DNA of 53,925 bases from Thermoplasmata archaeon (GTDB lineage: Archaea; Thermoplasmatota; Thermoplasmata; Lutacidiplasmatales; UBA184), in the NCBI GenBank assembly GCA_027315455.1, contig DAHUXZ010000012.1, positions 1 through 53,925 on the forward strand. The letters are read 5' to 3'. The notes under the pieces were generated by a model, which searched no databases, had not been told where the DNA came from, and saw nothing but the letters and a program-made list of their open reading frames with translations. Of this stretch, positions 1 to 53,925 are shown piece by piece. A program made the translations under genes and the position numbers. How positions within the stretch are numbered: position 1 is the stretch's first letter; each line of letters starts with the position of its first letter.

Positions 1-13
1 TCACAATTTGTGA
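1..13. promoter_or_regulatory. 13-base palindrome at the window edge
   Basis: TCACAA and TTGTGA flank a single T, giving a perfect 6+1+6 palindrome. A second TCACAA half-site occurs at 118-123. It could be an operator for a dimeric regulator, but the gene it would control is unclear because the window starts here. Confidence 0.25.
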
Positions 14-426
14 GTCGGTTCAGTCGGCGCTACTGGGTGTCGACATTTGGGTAATCCATTCGAGCCATAAATCGTATAAGAGTCTGACATCGCTCCGCGT
101 GACCAAGGCACGAAGGCTCACAATACTTGACCTTAGACGGGAATTGGAACTCTCCGCCTCCCTGCCAAACGGGGCCCGGCTGATTGCGTTGGGGGCAGCT
201 GACCCATCTCGGTCATAGATGCCACCGTGCGGACGATCTGCGGGCGACGCGGTGGAACGAGCGGTCAAACAACCGCTCCCCCTCGATCACCGAGGCGCGA
301 GGCAAGCAGTTCCCCGATACGGTGCGCAAGGACCACCGACGGAGAGCGAAGACGCCAATCTGGCTCAGACCCCGATAGGGTCAAGCTTCTTTCGTGGCCG
401 CGCCAATAGTCAGCCAGAAAGAGGGC

Positions 427-453
427 CTGCCCTTCACGAGGGATGAAGGGCGG
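427..453 (+). promoter_or_regulatory. hairpin upstream of the NRAMP gene
   Basis: CCCTTCA (430-436) pairs with TGAAGGG (444-450) around a 7-base loop. The stem extends through 429/451 and 427/453 with one G-U pair between. It lies about 110 bases before the NRAMP start. It could be a leader structure, or the terminator of something to the left. There is no adjoining T run and no match to a known riboswitch that I recognise. Confidence 0.3.
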
Positions 454-563
454 AGCGCGTCGGCCGTCCGGGGCAGAACACGATAAACCCTCTTGAGGCT
501 CCGGCTCCCCGGTTCCCTCGGCCGATCGCACGACGCACGGCACGGTCACTCGGGTGAGGCAAG

Positions 564-1898
564 ATGGCTCCCGACGGATCGACGTCTCTCCGTCGCCCGC
601 CCCGGTCGACCACCGATAAGCTCGACCTCGTTCCGACGCTGTACTACCACTACCGCCGGTTCCGCAAGCACCTCGCCATCCTGCTGGCCGTGATCGGACC
701 GGGCATCATCGTGATGGTCGCCGACAACGACGCCGGCGGAATCACGACCTACATGGTCACGGGCGCACAGTTCCGCTACAGCTTCGTCTGGATCGCGATC
801 TTGCTCTGGCCCGTGGCCTACGTCTGCCAAGAGATGACCGTCCGGCTCGGTGCCATCACCAAGAAGGGGCACGCCGAGGCGATCTTCGACTCCTTCGGCA
901 CGTTCTGGGGCTGGTTCTCGCTCTGCGACCTGACGATCACCGACCTGCTAACGATCATCACCGAATTCGTCGGGATGACCGTCGCCCTGAGCATCTTCGG
1001 CATCCCGCCGTGGATCACGGTGGTGGTGGTCATCGCCTTCATCATGGCCATTCTGGTCAACGGCCGCTATTGGACCTGGGAGAAGATCGTTCTCGCGCTC
1101 TGCGCGGTGAATCTGGTCTACGTCCCTGCGGTCTTCTTCGTGCACCCCGATCTTGGCACCCTTCTCCACACCGGACTGATCCCGGGCTTCCCCTACGGCT
1201 TCACCAGCCCCGTCCTCTTCCTCATCATGGCGAACGTGGGGACGACCATCGCGCCCTGGATGATCTTCTTCCAGCAGAGCTCGGTCGTCGACAAGGGGCT
1301 CAAGGAGAAGCACATTCCCTACGCGCAGCTCGACACCGCCATCGGCGCTGTCTTCACCGTGGCCGTTGCGATTGCACTGATCATCATCGCCAGCTACTTC
1401 TTCGGCGGCACGGGCGTAAACATACCCGATGCGGGTACCGCCGCCCGTCTCATTCGCGGCATCAACCCCGATCTGGGTTCGCTCCTCGTGATCGGGTTGT
1501 TCGACGCGGGTCTCCTGGGAGCGATCGCCGTGTCGCTCGCGAGCACCTGGTCTGTGGGGGAGGTGTTCGGCTGGGCCCACTCGCTCAACGACCGGATGGG
1601 TCAGGCCCGGTGGTTCAACCTGTTCCGCCTGACGATCATGGTGACCGCCGGGCTGGTGGTGTTGATCCCCCGAGCCCCGCTCGGGCTGATCACGCTCTTC
1701 GTCCAGGTCATCGCGGTCACGCTCCTCCCTGCCACGCTGGTCTTCTTGATTCTCCTGCTGAACCGGGAAGAACTGGTGGGCAAGTACCGGAACTCTCGCC
1801 TCCAGAATGTGATGTCGGGCACGATCGTAGGGATCATCCTGCTCCTGTCGACTCTCTTCGGGCTGGGGACGATCTTCCCCCACCTGTTCGGAGGGTGA
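564..1898 (+). CDS. NRAMP-family divalent metal transporter
   Basis: Membrane carrier for divalent metals (Mn, Fe or possibly Mg), 444 residues with about 11 hydrophobic segments. The helix-1 signature is GPGIIVMVADNDAGG (residues 45-59); classical NRAMP proteins have a DPGN-type motif there, so the metal site is altered. The helix-6 region (226-240) reads GTTIAPWMIFFQQSS, as in the NRAMP-related branch of prokaryotes rather than the MPHN type. The gene is followed after 3 bases by a one-helix small protein and then a PRC/MgtE_N/CBS protein, so the three probably form one metal-homeostasis unit. The N-terminal 35 residues are basic and cytoplasmic. The family call is firm; the substrate is not. 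Confidence 0.92.
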   Translation: MAPDGSTSLRRPPRSTTDKLDLVPTLYYHYRRFRKHLAILLAVIGPGIIVMVADNDAGGITTYMVTGAQFRYSFVWIAILLWPVAYVCQEMTVRLGAITKKGHAEAIFDSFGTFWGWFSLCDLTITDLLTIITEFVGMTVALSIFGIPPWITVVVVIAFIMAILVNGRYWTWEKIVLALCAVNLVYVPAVFFVHPDLGTLLHTGLIPGFPYGFTSPVLFLIMANVGTTIAPWMIFFQQSSVVDKGLKEKHIPYAQLDTAIGAVFTVAVAIALIIIASYFFGGTGVNIPDAGTAARLIRGINPDLGSLLVIGLFDAGLLGAIAVSLASTWSVGEVFGWAHSLNDRMGQARWFNLFRLTIMVTAGLVVLIPRAPLGLITLFVQVIAVTLLPATLVFLILLLNREELVGKYRNSRLQNVMSGTIVGIILLLSTLFGLGTIFPHLFGG

Positions 1899-1901
1899 AC
1901 G

Positions 1902-2075
1902 ATGCCGTCCGCTCTGGGGGGCCTGGTGGCCAAGGTCCGGGAGATCAACGAGCGGTACAAGGAACCCAAGGTCAAGCTGACGCGATTGAACCGGGCCATC
2001 CTCCTCACGCTGCGTATCTACCTTTTGTTCTTGGTCGGCATCCTGGTGTATGCCTTCGCCCTCCACGTCCGGTGA
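1902..2075 (+). CDS. small single-helix membrane protein
   Basis: A 57-residue ORF starting with ATG 3 bases after the transporter stop. The first 30 residues are charged (GLVAKVREINERYKEPKVKL) and are followed by one hydrophobic helix (about 33-53) ending in HVR. No family recognised. Its tight position between the NRAMP gene and the PRC/MgtE_N/CBS gene suggests a transporter accessory subunit (inference). The reading frame fills the whole space between the two larger genes and has a sensible membrane-protein composition, so I think it is real. Confidence 0.65.
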   Translation: MPSALGGLVAKVREINERYKEPKVKLTRLNRAILLTLRIYLLFLVGILVYAFALHVR

Positions 2076-2097
2076 TTCCTATGACCGCTCCGGGTGA

Positions 2098-3540
2098 ATG
2101 GGTCGGGGAGCCTCGACTCGCGTGCTCCGAACGAGGGCGGTGGTCGTTCCCCGGCCCGCGGTTTTCCTACGGCTCGAGGAGGAGTACTTGGGGGGACGGG
2201 CCGGAGCGACCGTGACATCTCCGAAGGAGGAGCCGCCTTCGCCCCGGCATGGCCCTGCTCCCACCGAGTCCGGGAACAACCGCTACTACTTGCTCACCGA
2301 GCTGCTGGACCGGCCGGTCAGCACGGCCGGAGGCACTTCCGTCGGACGGTTGAGCGACCTAGAGTTCATCGACGACCCGAAGTACGGTGAAGTGACCGGG
2401 GTAGTGGTTCGTCGACCGTTCGGCCGCCCTCCTCTCCGCGTTTCGTGGCCGGAGGTGACGCAGATCGGTCCAGGGGGAACCACGGTCCGCGACCCGCCGG
2501 GAGGCATGTACCCCGAGTTCGAGCCCCAAGCGGGGCGGATCCTGCTGCGCGACACGCTTCTCGACAAGCGCATTCTGGACACCCAGGGAGTCGGTGTGGA
2601 TGTCGTCTACGATCTCCAGCTTCTCCTGGCCAGCGGGAAGATGTTCGTTGTCGCCGCCAACGTAAGCGGCCGGGCGCGGCGACGGCGGCTCGGTCTCGTG
2701 GGGCCGAGAGGGCGGACGGTCCCCGACGGGGGGGCTAGCGAGGCGCGCATTCCGTGGCGGTACGTTCAGCCGATAGGCCCGGGGGTCACCAGCACGAGCG
2801 GGGACATCAAGCTCACCGTGACCCGCGAGGCGGCCCGAGAGGTCCGCCCCGAGGACCTCGCCGACGTCCTCGAAGAGCTGAGCCGGGAGGAACGGATCCG
2901 GGTGTTCGGAACCCTGGACAGCGAGACCGCGGCTCACGCGCTCGAGGAAACCGAACCCCGGGTCCAGCGGGAGATCCTCGCCGGCGCGGAATCGACTCAG
3001 GTGGTCAAGATCTTCTCGCACCTCTCCCCGCCCGCCATCGCCGATATCATCTCGGCGCTGCCCCACGAAGATGCGCAAGGGTTCCTCTCCCTCCTTCCAC
3101 CGGACGTGGGCCAGAGGGTGCGGGTGATCCTGGTTCAACACGATGTGGAAGCCTCTGCAATCGCTTCCACGCGGTTCCTGGGTTTTTCCGGCGACCTCAC
3201 CGCCGAGGAAGCGTTCCAGCGTTTCCGGAAAGACGCCCCGGGCTGCCCGGTGACGATGTACATCTACATCGTGGACTCCGAGCAGAAGCTCCAAGGGGTC
3301 GTCGACATCAACGAGCTCCTACAATCTGACCCGATGCAACGGCTGGAGCGGATCATGACCCGGAACATGGTCAGCGTGGCCCCTTCAACCGGGCATGCCG
3401 AGATCGTGGCGCTCTTCCGTCGCTACCACTTCCGTGCGCTGCCCGTGGTGGACGAATCGGGGCGTATGGTCGGTGTCGTTCGGGAGAAGGATGCTCTCGC
3501 CTTGGATGCAGGAGACGAAAGCATGCGGCGCAGGTTGTGA
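2098..3540 (+). CDS. PRC-barrel / MgtE N-terminal / CBS domain protein
   Basis: Soluble regulator-like protein of up to 480 residues. Two PRC-barrel-like segments (about 78-130 and 150-225) are followed by an all-helical MgtE_N domain (about 250-350; LADVLEELSREERIRVF is typical) and a CBS pair (about 355-475). In MgtE the N and CBS domains sense Mg2+ and gate the pore; here the pore is absent, so the protein probably senses metal or nucleotide and acts on the NRAMP carrier encoded two genes upstream (inference). The true start is uncertain. The first 55 residues are low-complexity, and TTG 2188, preceded by GAGGAGG, or GTG 2212 are better candidates than 2098. Confidence 0.85.
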   Translation: MGRGASTRVLRTRAVVVPRPAVFLRLEEEYLGGRAGATVTSPKEEPPSPRHGPAPTESGNNRYYLLTELLDRPVSTAGGTSVGRLSDLEFIDDPKYGEVTGVVVRRPFGRPPLRVSWPEVTQIGPGGTTVRDPPGGMYPEFEPQAGRILLRDTLLDKRILDTQGVGVDVVYDLQLLLASGKMFVVAANVSGRARRRRLGLVGPRGRTVPDGGASEARIPWRYVQPIGPGVTSTSGDIKLTVTREAAREVRPEDLADVLEELSREERIRVFGTLDSETAAHALEETEPRVQREILAGAESTQVVKIFSHLSPPAIADIISALPHEDAQGFLSLLPPDVGQRVRVILVQHDVEASAIASTRFLGFSGDLTAEEAFQRFRKDAPGCPVTMYIYIVDSEQKLQGVVDINELLQSDPMQRLERIMTRNMVSVAPSTGHAEIVALFRRYHFRALPVVDESGRMVGVVREKDALALDAGDESMRRRL

Positions 3541-3595
3541 GCGGCAATCTCCGCCGTCTGCAGGGTTCAATCGTGGATGTGTAGCGGGCCGTGTC

Positions 3596-3609
3596 GGTCA
3601 CCGGTGACC
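3596..3609. promoter_or_regulatory. 14-base palindrome upstream of dsrE2
   Basis: GGTCACCGGTGACC is a perfect 14-base palindrome about 117 bases before the dsrE2 start. It is GC-rich, so chance is a real possibility in this genome. Confidence 0.25.
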
Positions 3610-3725
3610 CCGGAGCGCCGGTCCCTTTACCTGCGCATCAAGTCGGGTTGACCGCGCGGCTTTCCGCGCCAGCGTGCAAGCGGTATCGACGCCGGGCCGA
3701 GCCTGCCGGCAAGGGGTCGAACACA

Positions 3726-4271
3726 ATGATCGGCGCAACCGAGATGGAAACCGGGGAGCATGCCCTACCCGAGCTCGCCGAGGAGAAGCCGACGCCCCAC
3801 GGCCTGTCGATGGTGGTGTTCTCCGGGGAGCTGGACAAAGCGCTCGCGGCGTTCATCATCGCCAACGGCGCCGCCGCGATGGACCTGCCGGTCACGATGT
3901 TCTTCACCTTCTGGGGGTTGAACATCCTCCGGAAGGACGGGCCGGTGACCTTCGCGTCACCGAAAGACTCCACGGAGAAGATGTTCGGCATGATGATGCC
4001 GAAGGGGGCGAAGCACCTCAAGCTCTCTCAGCTGAACATGGGGGGCCTCGGCACCCGCATGATGAAGCGCGTGATGACCCGCAAGCACGTCATGGATCTC
4101 CCGACGCTGGTCAAGACGGCCCAGGAGCAGGGCGTGCGCTTCGTCGCGTGCACGATGTCGATGGACCTGATGGGCATCCGAAAGGAGGAGCTGATCTCCG
4201 GCATCGACTTCGGAGGCGTCGGGAGCTTCATCGACGCGGCCGACTCGAGCCGCATCAGCCTGTTCGTCTGA
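3726..4271 (+). CDS. dsrE2: DsrE2-family sulfurtransferase-like protein
   Basis: DsrE/DsrF-like family, DsrE2 subgroup, 181 residues. DsrE-type proteins carry or transfer sulfane sulfur, usually with TusA. The conserved core is visible: FSGELDKALAAFIIANGAA (32-50), the hydrophobic FFTFWGLNIL stretch (59-68), MMMPKGAKHL, and a candidate active cysteine at 142 in the conserved ACTMSMDLMGI segment. ATG 3726, preceded by AAGGGG, was chosen over the longer in-frame opening at 3591, whose extra 45 residues are unconserved in character. It sits 280 bases upstream of tusA and the hdr genes in the same direction, with a palindrome between, so it may be separately transcribed but functionally linked. 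Confidence 0.88.
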   Translation: MIGATEMETGEHALPELAEEKPTPHGLSMVVFSGELDKALAAFIIANGAAAMDLPVTMFFTFWGLNILRKDGPVTFASPKDSTEKMFGMMMPKGAKHLKLSQLNMGGLGTRMMKRVMTRKHVMDLPTLVKTAQEQGVRFVACTMSMDLMGIRKEELISGIDFGGVGSFIDAADSSRISLFV

Positions 4272-4472
4272 ACCACTTCCCTCGGCCCCGCCCGGGTCGA
4301 CCGTGGCGGGGCCGGCTAAGCCGTCCCGCCGTCGAGCTCACGGAGCGCATCCCCATTCTCGCCCCGGACGTGCTCCGCGCCGCCGTGCGCCGGCCCCGCA
4401 CGTGCCGTGCGTTGGCGGCTCCCGCGTGTCGCGTCGCACCTCGCTCGCGGCAGTGTCTACCGCCGAAGAAAT

Positions 4473-4486
4473 GGACAATTGTCCAC
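4473..4486. promoter_or_regulatory. 14-base palindrome before the tusA-hdr operon
   Basis: TGGACAATTGTCCA is a perfect palindrome, AT-rich at its centre in an otherwise GC-rich gap. It lies about 45-65 bases before the candidate tusA starts and just upstream of a possible TATA-like CATAAG (about 4514-4519). That position suits an operator for a dimeric regulator of the sulfur-carrier/Hdr operon. The operon itself encodes a small winged-helix protein (9676-9927) that could bind it (inference). Confidence 0.5.
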
Positions 4487-4551
4487 AGCGTCAGCCCGAT
4501 TTCACCTTTCCCTCATAAGCCCCGGACCGAATGTCTGTTCGCGAGGTAACG

Positions 4552-4806
4552 ATGAACGCAGAGGAGCTCCGCCAGCTGAAGGTCGACAAGGTCGTGGATG
4601 CCCGCGGGGTCGCCTGCCCCGGTCCTCTCCTCGAGGCCAAGCGAGCGGTCACCGGCGTGCCGATCCGCGGCGTGATGGAGGTCGTTTCCTCGGACGAGGG
4701 GACGACCGAGGACGTCCCGCTCTGGGCGAAGAAGGTCGGCCACGAGTACCTGGGAACCGTCGCGGACGCCGGGCTCTGGCACATCTACCTCCGGCGGGGG
4801 AAGTAG
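4552..4806 (+). CDS. tusA: TusA-family sulfur carrier protein
   Basis: 84-residue TusA/SirA-like protein that carries a persulfide on a single cysteine. The hallmark ARGVACPGPLLEAK lies at about residues 17-30 with the carrier cysteine at 22. The segment EVVSSDEGTTEDVPLWAKKVGHE matches the family's second half. ATG 4552 has GAGGT 5 bases upstream; ATG 4531 would add 7 residues. The stop codon overlaps the GTG of the next gene by one base (TAGTG), so it is in an operon with the MvhD-like and HdrA genes. DsrE2-TusA-Hdr proximity is known in sulfur-oxidising prokaryotes such as Metallosphaera. Confidence 0.9.
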   Translation: MNAEELRQLKVDKVVDARGVACPGPLLEAKRAVTGVPIRGVMEVVSSDEGTTEDVPLWAKKVGHEYLGTVADAGLWHIYLRRGK

Positions 4807-5225
4807 TGGCGACGGCGGACACGCGGTCGCCGAGGATCCTCGTCTTCTCGACGAACGCGATCTCGGACATGGGCATCGACCTCGCGGGGAGCGCCCACAT
4901 GGCGTACTCCCCGTCGGTCCAGGTGATCCCCGTACCCTGCTCCGGCGGGATCAACCCGGCGTGGATCGTCCACGCCGTGAAGGCCGGTTTCGAGGGCGTG
5001 TTCGTGGCGGCCGACGGAGCGGAGTGCGCGCTCCTGTCGGACTGTGTGTCGCGGAGCGCGAAGGTTGTCGAGCGCGCGCAGGAGCTCCTTCGGGCCGACG
5101 GGCTCGACCCGCAGCGGGTCAAGATGGCCGCGATCTGCTCGGTGTGCGCCGAGCCGTTCGTGAACCACATGAAGCAGTTCGGCCGGTCGCTCGCGGCACT
5201 CCCGATGGCCGGGGCGGAGGCGTAG
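4806..5225 (+). CDS. MvhD/FlpD-like subunit, degenerate iron-sulfur site
   Basis: 139 residues of the MvhD family, which normally carries a [2Fe-2S] cluster and passes electrons from a hydrogenase or other donor to HdrA. Fold markers are present (LVFSTNAISDMGIDLAG, VPCSGGINP, VFVAADGAEC). Cysteines occur at 45, 74, 80, 111 and 114. The family's first motif, a CC..C cluster near residues 14-20, is replaced by STNAISD, so the usual cluster is probably absent or ligated differently. GTG 4806 overlaps the tusA stop, and the next gene begins at the base after this stop. The pairing with a GltD-containing HdrA suggests this subunit no longer has to relay hydrogenase electrons (inference). Confidence 0.8.
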   Translation: MATADTRSPRILVFSTNAISDMGIDLAGSAHMAYSPSVQVIPVPCSGGINPAWIVHAVKAGFEGVFVAADGAECALLSDCVSRSAKVVERAQELLRADGLDPQRVKMAAICSVCAEPFVNHMKQFGRSLAALPMAGAEA

Positions 5226-7958
5226 ATGGCCGCAGCCGTGACGGCCCGGGACTACGATGTCCTGGTGGTCGGCGCCGGCGTGGGCGGGATGGAGTCCGCC
5301 CTCTCCCTTGGCGACATGGGCTTCAGCGTCCTCGTCGCCGAGAAGGAACCGAGCGTCGGTGGGCGCATGATCCTCCTCAGCAAGGTCTTCCCTACCCTCG
5401 ACTGCGCGAGCTGCATCTCGACGCCCAAGATGGCGGCCGTGAACAACCACCCGAACGTCCGGACGCTCGTCTACTCCGAGATCGACGACATCACTCCCCG
5501 GCCCGAGGGCGGCTACCTCGTGCACCTCACGCGCAAGCCGACGTTCATCGACCCGGCGAAGTGCACCGGCTGTGCGCTCTGCGAGACGGCCTGCACCGTG
5601 GCGGTTCCGGACGAGTTCAACTACGATCTGGCCGCTCGGCATGCGGCCCACATCGCGTTCCCGCAGGCGGTCCCCAAGAAGGCCGTGATCACGCGCACCG
5701 GGACCTCCCCGTGCTCGTTCACGTGCCCCGCGGGGGTCAAGCCGCACGGGTACATCTCCCTCGTGCGGGCCGGTCGCTTCGACCAGGCGTTCCGCCAGCA
5801 CCTCGAGGACGCGCCGCTGGTGGGAGTCCTCAGCCGGGCGTGCTACGCGCCGTGCGAGGACCAGTGCACCCGCGGGGAGCTCGAGGGAACGGTCGCCATC
5901 CGGGGGATCAAGCGGTTCATGGCGGACCGCTACTACGCGAGCCACCCGGCGCCCGAGTACGGTCCCCCGGAGGCCCGCCAGGGCAAGCGGGTCGCCATCG
6001 TAGGCTCGGGGCCGACCGGCCTCGCCGCCGCGTTCGTTCTCGGCCGGTCCGGCTATGACGTCACGATCCTTGAGGCCGAGTCGGAGGCGGGCGGAATCCT
6101 CCGCTGGGGGATCCCGTCCTACCGTCTGCCGAAGGACGTGGTCGCCCGGGACATCCAGAACATCACGGCCCTCGGCGTCCGCATCGAGCTCAACCACCGT
6201 GTCGGTTCGCTGGCGGAGCTCCGGGCCCAGGGCTTTGACGCCGTGCTCGTGGCGACCGGCGACAAGGGCGGGCGCAAGCTCGCGGTTCCCGGGGAGGAGT
6301 TCGCCGGCGTCGTCGACGCGATGGAGTTCCTCCGGTCGATCAACTCCGGCGAGGCCCCCGACGTGGCGGGGAAGAAGGTCGTCGTCATCGGCGGCGGGAA
6401 CGTCGCGATCGACTCGGCCCGCAGCGCGCTCCGGCTCCACGCGGCCTCGGTGCGGATGTTCTGCCTCGAGTCGCGGAGCGAGATGCCGGCGCATCCGTGG
6501 GAGATCCGCGAGGCCGAGGAGGAAGGGGTCCAGATCACCAACTCCTGGGGCGTGGGGGAGGTCCAGGGCCGCGACCGGAAGGTGACCGGCCTCGACCTGA
6601 TCCGGTGCACGGCGGTCTTCGACTCCGAGCATCGTTTCCGACCCACGTTCGACCGGACGATCCAGGAACGCGTCGAGGCCGACGTGGTCATCACCGCGAT
6701 CGGGCTCGCGCCGAACACCTCGGCCTTCACTGCCGACGTCGAGCTCAACCGGAACGGGACGCTGAAGGTCCACCCGGAGACGCTGGCCACCTCGGTGCCG
6801 GGCATCTTCGCCGGGGGCGATGCCGTGACCGGCCCCTCGATGATCGTGACCTCCATCGGCCAGGGGAAGCGGGCGGCGTTCTACATCGACCGCTACCTGA
6901 GCGGGCTCCCTCTCGACGGGCTCCGGTACGACGACCGGCTTCCGGTCGCCGACCGGAAGGCCGTGGCGGCCCGGGCCGCGGAAGGGGGAACCTCGCTGCC
7001 GCCGGTCCCGATCCTTCGTCGTCCGGCCGCGGCCCGCCTCCAGTCGTTCCACGAGTACGAGGCCGGGTTCAGCGAGTCGGAGGCGCGTGACAGCGCGCGC
7101 CGCTGCCTCGACTGCGGAGTGTGCTCGGAGTGCCGGGAGTGCGTGGCGGCCTGCCCGGCCGACGCCATCGACCTCGGAATGCGCCCGCGCCACGAGACGG
7201 TCACGGTCCGCTCGGTCGCCCTCGCGACCGGCTTCTCACCGACGGACGCCCGCAAGAAGCCCGCCTGGGGGTTCGGCCGGTTCCCGAACGTCATCAACGG
7301 CCCGCAGATGGACCGCATCCTCGCGCCGACGCGTCCGTTCAACGCCGTCGTCCGGCCGTCGGACGGCAAGGTCCCGGCGAACGTCGCCTTCGTCCTCTGT
7401 GCCGGCTCCCGGGACGAGCAGGTCGGTAACCGCCTCTGCTCCCGGGTCTGCTGCATGTACTCGATGAAGCAGGCCCAGCTCCTGATGGGGTCGATCCCCA
7501 CGGCGGACGTCACGATCTACTACATCGACATCCGCGCGTTCGGCAAGGGCTACGAGGAGTTCTACCAGCAGACGAAGGGGATGAGCGTCTACTTCACGAA
7601 GGGAAAGGTCTCCCGGATCGAGGAGACCGACGGCCAGGACCTCCTCGTGCACTACGAGGACATCGAGGGCGGGGGCGGCCAGAAGGTCGCGCGCCACGAC
7701 CTGGTCGTCCTCGCGACCGGCCTTGAGCCGAACACGGGCGCGTTCCGGCTCTTCCCCGAGGGCGCGCCCGAGAGGGACGCCTACTCCTACGTCCGGGAGA
7801 TCGACGAGGAGCTCGAGCCCGGGAAGACGAGCCTGGATGGGGTCTTCGTCATCGGCTCGGCGACGGCGGTCCGGGACATTCCGGACACCATCGTTCACTC
7901 CGAGGCCGCGTCGGCCCAGATCGCGGCGTTCCTCAAGCGGGGGGAGGCGAGGGCATGA
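5226..7958 (+). CDS. hdrA: HdrA-type flavoprotein with internal GltD-like NAD(P)H module
   Basis: 910-residue fusion. Residues 10-150 are the HdrA FAD half (GAGVGG at 16-21; TLDCASC at 58-63), with a CxxCxxCxxxC cluster at 113-123. From about 160 to 560 it switches to a GltD-like module: cysteines 163/167 and 206/210/214, then two dinucleotide folds (GSGPTG at 260-265, GGGN at 389-392) typical of NADPH-dependent glutamate synthase small chains. A cysteine-rich ferredoxin segment (627-643) follows, then the rest of HdrA (660-905) with CAGSRDEQ, CSRVCCMYS and the IDIRAFGKGYEE block. Canonical HdrA is one flavoprotein that bifurcates electrons with a hydrogenase partner; here NAD(P)H is the likely donor or acceptor (inference). 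It overlaps the next gene by ATGA. Confidence 0.88.
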   Translation: MAAAVTARDYDVLVVGAGVGGMESALSLGDMGFSVLVAEKEPSVGGRMILLSKVFPTLDCASCISTPKMAAVNNHPNVRTLVYSEIDDITPRPEGGYLVHLTRKPTFIDPAKCTGCALCETACTVAVPDEFNYDLAARHAAHIAFPQAVPKKAVITRTGTSPCSFTCPAGVKPHGYISLVRAGRFDQAFRQHLEDAPLVGVLSRACYAPCEDQCTRGELEGTVAIRGIKRFMADRYYASHPAPEYGPPEARQGKRVAIVGSGPTGLAAAFVLGRSGYDVTILEAESEAGGILRWGIPSYRLPKDVVARDIQNITALGVRIELNHRVGSLAELRAQGFDAVLVATGDKGGRKLAVPGEEFAGVVDAMEFLRSINSGEAPDVAGKKVVVIGGGNVAIDSARSALRLHAASVRMFCLESRSEMPAHPWEIREAEEEGVQITNSWGVGEVQGRDRKVTGLDLIRCTAVFDSEHRFRPTFDRTIQERVEADVVITAIGLAPNTSAFTADVELNRNGTLKVHPETLATSVPGIFAGGDAVTGPSMIVTSIGQGKRAAFYIDRYLSGLPLDGLRYDDRLPVADRKAVAARAAEGGTSLPPVPILRRPAAARLQSFHEYEAGFSESEARDSARRCLDCGVCSECRECVAACPADAIDLGMRPRHETVTVRSVALATGFSPTDARKKPAWGFGRFPNVINGPQMDRILAPTRPFNAVVRPSDGKVPANVAFVLCAGSRDEQVGNRLCSRVCCMYSMKQAQLLMGSIPTADVTIYYIDIRAFGKGYEEFYQQTKGMSVYFTKGKVSRIEETDGQDLLVHYEDIEGGGGQKVARHDLVVLATGLEPNTGAFRLFPEGAPERDAYSYVREIDEELEPGKTSLDGVFVIGSATAVRDIPDTIVHSEAASAQIAAFLKRGEARA

Positions 7959-9679
7959 CCGGCCGAAAGCTCGGCGTCGTCGTCTGCCAGTGCGGCGGCA
8001 ACATCTCCGACTACGTCGACGTCGAGAAGGTGCGCGCGGAGGCGGCGAAGGACGGGGACGTCGTTTCCTCGCAGGTGCAGATGTTCGCCTGCTCGGACGC
8101 CGCGCAGCAGTCCGTGATCCAGGAGATCCGGGAGAAGAAGCTCGACGGGATCGTCGTCTGCTCCTGCTCCCCGAAGCTCCATACGGCGACGTTCCGGGCG
8201 ATGGCCGAGCGCGCCGGCCTCAACCCCTACGAGTACACCCAGGTCAACCTGCGCGAGCAGTGCTCCTGGGCCCACACCCACGACCGGGCCGCCGCGACGG
8301 AGAAGGGGGTCCGCCTCGTGCGCGCCGGGATCGCGAAGACCGCGCTCTCGCAGCCGCTCGAGAAGATGCGGGTCGAGACGTTGCCCCAGACCCTCGTGAT
8401 CGGTGCCGGCGTCGCCGGGCTGCGGGCGGCGCTCGCCCTCTCCGACCTCGGTATCTCGGTCCACCTCGTGGAGAAGGCCGACCATCCGGGCGGGCAGGTC
8501 CGGCGCTGGGGGACCCTCTTTCCCAACGACAAGGTCGGCCAGGCGCTGATCGAGGACCTCGTTGGGCGCGTGACGGCGCGCGACAACATCATGCTCTACC
8601 TCAACAGCGAGCTCGTCGAGAAGTCCGGGCGCGTGGGCGCCTTCTCGGTCACGATCCGGGCCGCCAACGGCGAGCGCATTCCCCTGAACGTGGGGGCGAT
8701 CGTCGTCGCGACCGGGTTCGAGCCCTACACCCCGGCGCCCGGGGAGTTCGGTGCCGGGCTCGACGGCGTCATCACGCTTCCCGAGCTCAAGGAGCGGCTC
8801 GCGGCGACCGCTGGCCCTCTCACGCACCGTGGCCAGCCCGTCCGTTCGATCGCCTACGTCTACTGCGTCGGCTCCCGCCAGCCGGCGGAGGAGGGGACGA
8901 GGCGGACCTACTGCTCCCGTTACTGCTGCAGCGCGACCTCGCACCTCGCGACGGTCGTCACGGGGCTGGACCCGAAGATCCACCAGTTCCACCTCTTCCG
9001 TGACGTGCGGACCTACGGCAAGTACGAGGCCCTCTACGAGCGGGCCCTCAAGAGCGGGTCCCTCTTCCTCCGCTACTCGGAGGAGGACCCTCCGGCCATC
9101 ACGCGCGAGAACGGCGGCCTCGTGGTCCGCGTCCACGACCGCCTCCTCGCCGGCGAGGAGGTCGAGATCCGTCCCGACCTGGTCGTCCTCGTGACCGGCA
9201 TGGTCCCGAGGGCGAACGACGACCTCGTACGGGTCCTCAAGGTGCCCATCGGGCCGGACGGCTTCTTCCGGGAGGTCCACGTCAAGCTGCGCCCCGTCGA
9301 GACCATCGTCGACGGCGTCTACATCGTCGGGACCGCGCAGGGTCCGAAGAACGTCGCGGAGAGCGTCGCGACGGCCCTCGCCTCGGTCTCGAAGGCGGGC
9401 GCGTTGCTTCTGAAGGGCTACGTCGACCTCGACCCCCTCGTCGCCCGCGTGGACCCGACGCGGTGCACCTGGTGCGGTGACTGCCAGACCGCGTGCCCCT
9501 ACGGGGCGATCGACGAGGTGGAGTACGGCGACCGGCACATCGCGCAGGTCAACGCCGTGCTCTGCAAGGGCGAGGGGGCGTGCGTCCCCGCCTGCGCGAA
9601 GGCGGCCATCTCCGTCCAGGGCTACACCAACGAGCAGATCACCTCGATGATCGATGCGCTCGCCAAGGAGGTCGCATGA
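7955..9679 (+). CDS. hdrA: HdrA-like FAD/iron-sulfur subunit
   Basis: 574-residue HdrA. The N-terminal iron-sulfur domain (VVVCQCGGNIS, FACSD, CSCSPKLH, NLREQCSW; residues 1-115) is followed by an FAD fold (GAGVAG near 149-154), the HdrA-specific CVGSRQ and YCSRYCCS motifs, and two 4Fe-4S motifs at the C terminus (CTWCGDCQTACP and CKGEGACVPACAK). Unlike the preceding paralogue it keeps the N-terminal Hdr domain but has no NAD(P)H module, so the two may form a heterodimeric HdrA core (inference). Its start overlaps the preceding stop and its stop overlaps the next start, both as ATGA, which implies translational coupling and fixed stoichiometry. Confidence 0.92.
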   Translation: MTGRKLGVVVCQCGGNISDYVDVEKVRAEAAKDGDVVSSQVQMFACSDAAQQSVIQEIREKKLDGIVVCSCSPKLHTATFRAMAERAGLNPYEYTQVNLREQCSWAHTHDRAAATEKGVRLVRAGIAKTALSQPLEKMRVETLPQTLVIGAGVAGLRAALALSDLGISVHLVEKADHPGGQVRRWGTLFPNDKVGQALIEDLVGRVTARDNIMLYLNSELVEKSGRVGAFSVTIRAANGERIPLNVGAIVVATGFEPYTPAPGEFGAGLDGVITLPELKERLAATAGPLTHRGQPVRSIAYVYCVGSRQPAEEGTRRTYCSRYCCSATSHLATVVTGLDPKIHQFHLFRDVRTYGKYEALYERALKSGSLFLRYSEEDPPAITRENGGLVVRVHDRLLAGEEVEIRPDLVVLVTGMVPRANDDLVRVLKVPIGPDGFFREVHVKLRPVETIVDGVYIVGTAQGPKNVAESVATALASVSKAGALLLKGYVDLDPLVARVDPTRCTWCGDCQTACPYGAIDEVEYGDRHIAQVNAVLCKGEGACVPACAKAAISVQGYTNEQITSMIDALAKEVA

Positions 9680-9927
9680 CCGGACCGGCGGTGCTCCGCA
9701 ACCTCAACGAGGTGTTCCGGGACGAGATGGTCGAACGCGACCGCATCGCGGAGGTGCTCCGGCGGGGGCCGCTCACCCTCCCCGAGATCGCCGCCCGCGT
9801 CGGCGCGCCGGTCTTCGAGGCCACGAAGTGGGTGATGGCGATGCGGCGGTTCGGGCGGATCCGGGAGCTTCCGAAGGCCCGCGCGGACGACTACTTCCGC
9901 TACGAGCTCGTCGAGGAGGGCCGATGA
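9676..9927 (+). CDS. small winged-helix protein inside the hdr operon
   Basis: 83 residues. The stretch RIAEVLRRGPLTLPEIAAR (about 23-41) followed by a second helix and FGRIRELPKARADDYFRYEL resembles a winged helix-turn-helix with a wing. No exact family recognised. It overlaps both neighbours by ATGA, so it is made together with the complex. It could be the operon's own regulator, with the palindrome at 4473-4486 as a candidate site. It could also be a structural small subunit, since canonical sHdr operons also carry a small uncharacterised gene. No metal-binding cysteines. Confidence 0.75.
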   Translation: MTGPAVLRNLNEVFRDEMVERDRIAEVLRRGPLTLPEIAARVGAPVFEATKWVMAMRRFGRIRELPKARADDYFRYELVEEGR

Positions 9928-10232
9928 AGGTCGACACGGGCTTCCTGGACGCCCTGAAGCTGGGCGGCGAGTTCGACGCCCGCCTCTGCATCAACTGCGG
10001 GACCTGCACGGCGCTCTGCCCGCTCGGGCTCGAGATCCTGCCCCGTCGTCTCTTCCGCCACGCCCTCCTCGGCGACCGCGAGAGGGTCCTCGGCGAAACG
10101 GACGCGATCTTCAGCTGCCTGCTCTGTCGCCTGTGCGAGGCGAACTGCCCCGCCGGCGTGCACATCGCCGAGAACGTCCGTGCGCTCCGTGCGGTGCTCA
10201 ACCAGGGGGTCCAGGGCCTCGCGGAGGCCTGA
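9924..10232 (+). CDS. hdrC: HdrC-like 4Fe-4S subunit
   Basis: 102 residues with two four-cysteine 4Fe-4S motifs: CINCGTCTALCPLG (about 22-35) and CLLCRLCEANCPAG (about 65-78). This is the HdrC pattern that links HdrA to the catalytic HdrB. The ATG overlaps the previous stop (ATGA), and the hdrB start follows after 9 bases. Length and motif spacing match stand-alone HdrC rather than a fused HdrD. Confidence 0.9.
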   Translation: MKVDTGFLDALKLGGEFDARLCINCGTCTALCPLGLEILPRRLFRHALLGDRERVLGETDAIFSCLLCRLCEANCPAGVHIAENVRALRAVLNQGVQGLAEA

Positions 10233-10241
10233 GGAGGGACG

Positions 10242-11210
10242 ATGCCGGTACCGATCGCCAGTACGCTGGGAATGCTGGGGGACAACCTCCGAAAGCGGGG
10301 CAGCGCGCTCCCGCTGGGCCGGCGCGCCGCTGTCGCCTGGACGCGGGGGCTCGACATCCCGCGCGGCGGGGAGACGGTCCTCTACACGGGCCAGATGTGG
10401 CAGATGGCCCCCGCGATCAACGCGATGACCCACCAGCTCGCCCGCTTCGAGGGGTCGCGGCTCTCCGGGCTCTTCGGGTTCGCACGGACGATGAACCGCC
10501 TCGTGAACCTCACCCCGCTCCTGGCCCGAACGTCGGCGGCCGAGCGGAAGGCCTACACCGACCGCCTGCGCAACATCGCCCGCCTCCTCAAGGCGGCGGG
10601 CGTCGCGTTCGGCTACCTCTACGAGGACGACCTCTACGCGGGCGGCCTCGCCCACGACGAAGGGCTCGATGCGGTGTTCGTCGACCACGCCCGACGGATC
10701 CAGGCCGTCCTGGGCAAGCACGGGGTCAAGCGGGTGATCACCGTCGACCCCCATACGACCAACATGCTGCGCAGCGTCATCCCGAAGGCCGTCCCCGGGT
10801 TCGCCGTGGAGGTGAAAAGCTACCTCGAGGTGCTCGCGGAGCGGGCGCCGCCGGTCCGGCAGCCGCTCGGCCGGACCGCCACGATCCACGACTCCTGCGT
10901 GTACGCGCGCTACGAGGGGGTCCTCAAGGAGCCCCGCACGCTCCTCGCCCGCGGCGGGGTCCGGCTCGACGAACCGGAGCTGGCGGGGTCGCTCACCTTC
11001 TGCTGCGGTGGACCGGCCGAGATGCTCTTCCCGACCCGCTCCGCGGACGTGGCCCGCCGTCGGGTCGCGCAGCTCAAGGCCGCCAACCCCGAGGTGATCA
11101 CCGCCTGCCCGCTCTGCCTCGCGAACCTGTCGCGGGTGGCGGAACCGGACGTGCACATTCGGGACATCTCGGACTACCTGGTCGAGGCGTACGCTCCCGC
11201 CGAGGCGTGA
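10242..11210 (+). CDS. hdrB: HdrB-like CCG-domain subunit, first CCG motif lost
   Basis: 322 residues. In methanogen HdrB, two CCG (CX31-39CCX35-36CXXC) motifs bind the non-cubane 4Fe-4S clusters that reduce the disulfide. Here the second motif is intact: DSCVYARYEG, FCCGGPAEM and ACPLCLAN. The expected first motif region reads YTGQMWQMAP without cysteines, so only one cluster can form in the usual way. The N terminus has an additional helical part (1-45). SD-like AGGAGG lies about 8 bases before ATG 10242. Its place after hdrC supports a role as the catalytic thiol/persulfide subunit. The substrate is unknown; it need not be the CoM-CoB heterodisulfide. Confidence 0.85.
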   Translation: MPVPIASTLGMLGDNLRKRGSALPLGRRAAVAWTRGLDIPRGGETVLYTGQMWQMAPAINAMTHQLARFEGSRLSGLFGFARTMNRLVNLTPLLARTSAAERKAYTDRLRNIARLLKAAGVAFGYLYEDDLYAGGLAHDEGLDAVFVDHARRIQAVLGKHGVKRVITVDPHTTNMLRSVIPKAVPGFAVEVKSYLEVLAERAPPVRQPLGRTATIHDSCVYARYEGVLKEPRTLLARGGVRLDEPELAGSLTFCCGGPAEMLFPTRSADVARRRVAQLKAANPEVITACPLCLANLSRVAEPDVHIRDISDYLVEAYAPAEA

Positions 11211-11244
11211 GGCCGTAGGCCCCGGCGAGTGCGGTCCGGACGGC

Positions 11245-11448
11245 CTACGTGGCGGCCGTCGGGCGCGGCGGCCGGCCGAGGACCGCTCCGACGGCTCCGA
11301 GGACGATCCCCACGACGACCAGGCCGATGTCCTTGGGGTCGATCCCCGAGGAGTCGCCCTTTCCCAGGGCGTCGAGCACGAGGAAGGCGATGCCGGCCAG
11401 CGTCACGAGCACGCCGATCACGATGAAGGCGGTGGACGCCTTGGACAT
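11245..11448 (-). CDS. small two-helix membrane protein
   Basis: 67 residues from ATG 11448; a longer in-frame opening at 11487 adds 13 residues. Two hydrophobic segments (about 6-25 and 39-56) are separated by an acidic/glycine loop (GKGDSSGIDPKD). No family recognised. It faces the hdr operon tail to tail and diverges from the gene at 11628. The segment pattern makes a genuine small membrane protein likely. Confidence 0.55.
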   Translation of the reverse strand: MSKASTAFIVIGVLVTLAGIAFLVLDALGKGDSSGIDPKDIGLVVVGIVLGAVGAVLGRPPRPTAAT

Positions 11449-11627
11449 GTTCCGCCGACAAGGCGGGCGTTCTTCAGGCTTTGCCACCGGCCCCGGGGGC
11501 TCCGTTGTGCGGGTCTGGCGAGCCCGTGACCCCCGCGCGGCCCACCCGGACGGCCCGAAGGAGCCCGTTAAACCGCGGTGACGGGCAGGTTAAGACGGGG
11601 CGCCCGAAATGCCGGGTGGGTCCGGCC

Positions 11628-12191
11628 ATGCAGCAGGCCCTCTCCCCCTCCGTCGTGGCCCTCACGCAGACGCCGTCGCTCCGGCTCGCGGTCAAGTGGG
11701 CGCAGCACCGCGGAGACGCCGTGAGCATCGGTGCGGCCGTCTATCCCAACGGGCGGGTCGAGCCCGTCGTCCGCATCCACCACGGGCCGGCGCCCATCTA
11801 CGTTCGGGACCTCGGAAAGTGTCTCCTCGTCATGGGCTACGTCGAGGTGCCCGACGTCGTCCGCCAGAAGCTCGCCGCAGCGCCCGAGGAGGAGCGGAGC
11901 GCGTTCCTCCACGCGATGCGCGAGATCCTGATGTCGTGCCCCCGCATCGGGTTCGCGATCGCCCCGGCGGGAACCACCCGGCCCGAGCGCATCGAGCGGG
12001 TGGGGATCGACCAGACGATCCAGATCGCCGAGAACGACCCGGGGTCGTTCAACCGCTTCTGCGATGCCGTCCAGGAGACGGAGACGGTCCTCCTCCGCTT
12101 CACCGAGCTGATGCGGGGCTTCGCGACGCGCCACGAGCCCCCGTCGACGTACTCTTCGGGGACCCCCCCGCCGACCGACATCTACCGGTAG
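11628..12191 (+). CDS. conserved-looking hypothetical protein
   Basis: 187 residues from ATG 11628. Mixed alpha/beta composition, no signal peptide, no membrane segment, and no motif that I recognise. The N-terminal half alternates short strands (AVSIGAAVYPNGRVEPVVRIHHG); the middle is helical (QKLAAAPEEERSAFLHAMREIL). TTAAAC/TTAAG elements 35-60 bases upstream could serve as its promoter. The frame is much longer than the leaderless start requires, but the residues before 11628 are unlike protein. Function unknown. Confidence 0.7.
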   Translation: MQQALSPSVVALTQTPSLRLAVKWAQHRGDAVSIGAAVYPNGRVEPVVRIHHGPAPIYVRDLGKCLLVMGYVEVPDVVRQKLAAAPEEERSAFLHAMREILMSCPRIGFAIAPAGTTRPERIERVGIDQTIQIAENDPGSFNRFCDAVQETETVLLRFTELMRGFATRHEPPSTYSSGTPPPTDIYR

Positions 12192-12457
12192 GCGCTCCCC
12201 GGGCGGGGGCGACCGCCGCCCAGGATGGACGGCGATCGCGCACCCCATCGGCGTGCGCGCGTGGACTTTCGACCGCCGCGGGCGGCGCACGTGGGGGAGG
12301 GTACTGAGGAGGGCGCCGGCCGCGACGGACGGGGCGTATCCCCCGACGAGGACGATGGCCGGGAGCGCGGGGTCGGGGCCCTCTCACGGCGCCCCGTCGA
12401 GCCGGGTTGACCGTGCCTTCTTTCGGCCCTCCGTGGTGGTCGCGGGTGGTGTTGCCC

Positions 12458-13090
12458 ATGGCTGCAGCCCGAACGCGCAAGGAAGTCTCCGTCGCCGCCC
12501 TGCCGCTCGCCGAGGATGAGGAGCTTTCCCTTCCGGTAAGCCGACTTCCCACGGCGCCCCCGATGAACCCGACACCGACGGTGGTGAGGGTTCCCCGCGG
12601 CGTCGCGGTCCACGACGTGATGACGTATCCGGTGTACACGGTCCGCCCGAGCGACACGGTCTTCGAGGCGGTGGCCCGGATGATCCAGATGCAGGTGAGC
12701 GGGCTCCCCGTGGTCTCCGGTCGGCGGCTGGTAGGGGTGATCACGCAGAACGACGTGGGCCGCGTCCTGGCCGAGCGCACCCATCTTACCCCGCTCGGAA
12801 CCGTCCTCGAGATCGCCACCGCCCGCGCGGCGGACGACCCGAGCGGCCCCCTCGGCCGCCATGCCCTCGAGTTGCGGAACCTGCGGGTTCGGGCGGCGAT
12901 GACCCCTGACCCCGTGTCGATCACCGCGACCGAGACGGTGGGGGTGGCGGTCGACCGGATGGAGTCCGAGCAGGTCAAGCGACTACCGGTGCTCGATGCC
13001 CGCGGCCGCCTCGTGGGGATCGTGACCCGGCGCGACCTGCTCCGGTCGCTCGAGGAGGGGCGGCGGGTGCCCCGGCCCCCGGCCGACTAG
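12458..13090 (+). CDS. CBS-pair protein
   Basis: 210 residues. After an unstructured N terminus, a CBS pair spans about 50-205: VHDVMTYPVYTVRPSDTVFEAV with SGLPVVSGRRLVGVITQNDV, then VRAAMTPDPVSITATETVGVAV with KRLPVLDARGRLVGIVTRRDL. Such stand-alone pairs bind adenosine nucleotides and regulate partners. No fused effector domain is present, so the target is unknown. The frame stays open upstream to 12407; ATG 12458 is a choice. The stop shares a CTAG with the stop of the convergent gene at 13087. Confidence 0.85.
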   Translation: MAAARTRKEVSVAALPLAEDEELSLPVSRLPTAPPMNPTPTVVRVPRGVAVHDVMTYPVYTVRPSDTVFEAVARMIQMQVSGLPVVSGRRLVGVITQNDVGRVLAERTHLTPLGTVLEIATARAADDPSGPLGRHALELRNLRVRAAMTPDPVSITATETVGVAVDRMESEQVKRLPVLDARGRLVGIVTRRDLLRSLEEGRRVPRPPAD

Positions 13091-13359
13091 GCCGAGAGCG
13101 AGCGCGCCTTGTGGCCCAGCCCGTACCAGGACCAGGCCGCTCCCATCACGCCCGCGAGGGCGATGAGCGACGTCAGGATCACCACGATGCTCTGGAACAG
13201 GGAGAACCCCTGCGCCCAGAATCCCACGTAGAGGAGCGTGAAGCACAGCCAAGCGACCGGTCCCAGGATCGATAGGAGGACCGCCCAGCGCATCCCCTCG
13301 GGCGTCCGTGGAGTGTGGAAGCTCATCGAGGTCCCCGTGGCCCCGGTTGTTGCCGACAT
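13087..13359 (-). CDS. small two-helix membrane protein
   Basis: 90 residues with two clear hydrophobic segments (about 25-48 and 55-78) and a basic C terminus. No family recognised. Convergent with the CBS gene, the two stops overlapping in CTAG. A later start at Met12 or Met23 is possible. Confidence 0.6.
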   Translation of the reverse strand: MSATTGATGTSMSFHTPRTPEGMRWAVLLSILGPVAWLCFTLLYVGFWAQGFSLFQSIVVILTSLIALAGVMGAAWSWYGLGHKARSLSA

Positions 13360-13629
13360 GGTCGGGAAAGGAACCGCACGGGGAGGTTTAGGCGCTCCGT
13401 TCGCCCGCCTCGACGGACGCGCCGCGGCTCGCGCGGCCCCCTCGGACGACCGTGGGTCGGTTCGGTTTGACCCCGGGACTATCTACTCCCCCGCAGGTGA
13501 GGGAACGAGAAGGAAGCGAGATCTTCGACCCGAGAAACACCGTCCCGCCGGAACCGCAGGAGGAGTGGGACCGAAACGGGATGACTGGGACAGGGTCGGG
13601 ACCTCCATTCCTTCTCTCCTCCAGATCCG

Positions 13630-13878
13630 ATGCGACCGCTCCACCCGTGCCCGAACTGCGGCCACGGGTCCCAGACCACCTGCCTCGCGATCGCCCGGAC
13701 CGTCCCCCCGAGCCACCGCTTCCGTTGCGTCCATTGCCAGGATGACTGTCTCATCGCGCTCGCGCGCATCGAGGGCCGCGGGCCGCAGCCGGCCCGTCCG
13801 CCCGCCGAGCCGTACGTGCCCGACCCGCTCGCCCACCCGCCGGTTCCCTTGCTCCCGGCCGCGCGCGCTCGCTCCTGA
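13630..13878 (+). CDS. small zinc-ribbon-like protein
   Basis: 82 residues. CPNCGH (7-12) and CVHCQDDC (about 33-40) give two CxxC knuckles some 23 residues apart, consistent with one zinc ribbon. The proline-rich tail (about 52-82) is not domain-like. Evidence is limited to this motif and an ATG start, so it could still be a chance frame in GC-rich DNA. The 270 bases before it contain no other gene I can support. Confidence 0.45.
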   Translation: MRPLHPCPNCGHGSQTTCLAIARTVPPSHRFRCVHCQDDCLIALARIEGRGPQPARPPAEPYVPDPLAHPPVPLLPAARARS

Positions 13879-14015
13879 GGCCGGCCGACCCCGCCAACGT
13901 GACCCGTATCCCCCGGGACCCGGTAGGTGCGCGGGAGCTGGGGCCCGGCCGGCCCCTTGCCCGATCGGTCCGCGAGCCGTCCGCGCCCGGGCGGGGGCCC
14001 TCGTCCGGCCCCCGC

Positions 14016-14714
14016 TCAGCGGGCCGCCAGCACGGTCGCGACGAGCATACCGTCGTAGCCCTTGCGGCCGACCGTTTGCACGACCGTAGCGCTCAGGCGA
14101 GGCTCGGCGGCCACGCGGTCGATCATCCGACGTACCCCTTCAACCTGGGGATCCGACGAGCCCTCCTCGGCGACGTCCCCCCGGCGCACGACGTTGTCCG
14201 CAACGATGAGGGCGCCGGGGCGGGTGAGGCGGAGCGACCAGTCGAGATAGTCGGCGTACTCCGCCTTCTCCGCGTCGAGGAAGACGAGGTCGAACGGTTC
14301 GGCGTTCTCCTGTACGAGTCCCGCGAGCGTCGTGAGCGCCGGCCCGAGCCGCAGGTCGACGAGGGCGCCGACCCCGGCCCGCTCGAAGTTCGCCCGGGCC
14401 AGGGCGGCATGCGTCGGGTCGCGCTCCAGCGTGACGACCCGGCCGCCCGGCGGGAGCGCCCGGGCCAGCCAGATGGTGCTGTAGCCCGCGAGCGTCCCGA
14501 CCTCGAGGATGCGGCGGGCCGAGCAGCCCCGCGCCAGGAGCTGGAGCAGCTGGCCCTGGAGCGGGGAGACCTGGATGTCCGGAAGTCCGGCGGCACGGCT
14601 GCCCGCCAAGACGGACTCGAGCGCGGCGTCGCCGATCCCGAGGGCCGTCTCGAAGTAGGCGTCGACGTGGGTCCAGGCGCGAAGTTCCTCCGGCCGCGAC
14701 GGTCGCTGGGTCAT
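14016..14714 (-). CDS. SAM-dependent O-methyltransferase (CCoAMT/COMT-like)
   Basis: 232 residues. The motifs of the metal-dependent O-methyltransferase 3 family are clear: QGQLLQLLARGCSARRILEVGTLAGYST (SAM motif I), TLERDPTHAALARANFERAG, DLVFLDAEKAEYADYLDWS (catalytic/metal Asp region) and GALIVADNVVRRGDV. It methylates a catechol-like or similar hydroxyl; the substrate is unknown. ATG 14714 is supported by a TATA-like GTATAG 26 bases upstream. The long in-frame extension beyond the ATG (to 15173) is compositionally unlike protein. Confidence 0.9.
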   Translation of the reverse strand: MTQRPSRPEELRAWTHVDAYFETALGIGDAALESVLAGSRAAGLPDIQVSPLQGQLLQLLARGCSARRILEVGTLAGYSTIWLARALPPGGRVVTLERDPTHAALARANFERAGVGALVDLRLGPALTTLAGLVQENAEPFDLVFLDAEKAEYADYLDWSLRLTRPGALIVADNVVRRGDVAEEGSSDPQVEGVRRMIDRVAAEPRLSATVVQTVGRKGYDGMLVATVLAAR

Positions 14715-14737
14715 GAATGGGACTTGGCCGCGGCGCC

Positions 14738-14743
14738 TATACC
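14738..14743 (-). promoter_or_regulatory. TATA-like box for the O-methyltransferase gene
   Basis: On the minus strand GGGTATAGG is centred about 26 bases before ATG 14714, the spacing expected for a leaderless archaeal transcript. Confidence 0.5.
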
Positions 14744-15114
14744 CGTATCCGTCGGGTTTAGCCCCCCCCGGGGAGATCGCCGACGGCGTGCGAGCGCGCC
14801 CGGTTCGCGCCCGGCGGTAGCCCCGGGGTCGTCCCCGAACCTTCCCTCCGCCGAGCTGCCGGCGAGAGGGACGGTCGGCTGAGACGGTCCCCGGGAACGT
14901 GGAGCGCTGAGTCGTCCCTCGCCGTTCCCCCCTGCCGGCCGCGCGGGGACCACCCGCCTCCGGGAACGGGGCGTCATGCGTTCGGGCCTCTCGCCGCCGC
15001 GGAGCACCGTGGCGAACGGGGCCGAGGCGCGATCCCTGCCCTCCCGACACGCGCCGGGCGAACGCGGGGGCGGCCACGACGGGGCCGCGGGGGTCGAGAG
15101 AAGTTGACGGGGCG

Positions 15115-15120
15115 TTTATC
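15115..15120 (+). promoter_or_regulatory. TATA-like box for asnA
   Basis: TTTATC stands out in a GC-rich context about 31 bases before ATG 15148. Confidence 0.55.
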
Positions 15121-15147
15121 GCGGACCGCCGGGAGTCGGCGGTCGCC

Positions 15148-16293
15148 ATGGAAGCGACCGAACGCGCCCGCAAGATCGCCGACCTCGCCGGCCCGGGGAT
15201 CGGTAGCTACGAGGAGGTCGAGCGGACCCTCCCGGCCGACTACCGCTCGGCCCTCTCGCCGAGAGAGACCCAGTCCGCCATCTTCGCCCTCAAGCAGCAC
15301 ATCGAGGAGAACCTCTGCCGCGCGCTCGGCCTGTCGATGGTGACGGTTCCCCTGCTCGTCCCGGCCGAGACCGGGATCAACGACCTCCTCGACCGGGACG
15401 GCTCCCGCACCCCGGTCCAGTTCCACATCTCGAACGACCACGACCGCCACCCGGTGACGGCCCAGATCGTCCAGGCCGCGACCAAGTGGAAGCGGACGGC
15501 GCTCCGGGAGTTCGGCATGGGCCGGGGGGAGGGCCTGCTCACCGACATGCGGGCGGTGCGCAAGGACTACTTCCTCGACCACGACCACAGCGCCTACGTC
15601 GACCAATGGGACTGGGAGAAGGCGATCGCGGCCGAGGACCGGAACCTCGACGTTCTGCGCTCGACGGTGCGCGCGATCTGGTCGGTCCTGGTCGGTGCCC
15701 AGCGATTCATCGAGGAGCGCTTTCCGGCGCTGCGCGAGCCGGGGTACTCCCGGCTCCCCGAGGAGATCCACTTCGTCCATGCCGAGGACCTCCTCGCCGC
15801 CTACCCGGACCTTCCCCGCAAGCAGCGCGAGACCGCCATCCTCCGCAAGCACCCGGCCGTGTTCATCATCGGGATCGGCTGGCCGCTCGCCGACGGGCTG
15901 CCCCACGAGATGCGGGCCGCGGACTACGACGACTGGGCGACCGAGACGCGGTCGGAGGACGGACGGCCCATGCACGGCCTCAACGGCGACATCCTCGTCT
16001 GGAACCCGGTGACCCACCGACGCCACGAGCTCATGTCGGGCGGGATCCGGGTCAATGCCGAGAGCCTCCGCCAGCAGCTCGCGATGGCCGGCCAGCTCGA
16101 GTTCCTCGACCTCAGCTATCACCAGGGGATCCTCCACGGGGAGCTTCCGCTGAGCATCGGCGGCGGGATCGGACAATCGCGTACCCAGATGCTCCTGCTG
16201 CGCAAGGCCCACCTGGGCGAGGTGACGGTCTCCGTCTGGCCACGGCTCCTCACGGAGATCTCGGCCCGGAAGAACATCCACGTGCTCACGTAG
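15148..16293 (+). CDS. asnA: aspartate-ammonia ligase (asparagine synthetase A)
   Basis: 381 residues. Makes asparagine from aspartate, ammonia and ATP in the cytosol. Typical AsnA blocks: ALKQHIEENLCRALGLSMVTVPL near residue 46, then AETGINDLLDRDG, the KWKRTALREFGMGRGEGL block, KDYFLDHDHSAYVDQWDWEK, and class II aaRS-like motifs near the end (SGGIRVNAESL, HGELPLSIGGGIGQSR, and MLLL). Length is slightly above the bacterial norm of about 330. ATG 15148 is 31 bases after a TATA-like box. Monocistronic. Confidence 0.95.
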   Translation: MEATERARKIADLAGPGIGSYEEVERTLPADYRSALSPRETQSAIFALKQHIEENLCRALGLSMVTVPLLVPAETGINDLLDRDGSRTPVQFHISNDHDRHPVTAQIVQAATKWKRTALREFGMGRGEGLLTDMRAVRKDYFLDHDHSAYVDQWDWEKAIAAEDRNLDVLRSTVRAIWSVLVGAQRFIEERFPALREPGYSRLPEEIHFVHAEDLLAAYPDLPRKQRETAILRKHPAVFIIGIGWPLADGLPHEMRAADYDDWATETRSEDGRPMHGLNGDILVWNPVTHRRHELMSGGIRVNAESLRQQLAMAGQLEFLDLSYHQGILHGELPLSIGGGIGQSRTQMLLLRKAHLGEVTVSVWPRLLTEISARKNIHVLT

Positions 16294-16337
16294 CTTGGGT
16301 CCCCGGGGAAGGGCGGGGTGGCCGCCGGGCCGGCCGC

Positions 16338-16346
16338 CCTTAAGAG
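16338..16346 (+). promoter_or_regulatory. TATA-like box for the methyltransferase at 16368
   Basis: CCTTAAGAG centred about 26 bases before the GTG start. Confidence 0.5.
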
Positions 16347-16367
16347 ACGCGGACGCGCTGGGGGAGC

Positions 16368-17108
16368 GTGGGCGAACCGGCGCTGTACCGGGAGCTCGCC
16401 CCCTACTACGACCGCCTCTACCGAGGGAAGGACTACGCGGGCGAGGCGAGGGAACTTCTCGCCCGCGCGCGCCGCCTTCTGAAGCACCGCCCCCGGTCCC
16501 TGCTGGATGTCGCCTGCGGGACCGGTCGCCACCTCGCCGAGTTCCGCCGGGCCGTGCCGGACGTGGCGGGGGTGGACCTCAGCCCGGCGATGCTGCGCGT
16601 CGCGCGCCGGAGCCTCGGAGCGGGCCTCCCGCTCCAGCCGGGGGACCTGCGCACCTTCGACCTCGGACGCACGTTCGAGGTCATCACCTGCCTCTTCAGC
16701 GCCTTCGGCTACCTGGCGACCCCCCGCGACCGGGACCGAGCCATGGCGCGGATCTACGCCCACCTCGTCCCCGGGGGGGTCGCCATGGTCGAGGGATGGA
16801 TCCTCCCCGACCGGTGGAAGGGGCGACACTGCACGCTCCTCACCTACGACGGACCCGAGGTCAAGATCGCCCGGATGAGCGAGTCCCGGCGGAGCGGCGA
16901 GCGCTCGACGATCGAGATGCGGTACCTGGTCGGCGTTCCGAACCGGGGGATGCGGGAGTACTCCGAACGCCACGAGAACCGTCTCCTTCCCCCCGGAGAG
17001 GTCCTCCGCTCGTTCCGAAGCGCGGGGTTTGAGGCGCGGGCCGACCTGCGCGGCCGCTACCGCGACCGGGGGCTCTACATCGGCGTCCGTCCCCGCGGGA
17101 TGGCGTAA
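16368..17108 (+). CDS. class I SAM-dependent methyltransferase
   Basis: 246 residues. Motif I LLDVACGTGRHLAEF (about 44-58), then VAGVDLSPAMLRVARR and FEVITCLFSAFGYL. N-terminal YRELAPYYDRLYRGKDY is characteristic of a group that includes sugar N-methyltransferases and uncharacterised enzymes. Substrate unknown. GTG 16368 is 26 bases after a TATA-like element, supporting a leaderless start. Convergent with the large surface protein gene. Confidence 0.88.
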   Translation: MGEPALYRELAPYYDRLYRGKDYAGEARELLARARRLLKHRPRSLLDVACGTGRHLAEFRRAVPDVAGVDLSPAMLRVARRSLGAGLPLQPGDLRTFDLGRTFEVITCLFSAFGYLATPRDRDRAMARIYAHLVPGGVAMVEGWILPDRWKGRHCTLLTYDGPEVKIARMSESRRSGERSTIEMRYLVGVPNRGMREYSERHENRLLPPGEVLRSFRSAGFEARADLRGRYRDRGLYIGVRPRGMA

Positions 17109-17171
17109 CCGCCCCCCGGCGCCGGCCCGCGCCGGCGCCGGGGGCGGCAAAAGGGGTTCGGTGACGTCGGT

Positions 17172-20100
17172 CTACGCGGGGCGTTTCGAGGCGGACCCTC
17201 CCCGCCGCCGGTCCCGCACGATGACGTAGACGAGGACCGCGTCCAGCGCCACGAACGCCACGATCAGCCCGAGCACGAGGTAGCCCCAGCTCGGCGGCAT
17301 ACCGAGGACCGTCGGCTCGACGGTCACCGGCGACACCGTCAGGGTGAGGACGGCCGAATCCTGCGCACCGAGGGTGTCGGTGACGTACATCGTCACCGAG
17401 AACGTGCCCGTGACGTTCGGACGGCACGAGAGGGTGTCGGTGTTCTCCGACAGGCAGCCCGCCGGCAACCCGCTCAGGAGGTAGGAGTAGGGTCCGACCC
17501 CCCCGGCGATCGCGGCCGAGAGCGTGACGGGGTCGCCGACGTGGATGGACGCGGGGTCCGCCGCGAACGACGTGATCCGCGGGATCGGGACGACCAGGAC
17601 CGAGACGTTCGCGTAGGCCGAGACCCCGAGCGAGTCGTTCGCCCAGACCTGCGCGAGGAACGTCCCCGCGCCCGCGTACGCGTGCGACGCCGCCGCTCCG
17701 GTCCCCGCGGCCCCGTCCCCGAAGGACCACGTCCAGGCGAGCCCTCCGGTTCCCCCGGCACCGAGCGCCTCGAGGACGATCGGATAGCCGACATCGGTGA
17801 TGGCGGGGGAGGCCGCGATCGTGGAGATCGCCGGCCGCGGGTGGACGAGGACGGTCGTGAGCGCGCTCGCGTTCACGAGGTAGACGTCGGTGACCTCGAC
17901 CTGGACGGTGTAGGTGCCCGGCGTGTCGTAGACGTGCGAGGGGAGCGCTTCGGACGACCGACTCCCGTCGCCGAACGACCACGCGTAGGTGGTCGGGGCG
18001 ACGCCGTCGCTCACCGTCGCCGAGAACGCCACCGGGACCCCGACATCGGTCTCCACGAGCGAGGTCGCCACGTCGACCGTCGGACGCGGCACCACGCCCA
18101 CCGTCAGCAGCTCGATGAGGGCGCTGCCGCCGGAGCTGTTCGCCCAGAGGCGGACCGTGTAGCTCCCGGCCGCTCCGTAGGCGTGGACGACCGACGCGGT
18201 GGTCTCGCGGCTCCCGTCGCCGAACCCCCACGTGGTCCGCACCGGGGGCGCTCCCCCGCTCACCGCGGCCGTGAAGGTCAGCGGAACGCCGACGTCCACC
18301 GTCGACGCGCTGACGGTGACGGTCACGCTGAGCGCCGGGTGGACGACGATCGGCAGCTCCATCGCGCTCGAGTTGCCCGCCGAGTCGTTGACCACGACAT
18401 AGACGTCGTACGCCGTCGGCTCGCCCGCGGTGAAGGCGTGCCGCGGGGCCGTTTCAGTGCTCACGGTGCCGTCGCCGAACGCCCAGTAGTAGGTGAACGG
18501 CTGGACCCCGCCGAACAGGGCCGCGTGGAACTGGACCGGCACCCCCGAGTCGGCCGGCGTGAGGCTCGCCACCGGCTGGGCGAGGAAGATCACCCAGAGC
18601 CAGGTGTCGGCGACGATCGCCGTGCCGTTGTAGCCGCCGAAGAAGAGGAGGTAGCCGTCATCGGGGGAGTAGACCGCGCTCGCCCCGGTCCGCGGCGCGG
18701 GGGAGCTCGCCTCTTCGCCGCCCATTCCCCCGGGAGCCGGGGTCGGGACATGCGTCCAGTTGCCGGAGGCGTAGACCCAGATATCGTCGAGCGCCTCCGT
18801 TCCCGGCGTGGTGCCGCTCGTACCTCCCAGCAGGACGGCGTTCGAGAACGGAGCGTCGTCATCCCAGGCCAGGGTCGCGTTCGCGCGGGCCGGCGGTGAG
18901 GAGGTCGAGACGACCGGGTCGTCCCAGGTGGCGACGCCGCCGGCGCTCGGAACGTCGACCTCCCACGTGTCCGCGAGGTAGCCCGAGGCGTCGCGACCCC
19001 CGAAGATGAGGATCGCGTCGGCGGTCGGGTCGTAGACCGCGGAGGCGAACGCCCGGTCCACGGGGGTGTAGGGGCCCCCGCCCTGCGCGTTCGTCACCGC
19101 CGACCACATCCCGTCGGTGGCGTTGAACGCCCAGGTGTCCGCAAGGTAGCCCGAGGCGCCCAGCCCGCCGTAGAGGAACGCCACGGCCCCGGTCCCATCC
19201 GAGGCGAGGACCATTCCGGCCCGCGGGGCGGGAGCCCCGGTGGCGTTGATCGGCGTCCAGAGGCCCGACTGGAGGGCCCACGTGTCGTTGAGGAAGCCGC
19301 CGTTGAAGCCTCCGAAGAGGAGGAGGTAGCCGTTCCCCGTGGTCGCGTTCGTGACCACGTAGGTGAGCCCGGCGTCCCGGCGCGGCACCGGCCCGCAGCC
19401 GGTCGAGCAGAGGAGGGTCCAGTTTCCACCGGAGTAGCTCCAGGTGTCGCCAAGGTAGCCCGCGCCCGTCCAGCCGCCGAAGAGGACCGCGCCGCCGGTC
19501 GCCGGGTCGATGGCGAGGCTCGCGCCCGTGCGACCGACCGGTGCGCCGCCCGCCCCGATCCGCTCCCAGACCCCGTCGATGAAGGTCCAGGTGTCGGCGA
19601 GCACGCTGCCGCCGGTCGTGCCCCCGAAGAGGAGGAGGTAACGATCCGCGCTGTCGTAGGTCATCATGGCGCCCGCGCGTGCCGAGGGCCCGGCGGGGCC
19701 GGACGACCAGACGCCGTCCCGGAGCAGCCAGACGTCGCCGAGGACCCCGGTCGGCGTGCGGCCGCCCATCAGCACCACCGACTGGCTGCCGTCGTCCCAC
19801 GCCATGGCGCCGAGGTCACGCGTCGACGGGGCCGCGTTCGACTCCGCGCTGAGCTGCGTCCACGCGCCGTCGTGGTACGACCACGTGTCGCCGAGAACGC
19901 CCGAGCTGCTCCGCCCGCCGAAGAGGAGGACGGACCCCGCGACCGGATCGTAGGCCATCGAGGCGTTGTCCCGCGGCGAGGGGGAGACCGGCAGGGCCAG
20001 CGGGCTCCACGCACCTCCCGAGAACCGCCATGTGTCATTGAAGTAGGTCGTGCCGCTGTAGCCGCCGAAGAGGATCACCGAGTTCTCGGCGGCATCGAAG

Positions 20101-20813
20101 ACCATCGTTGCGCCGATCCGCGCCGCCGGGGAATTGCTCGGGCTCAGCAGGGTCCAGGCACCGTACTGGAACGTCCAGGTCTCGGCCAGGTAGTGATTGC
20201 CCCGGATGCCGCCGAAGAGGACGATGTAGCCGTCCTGAGCGTCGTAGGTCATGGCGACGTTGTTGTGGACGCTCAGGCTGGAGGAGATGAGAACGCGGGT
20301 CCAGGTGCCGGCCCGGTACTCCCACGTGTCTCCGAGAGCTTCCACGGCACCCCCTCCGAACAGGACCGTCTGGCCGATGATCGGGTCGTAGGCGATCCCG
20401 CCGCAGCAGCGCGCCTGGGTCACCGAGACCCAGGTGCCATTGGTGGCGGTCTCGTTGCCGTGGCCCCCGCCTCCACCCGGCGGACCGCCCCGCGTCGGTT
20501 GGGCCGCGGCGGACGTCGCGCCCGTGTCGAGGGACGAGTACGCGGCGTCGGCGGTCGTTGGCGCGCCGCCGGCCGCGGCGAGCGGCCCGGCGCTCCCCAC
20601 GGCGGAAGGGGAATCGGTCACCAGGACCGCCGCCGGGGCAAAGGTGGCGTGGGCGGCGGTACCGGACAGGAATCCACCGAGGGGCAGCCCCATGAGGATC
20701 GCGATGACCCAAGGGAAGCTGCCACGGGTCGCCCGATGGAACACCGCGCTGGCGCTCGACAGATGGAACGGCCGCATGAACGGGCCAATCCATCGAAATC
20801 GCAAGAAGCTCAA
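17172..20813 (-). CDS. large surface protein: Kelch-like repeats plus PKD domains
   Basis: 1213 residues. An N-terminal hydrophobic segment (about 34-56) serves as signal or anchor. Residues about 120-720 hold at least ten Kelch-type repeats, each with a variant of LLFGG...GDTWxYxxGxWTxL. Residues about 740-1090 hold PKD domains (TYYWAFGDGT, WGFGDGS, YAWSFGDGS, WSFGDGA). A C-terminal hydrophobic helix (about 1173-1196) is followed by RDRRRGGS, a stop-transfer anchor. The beta-propeller plus Ig-like stack fits an adhesive or S-layer-associated glycoprotein outside the membrane; the ligand is unknown. Its DNA repeats follow the Kelch repeats. Confidence 0.9.
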   Translation of the reverse strand: MSFLRFRWIGPFMRPFHLSSASAVFHRATRGSFPWVIAILMGLPLGGFLSGTAAHATFAPAAVLVTDSPSAVGSAGPLAAAGGAPTTADAAYSSLDTGATSAAAQPTRGGPPGGGGGHGNETATNGTWVSVTQARCCGGIAYDPIIGQTVLFGGGAVEALGDTWEYRAGTWTRVLISSSLSVHNNVAMTYDAQDGYIVLFGGIRGNHYLAETWTFQYGAWTLLSPSNSPAARIGATMVFDAAENSVILFGGYSGTTYFNDTWRFSGGAWSPLALPVSPSPRDNASMAYDPVAGSVLLFGGRSSSGVLGDTWSYHDGAWTQLSAESNAAPSTRDLGAMAWDDGSQSVVLMGGRTPTGVLGDVWLLRDGVWSSGPAGPSARAGAMMTYDSADRYLLLFGGTTGGSVLADTWTFIDGVWERIGAGGAPVGRTGASLAIDPATGGAVLFGGWTGAGYLGDTWSYSGGNWTLLCSTGCGPVPRRDAGLTYVVTNATTGNGYLLLFGGFNGGFLNDTWALQSGLWTPINATGAPAPRAGMVLASDGTGAVAFLYGGLGASGYLADTWAFNATDGMWSAVTNAQGGGPYTPVDRAFASAVYDPTADAILIFGGRDASGYLADTWEVDVPSAGGVATWDDPVVSTSSPPARANATLAWDDDAPFSNAVLLGGTSGTTPGTEALDDIWVYASGNWTHVPTPAPGGMGGEEASSPAPRTGASAVYSPDDGYLLFFGGYNGTAIVADTWLWVIFLAQPVASLTPADSGVPVQFHAALFGGVQPFTYYWAFGDGTVSTETAPRHAFTAGEPTAYDVYVVVNDSAGNSSAMELPIVVHPALSVTVTVSASTVDVGVPLTFTAAVSGGAPPVRTTWGFGDGSRETTASVVHAYGAAGSYTVRLWANSSGGSALIELLTVGVVPRPTVDVATSLVETDVGVPVAFSATVSDGVAPTTYAWSFGDGSRSSEALPSHVYDTPGTYTVQVEVTDVYLVNASALTTVLVHPRPAISTIAASPAITDVGYPIVLEALGAGGTGGLAWTWSFGDGAAGTGAAASHAYAGAGTFLAQVWANDSLGVSAYANVSVLVVPIPRITSFAADPASIHVGDPVTLSAAIAGGVGPYSYLLSGLPAGCLSENTDTLSCRPNVTGTFSVTMYVTDTLGAQDSAVLTLTVSPVTVEPTVLGMPPSWGYLVLGLIVAFVALDAVLVYVIVRDRRRGGSASKRPA

Positions 20814-20987
20814 GTGAAGCCGAGGTGACGCGGCCGCAGAGGTCCCGCCGAATTCGCGATCGGTCCCCCCCGTCTCACGATCGCGGCCGCCGCCGACACC
20901 GCGAGCCGGGGGCGCGGGGGCGGTTCGGCGTCAATCGAGGTTGACCCCGAGCGTTTCTGTCCGGCCACGCTGCTGACCGCGAGGTCG

Positions 20988-23900
20988 GTGCGATATCGAC
21001 CGCAGGCCGTGAGGGACGTGAACTCGAGCGAACGCGACCTACCGGTCGAAGCGTCGACCTCACCCGCGCGGCCGTCCGTCGGCGCGCACCGGCGGGCTCC
21101 ACGCACGTTCCCCCCGCGACGGGGCCGATCCTCCCGGACGCCCGAGCCGCGCCGTCCAGGGCGGGGATCTGCGGCGTGGACGCTGATGCTCGTGGCGCTG
21201 ATGGCGGTACCCGGCGGGCTCGTGTCCGCTCTCGTCCCCACGTCCGCCGCTCTCCTGCTCGAAACGGCTCCCCTCGCTTCCCCGCTCGGTCCCTGGACCG
21301 TGGCCGTCGCGGGCGCGGACGCCGAGGCCGGCCTGACGATCTACGCCAACGGCTCGCTGAGCGATCCGACGGCGCCGATCGCGATAGAAGGTCGGACCTA
21401 CACCCTGACCGGCCCGTTGAATCTCTCCCTCCGGGACGAGCGGAACGGCAGCGTCGTGGACGGTAACAATTTCAGCATCTCTCCCGGCGCGGCCAGCCCC
21501 TTCGGGGTGCAGGTCCTCCAGGCCTCGGACGTCATCCTGCGGAGCCTGGTCGTGGAGGGCGCTGTCGTTGGACTCCAGCTCCTCGGTGCGGTCAACGCGA
21601 CGATCGAATTTTTCGGGGTCGTCAACGCATCGACCGGGGTCGAGATCGCCGGCTCGGGCCCGGTCCTCGTTGAGAACGTGTCGACGACCGGGGCCACTGT
21701 CGGGCTCTCGATCACGAGCGCGCAGGGTGTGCGCGTCGCCGGCTCCCGGCTCAGCGGCGCGACATGGGCCGTGAACGCGACCCAGGTCGCCGGCCTCCGC
21801 ATCGAGGACAGCGACCTTCACGGGTCCGGGATCGGAGCGGTCCGGTTCCTGGCCGGGACGGGGCTGACCCTCACGGACTGCGATCTCTCCGCCACGGCGG
21901 AGGGAACGGCCATCGGGCTCAATGCATCCGGCGCCATCGGCGTCACGGTGACGGGCAGCCGCGCGGACGACACTCGGGTAGGCTTCGCGATCAACGGCTC
22001 CGGCCAGATCCTTCTGCGCGGCAACTCGGCCACCCGCTCCGGGACGGCCGTCGACCTTGAGTCCGACGAATTCGTCACCGTGACGGGCAACGACTTCCGT
22101 TCCGCGGCGGGAGTCACCGCCTCCGCGGTCGCGATCCGCGCCGACCAGCTGATGGAGTTCACCATCACGCAGAACAACGTGACCGGAGCCGACGGCACCG
22201 CGATCGCGGTCTCGTACGGGACCCACGGCACGGTCACCGGCAACAATGTCTCCGAAGCCGGGTACGTGGGATTCGCCATCTCGGCGTCGCACAATCTCCA
22301 GCTGACGGACAATGTCGCCGATCACATATCCGCCGCCGGGGCCTACGGCTTCCTCTTCCGGGAGAACGGCCGGCTCGACTTTCTCCGCAACCATGCCGTT
22401 GGCGACTACAACGCCCTCTCCGACACCCTCTCGAACCGCCTGTGGGTGGTCGACAGCAACCTCTCCTACCCGATCGCCACGGGGATCGTGACGCACAACG
22501 ACCGGGAGCTCCAGATCCGATCGAGCGAGATCTTCGGTGCGCCGGCGGGAGCGGCCGCGATCGACATCGAGCAGGGGGTCACCACCCTCCTCTCGGGAAA
22601 CAGTGTCAACGGTTCCGCGGGCACCGGCATCCGGGCCGTCGATGACCTCGACCTCTCTATCGTGGGCAATCTCGCCGTCGGGACCGCGGGTCCGGCGATC
22701 GAGGTCCAGGGCGGCAGCAGCGTCCAGGTCACCTCGAACCTCGCGGGGGGCACCCCGGGTGCGGCGATCCACCTGGAGCGCGTCACCAACCTGTCCGTGT
22801 CGGCGAACCGGGTCTTCGCTTCCGGCGTGGGGATCGAGGTCATCGGGGGCGTCACCGCCGTCCTGGCCGACAACAACGCCACGGGAAACGAGGTGGGGTT
22901 CCTCGCCTGGAACGCGACCGCGTCGGTGTGGACCTCGAACGACCTCTTTGAGAACGCCCTCTCCTTCCGGGTCCGCCCGGGGCTGGGCAGCGCGATCTAC
23001 CACAACAATTTCGTCGCCGAGGGCGGCTACGCCGTCGAGGCGGCCAACGGCAGCGGGCGTGCCGCATGGGATGGCGGGTACCCGTTCGGCGGCAACTACT
23101 GGGGCAACTGGACGGGTCCGGATGTGTTCGGAGGCGCCGGGCAGAACGTGTCCGGGCCCGACGGGATCGTGGACTCCGGCGTCGGCCCGGCCGGCAGCCC
23201 GATCGACCGCTACCCGCTGGCCGCGCCGTGGACCGTGACCGCCGTGACGTTCGTGGAGCAGGGGCTCCCGCCGGGCGTCGGCTGGGGCGTCGACTTCAAC
23301 GGGACACGGTTCGTCACTACCGCCGCTTCCCTCGCTGTACCCGAGGTCAATGGCGCCTACACTCCGTACGCTTTCTCGGCGGTCGCGCCCGCGGGCTACC
23401 GTTCCCTGAACGGGACCGGGCACGGCCAGCTTCACCGGCAGAGCCTGACGACCTACCTCTGGTTCACCCCGTCGGCGTCCACGTACGGGGTCACGTTCAC
23501 GGAGACCGGACTGCCGGCGGGCACTTCCTGGAGCGTGCAGCTCGGCGCTACCACCCTGACCGGGGAGGCCCCTTCCTTGACGGCGTCGCTCCCGAACGGG
23601 AGCTACACCTTCGACGTGCCGGGGGTCGCCGGGTATTGGCCCGCGCCGTCGGCGGGAACGGTCGGCGTCATCGGGGCCAACATCTCCGTCCCGATCGCCT
23701 TCTCCCCGGTCGTGTACGCCGTGGCGTTCCAGGCCTCGGGGCTCCCGGCTTCGGCCGGATGGGTCGTGGCGGTGGGCGCGGCGCGCGCGGTCTCCGTGTC
23801 GAGCACCGTCGTCTTTTCGCTCGCGAACGGGACCTATGCGTTCTCGGTCTCCGGCCCGGCGGGATACATCCCCGTCCCGGATCGCGGCGTCCTCGTGGTC

Positions 23901-24551
23901 AGTGGCTCTCCGATCTCGGTCCACGTCGCCTTCGTCGGCGAGGTGTACCCCCTCTCCTTCCTGGGCGTCGGCCTCCCGGCCGGCGTCGCGTGGGCGGTGG
24001 TCGTGGGGGGCGGAGCGCACACCGTGGCCGGCGCGGCCTGGAGCATCGCGTTGGCCAACGGGAGCTACGAGTACACCGTCCGCCCGCCGCCGGACTATCT
24101 TGCGGAGCCGGCGAGCGGCTCGGTGACGATCGACGGCGGACCGGTGGCGGTCGAGGTTTCCTTCCATCGGCCGACCTACCTGGTCACGTTCCGTGCGTCC
24201 GGCACGCCCCCCGCTGGGGCCTGGCGCGTGAGCGTCGGCGACCAGGTGGTGGCCGGGTGGGAGGGCGCGGCTTCCCTCGGGTTGCCCAACGGGTCGTACC
24301 CGTTCGTCATCGCGGCGACCGGCTACGTGGCGGACCCGGCCGAGGGGACGGTCACGGTGTCGGGAGCCGGGGTCGAGGTGCCGGTCGTCTTCGGGCCATC
24401 GGCCGGCGGGTCGACCTCCCCCGGTCCCCTGTCGACGGGCCTCGTGGGGATCGCGATGGCCGCGCTCGCCGGGGTCGCCGCCGGCGCGGCGGGGGTCCTC
24501 ATCTATCGGTCCGTCCGCCGCCGGCGACCTCCCGCCGGCACGATGCGATGA
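20988..24551 (+). CDS. large surface protein: right-handed beta-helix plus C-terminal repeats
   Basis: Up to 1187 residues. After a basic N terminus comes a signal/hydrophobic segment (about 67-90). Residues about 100-740 consist of NosD/PbH1-like parallel beta-helix rungs (repeats such as VTGNNVSEAG, LRGNSATRSG, LSGNSVNGSAGT), then GGNYWGNW, which often closes such helices in archaeal proteins. Residues about 755-1145 contain five or six copies of a roughly 80-residue domain (VTFTETGLPAGTSWSV, ...FSLANGTYAFSV..., GYIPVPDRG). One membrane helix near the C terminus is followed by RRRRP. The start is uncertain (GTG 20988; the mature protein begins after about residue 90). Probably a cell-surface carbohydrate-binding or structural protein. 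Confidence 0.87.
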   Translation: MRYRPQAVRDVNSSERDLPVEASTSPARPSVGAHRRAPRTFPPRRGRSSRTPEPRRPGRGSAAWTLMLVALMAVPGGLVSALVPTSAALLLETAPLASPLGPWTVAVAGADAEAGLTIYANGSLSDPTAPIAIEGRTYTLTGPLNLSLRDERNGSVVDGNNFSISPGAASPFGVQVLQASDVILRSLVVEGAVVGLQLLGAVNATIEFFGVVNASTGVEIAGSGPVLVENVSTTGATVGLSITSAQGVRVAGSRLSGATWAVNATQVAGLRIEDSDLHGSGIGAVRFLAGTGLTLTDCDLSATAEGTAIGLNASGAIGVTVTGSRADDTRVGFAINGSGQILLRGNSATRSGTAVDLESDEFVTVTGNDFRSAAGVTASAVAIRADQLMEFTITQNNVTGADGTAIAVSYGTHGTVTGNNVSEAGYVGFAISASHNLQLTDNVADHISAAGAYGFLFRENGRLDFLRNHAVGDYNALSDTLSNRLWVVDSNLSYPIATGIVTHNDRELQIRSSEIFGAPAGAAAIDIEQGVTTLLSGNSVNGSAGTGIRAVDDLDLSIVGNLAVGTAGPAIEVQGGSSVQVTSNLAGGTPGAAIHLERVTNLSVSANRVFASGVGIEVIGGVTAVLADNNATGNEVGFLAWNATASVWTSNDLFENALSFRVRPGLGSAIYHNNFVAEGGYAVEAANGSGRAAWDGGYPFGGNYWGNWTGPDVFGGAGQNVSGPDGIVDSGVGPAGSPIDRYPLAAPWTVTAVTFVEQGLPPGVGWGVDFNGTRFVTTAASLAVPEVNGAYTPYAFSAVAPAGYRSLNGTGHGQLHRQSLTTYLWFTPSASTYGVTFTETGLPAGTSWSVQLGATTLTGEAPSLTASLPNGSYTFDVPGVAGYWPAPSAGTVGVIGANISVPIAFSPVVYAVAFQASGLPASAGWVVAVGAARAVSVSSTVVFSLANGTYAFSVSGPAGYIPVPDRGVLVVSGSPISVHVAFVGEVYPLSFLGVGLPAGVAWAVVVGGGAHTVAGAAWSIALANGSYEYTVRPPPDYLAEPASGSVTIDGGPVAVEVSFHRPTYLVTFRASGTPPAGAWRVSVGDQVVAGWEGAASLGLPNGSYPFVIAATGYVADPAEGTVTVSGAGVEVPVVFGPSAGGSTSPGPLSTGLVGIAMAALAGVAAGAAGVLIYRSVRRRRPPAGTMR

Positions 24552-24631
24552 GCGCCGGCGTGGACGCGCGTCAACTCGCTTAGACGACCGCCCTAAATCT
24601 CCGCCGGCCGTGTGCCAGACGGTGACCCATC

Positions 24632-25957
24632 ATGTCGGCAATGTTGCCCTCCCGCCGGGGCGCCGTACTCGTGACGATCGCCCTGATGGTCGGCTTCCTC
24701 GGGCCGGCCGTGCTCTCGGTGCCGGCCGCAGGAGCTCCCTCGACGGCCGTCGTGCCCGCGGACTCCTGGGCGTACGGCACCCAGCGCTGGTTCAATCTCA
24801 GCGTGACGACGCCGAACGGCGTCCACGTCATCCAGGCGGAGATGTCGTGGTACACGATCTTCACCCGGACGAACATCTCGGCCTCCGTCACCCAGCTCAG
24901 CGTGGACCGGACCGTCGCGTCGACGTTCACCTCGTCCTACTGCTCTCCGAACTGCACCGCGCCGAGCGTCGAGGTTTTGCTCTCGCACTCGACCTACGAG
25001 CATGCCGTCGGGTTCCTCAACCTGACCCGCGACGCGACCGTGTACGAGGATGGCACCGCCGTGGCGGCGATCGGGATCCTCGACACCTCCGCGTCGGCGA
25101 GCGGCCGCGTCACCTCCTCGGCGAACATCACCGTCGATACCCCGCAGGGGATCCGGCACGTGACCGAGGCGTACAACGCGACCGGCCAGGCGGCGGCGCA
25201 CCTCGCCTTCGACCCCGCCCTCGGCCTCCTCCCCACGAGCCTGAACGTCGGGGACAGCTGGAACTCCTCGAGCACGTACACCGGCGGCGGCACGTGGAGC
25301 GTGGCGTGGAGCTATACCAAGACCGACGCGAGCGGGACGACCACGAGCGACGCGGGCAGCCCCTCGGGCAGCCTCAACGTCACGGGGACCGTCACCGTCG
25401 AGGGGGCGGTGGTCGGGTCGATGACCCTCCCCAGCGGGACGGTCCTGCCCGCCGTGACCCTCGAGTTCAGCAGCTCGCTCGATGTGCTGGACGGCGTGAT
25501 CTTCCTCCCGCACGGTGGCGGCTTCCTCGACCTTGCGGGAGCGCCCTGGGGCAGTGACGCCTTCGGGTTCGCCCACATGGAGACCCACCGCTTGGCGGTC
25601 CAGTTCAGCGGGGACTTCACCTCCTTCCAGCTCCGCGCGGCGAGCAGCTACTACGGCACCGACGACAGCGCCCCGGAAATGGGCGACCAGATGCAGGGCA
25701 ACCCGCACACCATGGTCGCCGAACCGAGTGCGACGAGCACGGGCGTTCCGACGACCGAGGTCACGGCGGCCCCGATGGCGGTGACCGACGCCCGGACGGC
25801 GAGCGACTGCCTCGCGGCCGGCACCTGCACGACGAACGGGACCCCCTCGGGCGGCTCGGAGTTCCCGTGGCTCTACGTGGGGATCGGGCTGGTCGTCGTG
25901 GCGGCCGTGGCGATCGGGGTGTCGTACGTCCTGGTCACCCGGCGCCCGTCGAAGTGA
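24632..25957 (+). CDS. secreted, membrane-anchored glycoprotein-like protein
   Basis: 441 residues with a clear signal peptide (about 9-34, ending GAAGA/P-like small residues) and a C-terminal membrane helix (about 413-435) followed by TRRPSK. The extracellular part is rich in Ser/Thr and N-x-S/T sequons (for example NLSV, NISA, NCTA, NLTR, NSSS, NVTG). No catalytic family recognised. CCTAAAT about 37 bases upstream could be its TATA box. Together with the two preceding genes it makes an 8.8-kb run of surface proteins. Confidence 0.8.
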   Translation: MSAMLPSRRGAVLVTIALMVGFLGPAVLSVPAAGAPSTAVVPADSWAYGTQRWFNLSVTTPNGVHVIQAEMSWYTIFTRTNISASVTQLSVDRTVASTFTSSYCSPNCTAPSVEVLLSHSTYEHAVGFLNLTRDATVYEDGTAVAAIGILDTSASASGRVTSSANITVDTPQGIRHVTEAYNATGQAAAHLAFDPALGLLPTSLNVGDSWNSSSTYTGGGTWSVAWSYTKTDASGTTTSDAGSPSGSLNVTGTVTVEGAVVGSMTLPSGTVLPAVTLEFSSSLDVLDGVIFLPHGGGFLDLAGAPWGSDAFGFAHMETHRLAVQFSGDFTSFQLRAASSYYGTDDSAPEMGDQMQGNPHTMVAEPSATSTGVPTTEVTAAPMAVTDARTASDCLAAGTCTTNGTPSGGSEFPWLYVGIGLVVVAAVAIGVSYVLVTRRPSK

Positions 25958-26050
25958 GCCGACCGGGGATGCGCCCGGGGCGGGGCGACCGCCCCGCTCC
26001 CGCGGCGTGCGGGCGGCCGGGGGCCGCCCCGCGCCCGCGCGGCGAAAGCC

Positions 26051-26059
26051 AAATCCTTA
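26051..26059 (+). promoter_or_regulatory. TATA-like box for the K+ channel gene
   Basis: AAATCCTTA is centred 29 bases before GTG 26084. Confidence 0.5.
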
Positions 26060-26083
26060 CCTTGCCGGCCGGCTCCACGGGCC

Positions 26084-27136
26084 GTGCCCGGCCGCCGTCG
26101 CCGCCAGCTCACGGATTTCCTGCGCCGGACCTGGAAGCTCTTGGTGGCCTACGGAGGGGTCTATCTCACCGCGGCGACGGGATTCTACCTCCTGCAGCCC
26201 GGGACCTCGCCGCTGACGGCCCTGTACTGGTCGATCATCACCCTGTCGACGATCGGCTACGGGGACGTGGTCCCGTCGACGACCTTTGCGCGCGAGTTCA
26301 CGATCGGCGTCGCCTTCGTGCAGATCTTCCTCTTGGGTTATCTGCTCGCGGTGATCACCAGTGCCGTGGCGTCGGAGGTCCAGGCCGAGCAGCTCGGGCT
26401 TCTGGGGACCGACTTCAAGGGCCACACCGTCGTCGCCGGCTACTCCTCCGTCGGGGCCGCGGCGGTGCGGGAGCTCCTGATCGAGGAGCAGCGCGTGGCG
26501 GTGATCACGGACCGCGCGGACGAGGTGAGCAACATCCGGACCCTCGGTCCGGCGGATCGTCTGTTCGTGACCTTCGGAAGCCCGGCCGAGACGGAGATCC
26601 TTCGGCGGGCGAACGCCGACCGCGCCCGCGCGGTCATCGTCGCGACGCCCGACGACACCGCGAATCTCATCGCCGTGCTCAACCTCAAGACCGTCGCACC
26701 GGACGTCCGGGTCGTGGTCTCGGTGAGCCGGCCCGAGCTCAAGGACACGATGCGCACGGCGGGGGTCACCTACGTCGCGACCCCCGGGGACATGGGCGGG
26801 CGCCTCTGCGCGAACGCCGCCTTCCGTCCCGAGGTCGCGAACGCGATCGAGGATCTGCTCGCCGCGGCGTACGGCGCGGACCTCCAGGAGTTCCTCCTCG
26901 GCCCCCGGACCCCCGTGACCGGCGGGAGCGTCGCCGACCTCGAGCGCGCCGTGCGCGAGCACTCCGGTTGCCTGCTCGTCGGCTACGCACGCGCGGGGAC
27001 GGGCACGAGCTGGGAGACCCTCCTCAACCCGCCGCCGACGGACGTCGTCCGCTCGGGCGACGCGATCCTCATCCTCGGCACCGACCCGAACATCCGCGCG
27101 TTCCGCAAGTGGTTCCGCATCGAGCAGGGACGGTAG
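26084..27136 (+). CDS. MthK-like potassium channel with RCK (TrkA-N/TrkA-C) domain
   Basis: 350 residues. Two membrane helices (about 18-37 and 71-95) flank a pore loop with the K+ selectivity filter TIGYGD (about 61-66). Then a TrkA-N/RCK Rossmann domain (about 110-235; HTVVAGYSSVGAAAV, with a slightly degenerate GxGxxG) and a TrkA-C domain (about 265-345) follow. The layout is that of MthK. K+ efflux or osmotic and pH homeostasis gated by a cytosolic ligand (Ca2+ in MthK; not predictable here). The GTG start is fixed by a TATA-like box 29 bases upstream. Confidence 0.92.
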   Translation: MPGRRRRQLTDFLRRTWKLLVAYGGVYLTAATGFYLLQPGTSPLTALYWSIITLSTIGYGDVVPSTTFAREFTIGVAFVQIFLLGYLLAVITSAVASEVQAEQLGLLGTDFKGHTVVAGYSSVGAAAVRELLIEEQRVAVITDRADEVSNIRTLGPADRLFVTFGSPAETEILRRANADRARAVIVATPDDTANLIAVLNLKTVAPDVRVVVSVSRPELKDTMRTAGVTYVATPGDMGGRLCANAAFRPEVANAIEDLLAAAYGADLQEFLLGPRTPVTGGSVADLERAVREHSGCLLVGYARAGTGTSWETLLNPPPTDVVRSGDAILILGTDPNIRAFRKWFRIEQGR

Positions 27137-27149
27137 GGACCCCGGCCGC

Positions 27150-28583
27150 TCACAGGTGCCAGGACGGCCCGCCGTAGCCGTCCGGGAGCTTCGGCGGGGT
27201 CGCTTCGCCGAACGGCTCGGGCCGGGGGATCGGGCTGCGGCCGAGCTTCCGCGCGAGGTACGCGTCGATCGCGACGGCGGCCGCGCTCCCGGCGGACATC
27301 GCGTAGACCACGGACTTCCCGCCAGAGGCGAACACGCCCTCGAGGTCCGTCGCCCATCCCGGCCGCCCGCCTTCCGGCCAGCCGTGGGAGCTCACCTTGA
27401 GGTCGAGCTCGGCCGGGAACCCGGAGAGGTCCGCCCGTTCCCCGACGGCCTCGATCACGGTGTCGCAGGGGATCGTCTCCTCCGTGCCGGGGACCACCTC
27501 CACCGTAGGCCGTCCTCTCGGGTCCGGCGGCCCCGCGCGGGTCGCCTGGACGACGAGCCCTTCGACGCGCGTCGTGCCGAGGATGCGGACCGGGCTCCGC
27601 TGGTAGGCGAAGCGGACCCCTTCGACGGTCGCGTCCCGGCGCTCCTCCCCGCCCGCCGGCATCGCCTCGGGGCCCTGGCGGTAGAGGACCGTGACGCTCC
27701 CGGGCGAGGCGAGCCGGAGGCTCGAGCGCGCCGCGTCGAGCGCGACGTCCCCGCCGCCGATGACGCAGACCGTGCGTCCCTTCCGGCCGAGGACCCCTTC
27801 GGGGCCCTTGTTGACCGCGAGGAGGAACTCGAGCGCCGAGTAGACCCCCGGGAGCTCCTCCCCCGGGAGGCCGAGCCGCCGCGGGTCCGAGGCGCCGATC
27901 GCGATGTAGACGGCGAGGTAGCCGTCGGCCAGGAGGCTCTCCGGGGTGAAGTCGACGCCGGCCCGCTTGCCGACCACGAAGACCACGTCGAGCCCGCGGA
28001 ACCGCGCGAGGTCCCGGTCGAGCTCCTCGCCCTCGAGGTGGTACTTCGGGATCGTCTCCATCTGTCCGCCGAGGAACGGCTTCTCCTCGAGGACCGTGAC
28101 GGAATAGCCCCGCAGCCCGAGCTCCCAGGCGGCCATGAGCCCCGCGGGGCCGCCCCCGATGACCGCGACGCGCTCCGGGCGGCGGGGGGCCCCCACGTAG
28201 GCAAGGTCCGACCGGCCCAGCTCGACGGCGGCGCGCTTGAGATGACGGATCGCGACCGGCGCGCCCCGTTCGCCCATCACGCAGGCGTCCTCGCAGTAAT
28301 GGTAGCAGGTCTTGCAGAGGACGGTCGCGAGCGGGTTGTCGCGCACGGTGAGCCGCGCGGCGTCGTCGAAGCGCCGCTGGGCGAGGAGCTGGATGTACCC
28401 CCGGCAATCCTGCGTGATCGGGCAGGCCTGGACGCACCAGGGCATCGCGCAGTTGAGGCACCGCTGTGCCTCGAGGACCGCCTCGTCCGGGGTGTAGGGA
28501 TGGAGGACCTCGCCGAAGCCGGCGTCCCGCTCCTCCTTCGTTTCCTCGGGGATCGGCGTTCGTGTGTACCGGAACCCGCCCAC
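27150..28583 (-). CDS. GltD-like NADPH-dependent oxidoreductase (stand-alone)
   Basis: 477 residues, like the small subunit of glutamate synthase. N-terminal iron-sulfur domain: CLNCAMPWCVQACP (about 42-55) and CKTCYHYCEDAC (about 90-101). The FAD fold starts VAVIGGGPAGLMAAWELG (about 139) and the NADPH fold VCVIGGGDVALDAARSS (about 283). No large GltB subunit in the window, so it may serve as an NADPH:ferredoxin-type or sulfide/thiol-related oxidoreductase instead. It is a paralogue of the module inserted into HdrA at 5226-7958. GTG start on the minus strand. Confidence 0.88.
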   Translation of the reverse strand: MGGFRYTRTPIPEETKEERDAGFGEVLHPYTPDEAVLEAQRCLNCAMPWCVQACPITQDCRGYIQLLAQRRFDDAARLTVRDNPLATVLCKTCYHYCEDACVMGERGAPVAIRHLKRAAVELGRSDLAYVGAPRRPERVAVIGGGPAGLMAAWELGLRGYSVTVLEEKPFLGGQMETIPKYHLEGEELDRDLARFRGLDVVFVVGKRAGVDFTPESLLADGYLAVYIAIGASDPRRLGLPGEELPGVYSALEFLLAVNKGPEGVLGRKGRTVCVIGGGDVALDAARSSLRLASPGSVTVLYRQGPEAMPAGGEERRDATVEGVRFAYQRSPVRILGTTRVEGLVVQATRAGPPDPRGRPTVEVVPGTEETIPCDTVIEAVGERADLSGFPAELDLKVSSHGWPEGGRPGWATDLEGVFASGGKSVVYAMSAGSAAAVAIDAYLARKLGRSPIPRPEPFGEATPPKLPDGYGGPSWHL

Positions 28584-28667
28584 CGCCGACCGACCTGCCC
28601 CCGCGACGGGGCGACGGGCGCAGGGAGGCGCGGGGTATAGTCTCGACGGGCCGATCCGGCCCCCGCG

Positions 28668-29276
28668 TCAGGAGCTCGAGACGAGGGTGAGCTCGAGGGT
28701 GTAGGTGGCCGCGACGGTCGTGGGGAGTCCAATCGCGTAGAGATAGACCGACAGCCCCATCGCAAGCCCCGGGACGAGGCCGACCGCGTCCGTCTGCTCG
28801 GCGTAGCCGGGGGCGCAGCAGAATGAGCCGAGGACGGTGAACGTCGCCCCGGCCGACGCGCCGGTGATGGCGATCGTGAAGTTGTCGATGGTGTGGTATT
28901 CGGTACCGATGTTGGTCACGTTGAGGTAGACGAAGAACCCCGCACGGGGCGGGGTCACGTTGAGGTCGGTCGGCAGGACGAGGGGGCAGCGGCTGCAGAG
29001 GTTGCCGGTCTCGGCGACCGAGAGGTAACCGGACGTGGTGCCGGCGTACGCGACCTGGGCATAGACGGCCCCGACCCGGTCCCGCGCGGGATTAAGGTCG
29101 GGGGGCGGAGGCGGGCCCGTGGCCGACGATCGGGCCCAGAGGGAATAGGCGACGATGCCCCCGGACACCGCCAGGACCACCACGACCGGCACGCCGATGC
29201 GCAGGGCGATGGACCGCCAACGCGTCCTCCGTGGGGCAATCCGGAAGGCCTCGAGGAGCGGGTCCCTGTCGCTCAC
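28668..29276 (-). CDS. membrane-anchored extracytoplasmic protein
   Basis: 202 residues from GTG 29276, which begins V-S-D like its divergent neighbour. A basic N terminus is followed by one hydrophobic helix (about 25-45), then a Pro-rich linker and a beta-rich domain containing NVTPPRAGFFVYLNVTNIGT and a CCAP segment. The domain resembles small archaeal extracellular beta-sandwich proteins; no catalytic site. The GTG start was chosen because the shared TATA box lies 28 bases upstream; a TTG at 29297 would sit inside the promoter spacing. It is probably a partner of the pilin-like protein. Confidence 0.7.
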   Translation of the reverse strand: MSDRDPLLEAFRIAPRRTRWRSIALRIGVPVVVVLAVSGGIVAYSLWARSSATGPPPPPDLNPARDRVGAVYAQVAYAGTTSGYLSVAETGNLCSRCPLVLPTDLNVTPPRAGFFVYLNVTNIGTEYHTIDNFTIAITGASAGATFTVLGSFCCAPGYAEQTDAVGLVPGLAMGLSVYLYAIGLPTTVAATYTLELTLVSSS

Positions 29277-29301
29277 GCGGTACGATGGGGACGACAAGCC
29301 C

Positions 29302-29307
29302 TATATT
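29302..29307. promoter_or_regulatory. shared TATA box of two divergent surface-protein genes
   Basis: TATATT (read ATATAG-like on the other strand, within CTATATTCC / GGAATATAG) is the only AT-rich element between two divergent genes. It lies about 28 bases from GTG 29276 (minus) and about 30 bases from GTG 29334 (plus), so it could direct both leaderless transcripts. Confidence 0.5.
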
Positions 29308-29333
29308 CCTGTTGAATGACTAGAGTATGTCCG

Positions 29334-30296
29334 GTGAGCGATAGCCAGACCGACCGCCGGACCCCTCCGGCCGGCTCCGTCGATGCGATCGGCGGCCCGT
29401 ACGCCCCGCCTCGCCCGGGTCGCTCGAGCGCCGGGCGCGCGGGGGCCCGGCCGCGCTTCCGGCACCGTCGTCGACGGGGGGTCTCCCCGATCATCGGGAC
29501 GCTGTTCATGGTGGGCATCGTCGTGGCCGCCGGAATGGTCCTCTGGACGTTCCGGGTCCAGACCCCGTCCACCCCGCCCACGATCTACTACGCGGCGCAC
29601 AGCGGCCTCACCTACCCGGTCTGGGGGGACCCGACGGACTGCATGCCGAACCTCCCCTACTCGTGGACGTACTACCTCGGGAACGGCTCGCACGACCCGC
29701 GCTACAGCACCTACATGCACGCGTGGTGGAATGACTGCGAGTACTCGAACAACGGGACGTACAACCGGATGAACGCCACGGCGATCATCTTCACCCAGGT
29801 CTCGCAACCGATCTCTCTCGCCGATATCCAGTTCAGCTTCGTCTGCTTCAACTCCACGCCGAGCCCGATGACGACCTACCTCGTCCAGGGGTCGCTGCAG
29901 TCGATGTCCTGGTTCCCGGGGTCGTCCCAGTCGATCTCGACGAACGCACCCAAGCTCGGGTCGTGCGGGACGTTCAACGCGAGCGGCTACGGCGGCGGGG
30001 CGTTCAGCGTCTACTACAACCGCCTCGGATTCTTCCAGACGCTCACGGCGAACGCGACGCTGCTCGCGCCGGGCGACACGTTCATCCTGTACATCCACTC
30101 GGCGGGCTCCGTCCTCGAGGCGCCGAGCCCGATCGAGCGGGCGTCGACCTGGGGCCACCCCGACTTCGACGACTTCCACGGCGCCCCCAGCTGGTGCTTC
30201 ACGACCCCCGGCGCGTGCAGCATCCGCCTCATCGATACCGGGGTCACCCCGGCCACGCTCCTCGCGATCATCCCGATCTACACCCTCCACCAGTAG
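29334..30296 (+). CDS. type IV pilin-like surface protein
   Basis: 320 residues from GTG 29334 (ATG 29316 is an alternative). After a long basic leader, RRRRGVSPIIGTLFMVGIVVAAGMVLWTF (starting near 45) is a class III signal: processing between G49 and V50, then a hydrophobic pilin helix. The rest is a secreted domain rich in Tyr, Ser and N-x-S/T sequons with several cysteines and no known enzyme motif. The leader of about 49 residues is unusually long for a prepilin. A TATA box 30 bases upstream supports the GTG start. It is divergently paired with the anchored protein at 28668-29276. Confidence 0.82.
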   Translation: MSDSQTDRRTPPAGSVDAIGGPYAPPRPGRSSAGRAGARPRFRHRRRRGVSPIIGTLFMVGIVVAAGMVLWTFRVQTPSTPPTIYYAAHSGLTYPVWGDPTDCMPNLPYSWTYYLGNGSHDPRYSTYMHAWWNDCEYSNNGTYNRMNATAIIFTQVSQPISLADIQFSFVCFNSTPSPMTTYLVQGSLQSMSWFPGSSQSISTNAPKLGSCGTFNASGYGGGAFSVYYNRLGFFQTLTANATLLAPGDTFILYIHSAGSVLEAPSPIERASTWGHPDFDDFHGAPSWCFTTPGACSIRLIDTGVTPATLLAIIPIYTLHQ

Positions 30297-30408
30297 GTCG
30301 CTCCGGAGCGCGGGCCGCCGATCGACGGGGCCGTCGGCCCTCGGACGGCGTCGGAACCACCCCACGAAACGCGTAAGCGACCCGGCGGGGTCCGGGCGGA
30401 GGCGAACC

Positions 30409-31233
30409 ATGGCCGGACGGGAGGGACGAGCCGGACGCGAGCCCGCCTACCACCTGGCCCTGCGGCCCGGGGATCTTCCCGGTTCGGTCCTCGTTCCCGG
30501 GGACCCGGACCGGGCCCGGCGGATCGCGGAGAGCTGGGAGCACGCCACGGCGCTTTCGGACCACCGGGAGTTCGTCAGCTTCCGCGGCCGGTACCGCGGG
30601 GTGGACCTCGGCGTCGTGAGCTCGGGGATCGGCGGGCCAGCGATGGCGATCGTCGTCGAGGAGCTCGCCCGACTCGGGGTCCGGCGGATCGTCCGGGTCG
30701 GGAGCTGTGGCGCCGTCGACCCCCGCCTGCGACCCGGCGATCTCGCGATCAGCCACGCGGCGGCCCGCTTCGACCACACGAGCCGCCTCTACGCCCCCCT
30801 CGAGTACCCCGCGGTGGCGGACCGGGACCTGCTCCGGGCCCTCGAATCGGCGGCCGCGGCGAGCGGTGTCCGCCACCGGGTCGGCCTCACCGCCACGGTC
30901 GGAACTTTTTACCTGGATCAGGGCCGCTCGGGGTTCGGCGGCTATCTCCCGGCGGAGGCGCGCCACATGCCGACCCTGCTGCGAGAGCTCGGGGTCCTCA
31001 ACATCGAGATGGAGTGCGCGACGCTGTTCACCATCGCGGGGCTCTACGGGATCGAGGCCGGGGCGGTCTGCACGGTCTACGGTGACCGCGTCGGGGGCCG
31101 GCCGATCCCCCAGGACCCGTCGCCGGCGATCCGGGTCTCCAACGAGGCGCTGCGACAGCGCGCTGCGGAGGCGCCGACGGGATCGCGCCGGGCCGGCCGC
31201 GGCCCGCCCCGGGTGGCCGGCCGGCGCGGGTGA
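30409..31233 (+). CDS. udp: uridine phosphorylase family nucleoside phosphorylase
   Basis: 274 residues. Splits pyrimidine (or purine) nucleosides with phosphate to base and ribose-1-phosphate. Motifs: VLVPGDPDRARRIAESW (phosphate site), SGIGGPAMAIVVEEL, RVGSCGAVDP, and NIEMECATLFTIAGLYG (ribose/ME site). The last 40 residues are Arg/Pro-rich and lie beyond the domain. GTAAGC centred about 33 bases upstream may be the TATA box. The deoC gene 5 kb downstream could take the resulting sugar phosphates, after a phosphopentomutase not seen here. Confidence 0.9.
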   Translation: MAGREGRAGREPAYHLALRPGDLPGSVLVPGDPDRARRIAESWEHATALSDHREFVSFRGRYRGVDLGVVSSGIGGPAMAIVVEELARLGVRRIVRVGSCGAVDPRLRPGDLAISHAAARFDHTSRLYAPLEYPAVADRDLLRALESAAAASGVRHRVGLTATVGTFYLDQGRSGFGGYLPAEARHMPTLLRELGVLNIEMECATLFTIAGLYGIEAGAVCTVYGDRVGGRPIPQDPSPAIRVSNEALRQRAAEAPTGSRRAGRGPPRVAGRRG

Positions 31234-31290
31234 AGTCGGCTCGACCCGAGCCCTATAGGGACGCCCGGAGGTTGCGGAGCCGGGGACACC

Positions 31291-31449
31291 ATGGCCAAGG
31301 CCCGTCACCGGACCTCCCGGTCCAAGCGCAAGCGCAAGGGAAGCCACAAGACCCGTGAGCGGGAGATCGTTCTCGTGGTGCGGCCGGACGTCATCCTCGG
31401 CCCGGAGGACGGCGCCGCGGCGGGCGAGCCGTCCGGGGACGTTCCCTGA
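31291..31449 (+). CDS. small basic protein
   Basis: 52 residues beginning MAKARHRTSRSKRKRKGSHK; strongly basic at the N terminus and acidic near the end. No family recognised; it could be a nucleic-acid-binding or ribosome-associated protein. CTATAGG about 38 bases upstream and GGAG before the ATG support expression. Composition changes from K/R-rich to hydrophobic (EIVLVVRPDVILGPED), which is protein-like rather than random. Confidence 0.55.
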   Translation: MAKARHRTSRSKRKRKGSHKTREREIVLVVRPDVILGPEDGAAAGEPSGDVP

Positions 31450-31470
31450 GCGGCGCCGGGGTCGGCGGGC

Positions 31471-31905
31471 CTACTCGCTGAGCGACCCGTGGGGCCCGCG
31501 CAGCCGGCGGACCGTCTCGCGCAGGAGCGCACGGAGGACGACGGGGTCCTTGCCGACGGTGCTCCAGAACTCCCAGGGGCTCAGCACGAGGCATCGGGTC
31601 GGCCGCACCGCGACGACGTCCGCCGTGCGGGGCTGGTCGTCGAAGAGCGCCATCTCGCCGAAGAACTCCCCCGGGCCCAGGCGGGCGAGGACCTCGCTCT
31701 CCCGGCGCACCTCGACGCCACCGGTGAGCACCAGGTAGAAGCCGATCCCGCGGTCGCCGACCTTGACGATCTCCCCTCCGGAGGGGTAGTCCCGCTCCTT
31801 CCCGCTGCGGACGACCGTCCTCAGGTGGCCGGCGTCCAGGGAGGAGAAGAGCGGCACGCGCGAGAGCAGGGCCATCGCCGTCGGGGGCGCGGTCTGTGCG
31901 GACAT
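31471..31905 (-). CDS. cyclic nucleotide-binding domain protein
   Basis: 144 residues from ATG 31905. A complete CNB fold is present: LFSSLDAGHLRTVVRSGKERDYPSGGEIVKVGD, then the phosphate-binding cassette FFGEMALFDDQPRTADVVA (about 82-100) with E and R in place, and a C-terminal helix (SPWEFWSTVGKD). There is no DNA-binding or channel domain, so it acts as a free cNMP sensor or adaptor. It lies 74 bases downstream of the nucleotidyl cyclase stop, in the same orientation, though it has its own TATA-like box (CTTAAAG, 31936-31942). The longer frame to 31965 is unsupported. Confidence 0.88.
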   Translation of the reverse strand: MSAQTAPPTAMALLSRVPLFSSLDAGHLRTVVRSGKERDYPSGGEIVKVGDRGIGFYLVLTGGVEVRRESEVLARLGPGEFFGEMALFDDQPRTADVVAVRPTRCLVLSPWEFWSTVGKDPVVLRALLRETVRRLRGPHGSLSE

Positions 31906-31935
31906 CAATCCCTCGCCCGGCCATCGGGACGCCGC

Positions 31936-31942
31936 CTTAAAG
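31936..31942 (-). promoter_or_regulatory. TATA-like box for the cNMP-binding protein gene
   Basis: CTTTAAG on the minus strand, centred about 34 bases before ATG 31905. Confidence 0.45.
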
Positions 31943-31978
31943 GGCGGTGGTGAGCCGGATTCCACTATAGGAGGCCGG

Positions 31979-34900
31979 TCAGGTCGCGGGGACCGCCGCG
32001 ACCGGCGGGACGCGTCGCACCGTCGTTGCCCCGCTCATCCCCCGGACGACCCCCATCTGCGCGTAGAGGGTCCGGGCGCGGTCGGCGAGCCGATCGGCCG
32101 TTGCAGCGTCCCCCGAGCGCCGGACCGCCTCGGCGAGGAGGTTGACGGTCTCGGCCTCGTCCAGGCGGAGCCCGCACGTCTCGAACCGCCCGACGGCCCG
32201 TTCGAACCGCTCCCGGGCCTCGGCGCCACGCCCCTCGGCGAGGGCGAGGCGTCCCGCCGCCCGGTCGGCGAGCCCGGCGATCATCGCCTCCCCGGCGAGG
32301 TCCGAGAAGCCGCGCGCCTCCGCGACGACCTCCCGGGCCTCGTCGATCCGTCCGGCCGCGAGGGCGGCGTCGACGGCCCGGTCGAACGCCAACGCGACCG
32401 CCGCGGCCTCGTCGACGGGATAGTCGTGATGGCGGAGGATGTCGAGCGCCGTTCGCGCGTCGTCGAGGGCGGCGTCCGGTCGTCCGTCCAGCGTCCGCAG
32501 GCGGGCGAGGTTCGCGTGGAAGATGATGAGGCCCTTGTGGCGGGGGGCCCGGCCCTCGAGGTACTTCACGCCCCGCTCCAGCGTCGCCTCGGCCTGGTTC
32601 AGGTCGCCGTCCAGGAACTGCCGGCTCGCGAGGACGAGGAACTCCGGCGTCCGGAGTTCAAGGTCGAAGTGCTCCACCGCCCGCAGCATCGCGTCGACGT
32701 GGGCCCGACCCTCGCCGACGCGCCCGTGGGAGAACGCCATGCCGGCGGCGACGGATTCGTAGAACGCCTGCCACTCGAACAGGCGGGACTCCCGCGTGAG
32801 CGCGATCCCCTCCTCCTGGCGCGCCATCATCTCGGACCAGCGGCCCTCGAAGTGGCTCAGGACCCCGGACGCCTCGACGAAGAGGTCCTCTCCGGCCCCG
32901 GAGGGGGCCGGCGCCGGGGTCCGCCCGGCCCGTTCGAGGCAGTCGCGGGCGACGGCGACCGCCCGGTCCTTCTCGCGGATCGACATGAGCGAGATCGACG
33001 AGAGGAGGGCCAGGGTCTCGGCGTACGGCACCCCCACGCGCCGCGCCGCCTCGAGCGCACGGTCCCGGGCCGCCCGCGCCTCCTGTAGCCCGACCCCCAT
33101 CCACGACAGGAATCCGGCCGACTCGGCATCGAGCAGGATCCCCTCCGGTTCGTCCGGCGCTCGGGTGACCACCGGGCGGGTCTCCCGGAACGTGGCGAGG
33201 AAGGCGTCCGCCTCGTCCATCGCCCACAGCGCCTCGAGGATCCGGCGATAGACGCGCAACGTGCCGGCCGCGTCCCGGCTGTCCACTTCGCACCCCACGG
33301 CCGCGCGCCAGCCCTCGATCGCCTCCCCGTACCGGGCGAGCGCGAAGAGCGCGTCGCCGAGGGCGGTGAGCGCCCGGCACTTCCGTCCCTCGACCTCGCC
33401 GCCGTCGAGGAGGTCGACGACGGTCCGGTAATGGGCGACGGCCGACTCGTGGGCGTGGAGCGCGGTCGCCTGGGCCGCTGCCGCCTCCGAGTAGCGGAGC
33501 GCTTTGTCCGGCACGTCGCCATTGAGGAAATGATGGGCCAGGACCGCGGGGTTCGCGGGGGCCTTCTCGGTGGCCGCGGCCTCGAGCGCCTCGCCGGCGG
33601 CCCGGTGGAGGAGACGGCGGCGGACGAGGCTCAGCTCGTCGTAGAGGGCATCGCGGACCGGCCGGTCGGAGAACAGGTAGGCCGTCCGGTGCGGCCGCCG
33701 CCGCTCCTCGCGCAGGAGCTTCGCGCGCAGCGCGCGTTCGAGAAGCGGCACGAGCGCCTCCGCCTCCCGCCCCGTCAGGCGCCGCAGGAGGTCGAAGTCG
33801 AACTCCGTGCCCAGGACCGAGGCGGCGCGCAGCGCGTCCCGGGTCTCGGGGTCGAGGCGGTCGAGCCGCTCCCGAAGCACGTCCCGGACGGTCGCGGGCA
33901 GGACGAGCTCGGCGACCGGCCGGCGCCCCCACCCGCGCCCCGTCGGGAAGATGTCCCCGCTCTTGAGGAGGGATCGGAGGAGCTCCTCGATGAAGTACGG
34001 GTTCCCCCCCGTCGTCCCCTGGACGAGCGACAGGAACTCCTCGGAGACCCCCTTCTTGTCGCCGAGCACCGCCTCGATCATCCGGGCCGATCGCTCCGCA
34101 TCGAACCGGTCGAGGGGGAGGAAACAAAAGCCGGTGTCGCGGCGGAGCCGGGAGACGAGGTGGGCGAGCGGGATGTTGTCGGCGAGACCCGAGTCGCGGA
34201 CCGCCCCCACGATCCCGAGAGGCTGCCGGGCGAGCTGCCGGGACAGGTGCTGGAGGAGGAGGACGGAGGCCGGGTCGGCCCACGCGAGGTCCTCGAGCAC
34301 GAGGACCACCGGCCGTTCCCGGGCGAGATTGCGGAAGAAGCCGGCGATCCCCTCGAAGAAGCGGAGGCGCTCCTGGGTGGGGTCCGAGGTCCGGGACGGC
34401 GCCGGTGCGATGCCCTTCTCGGCGAGCTCGGGGACGAGCTGCGCGACGGCGTGGGCGTGCGGCCCGAGGACGCGGAAGACGGTCGTCGGCGCCAGCGCCT
34501 CGATGGCGCCGCGGAGAAGCTCCGCCCACGGTGCGTACGGGCTACCTCCCTCGGGATCCTCGCAGCGGCCTTCGTAGAGCGCGAGGCCGTGCCGCCGCGC
34601 GATCCCGGCCATCTCTTTTAGCAGCCGGCTCTTGCCGAGGCCCGCCTCGCCCGCGAGGAGGAGGACCGAGCCCTCCCCCCGGGCCGTGCGTTCGACGAAG
34701 GCGGACAGCTCCTCGAGCTCCGAAGTTCGGTCGACCAGCGGGGTACGGCGCGAACGGAACTCCTCCGCCCACGGGAAGACGAGGCGGTACGCCTCGACCG
34801 GCAGCTCGACGTTCTTGAGGGCCGGGGTCCCGACGCGCACGAGCTCGACGCCCAGGCGGTCGCGGACCTGGTCGTGGACAGGCGCCGAGACGAGGACCCC

Positions 34901-35287
34901 GCCGGGCTCGGCGAGGCCCTGGAGGCGGGAGGCGAGGTTCACCGTGTCGCCGTAGACATCCCCGTCCCGGTGCACCACGTCCCCGACGTGGATCCCGATG
35001 CGGATCTCGACGCGGGCGCTCGGGCGGTCCCGGTTGCGTTCGTGAAAGGAGCGCTGCAGCTCGACGGCGCAGGCGCTCGCGTTGAGCGCGCTCGGGAACT
35101 CGAGGAGAAAGCCGTCGCCGAGCGTCTTGACCTCGGTCCCGTCAAAGCGGCGCACGAGCGGGCGGACCACCTCGCGGTGCTCCTCGAGCCGGCGCAGCGC
35201 CTCGCCCTCGTCGCGCTGGGTGAGCGCGACGTATCCGACGATGTCGGTGAACATGATCGCGGCGAGGCGCCGCGTCCCCGCCTCCAT
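31979..35287 (-). CDS. class III nucleotidyl cyclase fused to ATPase and helical repeats
   Basis: 1102 residues. Residues 1-180 are a class III cyclase homology domain with every usual catalytic residue: metal Asp15 (FTDIVGY) and Asp58 (KTLGDGF), purine-site Lys54 and Asp110 (GDVYGD), and transition-state Asn117 and Arg121 (VNLASR). The Lys/Asp pair predicts adenylate rather than guanylate cyclase activity. Residues about 185-480 form an AAA_16-like ATPase (Walker A GEAGLGKS at 213-220, Walker B LVLEDLAW). The rest (about 640-1080) is helical, TPR-like. Architecture is common in soil bacteria, much less so in archaea. ATG 35287 has GGAGGT 5 bases upstream. The adjacent CNB protein may be its effector. 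Confidence 0.92.
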   Translation of the reverse strand: MEAGTRRLAAIMFTDIVGYVALTQRDEGEALRRLEEHREVVRPLVRRFDGTEVKTLGDGFLLEFPSALNASACAVELQRSFHERNRDRPSARVEIRIGIHVGDVVHRDGDVYGDTVNLASRLQGLAEPGGVLVSAPVHDQVRDRLGVELVRVGTPALKNVELPVEAYRLVFPWAEEFRSRRTPLVDRTSELEELSAFVERTARGEGSVLLLAGEAGLGKSRLLKEMAGIARRHGLALYEGRCEDPEGGSPYAPWAELLRGAIEALAPTTVFRVLGPHAHAVAQLVPELAEKGIAPAPSRTSDPTQERLRFFEGIAGFFRNLARERPVVLVLEDLAWADPASVLLLQHLSRQLARQPLGIVGAVRDSGLADNIPLAHLVSRLRRDTGFCFLPLDRFDAERSARMIEAVLGDKKGVSEEFLSLVQGTTGGNPYFIEELLRSLLKSGDIFPTGRGWGRRPVAELVLPATVRDVLRERLDRLDPETRDALRAASVLGTEFDFDLLRRLTGREAEALVPLLERALRAKLLREERRRPHRTAYLFSDRPVRDALYDELSLVRRRLLHRAAGEALEAAATEKAPANPAVLAHHFLNGDVPDKALRYSEAAAAQATALHAHESAVAHYRTVVDLLDGGEVEGRKCRALTALGDALFALARYGEAIEGWRAAVGCEVDSRDAAGTLRVYRRILEALWAMDEADAFLATFRETRPVVTRAPDEPEGILLDAESAGFLSWMGVGLQEARAARDRALEAARRVGVPYAETLALLSSISLMSIREKDRAVAVARDCLERAGRTPAPAPSGAGEDLFVEASGVLSHFEGRWSEMMARQEEGIALTRESRLFEWQAFYESVAAGMAFSHGRVGEGRAHVDAMLRAVEHFDLELRTPEFLVLASRQFLDGDLNQAEATLERGVKYLEGRAPRHKGLIIFHANLARLRTLDGRPDAALDDARTALDILRHHDYPVDEAAAVALAFDRAVDAALAAGRIDEAREVVAEARGFSDLAGEAMIAGLADRAAGRLALAEGRGAEARERFERAVGRFETCGLRLDEAETVNLLAEAVRRSGDAATADRLADRARTLYAQMGVVRGMSGATTVRRVPPVAAVPAT

Positions 35288-35446
35288 GGTGACCTCCGGG
35301 AGGATCGCTGGCCGCCGTCCCACTCGGGGTCCGCACGGAAGAATCCTTCGGAAACCCGGCTCGACGGGTTCTCCGGGAGCTCCCGCGTGGCGCCGGCTTG
35401 ACGGACAGTTCTTGGGCCGACGCCCGGTGGTCGTACGGGGGAATCC

Positions 35447-35974
35447 ATGTACCGTCGCATTCTCGTCGGGGTCGACGGCTCCAAGACGGCCCAGCGCGCC
35501 CTCGCCTCGGCGATCGATCTCGCCGCCCGCTTCGGCGCCGAGCTCGTGGTCGTCAGCGTCCAGCCGATACGCGCGGGGGCTGTCGAACGGCTCGTCCGCA
35601 CCGCGGTGCGCGCGTCCGACGAGGAGCGTGCCCTCCGCGCGCTCCTCGCCGCGGCGGAATCGAGCGCGCGGGCAGCGGGGGTCCCGGGCGTGGAGACGGC
35701 GCTGCTCGCCGGCGACCCGGCCGAGGAGATCCTCGCGTTCGCCCGGCGCTGTTCGCCGGATGTCATCGTCGTGGGCGGTCGGGGACTTTCCTTCGGCACA
35801 CGGCCCGCGCTCGGGAGCACCTCCCGTCGCCTCGTCCACGAGTCGGGCTGCCCCGTGCTCGTGGTGCCGCTCTTCGGCCCGGGCGGCCCGGGCGGAGGGC
35901 CCGCGGCGCCGGTCCGCGGTCGACCGGCGCCGGGCCGGAGGCGCGCGCGGCGCCGGGCGGCGGCCCAGGCGTGA
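35447..35974 (+). CDS. universal stress protein (UspA family)
   Basis: 175 residues. Starts MYRRILVGVDGSKTAQRAL and has the ATP-binding loop VVGGRGLSFGTRPALGSTSRRLVHESGCPVLVV (G-2x-G-9x-G-S/T type), so it probably binds ATP. The C-terminal 30 residues are Gly/Pro/Arg-rich and atypical. It is divergent from the cyclase gene with 159 bases between them; that gap has an inverted repeat (AACCCG ... CGGGTT near 35356-35373). Role in stress survival, target unknown. Confidence 0.92.
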   Translation: MYRRILVGVDGSKTAQRALASAIDLAARFGAELVVVSVQPIRAGAVERLVRTAVRASDEERALRALLAAAESSARAAGVPGVETALLAGDPAEEILAFARRCSPDVIVVGGRGLSFGTRPALGSTSRRLVHESGCPVLVVPLFGPGGPGGGPAAPVRGRPAPGRRRARRRAAAQA

Positions 35975-36036
35975 ACCACGATTGACCCCAGCCTCATCCC
36001 CCGGGCCACCCCCTCCGACGGCGGGGAAGACCGACC

Positions 36037-36786
36037 ATGCCCGCCCTCAGTGTCGTGGAGCTGCGCCGCATCCTCGAGCCGAGCCTCCTCAGGCCCGACG
36101 CGACCCTCGTGGACGTCGAGGCGTTCTGCCACCGGTCCGTCGCCGACCGCTTCGCGGTCTGTGTCGTCGAGCCGTGCTGGGTGCGGACCGCGGTCGGGGT
36201 CACGAGCGGGTCCGCCACGCGGGTCGTCGCGGTCGCCGGCTATCCGTTCGGAACGTCGGAGCCCGAGACGAAGGTCATCGAGGTCGACCGCGCCCTCGCG
36301 GCCGGGGCGCAGGAGATCGACCTCGTGATGAACGTCGGCGCGTTCCGTTCCCGGGCCGACCCGACGGTGCTTACCGAGGTGCGGACGGCGGCGGAACGGG
36401 TCCATGCGCTCCCCGGCCGACTCCTCAAAGTGATCATCGAGACCGGGTACCTCTCCCCCGAGCAGATCGAGCGCGCCGGTCGTCTGGTCGCGGACGGCGG
36501 CGCCGACTTCGTCAAGACCGGGACGGGCTACGGCCCCCGACCCGTGACGGTCGAGGACGTCCGTCTCCTCCACGGCGCGGTCCGCGGACGGCTCCGCATC
36601 AAGGCGGCCGGCGGGGTCCGGTCCCTCGACGAGGTTGCGGCGCTCGCGAAGGCCGGGGCCGACCGGGTCGGCTCGAGCCACGCCTTCTCCATCCTCGCCG
36701 AGGCGGTGAGCCCGGCCGTCCCGCTCTCCGCGGCCCACCACCCCACGGCGCAGGCGCTCGTCGGTCACCTCGACGACGTCCGGTAG
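36037..36786 (+). CDS. deoC: deoxyribose-phosphate aldolase
   Basis: 249 residues. Cleaves 2-deoxyribose-5-phosphate to glyceraldehyde-3-phosphate and acetaldehyde. Motifs: EPSLLRPDAT, AVCVVEPCWV, VAGYPFGTS, EIDLVMNVGAF, LLKVIIETGYL, the Schiff-base lysine in FVKTGTGYGPR, and RLRIKAAGGVR. N terminus lacks extensions. Spaced 62 bases after the universal stress protein gene in the same orientation. Links with the uridine phosphorylase gene for nucleoside catabolism. Confidence 0.94.
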   Translation: MPALSVVELRRILEPSLLRPDATLVDVEAFCHRSVADRFAVCVVEPCWVRTAVGVTSGSATRVVAVAGYPFGTSEPETKVIEVDRALAAGAQEIDLVMNVGAFRSRADPTVLTEVRTAAERVHALPGRLLKVIIETGYLSPEQIERAGRLVADGGADFVKTGTGYGPRPVTVEDVRLLHGAVRGRLRIKAAGGVRSLDEVAALAKAGADRVGSSHAFSILAEAVSPAVPLSAAHHPTAQALVGHLDDVR

Positions 36787-36836
36787 CGCCGCGGTCCGGA
36801 CCCGGCCCGCACCGGCCCCGTCCCGGCCCGTAAAGT

Positions 36837-36844
36837 TCCTTATC
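36837..36844 (+). promoter_or_regulatory. TATA-like box for the 2-hydroxyacid dehydrogenase gene
   Basis: TCCTTATC (with TAAAG just before it) is the only AT-rich run in the gap. It lies 28-35 bases before the two non-standard start candidates, ATT 36869 and CTG 36875. Confidence 0.45.
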
Positions 36845-36874
36845 GGCGGTTCGTGTGGCCGGAGGGGGATTCGG

Positions 36875-38071
36875 CTGGCGCGTTCGGACTACGGCGGGTT
36901 CGGGGCGGAGTACCAGGCCCAGGTCTACCTGCGGGGGGCGCGCGGCGAGCCGCCGGCCCTGCCGTTCGCCTACGAGGAGCTCGAGGCGGCGGCGCGACGG
37001 GCGCTGCCGGGACCGGCGTTCGACTACGTGGCCGGGAGCGCCGGAGGGGAGCGGACCGCCCGGGCGAACGTCGCGGCGTTCGACCGCTGGGAGATCGTCC
37101 CACGGGTGATGACCGATGTCGGCCAGCGGAGCCTTGCGGTCGAGCTGTTCGGCGAGCGGCTGCCGGCGCCGGTGCTTCTCGCCCCGATCGGGGTGCTCTC
37201 GCTCGTCCATCCCGAGGGGGAGCTCGCCGCGGCCCGGGCCGCGGCGGAGCTCGGGGTTCCCTACGTCCTCAGCTGCGCGTCCTCCCACCCCATCGAAGAG
37301 GTCGCGCAGGCGATGGGGGACGGCCGACGATGGTTCCAGCTCTACTGGAGCCGGGATCGCGAGCTCAACGCGAGCCTCGTGGGGCGGGCCGAGCGCGCCG
37401 GGTTCTCGGCGATCGTGGTGACGCTCGACACGAAGATCCTCGGATGGCGGGAGCGGGACCTCGCCCGCGGCTACCTTCCGTTCCTGCGGGGCGAGGGGGT
37501 CGCGAACTACCTGAGCGATCCGGTCTTCCGCTCCCGGCTCGGGCGGCCCCCCGAGGAGGACCCGGCCGGGGCGGCCGCACAGTTCCTCGGCCTCGCGCTC
37601 GACCCGACCCTCGCCTGGCCCGACCTTGCCCACCTGCGCGAGCGCACCCGGCTCCCGATCGTCCTCAAGGGGATCCTTCGTGCCGAGGATGCCGAGCGTG
37701 CGGTGGCGGCCGGGGCGGCGGCGGTCGTGGTCTCGAACCACGGCGGGCGCCAGGTGGACGGAAGCGTCCCGGCGCTCTCGGTCCTCCCGGACGTCGTGCG
37801 GTCGGTGGGTGGCCGGGTCCCCGTCCTCTTCGACAGCGGGCTCCGCCGCGGAGCGGACGCGCTCAAGGCGCTCGCGCTCGGGGCGCGGGCGGTCCTCCTC
37901 GGCCGGCCCTACGTATGGGGCCTGGCCCTCGACGGGGTGGCCGGGGTCCGCTCGGTCATCGAGCGGTTCCTCGCCGAGATCGACCTCACGATGGGTCTCA
38001 GCGGCTGCGCCGACCTCGCGGGGTTCGACGCAGGGATGCTCCGGCCCGCCGGGCCCGACGGGCGCCGCTGA
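36875..38071 (+). CDS. FMN-dependent 2-hydroxyacid dehydrogenase/oxidase
   Basis: About 398 residues. A member of the lactate-monooxygenase/glycolate-oxidase family, which oxidises a 2-hydroxyacid on FMN. Motifs: FDYVAGSAGGERTARAN, LLAPIGVLSLVHPEGE, WFQLYWSRDRE, VLKGI (FMN Lys), SNHGGRQVDGS (catalytic His) and DSGLRRGADALKALALGA. Homologous sequence begins before the first in-frame standard codon, GTG 37028 (giving 347 residues). The stretch 36875-37027, which includes YGGFGAEYQAQVYL, is clearly part of the protein but has no in-frame ATG, GTG or TTG. The start is therefore either CTG 36875 (used here), ATT 36869, or there is an indel near 36860-36880 linking it to GTG 36855. Confidence 0.85.
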   Translation: MARSDYGGFGAEYQAQVYLRGARGEPPALPFAYEELEAAARRALPGPAFDYVAGSAGGERTARANVAAFDRWEIVPRVMTDVGQRSLAVELFGERLPAPVLLAPIGVLSLVHPEGELAAARAAAELGVPYVLSCASSHPIEEVAQAMGDGRRWFQLYWSRDRELNASLVGRAERAGFSAIVVTLDTKILGWRERDLARGYLPFLRGEGVANYLSDPVFRSRLGRPPEEDPAGAAAQFLGLALDPTLAWPDLAHLRERTRLPIVLKGILRAEDAERAVAAGAAAVVVSNHGGRQVDGSVPALSVLPDVVRSVGGRVPVLFDSGLRRGADALKALALGARAVLLGRPYVWGLALDGVAGVRSVIERFLAEIDLTMGLSGCADLAGFDAGMLRPAGPDGRR

Positions 38072-38075
38072 CGCC

Positions 38076-38828
38076 CTACGGCCCCGGCTCCGCCCGGAAC
38101 TGCCGGATCTTCCCCTCGGGGCGGAACGCGACGACGCAGTGGAACCGGGCCGTGCCGAAGGCGGCGGTGCAGCGCCGGCCGCGTCGGTCCCCCGCGACCT
38201 CGTTCGCCTCGACCCACGGCCCGCACCGCGCGATCTCCTCCCACCGCGCGATCGACCGGCGGGTCGCGGGGAGCGGGGGCGTCGCGAGGACCCGGTCGCG
38301 CCCGATTCCGAGGCCCTCGCCCATCCGCAGGAGGAGCTCGTAGTGCGAAGGAACGGCCGGCTCGTCGGTCCGGGCAATGATGCGGGCGCGCGATGGCACC
38401 CACTGGCGCAGGAAGTGCTGGTGCTCGACGCCGTAGCCGGGCAGGACCGTGCGGGTCGGTCGTTGGAGCGCGGCGACGAACGGGTGCGGGACGGACCCGA
38501 AGAACTTCGTGAAGCACCGGACCCGCATCCCGCCAGCGAGACCGTCGATGCCGGTGGCGAGGACGCCGTCGAGGGCCGCCCGCGCCCCGGCGGGGTCGGT
38601 GCGCCGGCAGCCGACGTTCGGGTTGAGCCAGCGGACGTGGTCGCTGTCGCTGGCGCCGGCGCGGGCCAGAAGATGCCCGGCGAGACGGGTCCGCCCGTCG
38701 GCGCCGAACCGCTCGAGGCACGCCGGGCACTTCGCCAGGGTCCGGCTACGGGGGGGACTCCGCGGGCAGACGCCGGCGCAGGCGCACGAACTCCGCCTCC
38801 GTTCCGTAGCGCATCCGCGTCTCGGCAA
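38076..38828 (-). CDS. hypothetical protein with cysteine pair near the N terminus
   Basis: Up to 250 residues; the believable part begins around CPACLERF (residue 34 of the longest frame). CPAC with later H and C residues (HLLAR, DSDHVRW, NVGC) suggests a small zinc site. The remaining 160 residues include VEHQHFLRQWVPSRARIIART and RCGPWVEANEV but I recognise no family. The frame overlaps the neighbour at 38746, whose stop lies inside it, and the first plausible start after that stop is CTG 38738; TTG 38828 is the only standard start. Gap to the convergent dehydrogenase gene is 4 bases. Confidence 0.6.
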   Translation of the reverse strand: MPRRGCATERRRSSCACAGVCPRSPPRSRTLAKCPACLERFGADGRTRLAGHLLARAGASDSDHVRWLNPNVGCRRTDPAGARAALDGVLATGIDGLAGGMRVRCFTKFFGSVPHPFVAALQRPTRTVLPGYGVEHQHFLRQWVPSRARIIARTDEPAVPSHYELLLRMGEGLGIGRDRVLATPPLPATRRSIARWEEIARCGPWVEANEVAGDRRGRRCTAAFGTARFHCVVAFRPEGKIRQFRAEPGP

Positions 38829-38961
38829 GGCGCTGCTTGACCTCGGCCGGCTCGAGCCGTCGCGCGTCCGCGACCATGCGGACCGTCCCCTCGAAGTCGG
38901 CGCCGCACGCCGCGTAGCCGTTGCCCACCCCTGTGAGCCGCTCGCGCTCCTGCGGTGTCAC
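38746..38961 (-). CDS. small helical protein
   Basis: 71 residues from GTG 38961. Amphipathic helices, for example VADARRLEPAEVKQRLAETRMRYG; two cysteine-free halves apart from AACGAD. No family recognised. It lies directly upstream of, and partly overlaps, the longest frame of the cysteine-pair protein, so the two are probably co-transcribed. Modest confidence because of size. Confidence 0.5.
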   Translation of the reverse strand: MTPQERERLTGVGNGYAACGADFEGTVRMVADARRLEPAEVKQRLAETRMRYGTEAEFVRLRRRLPAESPP

Positions 38962-39033
38962 GTCCGACCCGAGGGCGTCCCGGCCCAGATCACCGGCCGG
39001 TCCGGGGCCCGCGGCCGCTCCCGGCGGCCCGGC

Positions 39034-40446
39034 TCAGCTCGGGTCGATGAGCCGGTAGTCATGGACGAGGTGCGGCGTCGGATCGGGCAGCGGGACCGAT
39101 CCGTAGGGGGCCGGGCCGACGACCGGCCCCTGTCCGCCTCCCTGGAGCGGTTCAGGATACCTCGCCTGCGTCGCGAGCGTGGGGAAGATCCACGGAGAAC
39201 GGGTGGTCTGGTTGAAGTTGAAGAAGTCGAGCGGGAGCGGCGCCGTGCAGTCGAGGACCGTCAGGCAACCGAGGTGGAAGCGCCACTCCACCAGCCGAAG
39301 GAGCGAGAAGAAGTCGAGGAACGTGTGGCTGATGTAGTTCTCCTTGACGTAGGGACCGATGACGATCGCCGGGGAGCGGAACGACAGAAGGTCTCCGAAG
39401 ACGTGCGGGGGCGCGACGTGGTCGTACCACCCGCCGTAGTCGTCCCAGACGATGAAGACCGCCGTGGTCGACCAGTCCGGGGACCGCTCGACCGCGTCGA
39501 CGACCTGGGCGACCCAGTCTTCGCCATCCGAAAGGTTCGCCGGCGCATGGTCGGAGTAGTTGAAGTTCGGGATCACCCACGAGATCGCCGGGAGGTTCCC
39601 CGTCCGCGCGTCGGTGAAGAAGGCGTTCCGGGGGACGAAGTGGGCCGCGTACCAGGAGGAGTAGGACTCCGCGCGCGCCGCCATCGGGTTCCAGTAGTTG
39701 TACGTCGAGCCGTTCCCGATGACGTTGAGGTCGTGGGTCGCCTGGGTGTACGGCCAGAGGCCCCAGTCGTAGTACCTCCACGAGACCCCGGTCCCGTTCA
39801 GAAGGTCCTCGACGGTAGCGGTACCGTTCGACTGGTTGAGGTAGAGGCCGCGGTCCCCGCTCCCCCCGAGGTAGGAGTACTCGCTGACGTTCGGCGCCGC
39901 GCCGCCGACGAGATCCCAGTGGTTCGGGAGGGAGTAGGAGAGGTTGCCGGCAAAGAGGTTGTCGCTGATCGCGTACTGCTCGGCCATGTCCCAGTAGATC
40001 GGGATCGTCGTGCCGTCGTAGTAGCCGAACGGTTCGGTTCCGCTCGACTCGGCGGGATAGAAGCCGTTCATCGCCCCGTTGTTCCAGGCGATGCGGCCGC
40101 TGAGCCAGTCGTGCTCCATGTCATTGGTCTGCAGCTGCGTCGAGTTGAAGGCGAACGGCACGGTGCACGGGCCGCTACGGTTCGCGGGGTCGTCGGGGAC
40201 GCAGGTCCCGGGGGGAATGCCGTTCCCCGTCGACGAGCAGTACGGGCCGAAACGCAGGCAGTAGGTTCCGAAGTAGTTGTCGTAGACACGGTTCTCCATC
40301 ACGACCGTGACGACGTGGTCGATGTGCGTCGACCCCGGTCCCCACGCCATCTGCGGCGCCGGCAGGCGGGCGGTCGCGGTACCGATCGGCAACGCCAGAA
40401 GCACACCGAGCAGGACGGCCGCGGGTACCAGCCACCGGGACCTCAT
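39034..40446 (-). CDS. secreted phosphoesterase (phospholipase C / AcpA family)
   Basis: 470 residues with a signal peptide (about 5-27). Phosphoesterase family motifs: HIDHVVTVVMENRVYDNYFGTYC (about 41-63, metal/nucleophile region), NDMEHDW, SDNLFAGNLSYSLPNHWDLVGG, and VFIVWDDYGGWYDHVAPPHVFG near 335-357. Hydrolyses a phosphate ester outside the cell; acid phosphatase or phospholipase C cannot be told apart here. Many N-x-S/T sequons suggest glycosylation. No C-terminal membrane anchor is seen, so it may be released. Confidence 0.9.
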   Translation of the reverse strand: MRSRWLVPAAVLLGVLLALPIGTATARLPAPQMAWGPGSTHIDHVVTVVMENRVYDNYFGTYCLRFGPYCSSTGNGIPPGTCVPDDPANRSGPCTVPFAFNSTQLQTNDMEHDWLSGRIAWNNGAMNGFYPAESSGTEPFGYYDGTTIPIYWDMAEQYAISDNLFAGNLSYSLPNHWDLVGGAAPNVSEYSYLGGSGDRGLYLNQSNGTATVEDLLNGTGVSWRYYDWGLWPYTQATHDLNVIGNGSTYNYWNPMAARAESYSSWYAAHFVPRNAFFTDARTGNLPAISWVIPNFNYSDHAPANLSDGEDWVAQVVDAVERSPDWSTTAVFIVWDDYGGWYDHVAPPHVFGDLLSFRSPAIVIGPYVKENYISHTFLDFFSLLRLVEWRFHLGCLTVLDCTAPLPLDFFNFNQTTRSPWIFPTLATQARYPEPLQGGGQGPVVGPAPYGSVPLPDPTPHLVHDYRLIDPS

Positions 40447-40564
40447 GTGACTCCGTGGTGCCCGGATCGCGAGACCCGCGGCCTCCCTTAACCTCGACGG
40501 AGCGGGGGGGTCCGTTTTGCCGGAACCGCGGCTCCTCCCCGGGCCCCGCCGCCCCCCGCGGGGT

Positions 40565-41242
40565 TCAGGAGGGCGCCAGGACCTCGCCCTTCGCGACCCG
40601 GTAGTGCGCGTCGGAGAACGCCACGAGGAAGGCGAGGTAGCTGAAGGCGAGGAGCGAGTCGAGCAGCGTGATCGGCTGCTCGATCGGCCCCAAGGCCACC
40701 GAGCGGGCGACCACCGAACGGACCACCAGGTCGAGCTGCGGCGAGAGCGCGAGCCCGATCAGCATGGAGACCACGACCGCCCACGCGAGACCGACGCCCA
40801 TGGCGACCTCTCCGAGGCGGCCGACCAGGTGGGCCGCGACGAGCGCGTAGGTGATGAACGTCACCGCGAAGACCGCGGCGATCGCCGCGCCGAACTCCAG
40901 GGCGAGCCAGCCCGGGGCGGAGGGCCCTCCCCGGAGGCTCAGGTACGCCACCGGCGCGGCCGCGAGGGCTATGGCGACCAGGCTCGCGGCGAACGCCAGG
41001 TTCGCGTGCCCGACCCGGCGGCGGTGCACCTCGTTCCACTCGTGTCGCCCGACCCAGAGGAACAATAGACCCAGCGCCGAGAACAGCGGGCTCAGCAGGA
41101 CGAGGTCCCCGTGGAGCGGAAGCGTGCTCGCCCCCGAGAGAAGCGCGACGAAGCCGCTCGCGCTCTCGACGGCGAAGCCGACCTTGAAGACGGTGAGGCT
41201 CAGGCGAAGGTTGACGGTCGTCGTCCCTCTCGAGCGCGACAG
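40565..41242 (-). CDS. multi-helix membrane protein, non-standard start
   Basis: 225 residues if it starts at CTG 41242, or 166 from TTG 41065. Six or so hydrophobic segments, the first two (LTVFKVGFAVESASGFVALL and VLLSPLFSALGLLFLWVG) encoded only by the longer frame. That extension has no in-frame ATG, GTG or TTG but is plainly a membrane sequence. TTAAAC centred about 22 bases before the CTG is the nearest TATA-like box. No family recognised. The gene is convergent with none; it is followed by the phosphoesterase gene in the same direction. Confidence 0.6.
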   Translation of the reverse strand: MSRSRGTTTVNLRLSLTVFKVGFAVESASGFVALLSGASTLPLHGDLVLLSPLFSALGLLFLWVGRHEWNEVHRRRVGHANLAFAASLVAIALAAAPVAYLSLRGGPSAPGWLALEFGAAIAAVFAVTFITYALVAAHLVGRLGEVAMGVGLAWAVVVSMLIGLALSPQLDLVVRSVVARSVALGPIEQPITLLDSLLAFSYLAFLVAFSDAHYRVAKGEVLAPS

Positions 41243-41305
41243 CGAGGGGGCCGGCGGGGAGTTAAACCCTCGCCCCGAGCGGCGGCGGAGGCGAGGCGGC
41301 CGCGG

Positions 41306-42169
41306 TCAGCCCGGGGCGGCGACCGGTCCCTGCACGGGCACGACCATTCCACCATGGCCGGCGAGCCACAGGTCGTAGGCCGAGCGCAGGTTCCGCGCCC
41401 CGGCCAGGATGATGGTCAGGGAGGCGACCGCGACCAGGTCGAAGACCCAGGTGATCGGCGAGAGCGCCACGGCCGCGCCGATGACCGCTCCCCAGACCAA
41501 TCGGTCCCGGCCCCGGACGAGGAGCGCGCGGCCCTCGGCCGTCGAGATCCCGTAGATCATCCCGAGCAGGTGGCGGGCTCCGAAGTAGTAGATGGCGACG
41601 AGAACACCACTCGTGGCGAGTCCGGTCACCACCGACGCGACCACCTCGGGGACGGTGGAGGCGGAGGCGGCCGACAGGGTGGAGTTGATCGCGGCGAAGG
41701 AGACCGAGACGGCCGCGGCGACCACGACGTAGACGAGGAACAGCCACAGGGTCAGTGAGTGGTCCTCCCGCGCCTTCCGAACACCCTCGACATGGGCCGG
41801 CCCGAACTCGGGGCCGCCCTGGACCATCGCAAGGACGCCGCGGCGCCAGGCGATGAGCCCGGTGATCGCGACCACGATGCCGATGATCACGAGGATGGCG
41901 ATCGTGAGCCCGAGGGCGACCTGGAGGCCGACCCCGAGGCCGATGGTCCACCAGTCGGCGAACGGCCGGGGGCCGACGGGGACCTGGAGCGAGATCAGTC
42001 CCGCCCAGTTGAACATGTCCTGGACGAACACGATCACCGAGACGGCAAGCGCGATCAGAAGCAGGGTCTCGAGGCTGCGCAACGCTTCCCGGAGACGGCC
42101 GGCCCCCCAGACGCTCGCCCCCGGGCTGGCATAGGGGATCGGCATCGGGGGCGGTGGGCTGTACGACAT
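41306..42169 (-). CDS. multi-pass membrane protein
   Basis: 287 residues from ATG 42169 (42190 is an in-frame alternative). A Pro-rich N terminus (SPPPPMPIPYASPG) is followed by six hydrophobic segments, with a charged loop VEGVRKAREDHSLT before the third or fourth. No family recognised. Proline-rich N termini before several helices occur in archaeal membrane proteins of unknown role. Divergent from the acetyltransferase gene; a GTACATGTAC palindrome (42202-42211) lies between them. Confidence 0.75.
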   Translation of the reverse strand: MSYSPPPPMPIPYASPGASVWGAGRLREALRSLETLLLIALAVSVIVFVQDMFNWAGLISLQVPVGPRPFADWWTIGLGVGLQVALGLTIAILVIIGIVVAITGLIAWRRGVLAMVQGGPEFGPAHVEGVRKAREDHSLTLWLFLVYVVVAAAVSVSFAAINSTLSAASASTVPEVVASVVTGLATSGVLVAIYYFGARHLLGMIYGISTAEGRALLVRGRDRLVWGAVIGAAVALSPITWVFDLVAVASLTIILAGARNLRSAYDLWLAGHGGMVVPVQGPVAAPG

Positions 42170-42201
42170 CGTTGGCACCCCAGCGCGCATCCGGAAGCGG
42201 A

Positions 42202-42211
42202 GTACATGTAC
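42202..42211. promoter_or_regulatory. 10-base palindrome between divergent genes
   Basis: GTACATGTAC is a perfect palindrome in the gap between the membrane protein and the acetyltransferase. Short enough to arise by chance. Confidence 0.2.
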
Positions 42212-42276
42212 GCGCCGTGAACCCGGCTCGACCGGCCCACCGACAGGGCTATGGGAAACGGGCCGGAACGGGAGCC

Positions 42277-42783
42277 GTGGCGGGTCCGTCGGACCTCCGC
42301 ATCGTCACGCTCGCCGGCGGGGCCAGGGAGCCGGCCGTCCCCCTCCTTAGGGAGTCGTTCACGGGCTATTACCGGTGGCATGCGAAGCGCACCCTGAGGG
42401 ACGTGTCGCTCGTGCGCGGCGCTGAGCGGAACGGCGAGCTCCTGGGGGTCGCGATGCTGGAGCGCCTGACGCCCGAGGCCGGCTACGTCTTCTACGTGGC
42501 CGTCGCCGCCGCCCACCGTAGGGAAGGCGTCGGCCGGGCGCTTCTGGACGACGCCCTCGCCCACTTCCGCGGCGCGGGGGCCGAGGTCGTCTACGCGGCG
42601 GCCGAAGAGGAGAACTCCGCGTCGATCGGGCTGTTCCGGTCCCGGGGATTCCGATTCGTCGAGCGCGACGAGCCGGGCTACCGCGAGGGGGGACTCGGCG
42701 CCTGGGGCCTGCACCGCCGGATGCGCCTCGTGCGAGGGGAGGTCCTCCTGGGCTTTCGCATGGCCGCCGCCCATCCCCCGTGA
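42277..42783 (+). CDS. GNAT-family N-acetyltransferase
   Basis: 168 residues from GTG 42277. Typical GNAT features: YVFYVAVAAAHRREGVGRALLDDALAHFR (motif A, acetyl-CoA loop R-x-x-G-x-G/A near 81-90) and NSASIGLFRSRGFRFVERDEPG (motif B). The N-terminal half is divergent. CTATGG centred about 26 bases upstream supports the GTG as a leaderless start, rather than the long upstream frame to 42154. Substrate unknown. Confidence 0.88.
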   Translation: MAGPSDLRIVTLAGGAREPAVPLLRESFTGYYRWHAKRTLRDVSLVRGAERNGELLGVAMLERLTPEAGYVFYVAVAAAHRREGVGRALLDDALAHFRGAGAEVVYAAAEEENSASIGLFRSRGFRFVERDEPGYREGGLGAWGLHRRMRLVRGEVLLGFRMAAAHPP

Positions 42784-42897
42784 CGGCGCGGCCCGCGACG
42801 CTCCGCAGCAGTGGGCACGGCGCGACGGGGCGGCCCCCGCACCCGGGGCCCGGTCCGGCCGCAAAGCATCATAGGGGAGCGACGCGAACACCAGGGA

Positions 42898-43587
42898 ATG
42901 CCGAAACGTCGCGCGCCGGTGACCCCCGCCCTCTCGGCCCCGGACCTTACTGGACCGGTCTCCTTCCTAGCGTGGCCGCTCGCCCAGGCCGGTCATGCCG
43001 CCCGCCCGGGGCACCGCCCGATGGAGCACGTCCATATCGAGGTCGACCTCCTTCCCGTGATGGAGCGTACGACCCGCATTCCCGGTCTTCGCGCGATCGA
43101 GGAGGCGCTGCGGGAGGCCGAGGTCATCGAGTCGGGGGACCTGCTCACCCTCACGGCCGGGGCCCTCGAAGCGTTCGCGTCGACCGGGTGGCGCCGCGTG
43201 GACCACTGGGAAGTACGCCCGGGCGGCTGGCTTCCGCTCCGCCACGCTCCCCGCGGGCCCCAGATCGAACCGGTCCGTCAGTTCTTGGACGCGCTGCGGA
43301 TGAGCGAGTGGAAGGCGGTGGCGGATGCGCGCGAGCTCGCCGCGCGGCTCGCGGACCCGCACGGGAACCGGCTCGAGGTCGTCGTGCGTCGGGCCCACCG
43401 GGAGCGCCAGCACGCGCTGTCGATCGACCTCCACGGGTCGATCCTTCGGGACGCGGTCCACGACCTTACCGCGGCCCTCCATCGACGGCTACCGGTCCTG
43501 CGCGCGGAGGTCACCTCCTACCGCCCCGCCTCGCTCCCAGGGCGGGGCGGAGCGCGGGCGTCGGCCGCCGACCGCGGTCGGCGGTAG
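42898..43587 (+). CDS. hypothetical protein
   Basis: 229 residues from ATG 42898. Mixed helical and strand segments (MEHVHIEVDLLPVMERTTRIPGLRAIEEAL; RLEVVVRRAHRERQHALSIDLHGSILRDAV); no signal peptide, membrane helix or metal site. No family recognised. CATCATAGG about 25 bases upstream may be the promoter, which favours this start over the in-frame opening at 42811. Confidence 0.7.
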   Translation: MPKRRAPVTPALSAPDLTGPVSFLAWPLAQAGHAARPGHRPMEHVHIEVDLLPVMERTTRIPGLRAIEEALREAEVIESGDLLTLTAGALEAFASTGWRRVDHWEVRPGGWLPLRHAPRGPQIEPVRQFLDALRMSEWKAVADARELAARLADPHGNRLEVVVRRAHRERQHALSIDLHGSILRDAVHDLTAALHRRLPVLRAEVTSYRPASLPGRGGARASAADRGRR

Positions 43588-43673
43588 GGGCCAGCGCGTC
43601 GCGGACCGCCCCGCGACCGCGTCGCGCGGGCCCCGCGTGAACGAGCGTCGGCGCGGTCGACGTCGGGAGCCGC

Positions 43674-45350
43674 GTGCAGCGGCGCGACAGGCAAAGGTCT
43701 ATTTCTTCCCCGGTTCCCCAGCCGTCCACGCTTCGCTCTCTTAGGTTCCAAGCCACTTCCGGTAGATTCCTAGCACCGGTCGTTGCCACCGCACTGATCG
43801 CGGTCCTCCTCCTGGCCGACGGTCCCCCGGGGGGCTCCCTCGGCGGCCCGACCCTCGGCTCCGCCGTGCCGTCGGCAGGCCACCTGGGCCCGGCGGCCTC
43901 GTCCGCCGCCGACTCCTCCCTGAGCGGTTGGTGGAAGCTGCCCGCGATCGGGCCGCTTCCGGGCAACCGCACCGACGCCGAGATGGCGTTCGATTCCGAG
44001 GACGGCTACGTGCTGCTCTTCGGCGGGTGCGCCAGCTACGCCTCCTTCGGCTCCTGCCGATCGCCCCTCGACGACACGTGGACCTACCGCAACGGGACCT
44101 GGACGAACGTCACCCCAGCGCTCTCGCCTGCCGGTACCGCGTCCGGCATGATGGCGGACGACCCGGCCGACGGGTACGTGGTCCTGTTCGGCGGCACGAC
44201 GGCCAGCGGCACAACGAACGTCACCTGGACCTGGTCCGGCGGCCAGTGGACCGAGCTCGCGCCCGTCTCTTCGCCCCCGGCCCTCTCTAGCGCGGCGATG
44301 GCGTACGACGCGGGAACCTCGGACCTGGTCCTCTTCGGCGGGGTCGCCCCCGGAACGCTCTCGGCCTTGGCCGACACCTGGGTGTATCGCGGTGGAGACT
44401 GGACGAACGTGACCGCCCCGATCCATCCCCCGGGCTGGATCTCCCCGTTCCTCGCGCCGAACCCCGCGAACGGGCAGCTGCTCCTGTTCGGCGGGGTCTC
44501 GGCGCTCTTCTTCCCGACGTACACGGCCCAGACCTGGGCGTTCCGAAACGACGTCTGGACGAACGTGAGCTCGAGCTCCGGGGCGACCGCGCCCGGTTCG
44601 CGGGCGTGGGCGATCGGGGGATTCGACCCCACCCTCAACGAGACCCTCATGTACGGAGGGGGGGCCGGGACGACGATCAACGGCGATCTCTGGGCGTACT
44701 CGGCCGCCGGGACGTGGGCCCGGGTCACGTCCGCCGTCGGGCCGCCGGGGGCGTTCTACCAGACGGCGGGCGCCTGGGACGCGGTCGACGGCTATCTCGT
44801 CGACTTCGGACGGGAGAGCATGGGCTCGTTCTACGGCATCCCGACGATCCAGGCGGTCTACAGCGAGACGTGGGCCCTCACCTCCCGGATCGTCCTCTCC
44901 CTGAACGACACCTCCGGGCCGGCCGTCGCGGGCAACAACGTCACGTTCGACTCCAACGTGACCGGCGGACTGGGCCCGTACACGTACGACTGGTCGTTCG
45001 GCGACGGCACGAACGCGACCGGTCCCGCGGTCGCGCACATCTTCGCCCGCGCCGGCGCGTTCAACGTCACGCTCAACGCGACGGACGCGGTCGGCCAGAG
45101 CGCGCGCTACTCCCTGCTCCTCAACGTGACGGCCCGGCCGACGGCGTCGGGCGGGGGATGGCTCTCCGGGCCGACCGGGCTTTACCTCCTCCTCGGTGCG
45201 GCGGCAGCGGTGGTGATCGCGGTCGCGGTCTATGCCGGCAGCCGACGGCGACGGACGCCGCCGGCCACGCCGGCCACGCCGGCCGCGTCCGCGAACGCGA
45301 TCCCGCCGGCACCCGACGGCGCCGGGACCCCCCCGGCGGCTTCCGCCTAG
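43674..45350 (+). CDS. surface protein: Kelch-like repeats plus one PKD domain
   Basis: 558 residues. N-terminal hydrophobic signal (about 32-50), then four or five Kelch-like repeats between about 85 and 410 (LLFGG...DTWxYRxGxWTNVT), one PKD domain (about 412-495; TYDWSFGDGTNATGP), a membrane helix (about 503-527) and a basic, Ala/Pro-rich tail. Same plan as the larger protein at 17172-20813 but shorter, so probably a paralogue. GTG 43674 is the only standard start before the signal segment. TCTATTT near 43700 might be a TATA box for a downstream start, but no start codon follows at the right distance. Confidence 0.85.
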   Translation: MQRRDRQRSISSPVPQPSTLRSLRFQATSGRFLAPVVATALIAVLLLADGPPGGSLGGPTLGSAVPSAGHLGPAASSAADSSLSGWWKLPAIGPLPGNRTDAEMAFDSEDGYVLLFGGCASYASFGSCRSPLDDTWTYRNGTWTNVTPALSPAGTASGMMADDPADGYVVLFGGTTASGTTNVTWTWSGGQWTELAPVSSPPALSSAAMAYDAGTSDLVLFGGVAPGTLSALADTWVYRGGDWTNVTAPIHPPGWISPFLAPNPANGQLLLFGGVSALFFPTYTAQTWAFRNDVWTNVSSSSGATAPGSRAWAIGGFDPTLNETLMYGGGAGTTINGDLWAYSAAGTWARVTSAVGPPGAFYQTAGAWDAVDGYLVDFGRESMGSFYGIPTIQAVYSETWALTSRIVLSLNDTSGPAVAGNNVTFDSNVTGGLGPYTYDWSFGDGTNATGPAVAHIFARAGAFNVTLNATDAVGQSARYSLLLNVTARPTASGGGWLSGPTGLYLLLGAAAAVVIAVAVYAGSRRRRTPPATPATPAASANAIPPAPDGAGTPPAASA

Positions 45351-45395
45351 GGGTCGATCGTCCGGTCGTTCCGCGGCCTCCGGCTTGAGCCCACG

Positions 45396-45403
45396 TATTT
45401 ATT
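45396..45403 (+). promoter_or_regulatory. TATA box for the universal stress protein gene
   Basis: TATTTATT, the most AT-rich run nearby, is centred about 33 bases before GTG 45433. Confidence 0.55.
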
Positions 45404-45432
45404 CCCGTGCCCCGGTCGGCCTCGGGGTCGCT

Positions 45433-45870
45433 GTGGCCGCGCGGGGCGGGTTTCACCGGGTGCTGGTCGCCGTGGACGGCTCGCCGGTGTCGCTGCGGGC
45501 GGTCGGACATGCCGCCCGGATCGCGACGTCGGACCGGGCCGAGCTGATCGCCCTGCACGTCGTTCCCGCTCCACCGTCCCAGGTCCCCGGAGAGGTCGCC
45601 GATTACTACGAGCAGGCGCGGCAGACCGCCCGTCGATGGCTGCGGGAGGTGGAGAGCGTAGCGTCGGCCCACGGGGCCCGTCTGCGCACGGACATCGTCG
45701 TCGGGGCCGAGTCGGTGGTCGATGCGATCCTCGGCTACGCGGAGAACGCCTCCGCGGACCTGATCGTGACCGGGACCCGGGGAACCACCGCCTCCAACCG
45801 GATCCTGGTCGGGAGCGTCGCGAACGGCCTTGTGGAGTACGGGAGCTGCGCGGTGCTGGTGGTGCGCTAG
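45433..45870 (+). CDS. universal stress protein (UspA family)
   Basis: 145 residues. Starts with HRVLVAVDGSPVSLRAVGHAARIA and ends with the ATP-loop VTGTRGTTASNRILVGSVANGLVEYGSCAVLVVR, a complete single Usp domain. More compact than the paralogue at 35447. GTG 45433 was chosen because it directly precedes the domain and sits 33 bases after a TATA box. The longer frame to 45232 overlaps the end of the surface protein gene and is spurious. Confidence 0.93.
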   Translation: MAARGGFHRVLVAVDGSPVSLRAVGHAARIATSDRAELIALHVVPAPPSQVPGEVADYYEQARQTARRWLREVESVASAHGARLRTDIVVGAESVVDAILGYAENASADLIVTGTRGTTASNRILVGSVANGLVEYGSCAVLVVR

Positions 45871-45891
45871 GGCCACCGCACGGCGGGGGGC

Positions 45892-47556
45892 GTGGCGGTG
45901 GCGCAGGTCCGTCTCGCCCGGGTGACCCTCGCGGCGTCGGCCGACCGTCTCCCGACCCTGCTCGCCGGCCTCATCGGCTTCGAACGGTTCCACCCGGCCC
46001 GCGGCCCCACGATGGGCCAGGACATCCGCATCCTCCTCCTCGCCTCGCGAGCGCAGGAGCTCTACGGACGTGCGGCCGACCTCCTCGCTAACGAGGGGTT
46101 CCGCGGTCTCGCGCCGGTTCCGACGCCGCCCGTCGAGTTCCGCTCGACCGACGTGGGGAGCTCGCTCGAGGACTTCGCCGAGCAGCTCGAGACGGTGCGG
46201 CGCAACCTGCCGCTCGCCGCCGACCCGTCGGAGCGCCGCTCGCTGCTCGGGATCGTCCGGGGGATCCGGGCAGCGAGCCTCGCGCTCTTCCGCGCCCTCC
46301 AGCGTCTCCTCTCCCGCCCGGGGCCCGGTGGGACGATCGTCCTCGAGGGGTTCATCCGGGAGTCGGACCGGCCGGACCTCGAGCGACGGCTCGGAACGTT
46401 CGTCACGCGGGTCGAGACGGTCCCGGTCCGCGGTCCGGACGACCCGTACATCCCGACGCTCCTCGTCAACCCGCGCGCCGTCGCCCTCTTCGAGCGGTTC
46501 GCCCTCGAGCGTGGCGTCCCCAAGTACAACGAGATCGACCCGACCCCGATCGTCGCGCTCGTCTTCCCGCTGTTCTTCGGGCTGATGTTCGGCGACCTCG
46601 GCCACGGGATCGCCCTCCTCGCGCTCGGCCTCTACCTCCTTAGGCGGACGAAATGGACCTACTGGGGCGAGCTCATCCTCGTCTTCGGGGCGGCGGCGGC
46701 CGTCGTGGGGCTCGTGCGGGGGGTCTTCTTTGGCGTGACGTTCCCCTCGCCGCTCTCGGGCGTCCTCGCCTTCCTGCCGGCGCTCGACGCCCGGTTCACG
46801 CTCGCGTACATCCCGCTCCTCCTCGAGGCCGCGATCGTGATCGGCACCTTCCACCTGGGGAGCGCGTACGCGATCGCCCTCCTCAACCAGTTGCGCTCCC
46901 TCCGCTACGCGGACGCGCTCGTGGTGGGGCTCCCGACCCTCCTGCTCTACGCGAGCCTCGTCCCCCTCGGCTTCGCCTTCCTCGGCGCGGGGTTCCGCCC
47001 CCAGGCCCTGTTCACGAGCGCCGCGAACACGCCGTTCCTCGGCCCGTTCTTCGGTCTCACGGTCCCGGTCGCCATGACCGCTCTCGTCGCGACCCCGGTG
47101 GTGCTCGCCGCGCTCGCCGTCCTCGTCGCCGGCCCGCCGGTGCGGGCCCTTTTCGCCCGGCGACGGGGGCGGGCGATCGGGCGGGCGGTCCTCGATGGTC
47201 TCCTCGCCGGCGTCGCGCGCCCGGCAGAGTTCTTCATGAACACGGTGAGCTACGTGCGCCTCGCGGCGCTCCTCATCGCCAACACCCTCCTGGGGAGCCT
47301 GGTCGCGGGAGCCCTCGCCTACGGCCCCGCGGGTCTCGCCCTCGCCGCGGTCCTCAACGTGCTGGTGATGGCGATGGAGGGGCTCATCGTCTACCTCCAG
47401 GACTGGCGCCTCCACATGTTCGAATGGTTCACCCGGTTCTACTCGGGGACCGGCACGGCGTTCGATCCGCTGCAGGCGACGGGGGCGGCGTTCCGCCTCC
47501 ACTGGGGACCGGCCCCCACCACCGACCGTTCCGGGACCGGCGGCCTCCCCGGCTGA
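45892..47556 (+). CDS. atpI: A/V-type ATP synthase subunit a (I), short form
   Basis: 554 residues. The membrane stator subunit that forms the proton half-channels next to the c-ring. About 230 cytosolic N-terminal residues are followed by about seven helices. Hallmarks: FFGLMFGDLGHG (helix pair), and NTVSYVRLAALLIAN with the essential arginine, then WRLHMFEWFTRFYSG. The N-terminal arm is shorter than the roughly 300 residues usual in archaeal subunits (total usually about 620-680). No other ATPase subunit gene is nearby, so it is an orphan copy, perhaps the only one, located outside the main operon. Confidence 0.9.
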   Translation: MAVAQVRLARVTLAASADRLPTLLAGLIGFERFHPARGPTMGQDIRILLLASRAQELYGRAADLLANEGFRGLAPVPTPPVEFRSTDVGSSLEDFAEQLETVRRNLPLAADPSERRSLLGIVRGIRAASLALFRALQRLLSRPGPGGTIVLEGFIRESDRPDLERRLGTFVTRVETVPVRGPDDPYIPTLLVNPRAVALFERFALERGVPKYNEIDPTPIVALVFPLFFGLMFGDLGHGIALLALGLYLLRRTKWTYWGELILVFGAAAAVVGLVRGVFFGVTFPSPLSGVLAFLPALDARFTLAYIPLLLEAAIVIGTFHLGSAYAIALLNQLRSLRYADALVVGLPTLLLYASLVPLGFAFLGAGFRPQALFTSAANTPFLGPFFGLTVPVAMTALVATPVVLAALAVLVAGPPVRALFARRRGRAIGRAVLDGLLAGVARPAEFFMNTVSYVRLAALLIANTLLGSLVAGALAYGPAGLALAAVLNVLVMAMEGLIVYLQDWRLHMFEWFTRFYSGTGTAFDPLQATGAAFRLHWGPAPTTDRSGTGGLPG

Positions 47557-47615
47557 GCGATCGCATGGCGCGGGACCGAACGGCAGGGTTCCGACCCGGG
47601 GTTCGTACCCTCCCC

Positions 47616-47622
47616 CATTAAG
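47616..47622 (+). promoter_or_regulatory. TATA-like box for the haem operon
   Basis: CATTAAG is centred about 30 bases before GTG 47649, supporting that start for hemA and a single promoter for the overlapping operon. Confidence 0.5.
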
Positions 47623-47648
47623 TCCCCGTACCCGTCCGTCCGCCGCCC

Positions 47649-48947
47649 GTGTCCCCCTCCCCCCTCGCCTCCGAGGTGCCGATGGCCGCTCCGTTGCCGG
47701 AGGCGGCGGGCACCGACTCGCGCCCACGGCCTGGGACGCGCCGGCGGGGGGCCCTTCCCGAGCTCGTCGGCGTCGAGGTCTCCCTCGCGACCGGTCCGCT
47801 CCAGGACCTCGAACGGACCGTGGCCGCGATCCCGTCGGATCGGCTCGCGGGCCTTTTCGACGCGACACCGGAGCTCCTCGAGCTGGTGGCGCTGAGGACC
47901 TGCCACCGGATGGAGCTCTGGGCCTGGACCGCATCGCCCACGACGAGCCTTGCCGCCCTCCAGGAGCTCGTGCCGTCGGGGGTGCCGTGCCGTCGCCTCA
48001 TCGGGACCGAAGCGCTCCGCCACCTCTACCGGGTGACCGCCGGGCTCGAGTCGATCGCCGTGGGGGAGCGGGAGGTCCGGGACCAGGTCCGCCTCGCGGC
48101 CGGTCGCGTCCTTACCCGTCAGCCCCGCCCGGTCCTCCGACCGATATTCCTCGGGGCCGCGGAGGCCGTCGATCGAATCCTCCCGTCGGTCCCGGCGAGC
48201 CGGTCGATCGCCGCCCTCGCCGCAGCGAAGGTCCTCGAGGAGTCCCCGGTACCGTTCCCGCGGGTCCTCATCGCCGGGTCGGGCGTCGTCGGGAGCGAGG
48301 CCGCGGAGCTCCTGGCGAGCTCCGGTCGGCTCACGATCCTCTACCGCACCCGTCCCCCCGACGAAGGGTTCTTGCGCGCCACCGGCGCCCGCGCGGCCCC
48401 GTGGTCGGCCCTCGCCGATGAGCTTCGACTCGCGGACGCCGTGATCCTGGCGACGAAGTCGGGAGACCGGCTGCTGGGCCCCGAGACCCTGTACGGGCGG
48501 GACCGGCCGCTTCTCGTCGTCGACCTCGGCATGCCCCGGAACGCGGCCCCTTCCCTCGGTGCCCGCCCGCACGTCCGCCTCATCGACCTGGACGGCCTGC
48601 GCCCCCGGGCCCGACCCCCCGGCGCGCCGCCGGTCGAGGCGGAGGTCGACCGCGCCGCGGACGAGGGGGAGGTCGCGGTGAGGGCGCACGCCCTCGAGGC
48701 GTGGGTGGACGAGTTCCGGCGCGCCGTCGAGGACAAGCGACGGGAGATCCTGGACGCGGCCGCGCCGTTCCTGGGTCCCCTGACGGCGGAGCAGCAGCTC
48801 GCCGTCGACCGCCTTACCCGTCGGCTCGCCACGCAGCTGACGCACGGCCCGACGCGGGGCCTCCGCTCGCTCCCCTCGGGCGCCGCCGGCGACGAGCTGC
48901 GGGAGTGGCTCCTCGCGTGGCTGCCGCCGCCCGACGGACGCACGTGA
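47649..48947 (+). CDS. hemA: glutamyl-tRNA reductase
   Basis: 432 residues. First enzyme of C5 haem synthesis: reduces glutamyl-tRNA to glutamate-1-semialdehyde with NADPH. The catalytic cysteine lies in VALRTCHRMELWAW; further motifs are YRVTAGLESIAVGEREVRDQVR, VLIAGSGVVGSEAAELL (NADPH fold) and VVDLGMPRNAAPSLG. GTG 47649 is 30 bases after a TATA-like box; ATG 47682 is an alternative. Its stop overlaps the hemC GTG (GTGA). Confidence 0.93.
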   Translation: MSPSPLASEVPMAAPLPEAAGTDSRPRPGTRRRGALPELVGVEVSLATGPLQDLERTVAAIPSDRLAGLFDATPELLELVALRTCHRMELWAWTASPTTSLAALQELVPSGVPCRRLIGTEALRHLYRVTAGLESIAVGEREVRDQVRLAAGRVLTRQPRPVLRPIFLGAAEAVDRILPSVPASRSIAALAAAKVLEESPVPFPRVLIAGSGVVGSEAAELLASSGRLTILYRTRPPDEGFLRATGARAAPWSALADELRLADAVILATKSGDRLLGPETLYGRDRPLLVVDLGMPRNAAPSLGARPHVRLIDLDGLRPRARPPGAPPVEAEVDRAADEGEVAVRAHALEAWVDEFRRAVEDKRREILDAAAPFLGPLTAEQQLAVDRLTRRLATQLTHGPTRGLRSLPSGAAGDELREWLLAWLPPPDGRT

Positions 48948-49852
48948 GCGGCAGCGTCCGGGTGGGGACCCGGCGGAGCGCGCTCGCCCGGGCCCAGACC
49001 GAGCTCATCGTCCGGGCGCTCTCCCGCGTGACGCCCGGCGCGACGTTCGAGGTCGTCCCGCTCGCCACCGATGGGGACCGCACCCGGGCGACCTCGGGCC
49101 CGCTCGATTTCACCGATGCGATCGACCGCGCGCTCGAGCGCAGGGAGGTCGACCTTGCCGTCCACAGCGCGAAGGACCTGCCGGCGCGGCTGCGTCCTTC
49201 CGTGGGCATCGCAGCGGTCCCGCGCCGCGAGGACCCGCGGGACTGCCTCGTGCTCCGGCGACCGGGCCGCCTCGCCGACCTCCCCGACGGAGCCCGGGTC
49301 GGGTCGAGCAGCGTGCGGCGGCGGGCCCAGCTCGCGCGGGCGCGGCCGGACCTCGAGGTGGTCGAGCTGCGCGGGAACGTGGACTCGCGGATCGCCCGCG
49401 TGCGGGCCGGCGAGATCGACGGGGCGGTCCTGGCCGTGGCGGGGATCCGCCGGCTCGGCCGCTCGGAGGACATCGCGGAGGTCCTGCCGACCCGGAGGTT
49501 CCTGCCCGCGCCCGGCCAGGGGGCCCTCGCCGTGACAATCCGGGTCGAGGACCGTCGCATGCGGCGTCTCGTGGCTCCCCTCGATCATTCCCCGTCGCAC
49601 CGGGCCGTCGTCGCCGAGCGGGCGTTCTCCGAAGCGGTGGGTGGGGACTGCACGGTTCCGCTCGCCGCCCTGGCCCGTGTCCGCGGGCGCTCGCTCTCGC
49701 TGCGGGCCGAGCTCTTCGGCCCGGAGGGGGAGCTGCGATGGCACGGAGCCGCCGTCGGCCCGGCGACCTCGGCGCGTCGGCTCGGCGTCCGGCTCGGCCG
49801 TTCGGCCCGGCGCCACGGACCAATGGCGCCTCCCCTCCGGAGCGGACCGTGA
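48944..49852 (+). CDS. hemC: hydroxymethylbilane synthase (porphobilinogen deaminase)
   Basis: 302 residues. Condenses four porphobilinogens. Motifs: RVGTRRSALARAQTE, DLAVHSAKDLPARL (catalytic Asp), RVGSSSVRRRAQLARARPDL and the dipyrromethane-cofactor cysteine in VGGDCTVPLAAL. GTG overlaps the hemA stop by 4 bases, and its own stop overlaps the hemD GTG. Confidence 0.94.
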   Translation: MSGSVRVGTRRSALARAQTELIVRALSRVTPGATFEVVPLATDGDRTRATSGPLDFTDAIDRALERREVDLAVHSAKDLPARLRPSVGIAAVPRREDPRDCLVLRRPGRLADLPDGARVGSSSVRRRAQLARARPDLEVVELRGNVDSRIARVRAGEIDGAVLAVAGIRRLGRSEDIAEVLPTRRFLPAPGQGALAVTIRVEDRRMRRLVAPLDHSPSHRAVVAERAFSEAVGGDCTVPLAALARVRGRSLSLRAELFGPEGELRWHGAAVGPATSARRLGVRLGRSARRHGPMAPPLRSGP

Positions 49853-50625
49853 GCCCGCGGCGGACGGCGCCGCGCCGTCACCGCATCGTGCTCGTCGGTG
49901 CGGCCGCGACCTTCCCGCGCCTGCCCGCTCGCCTCGGCCGGGCGGGGGTCCGCCTCGACCGGATCGTCGTCCTCCAGCCCCGTGCGGTCCCGGCGGGCGC
50001 CCCGATGTCCCGGTGGCGACGGTTCGGTGCCTGCGACACGCTGGTCGTCACGAGCCGGGCCGCCGTCGACGCGTTCCTCCGTCGTCCTTCCGTCCTCGCC
50101 CGGCTGCGCGCGGAGGGTCGCCCCGAGGTGCTGGCGATCGGGCCCGGCACTCGGGAGGCGTTGCGCGGCGTCGGGCTGCCTCCCACCTGGACGGCCAGCA
50201 CCGGGGGCTCGGCCGCGATCGGACGGCACCTCGCCCACCGGCCCGCGCGGCGCATCCTGTACCCTCGCTCGGCGCGCGCCGGCTCGGCGCTCCCCCGGGC
50301 GCTCCGTCGCGCGGGCCACCGGGTGCTCGACCTCGTCGTCTACGACCTCGCGCCTCCCCGACCGCTCGGGCCGCGGGCCCTCGGGCAGTTGCGCGGCGCC
50401 GACCGGATCGTCCTGACGAGCCCGTCGGCGCTCGATTACCTGGTCGCCTCCGTTCCCGCGCCGGCCATCGCTCTCCTCGGTCCGGGCCGGAGGGTCGTCG
50501 CGATCGGGCCGCGGACCGCGCGGGCCGCCCGGGCCCGGGGGCTGCGCGACGTCCGGTGCGCTCCCAGCGTCGCGGAGCAACGCTTTTCGCGCTACCTGCT
50601 CCGGGAGGTGCGCGATGTCCCCTGA
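49849..50625 (+). CDS. hemD: uroporphyrinogen-III synthase
   Basis: 258 residues. Cyclises hydroxymethylbilane with inversion of ring D. The sequence is poorly conserved as usual for the family, but the two-domain pattern is visible: RHRIVLVGAAATF at the N terminus, DTLVVTSRAAVDAFL, RILYPRSARAG, DRIVLTSPSALDYLV and RVVAIGPRTARAAR. Position in the operon and length fit. The GTG start overlaps the hemC stop; its end overlaps the hemB ATG by 11 bases. Confidence 0.85.
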   Translation: MSPRRTAPRRHRIVLVGAAATFPRLPARLGRAGVRLDRIVVLQPRAVPAGAPMSRWRRFGACDTLVVTSRAAVDAFLRRPSVLARLRAEGRPEVLAIGPGTREALRGVGLPPTWTASTGGSAAIGRHLAHRPARRILYPRSARAGSALPRALRRAGHRVLDLVVYDLAPPRPLGPRALGQLRGADRIVLTSPSALDYLVASVPAPAIALLGPGRRVVAIGPRTARAARARGLRDVRCAPSVAEQRFSRYLLREVRDVP

Positions 50626-51604
50626 CCGCTCCCCGGCGCTCCGCCTCCGCCGCCTTCGTCGCACCGTCGCCCTCCGCGAGGCGGTCGCCGAGAGCCGGGT
50701 GACCCCGGGCGACCTCATCGAGCCGATCTTCGTCCGGCCGGGAGGCGGGCCCGCCGAGCCGATCCCCTCGCTCCCCGGGGTGTTCCGGCGCACGCCAGCC
50801 GATGCGGCGGTCCATGCCGCGGGTGCCGTCGAGGACGGGGTCGGGGCCGTGCTGCTCTTCGGCCTTCCCCGGCGCAAGGATCCGCGGGGCCGCGAGGCGG
50901 CCCGTCCCGACTCGGCCGTGGCCTCGGCGATCCGGGCGATCAAGGCGCGGCAGCCGGGCGCGCTCGTCATCACGGACGTCTGCCTCTGCGCGTACACGAC
51001 CCACGGTCACTGCGGGATCCTCCGAAAGGGCGAGGTCGACAACGACGCGACCCTCCCGGCTCTCGCGCGCGTCGCGGTCGCGCACGCCCGCGCCGGGGCG
51101 GACCTCGTCGCCCCGAGCGCGATGATGGACCATCAGGTCGCGGCGATCCGGGAGGCCCTCGACGCCGCCGGTTTTGCCGATGTGGGTGTCCTGGCGTACA
51201 GCGCGAAGTTCGCGTCGGCGTTCTACGGGCCGTTCCGGGAGGCCGCGGACTCGGCGCCGGCCGAGGGGGACCGGCGCGGCTACCAGCTCGACGTGCGCAA
51301 CGCCCGCGAGGCGCTTCGGGAGATCGAGGTCGACCTCGCGGAGGGGGCCGACCTCGTCATGGTCAAGCCGGCGCTTCCCAGCCTCGACATCCTGGCCCGC
51401 GCCCGGGCGCGCTTCGACGTGCCGCTCGTGGCCTACCAGGTCAGCGGGGAGTACGCGATGCTCAAGGCGGCGGCCGCCCGGGGCTGGCTCGACGAGGGGC
51501 GCGCGGCGCGCGAGTCCCTTGCCGCCATCCGGCGGGCCGGTGCGGACCTCATCATCACCTACTACGCCCGGGCGATCGCCCGGGAAGGCACGGAGGCCCC
51601 ATGA
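50615..51604 (+). CDS. hemB: porphobilinogen synthase
   Basis: 329 residues. Joins two 5-aminolevulinates. The cysteine-type zinc site DVCLCAYTTHGHCG (about 128-141) is present. Schiff-base lysines lie in YSAKFASAFYGPFREA and VMVKPALP. Together these indicate the zinc-dependent form. Start overlaps hemD by 11 bases; the stop overlaps hemQ as ATGA. Confidence 0.95.
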   Translation: MSPDRSPALRLRRLRRTVALREAVAESRVTPGDLIEPIFVRPGGGPAEPIPSLPGVFRRTPADAAVHAAGAVEDGVGAVLLFGLPRRKDPRGREAARPDSAVASAIRAIKARQPGALVITDVCLCAYTTHGHCGILRKGEVDNDATLPALARVAVAHARAGADLVAPSAMMDHQVAAIREALDAAGFADVGVLAYSAKFASAFYGPFREAADSAPAEGDRRGYQLDVRNAREALREIEVDLAEGADLVMVKPALPSLDILARARARFDVPLVAYQVSGEYAMLKAAAARGWLDEGRAARESLAAIRRAGADLIITYYARAIAREGTEAP

Positions 51605-52326
51605 CGGCAACGGCGGGCGACGCGCCCGAATCGGCGGAGCCCCGCGACTGCATCAAGTACACTTTCCTTCACCTCCGTCCCGAGTGGAGACGCCTGCCGG
51701 CGGAGGAGCGGCGCCGCGGGCGCGCGGCGTTCGTTGGGGTCCTCGAACGCCCGCCGTCGGGGCTCCTTCTGCGGACCTACTCGCTCGTCGGCACCAAGGC
51801 CGGCGTCGAGATGCTCGTCTGGTCGATCGCGCCGGCCCTCGAGGCGATCCAGGAGCTCCACGCCCGCCTGATGGGGACCCCGCTCGGCGGCTACCTCGAC
51901 GTCCCCCACTCGTACCTCGGCCTCGCGCGGAGGTCGGAGTACCTCGGAGAGCACGCGCACGGCGGGGAAGGGGAGTCGGGGCGGCGACGCCCGTTCGACC
52001 GGCCGTATCTGTTCGTGTACCCGTTCGTCAAGCGGCGCGAGTGGTACGGCCTCCCGTTCGAGGAGCGCCGGCGGATCATGGGGGAGCACTTCCGCGTCGG
52101 CCACCGCTTCCCGCGCGTGCAGATCCACACCGGCTACTCCTTCGGGATCGACGACGCCGAGTTCATCCTCGCGTTCGAGGGAGACTCTCCGGCGGAGTTC
52201 ATGGAGCTGGTCGAGGCGCTGCGGCCGAGCGAGGCGAGCCGCTACACCCAGCTCGAGACGCCGATCTTCACGGCCCTGAAGGCCGCCCCGGCCCGCATGG
52301 TCGAGCTGGCCGAGGGGATCCCGTGA
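51601..52326 (+). CDS. hemQ: HemQ-like coproheme decarboxylase (chlorite-dismutase fold)
   Basis: 241 residues. Member of the chlorite dismutase/HemQ family, which converts coproheme to haem b. Family signatures: RPYLFVYPFVKRREWYGLPFEERRRIMGEHF, the proximal-His region RVQIHTGYSFGIDDAEFILAFEGD and EASRYTQLETPIFTAL. Its place between hemB and hemL in a haem operon argues for the haem role rather than chlorite detoxification. Implies a coproporphyrin-dependent route; the coproporphyrinogen oxidase and ferrochelatase genes are not in the window. ATG overlaps the hemB stop. Confidence 0.9.
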   Translation: MTATAGDAPESAEPRDCIKYTFLHLRPEWRRLPAEERRRGRAAFVGVLERPPSGLLLRTYSLVGTKAGVEMLVWSIAPALEAIQELHARLMGTPLGGYLDVPHSYLGLARRSEYLGEHAHGGEGESGRRRPFDRPYLFVYPFVKRREWYGLPFEERRRIMGEHFRVGHRFPRVQIHTGYSFGIDDAEFILAFEGDSPAEFMELVEALRPSEASRYTQLETPIFTALKAAPARMVELAEGIP

Positions 52327-53636
52327 CGGTCGGGGGCGCGGGGCCCCGCTCCCGGTCCCTCTTCCGCACCGCGCGGGGGGTCCTGCCGGGCGGCGTCGAC
52401 TCCCCCGTCCGCTCCTTCGCCGCCGTGGGGGGCACCCCGGTCTTCTTCCGGGAGGGGCGGGGGGCCTACCTGACCGACGTGGACGGCCGTCGTTACCTCG
52501 ACCTGGTCGGGTCGTGGGGGGCGAACCTCCTCGGCAACGCCCCCACGACGGTCGTCGCCGCCGTGCGCCGCGCCGCCGGCGCGGGTCTCTCGTTCGGTGC
52601 CCCGTCGCCGCTCGAGCACGCGTTCGCGGCCGAGATCCGCCGCGCTGTCCCGGTCCTCGAACGCCTCCGATTCGTCAGCAGCGGGACCGAGGCGACGATG
52701 TCGGCGATCCGGGTCGCCCGGGGCGCTACCGGCCGCTCGAGGATCATCATGTTCGCCGGCGGCTACCACGGCCACTCCGATGCCCTCCTCGCGCGGGCCG
52801 GCTCGGGGGTCGGCACCCAGTCGCTTCCGGGGTCGGCCGGCGTGCCGCCCTCCGTCGTCCGCGACACGGCGGTCGTCCCCTACAACGACCTCGAGGCGGT
52901 CCGCGCGACGTTCGACGCCGACCCCGAGGGGATCGCGGCCGTCATCGTCGAGCCGGTCGCGGCGAACATGGGGCTCGTCCCACCGGCCCCCGGATTCCTG
53001 CCCGGTCTCGAGCGGGCCGCGCACCGTTCTGGGGCGCTCCTCATCGCCGACGAGGTGATCACCGGGTTCCGCCTGCGGCGGGGGGGCGCGTACGCGGATC
53101 TCGGCTTCCGCCCGGACCTCCTGACGCTCGGCAAGGTGATCGGCGGAGGCGTGCCGATCGGTGCCTTCGGAGGTCGGCGGGAGCTCCTCGAGACCGTCGC
53201 CCCGCTGGGTCCCGTGTACCAGGCCGGGACCCTCGCCGGCAATCCGCTCGCCATGGCCGCCGGCCGCGCCGTCCTGGACGCCCTCACCCCGGCCCGGTAC
53301 ACCCGCCTCGAGCGGACGAGCGCGCGGCTCGAGCGGGAGCTCGTCACGCTGGCGGGCGAGGAGGGGGTCGAGGAGGTGGCGGTCCAGCGCGTGGGCTCGC
53401 TCCTCGGCGTCTTCTTCGCCCCGCGTCCCGTGACGGACTTCGCGACGGCTCAACGGTCCGACCGGAGGCGGTACGCCGCCTACTTCCACGCGGCGCTCCG
53501 GGGCGGGGTCTACCTGCCGCCCTCCCCCCTCGAGACGGCCTTCGTGTCGATGGCGACGACGCCGGCGGACCTCGCGGCGGCCGCCCCCGCGCTCCGCGGG
53601 GCGCTCCGTGCCGCGGGCAGGAGGACGGCAAGTTGA
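52323..53636 (+). CDS. hemL: glutamate-1-semialdehyde 2,1-aminomutase
   Basis: 437 residues, PLP-dependent. Converts glutamate-1-semialdehyde to 5-aminolevulinate. Motifs: LPGGVDSPVRSFAAVGG, VGSWGANLLGN, FVSSGTEATMSAIRVARGATGR, MFAGGYHGHSDALLA, IADEVITGFR and the PLP lysine in LTLGKVIGGGVPIGAFGG. The GTG start overlaps the hemQ stop (GTGA); the stop overlaps the hemE TTG. Confidence 0.95.
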   Translation: MTVGGAGPRSRSLFRTARGVLPGGVDSPVRSFAAVGGTPVFFREGRGAYLTDVDGRRYLDLVGSWGANLLGNAPTTVVAAVRRAAGAGLSFGAPSPLEHAFAAEIRRAVPVLERLRFVSSGTEATMSAIRVARGATGRSRIIMFAGGYHGHSDALLARAGSGVGTQSLPGSAGVPPSVVRDTAVVPYNDLEAVRATFDADPEGIAAVIVEPVAANMGLVPPAPGFLPGLERAAHRSGALLIADEVITGFRLRRGGAYADLGFRPDLLTLGKVIGGGVPIGAFGGRRELLETVAPLGPVYQAGTLAGNPLAMAAGRAVLDALTPARYTRLERTSARLERELVTLAGEEGVEEVAVQRVGSLLGVFFAPRPVTDFATAQRSDRRRYAAYFHAALRGGVYLPPSPLETAFVSMATTPADLAAAAPALRGALRAAGRRTAS

Positions 53637-53925
53637 CGGTGCGCGATCGCCTCGTGCGGGCCCTCCGGGGAGAGCCGACGGACACGACGCCCATCTGGCT
53701 GATGCGCCAGGCGGGGCGGTATCTTCCCGGGTACCGGGCGATGCGGGAACGGCGTTCGATCCTCGAGGTCGCGACGACCCCGGCGCTCGCCGCGGAGGTG
53801 ACGCTCGAGCCCCTCCGGCGCTTCGATGTCGATGCGGCGGTGGTCTTCGCCGACATCTCCCTGCCGTTCGCCGGCCTGGGGGTCGAGTTCCGCATCGACC
53901 CCGGGGTCGGGCCCGTCGTCCCGCA
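53633..53925 (+). CDS. hemE: uroporphyrinogen decarboxylase, cut by the window edge
   Basis: First 97 residues only. N-terminal signature PIWLMRQAGRYLPGYRAMRERRSILE (about 21-46) and DAAVVFADISLPFAGLGVEF identify HemE, which decarboxylates uroporphyrinogen III to coproporphyrinogen III. TTG 53633 overlaps the hemL stop (TTGA) and has GGAGG about 8 bases upstream; GTG 53639 is the alternative. The remaining 240 or so residues lie to the right. Confidence 0.92.
   Translation, partial: MTVRDRLVRALRGEPTDTTPIWLMRQAGRYLPGYRAMRERRSILEVATTPALAAEVTLEPLRRFDVDAAVVFADISLPFAGLGVEFRIDPGVGPVVP

Follow-up and report, generated by a model that had tools for sequence, protein, structure and literature searches.

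Eight genes on one strand of the window, the whole stretch of 53,925 nucleotides analysed here, encode two sulfur carriers together with Hdr-type subunits, one of which has a GltD module built in. The best explanation for this operon, which we put at about even chances, is an NAD(H)-linked Hdr complex that exchanges electrons with sulfane sulfur borne by TusA and DsrE2, probably in the oxidative direction in this organism.

The eight-gene operon

All genes of the original prediction are present on the + strand between 3726 and 11210 (open reading frames, Pfam and NCBIfam profile searches):

3726..4271, + strand: dsrE2 (P0001), DsrE2-type sulfurtransferase; Pfam DrsE_2, 6e-58; solved relatives 3pnx and 2qs7
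4531..4806, + strand: tusA (P0002), sulfur carrier with CPGP motif; Pfam TusA, 3.5e-18
4806..5225, + strand: mvhD-like (P0003), GTG start, FlpD/MvhD variant; Pfam FlpD, 7e-26; aligned to 5odc_D and others
5226..7958, + strand: hdrA-GltD (P0004), HdrA core with inserted GltD module; profiles, alignment, AF2 model, Foldseek
5637..7172, + strand: GltD insertion, residues 138-649 of P0004; PRK12771 match
7955..9679, + strand: hdrA' (P0005), second HdrA; HdrA profile over P0005, alignment
9676..9927, + strand: small winged-helix protein (P0006); AF2 model
9924..10232, + strand: hdrC (P0007), two [4Fe-4S] ferredoxin; HdrC-type ferredoxin profiles
10242..11210, + strand: hdrB (P0008), one CCG site; Pfam CCG

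Junctions of one to 11 bases had been predicted from tusA onwards, which is nearly right: read from the DNA, tusA and the mvhD-like gene overlap by 1 base, 0 bases separate the latter from hdrA-GltD, three overlaps of 4 bases follow from there to hdrC, and 9 bases precede hdrB. The gap between dsrE2 and tusA is 259 bases, and TusA may start at 4552 instead of 4531.

Conservation of the arrangement

The search for the arrangement across genomes, as originally proposed, identified 47 related loci in several bacterial phyla and in Thermoplasmata (L001, which is the window, and L010, a degenerate second copy, were dropped from this count; many neighbour genes were named by eye). In each of the 42 contigs long enough to show it, tusA and mvhD lie upstream of hdrA-GltD; downstream, hdrA' is found in 45/45; a DsrE-family gene is present in 29/30 loci and the winged-helix gene was matched in 30 of 44. 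The end module is HdrC plus HdrB in 23 of 43 loci and a QmoC-like subunit in 19, never both. Gene order is identical in four more genomes from two other genera of the same family; named carriers are Desulfotruncus arcticus, Desulfotruncus alcoholivorax, Desulfallas sp. Bu1-1, Desulfotomaculum copahuensis and Petrimonas sp. IBARAKI.

In a tree that left out ORFs of less than 700 residues, the tusA-linked HdrA-GltD proteins form a single clade, apart from Qmo and sHdrA, and tusA had no match in any of the 31 other loci bearing the more distant HdrA-GltD proteins. The pairwise distances between HdrA-GltD proteins track those of HdrA' (correlation 0.91), TusA (0.81) and MvhD (0.77), values obtained without a background control from a tree of 41 rows that lacks one sequence of the LE type (see below). 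The original prediction would have fallen had homologous loci always sat with hydrogenase and methanogenesis genes; they are separate from methanogenesis, a link that we rejected on the absence of McrA matches in all 40 operon genomes, and the operon locus has neither MvhA nor MvhG.

Sulfur carriers and Hdr core subunits

The reactive cysteines of both carriers are kept: Cys142 of DsrE2 (about 4149-4151) in 36/37 sequences and Cys29 in the CPGP motif of TusA (about 4615-4617) in 43/44, both counts including the degenerate copy L010, which has neither. The MvhD variant lacks the N-terminal CxWC and carries C45, C74, C80, C111 and C114, all five present in 43/43 sequences.

PRK12771, a GltD-type profile, matches P0004 with 485.6 bits, under its cut-off of 516, and HdrA sequence flanks the match on both sides. 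The AF2 model (pLDDT 82.5) was matched by Foldseek to NfnABC, Nfn and GltD; the best 50 matches listed held GltD-type structures and no HdrA, and the relation of P0004 to HdrA is thus drawn from its sequence. Its cluster cysteines are conserved in 42/42 or 41/41 sequences. K748 (7467-7469) occupies the place of K409 in M. wolfeii HdrA and is kept in all 41 rows having a residue there; at the position of E356, a residue of bifurcating HdrA, 39 of the 42 sequences have Asp and 3 have Glu. HdrA' keeps the N-terminal and C-terminal cluster cysteines and is missing the inserted ferredoxin; the position of K409 is His330, with His in 36 and Lys in 0 of 41 HdrA' rows (the row of L010, a misassigned HdrA-GltD, was left out). 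By alignment, only HdrA-GltD, not HdrA', keeps the bifurcation lysine.

The winged-helix protein P0006 has a sub-threshold Pfam match and no conserved cysteine; AF2 predicts a winged-helix fold for it (mean pLDDT 87.7), for which Foldseek returned generic winged helices, and on this model it could be either a regulator or a subunit. The eight cysteines of HdrC are present in 39/39 sequences. HdrB has a single CCG site (C219, C254, C255, C289, C292), invariant in 17/17 selected relatives, and no conserved cysteine in its N-terminal half. Because the 19 loci with a QmoC-like subunit have it in place of HdrB, HdrB cannot, judging from these gene contents, be the universal sulfur site.

NAD(H) or NADP(H)

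At the nucleotide site, 26 of the 42 HdrA-GltD sequences are of a YRR type and 16 of an LE type. The window protein is of the LE type, with C413-L414-E415 (6462-6470) where NADP-type relatives have YRR. For DsrL, excerpts of PMC7596348 describe the same split, YRR versus non-YRR, as one between NADP(H) and NAD(H): in DsrL-1 the replacement of YRR accompanies NAD(H) and mostly sulfur oxidisers, and in DsrL-2 NADPH is the reducing cofactor. By this rule the window complex is predicted to use NAD(H) and the YRR-type members NADPH. A GxGxxG/A rule for NAD versus NADP (from PMC12054007) was rejected: at the three positions examined every one of the 42 sequences reads G, G and A, which leaves nothing to tell the two types apart, and the YRR rule took its place. 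The original claim that NAD(P)H exchanges electrons with a TusA- or DsrE2-bound persulfide gains from the conserved link between carriers and GltD module and from the retained reactive cysteines, with the nucleotide now narrowed to predicted NAD(H) here. LE type and sHdr coincide in 7/8 cases, inside one clade; association of the LE type with COX1 did not reach significance (Fisher P 0.32, with L068 assigned to neither type). YRR versus LE may serve as a sequence rule that predicts cofactor and perhaps direction.

Genome context

The window genome is a draft of 87 contigs, 94% complete, with the operon on contig C3. Contig C4 carries an sHdr-type cluster with LbpA and two more HdrB/HdrC pairs (subunits named by eye) as well as AprA; the genome further has an SQR-like gene, terminal oxidases with two COX1 genes and a NiFe hydrogenase on contig C35, and its GCV_H-family proteins are five in all, on contigs C4, C14, C33 and C46. 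The original statement that there is no hydrogenase, no lipoate-binding protein and only one hdrB/hdrC pair is thus true of the locus and not of the genome; of the genes to be looked for elsewhere in the genome, those for hydrogenase and lipoate-binding protein were found, and NIR_SIR, for sulfite reductase, had no match in the 94% complete genome. Because of the sHdr-LbpA cluster, AprA, the terminal oxidases and the hydrogenase, we regard the organism as a probable sulfur oxidiser. The operon itself appears often to occur without sHdr: of 40 operon genomes, 32 have no sHdrB1 match of at least 79% identity (matches of 28-31% occur in 8 of them), and sHdrB1 had no match in 7 of 13 same-family genomes with closer HdrA-GltD proteins.

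Proposed function and alternative explanations

From these data we infer that the operon products form one cytoplasmic electron-transfer complex plus its sulfur carriers. TusA and DsrE2 would deliver or remove sulfane sulfur as protein persulfide, and the Hdr core (MvhD variant, HdrA-GltD, HdrA', HdrC, HdrB) would shuttle electrons between carrier sulfur and NAD(H) on the GltD module. The HdrC/HdrB end would serve a third partner, a disulfide in this operon and a quinone in relatives with a QmoC-like subunit. The flavin of HdrA-GltD would be the sole bifurcating-type flavin and HdrA' a plain relay. In the window organism, sulfide or thiol-bound sulfur would become TusA persulfide for the sHdr pathway, with NAD+ reduced. 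The direction had been left open; it is most likely oxidative in the window organism and need not be so elsewhere, since anaerobes and sulfate reducers are among the named carriers. If correct, cytoplasmic sulfane-sulfur carriers would be tied directly to the pyridine-nucleotide pool, otherwise shown for DsrL in the literature surveyed. NADH could then be gained from sulfur with no need for reverse electron flow, or sulfur be disposed of reductively.

The complex could instead work reductively: NAD(P)H (and quinol in the QmoC type) would reduce TusA/DsrE2 sulfane sulfur to sulfide, either as a means of sulfur reduction or to remove surplus persulfide. This is possible, if rather unlikely: Desulfotruncus, Desulfallas, Desulfotomaculum and Petrimonas, all among the carriers, have a sulfate- or sulfur-reducing habit, a two-Cys DsrC occurs in five Bacteroidales loci along with DsrM/K-like genes (the latter named by eye), and the 26 YRR-type members are predicted to use NADPH, the reducing cofactor in DsrL-2 (excerpts of PMC7596348). 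The window protein, however, is of the LE type, and its genome combines sHdr-type genes with AprA and two COX1 genes and gave no NIR_SIR match.

Tentatively, and with doubt prevailing, the NAD(H)-linked complex may be a three-way flavin-based bifurcating enzyme in which TusA takes the place of hydrogenase on MvhD, with sulfane sulfur as the middle couple, NAD(H)/NADPH as the low and disulfide or quinone as the high one. The re-cysteined MvhD would be the docking site for the sulfur carrier, as it is for hydrogenase in methanogens, the HdrBC and QmoC ends would be interchangeable for disulfide or quinone, and oxidisers and reducers would run the enzyme in opposite directions with an NAD/NADP switch. 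It would then, to our knowledge, be the first bifurcating enzyme acting on a sulfur carrier protein.

We consider it improbable that the operon encodes a Qmo-like complex that carries a pyridine-nucleotide module and serves AprAB or another sulfur enzyme, while TusA and DsrE2 only pass sulfur nearby. Two HdrA proteins, MvhD and an interchangeable HdrBC/QmoC end do mirror Qmo, aprBA has a qmoAB-hdrCB set next to it in one locus (L124), qmoAB and hdrB were seen in another (L123; both by eye), and AprA is over the cut-off in 20 of 40 operon genomes; in the other 20 it is not, no apr gene was seen in the window, and Desulfallas and Desulfotruncus own a separate Qmo set, with whose QmoA and QmoB neither HdrA-GltD nor HdrA' groups in the tree.

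We give very little credence to a biosynthetic sulfur supply (tRNA thiolation, Fe-S or cofactor assembly), in which NAD(P)H would mobilise TusA sulfur for a biosynthetic acceptor. TusA is a known biosynthetic relay, and several Bacteroidales loci have class-V aminotransferase (cysteine-desulfurase-like) genes and DsrC/TusE-type proteins; but the operon is patchy even in the window's genus (8 of 28 genomes), unlike an essential step, and ArsR-type genes near it in 10/30 loci suggest conditional use. Persulfide sensing by these ArsR proteins was also considered: their cysteine pattern varies and lies, by eye, off the SqrR/SoxR places, and we make no claim.

An assembly artefact or chance neighbourhood, conceivable in an 87-contig draft, has a negligible probability and a chimera was rejected, with the GltD insertion in 42/42 aligned sequences and the same neighbours conserved in all contigs that reach them, named strains included.

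Comparison with known systems

The sHdr layout is hdrC1-hdrB1-hdrA-hyp-hdrC2-hdrB2; it sits on contig C4, and the operon has one hdrC, one hdrB and two hdrA instead. As in sHdr, genes for TusA and DsrE proteins accompany those for Hdr-like subunits (excerpts of PMC6067878). Unlike it, the locus has no second HdrB/HdrC pair and no LbpA (no lipoate-binding protein is among the eight genes and the GCV_H matches are on other contigs), adds GltD, MvhD and a second HdrA, and its P0004 and P0005 fall on branches away from that of the single sHdrA in the tree. QmoABC and QmoAB-HdrBC share two HdrA-type proteins, an MvhD part and a QmoC-like or HdrC plus HdrB end (excerpts of PMC10504309); the operon differs in its GltD module, its TusA/DsrE2 linkage, its branches separate from QmoA/QmoB (Qmo from two species only) and the lack of apr neighbours among the window genes (by eye; AprA is on contig C4). 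HdrABC-MvhADG has a linked MvhA/MvhG hydrogenase and an HdrB with two CCG sites, whereas the locus has the MvhD variant only, its hydrogenase being on contig C35, and an HdrB with one site. With these defining features lacking, membership of sHdr, Qmo and HdrABC-MvhADG was rejected. Of the residues of bifurcating HdrA, K409 is kept and the E356 position is mostly Asp. FlxABCD subunits, as in FlxABCD-HdrABC, were not recognised by eye around the operon.

In sulfur metabolism DsrL, too, is an NAD(P)H:acceptor oxidoreductase of GltD type, but with DsrAB as its partner (excerpts of PMC7596348); in the operon the GltD module forms part of HdrA, and NIR_SIR gave no match in the window genome. The closest relatives argue against a wholly new system, where the original prediction had seen the best candidate for an undescribed one. 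An HdrA with inserted GltD, as seen in P0004, is the "type III HdrA" of methane-metabolising archaea (PMC12054007) and is also found in Moorella (PMC9430772), in both with NAD(P)H as proposed partner; the available excerpts describe it with mvhADG or MetVF and do not mention TusA, and in the tree the tusA-linked clade excludes the relatives from Moorella and Methanophagales. Dred_1325-1330 of D. reducens, grouped here with HdrL and FlxABCD-HdrABC among the nearest systems, comprises HdrC, HdrB, MvhD, a second HdrA and a large HdrA with putative NADH-binding domains, with bifurcation to DsrC proposed; it differs by a formate dehydrogenase gene, by having no TusA, SirA or DsrE in the excerpts describing it, and by a much larger NADH-domain HdrA with multiple partial HdrA domains (PMC4759654), compared to HdrA-GltD of 910 residues and a separate HdrA' of 574. 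The combination of tusA, mvhD and GltD-containing hdrA was not found in the material surveyed from the open-access PMC literature, and an earlier description is possible. Because type III HdrA, Moorella HdrA and the D. reducens locus are published, the operon is not a wholly new system; with known parts in an apparently undescribed combination, it is a variant of published ones.

Operon structure and conservation

The eight genes form the following unit, with families as named from sequence:

3726-11210, + strand: eight-gene operon (dsrE2, tusA, mvhD-like, hdrA-GltD, hdrA', winged-helix gene, hdrC, hdrB)

Pfam and NCBIfam profile matches bear out the families in the original prediction; for the winged-helix gene the Pfam match is below threshold, and the AlphaFold2 model of its product is a winged helix. 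The junctions from tusA onward are very tight (a 1-base overlap, 0 bases, three 4-base overlaps and 9 bases), and dsrE2 is separated from the downstream tusA by 259 bases. In a genome-collection scan with HdrA-GltD, relatives were encoded in 332 stretches, with 79 distinct loci among the matches listed; the closest named relative is titled Thermoplasmata (L002, 91% HdrA-GltD identity). Genes were counted in the 47 of these 79 loci whose HdrA-GltD is of the closer form (at least about 45% identical, and next to either hdrA' or a contig end). The arrangement recurs across genomes: where the contig extends far enough, mvhD and tusA are each present in 42/42 closer-form loci, hdrA' in 45/45, hdrC in 43/44, the winged-helix gene in 30/44 and a DsrE-family gene at most 9 kb from the operon in 29/30. 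Titles among the listed relatives include Thermoplasmata, Desulfotruncus, Desulfallas, Desulfotomaculum, Myxococcales, Actinobacteria, Bacteroidales, Spirochaetes, Zixiibacteriota, LCP-89, Caldisericia, Krumholzibacteriia and, in one case, Alphaproteobacterium.

No tusA match was found in 31 of the 32 remaining listed loci (Moorella, Desulfobacterales, Chloroflexi, Aminicenantes and others); the HdrA-GltD frame has at least 1,123 residues in 27 of these 31 and 827-993 residues in the other four, which are at or near contig ends. The 32nd locus, L010, shares a genome with locus L006 and is a degenerate second copy (L010:8857-15022), next to an intact but divergent HdrA-GltD (65% identity, YRR type). 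Its TusA-like part is without the Cys and is fused in frame with a winged-helix part. Its DsrE2-like gene is split in two and likewise without its Cys, and no mvhD, hdrA', hdrC or hdrB was found there. The fusion hints weakly that the TusA and winged-helix proteins belong together.

Subunit features and end modules

The cluster cysteines of HdrA-GltD are kept in all aligned rows (42/42 or 41/41). The position of K409 in M. wolfeii HdrA, a residue described as important in PMC12054007, holds a lysine in 41/41 HdrA-GltD rows, and the E356 position is Asp in 39/42. In HdrA', the K409 position is His in 36/41 rows and Lys in 0/41, and thus the operon, as judged from its sequence, has only one flavin of the bifurcating type. 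In the MvhD variant, the N-terminal CxWC of solved MvhD chains is absent and five other cysteines are invariant. HdrB has a single CCG site. No cysteine is conserved in its N-terminal half, although D169, P170 and H171 within this half are invariant in 17/17 selected relatives. The best 50 Foldseek matches to the predicted model of HdrA-GltD (mean pLDDT 82.5) are structures of NfnABC, StnABC, Nfn, dihydropyrimidine dehydrogenase and GltD; none of these 50 is an HdrA structure, and therefore the HdrA identity comes from the amino acid sequence.

The operon ends in HdrC and HdrB in 23/43 loci and in a QmoC-like HdrC-cytochrome b protein in 19/43; no locus has both, and the one with neither (L024) has a short frame similar to the end of the QmoC-like protein. 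One Myxococcales locus, tallied among the 23, has by eye a third form of end module, a fusion of HdrC with an HdrB that carries two CCG sites (L017:5951-7381).

Nucleotide preference

According to PMC7596348, NfnB binds the NADP phosphate through YRR, and DsrL-2, which has YRR, is active only with NADP(H). DsrL-1, mostly from sulfur oxidisers, has YRR replaced, including by S-L-E-like triplets, and prefers NAD(H). Within the HdrA-GltD family, 26/42 proteins are of the YRR type and 16/42 of the LE type; the triplet of the window enzyme is CLE, and it is predicted to use NAD(H). A 41-row tree has seven changes of type, compared with a mean of 12.3 (minimum 8) in 200 shuffles. Seven of the eight operon genomes with sHdr have the LE type, but these genomes are close relatives; the P value for association of LE with COX1 was 0.32.

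Phylogeny and distribution

When a tree was built from the HdrA core, with GltD excised, the tusA-linked HdrA-GltD proteins formed one clade (support 0.947; including three contig-edge loci and one misassigned L010 row), separate from the larger HdrA-GltD, Qmo and sHdrA. Pairwise distances of HdrA-GltD correlate, without a background control, with those of HdrA' (0.91), TusA (0.81), MvhD (0.77) and DsrE2 (0.75). The Thermoplasmata group (support 0.959) takes in L034, titled only 'bacterium', and has L009 (titled 'bacterium') and L013 (Caldisericia) as sisters, which makes a transfer of the operon from bacteria into Thermoplasmata plausible. Among 250 genomes of the class, 13 encode a closer HdrA-GltD (at least 65% identity), every one in the family of the window, and 20 others only relatives of 34-42% identity. 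Operon order is the same in four more genomes from two other genera of this family; the winged-helix gene was not called in one (L129), and DsrE2 identity is only 33-34% in two (L127, L128).

Genomic setting

The genome of the window, G000 (1.98 Mb, 87 contigs), is a draft that is 94% complete, and absences are therefore provisional. The original prediction suggested looking in it for lipoate-binding protein, hydrogenase and sulfite reductase genes: LbpA and a NiFe hydrogenase (operon by eye) are encoded, and NIR_SIR had no match in this 94% complete draft. An sHdr-type cluster (L102 and L122, G000:C4:27000-52724) has LbpA, TusA, two DsrE2-like, SQR-like and lipoate-ligase-like genes, all named by eye except LbpA (GCV_H match); next to it are AprA and, by eye, an AprB-like gene. 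COX1 has two matches, and G000 is probably a sulfur-oxidising Thermoplasmata archaeon. The hydrogenase (L081:4452-10119, contig C35) is apparently of the sulfhydrogenase type, with a cyclic-nucleotide-binding-like gene within its cluster (by eye). In two paralogous proteins (L103:9829-10518 and L104:2742-3446), LbpA and a TusA-like domain are apparently joined; Arg occupies the expected lipoylated Lys position, and an SseA-type rhodanese gene adjoins each (by eye, after a GCV_H match).

Among 40 operon genomes, sHdrB1 is present at 79% identity or more in eight (28-31% matches in eight others), AprA above cut-off in 20, NIR_SIR in 18 and COX1 in 22; sHdrB1 is also present in 6 of the 13 family genomes with a closer HdrA-GltD. 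With COX1 in 22/40 and sHdrB1 in 8/40, the operon is thus a module linked to sulfur that occurs both in genomes with oxidases and in genomes without them, and it is not bound to sHdr. A constant tie to methanogenesis genes, which would have spoken against a new system, was not seen: McrA was matched in 0/40.

Genes within 9 kb of the operon point to its sulfur-related and regulated use: of 30 loci with both flanks, ten have ArsR-type and two CsoR-type genes, four a second DsrE type and five a DsrC-family gene, the latter all titled Bacteroidales or Bacteroidetes. The DsrC-family neighbour at L029 is in the one-Cys form only. At L028, L030, L033, L040 and L068 (Bacteroidales/Bacteroidetes), the operon is near a DsrC whose C terminus carries two Cys, and also near DsrM/K-like genes (by eye) and a pair of class-V aminotransferase genes; NIR_SIR had no match in these five genomes. 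Elsewhere in the window we noted, by eye, a stand-alone GltD-type oxidoreductase gene (27150-28583, - strand) and a series of haem biosynthesis genes (47682-53925, + strand) with an apparently HemQ-like gene (51601-52326).

Proposed mechanism and comparison with known systems

From these facts we infer a complex, its substrate and its direction. Sulfur would be carried as persulfide on TusA Cys29 and DsrE2 Cys142, electrons would be exchanged between this carrier-bound sulfur and the Hdr core, NAD(H) would react at the GltD module and a third partner would be reached through the HdrC/HdrB end. Because a quinone-type subunit replaces HdrB in 19 of the 43 loci, the sulfur site probably lies outside HdrB, perhaps at the MvhD variant beside tusA. 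The potential of the sulfide/bound sulfane sulfur couple lies between those of NAD+ and menaquinone, and the oxidative direction would therefore suit bifurcation; the reductive direction would suit anaerobic carriers.

GltD-in-HdrA and Hdr loci with NADH domains are already published (PMC12054007, PMC9430772, PMC4759654). What appears to be new, since no description turned up in searches of open-access papers, is the fixed union of GltD-HdrA with TusA and DsrE2, together with the HdrBC/QmoC end-module swap within a TusA-linked operon and the NAD/NADP switch within its HdrA-GltD.
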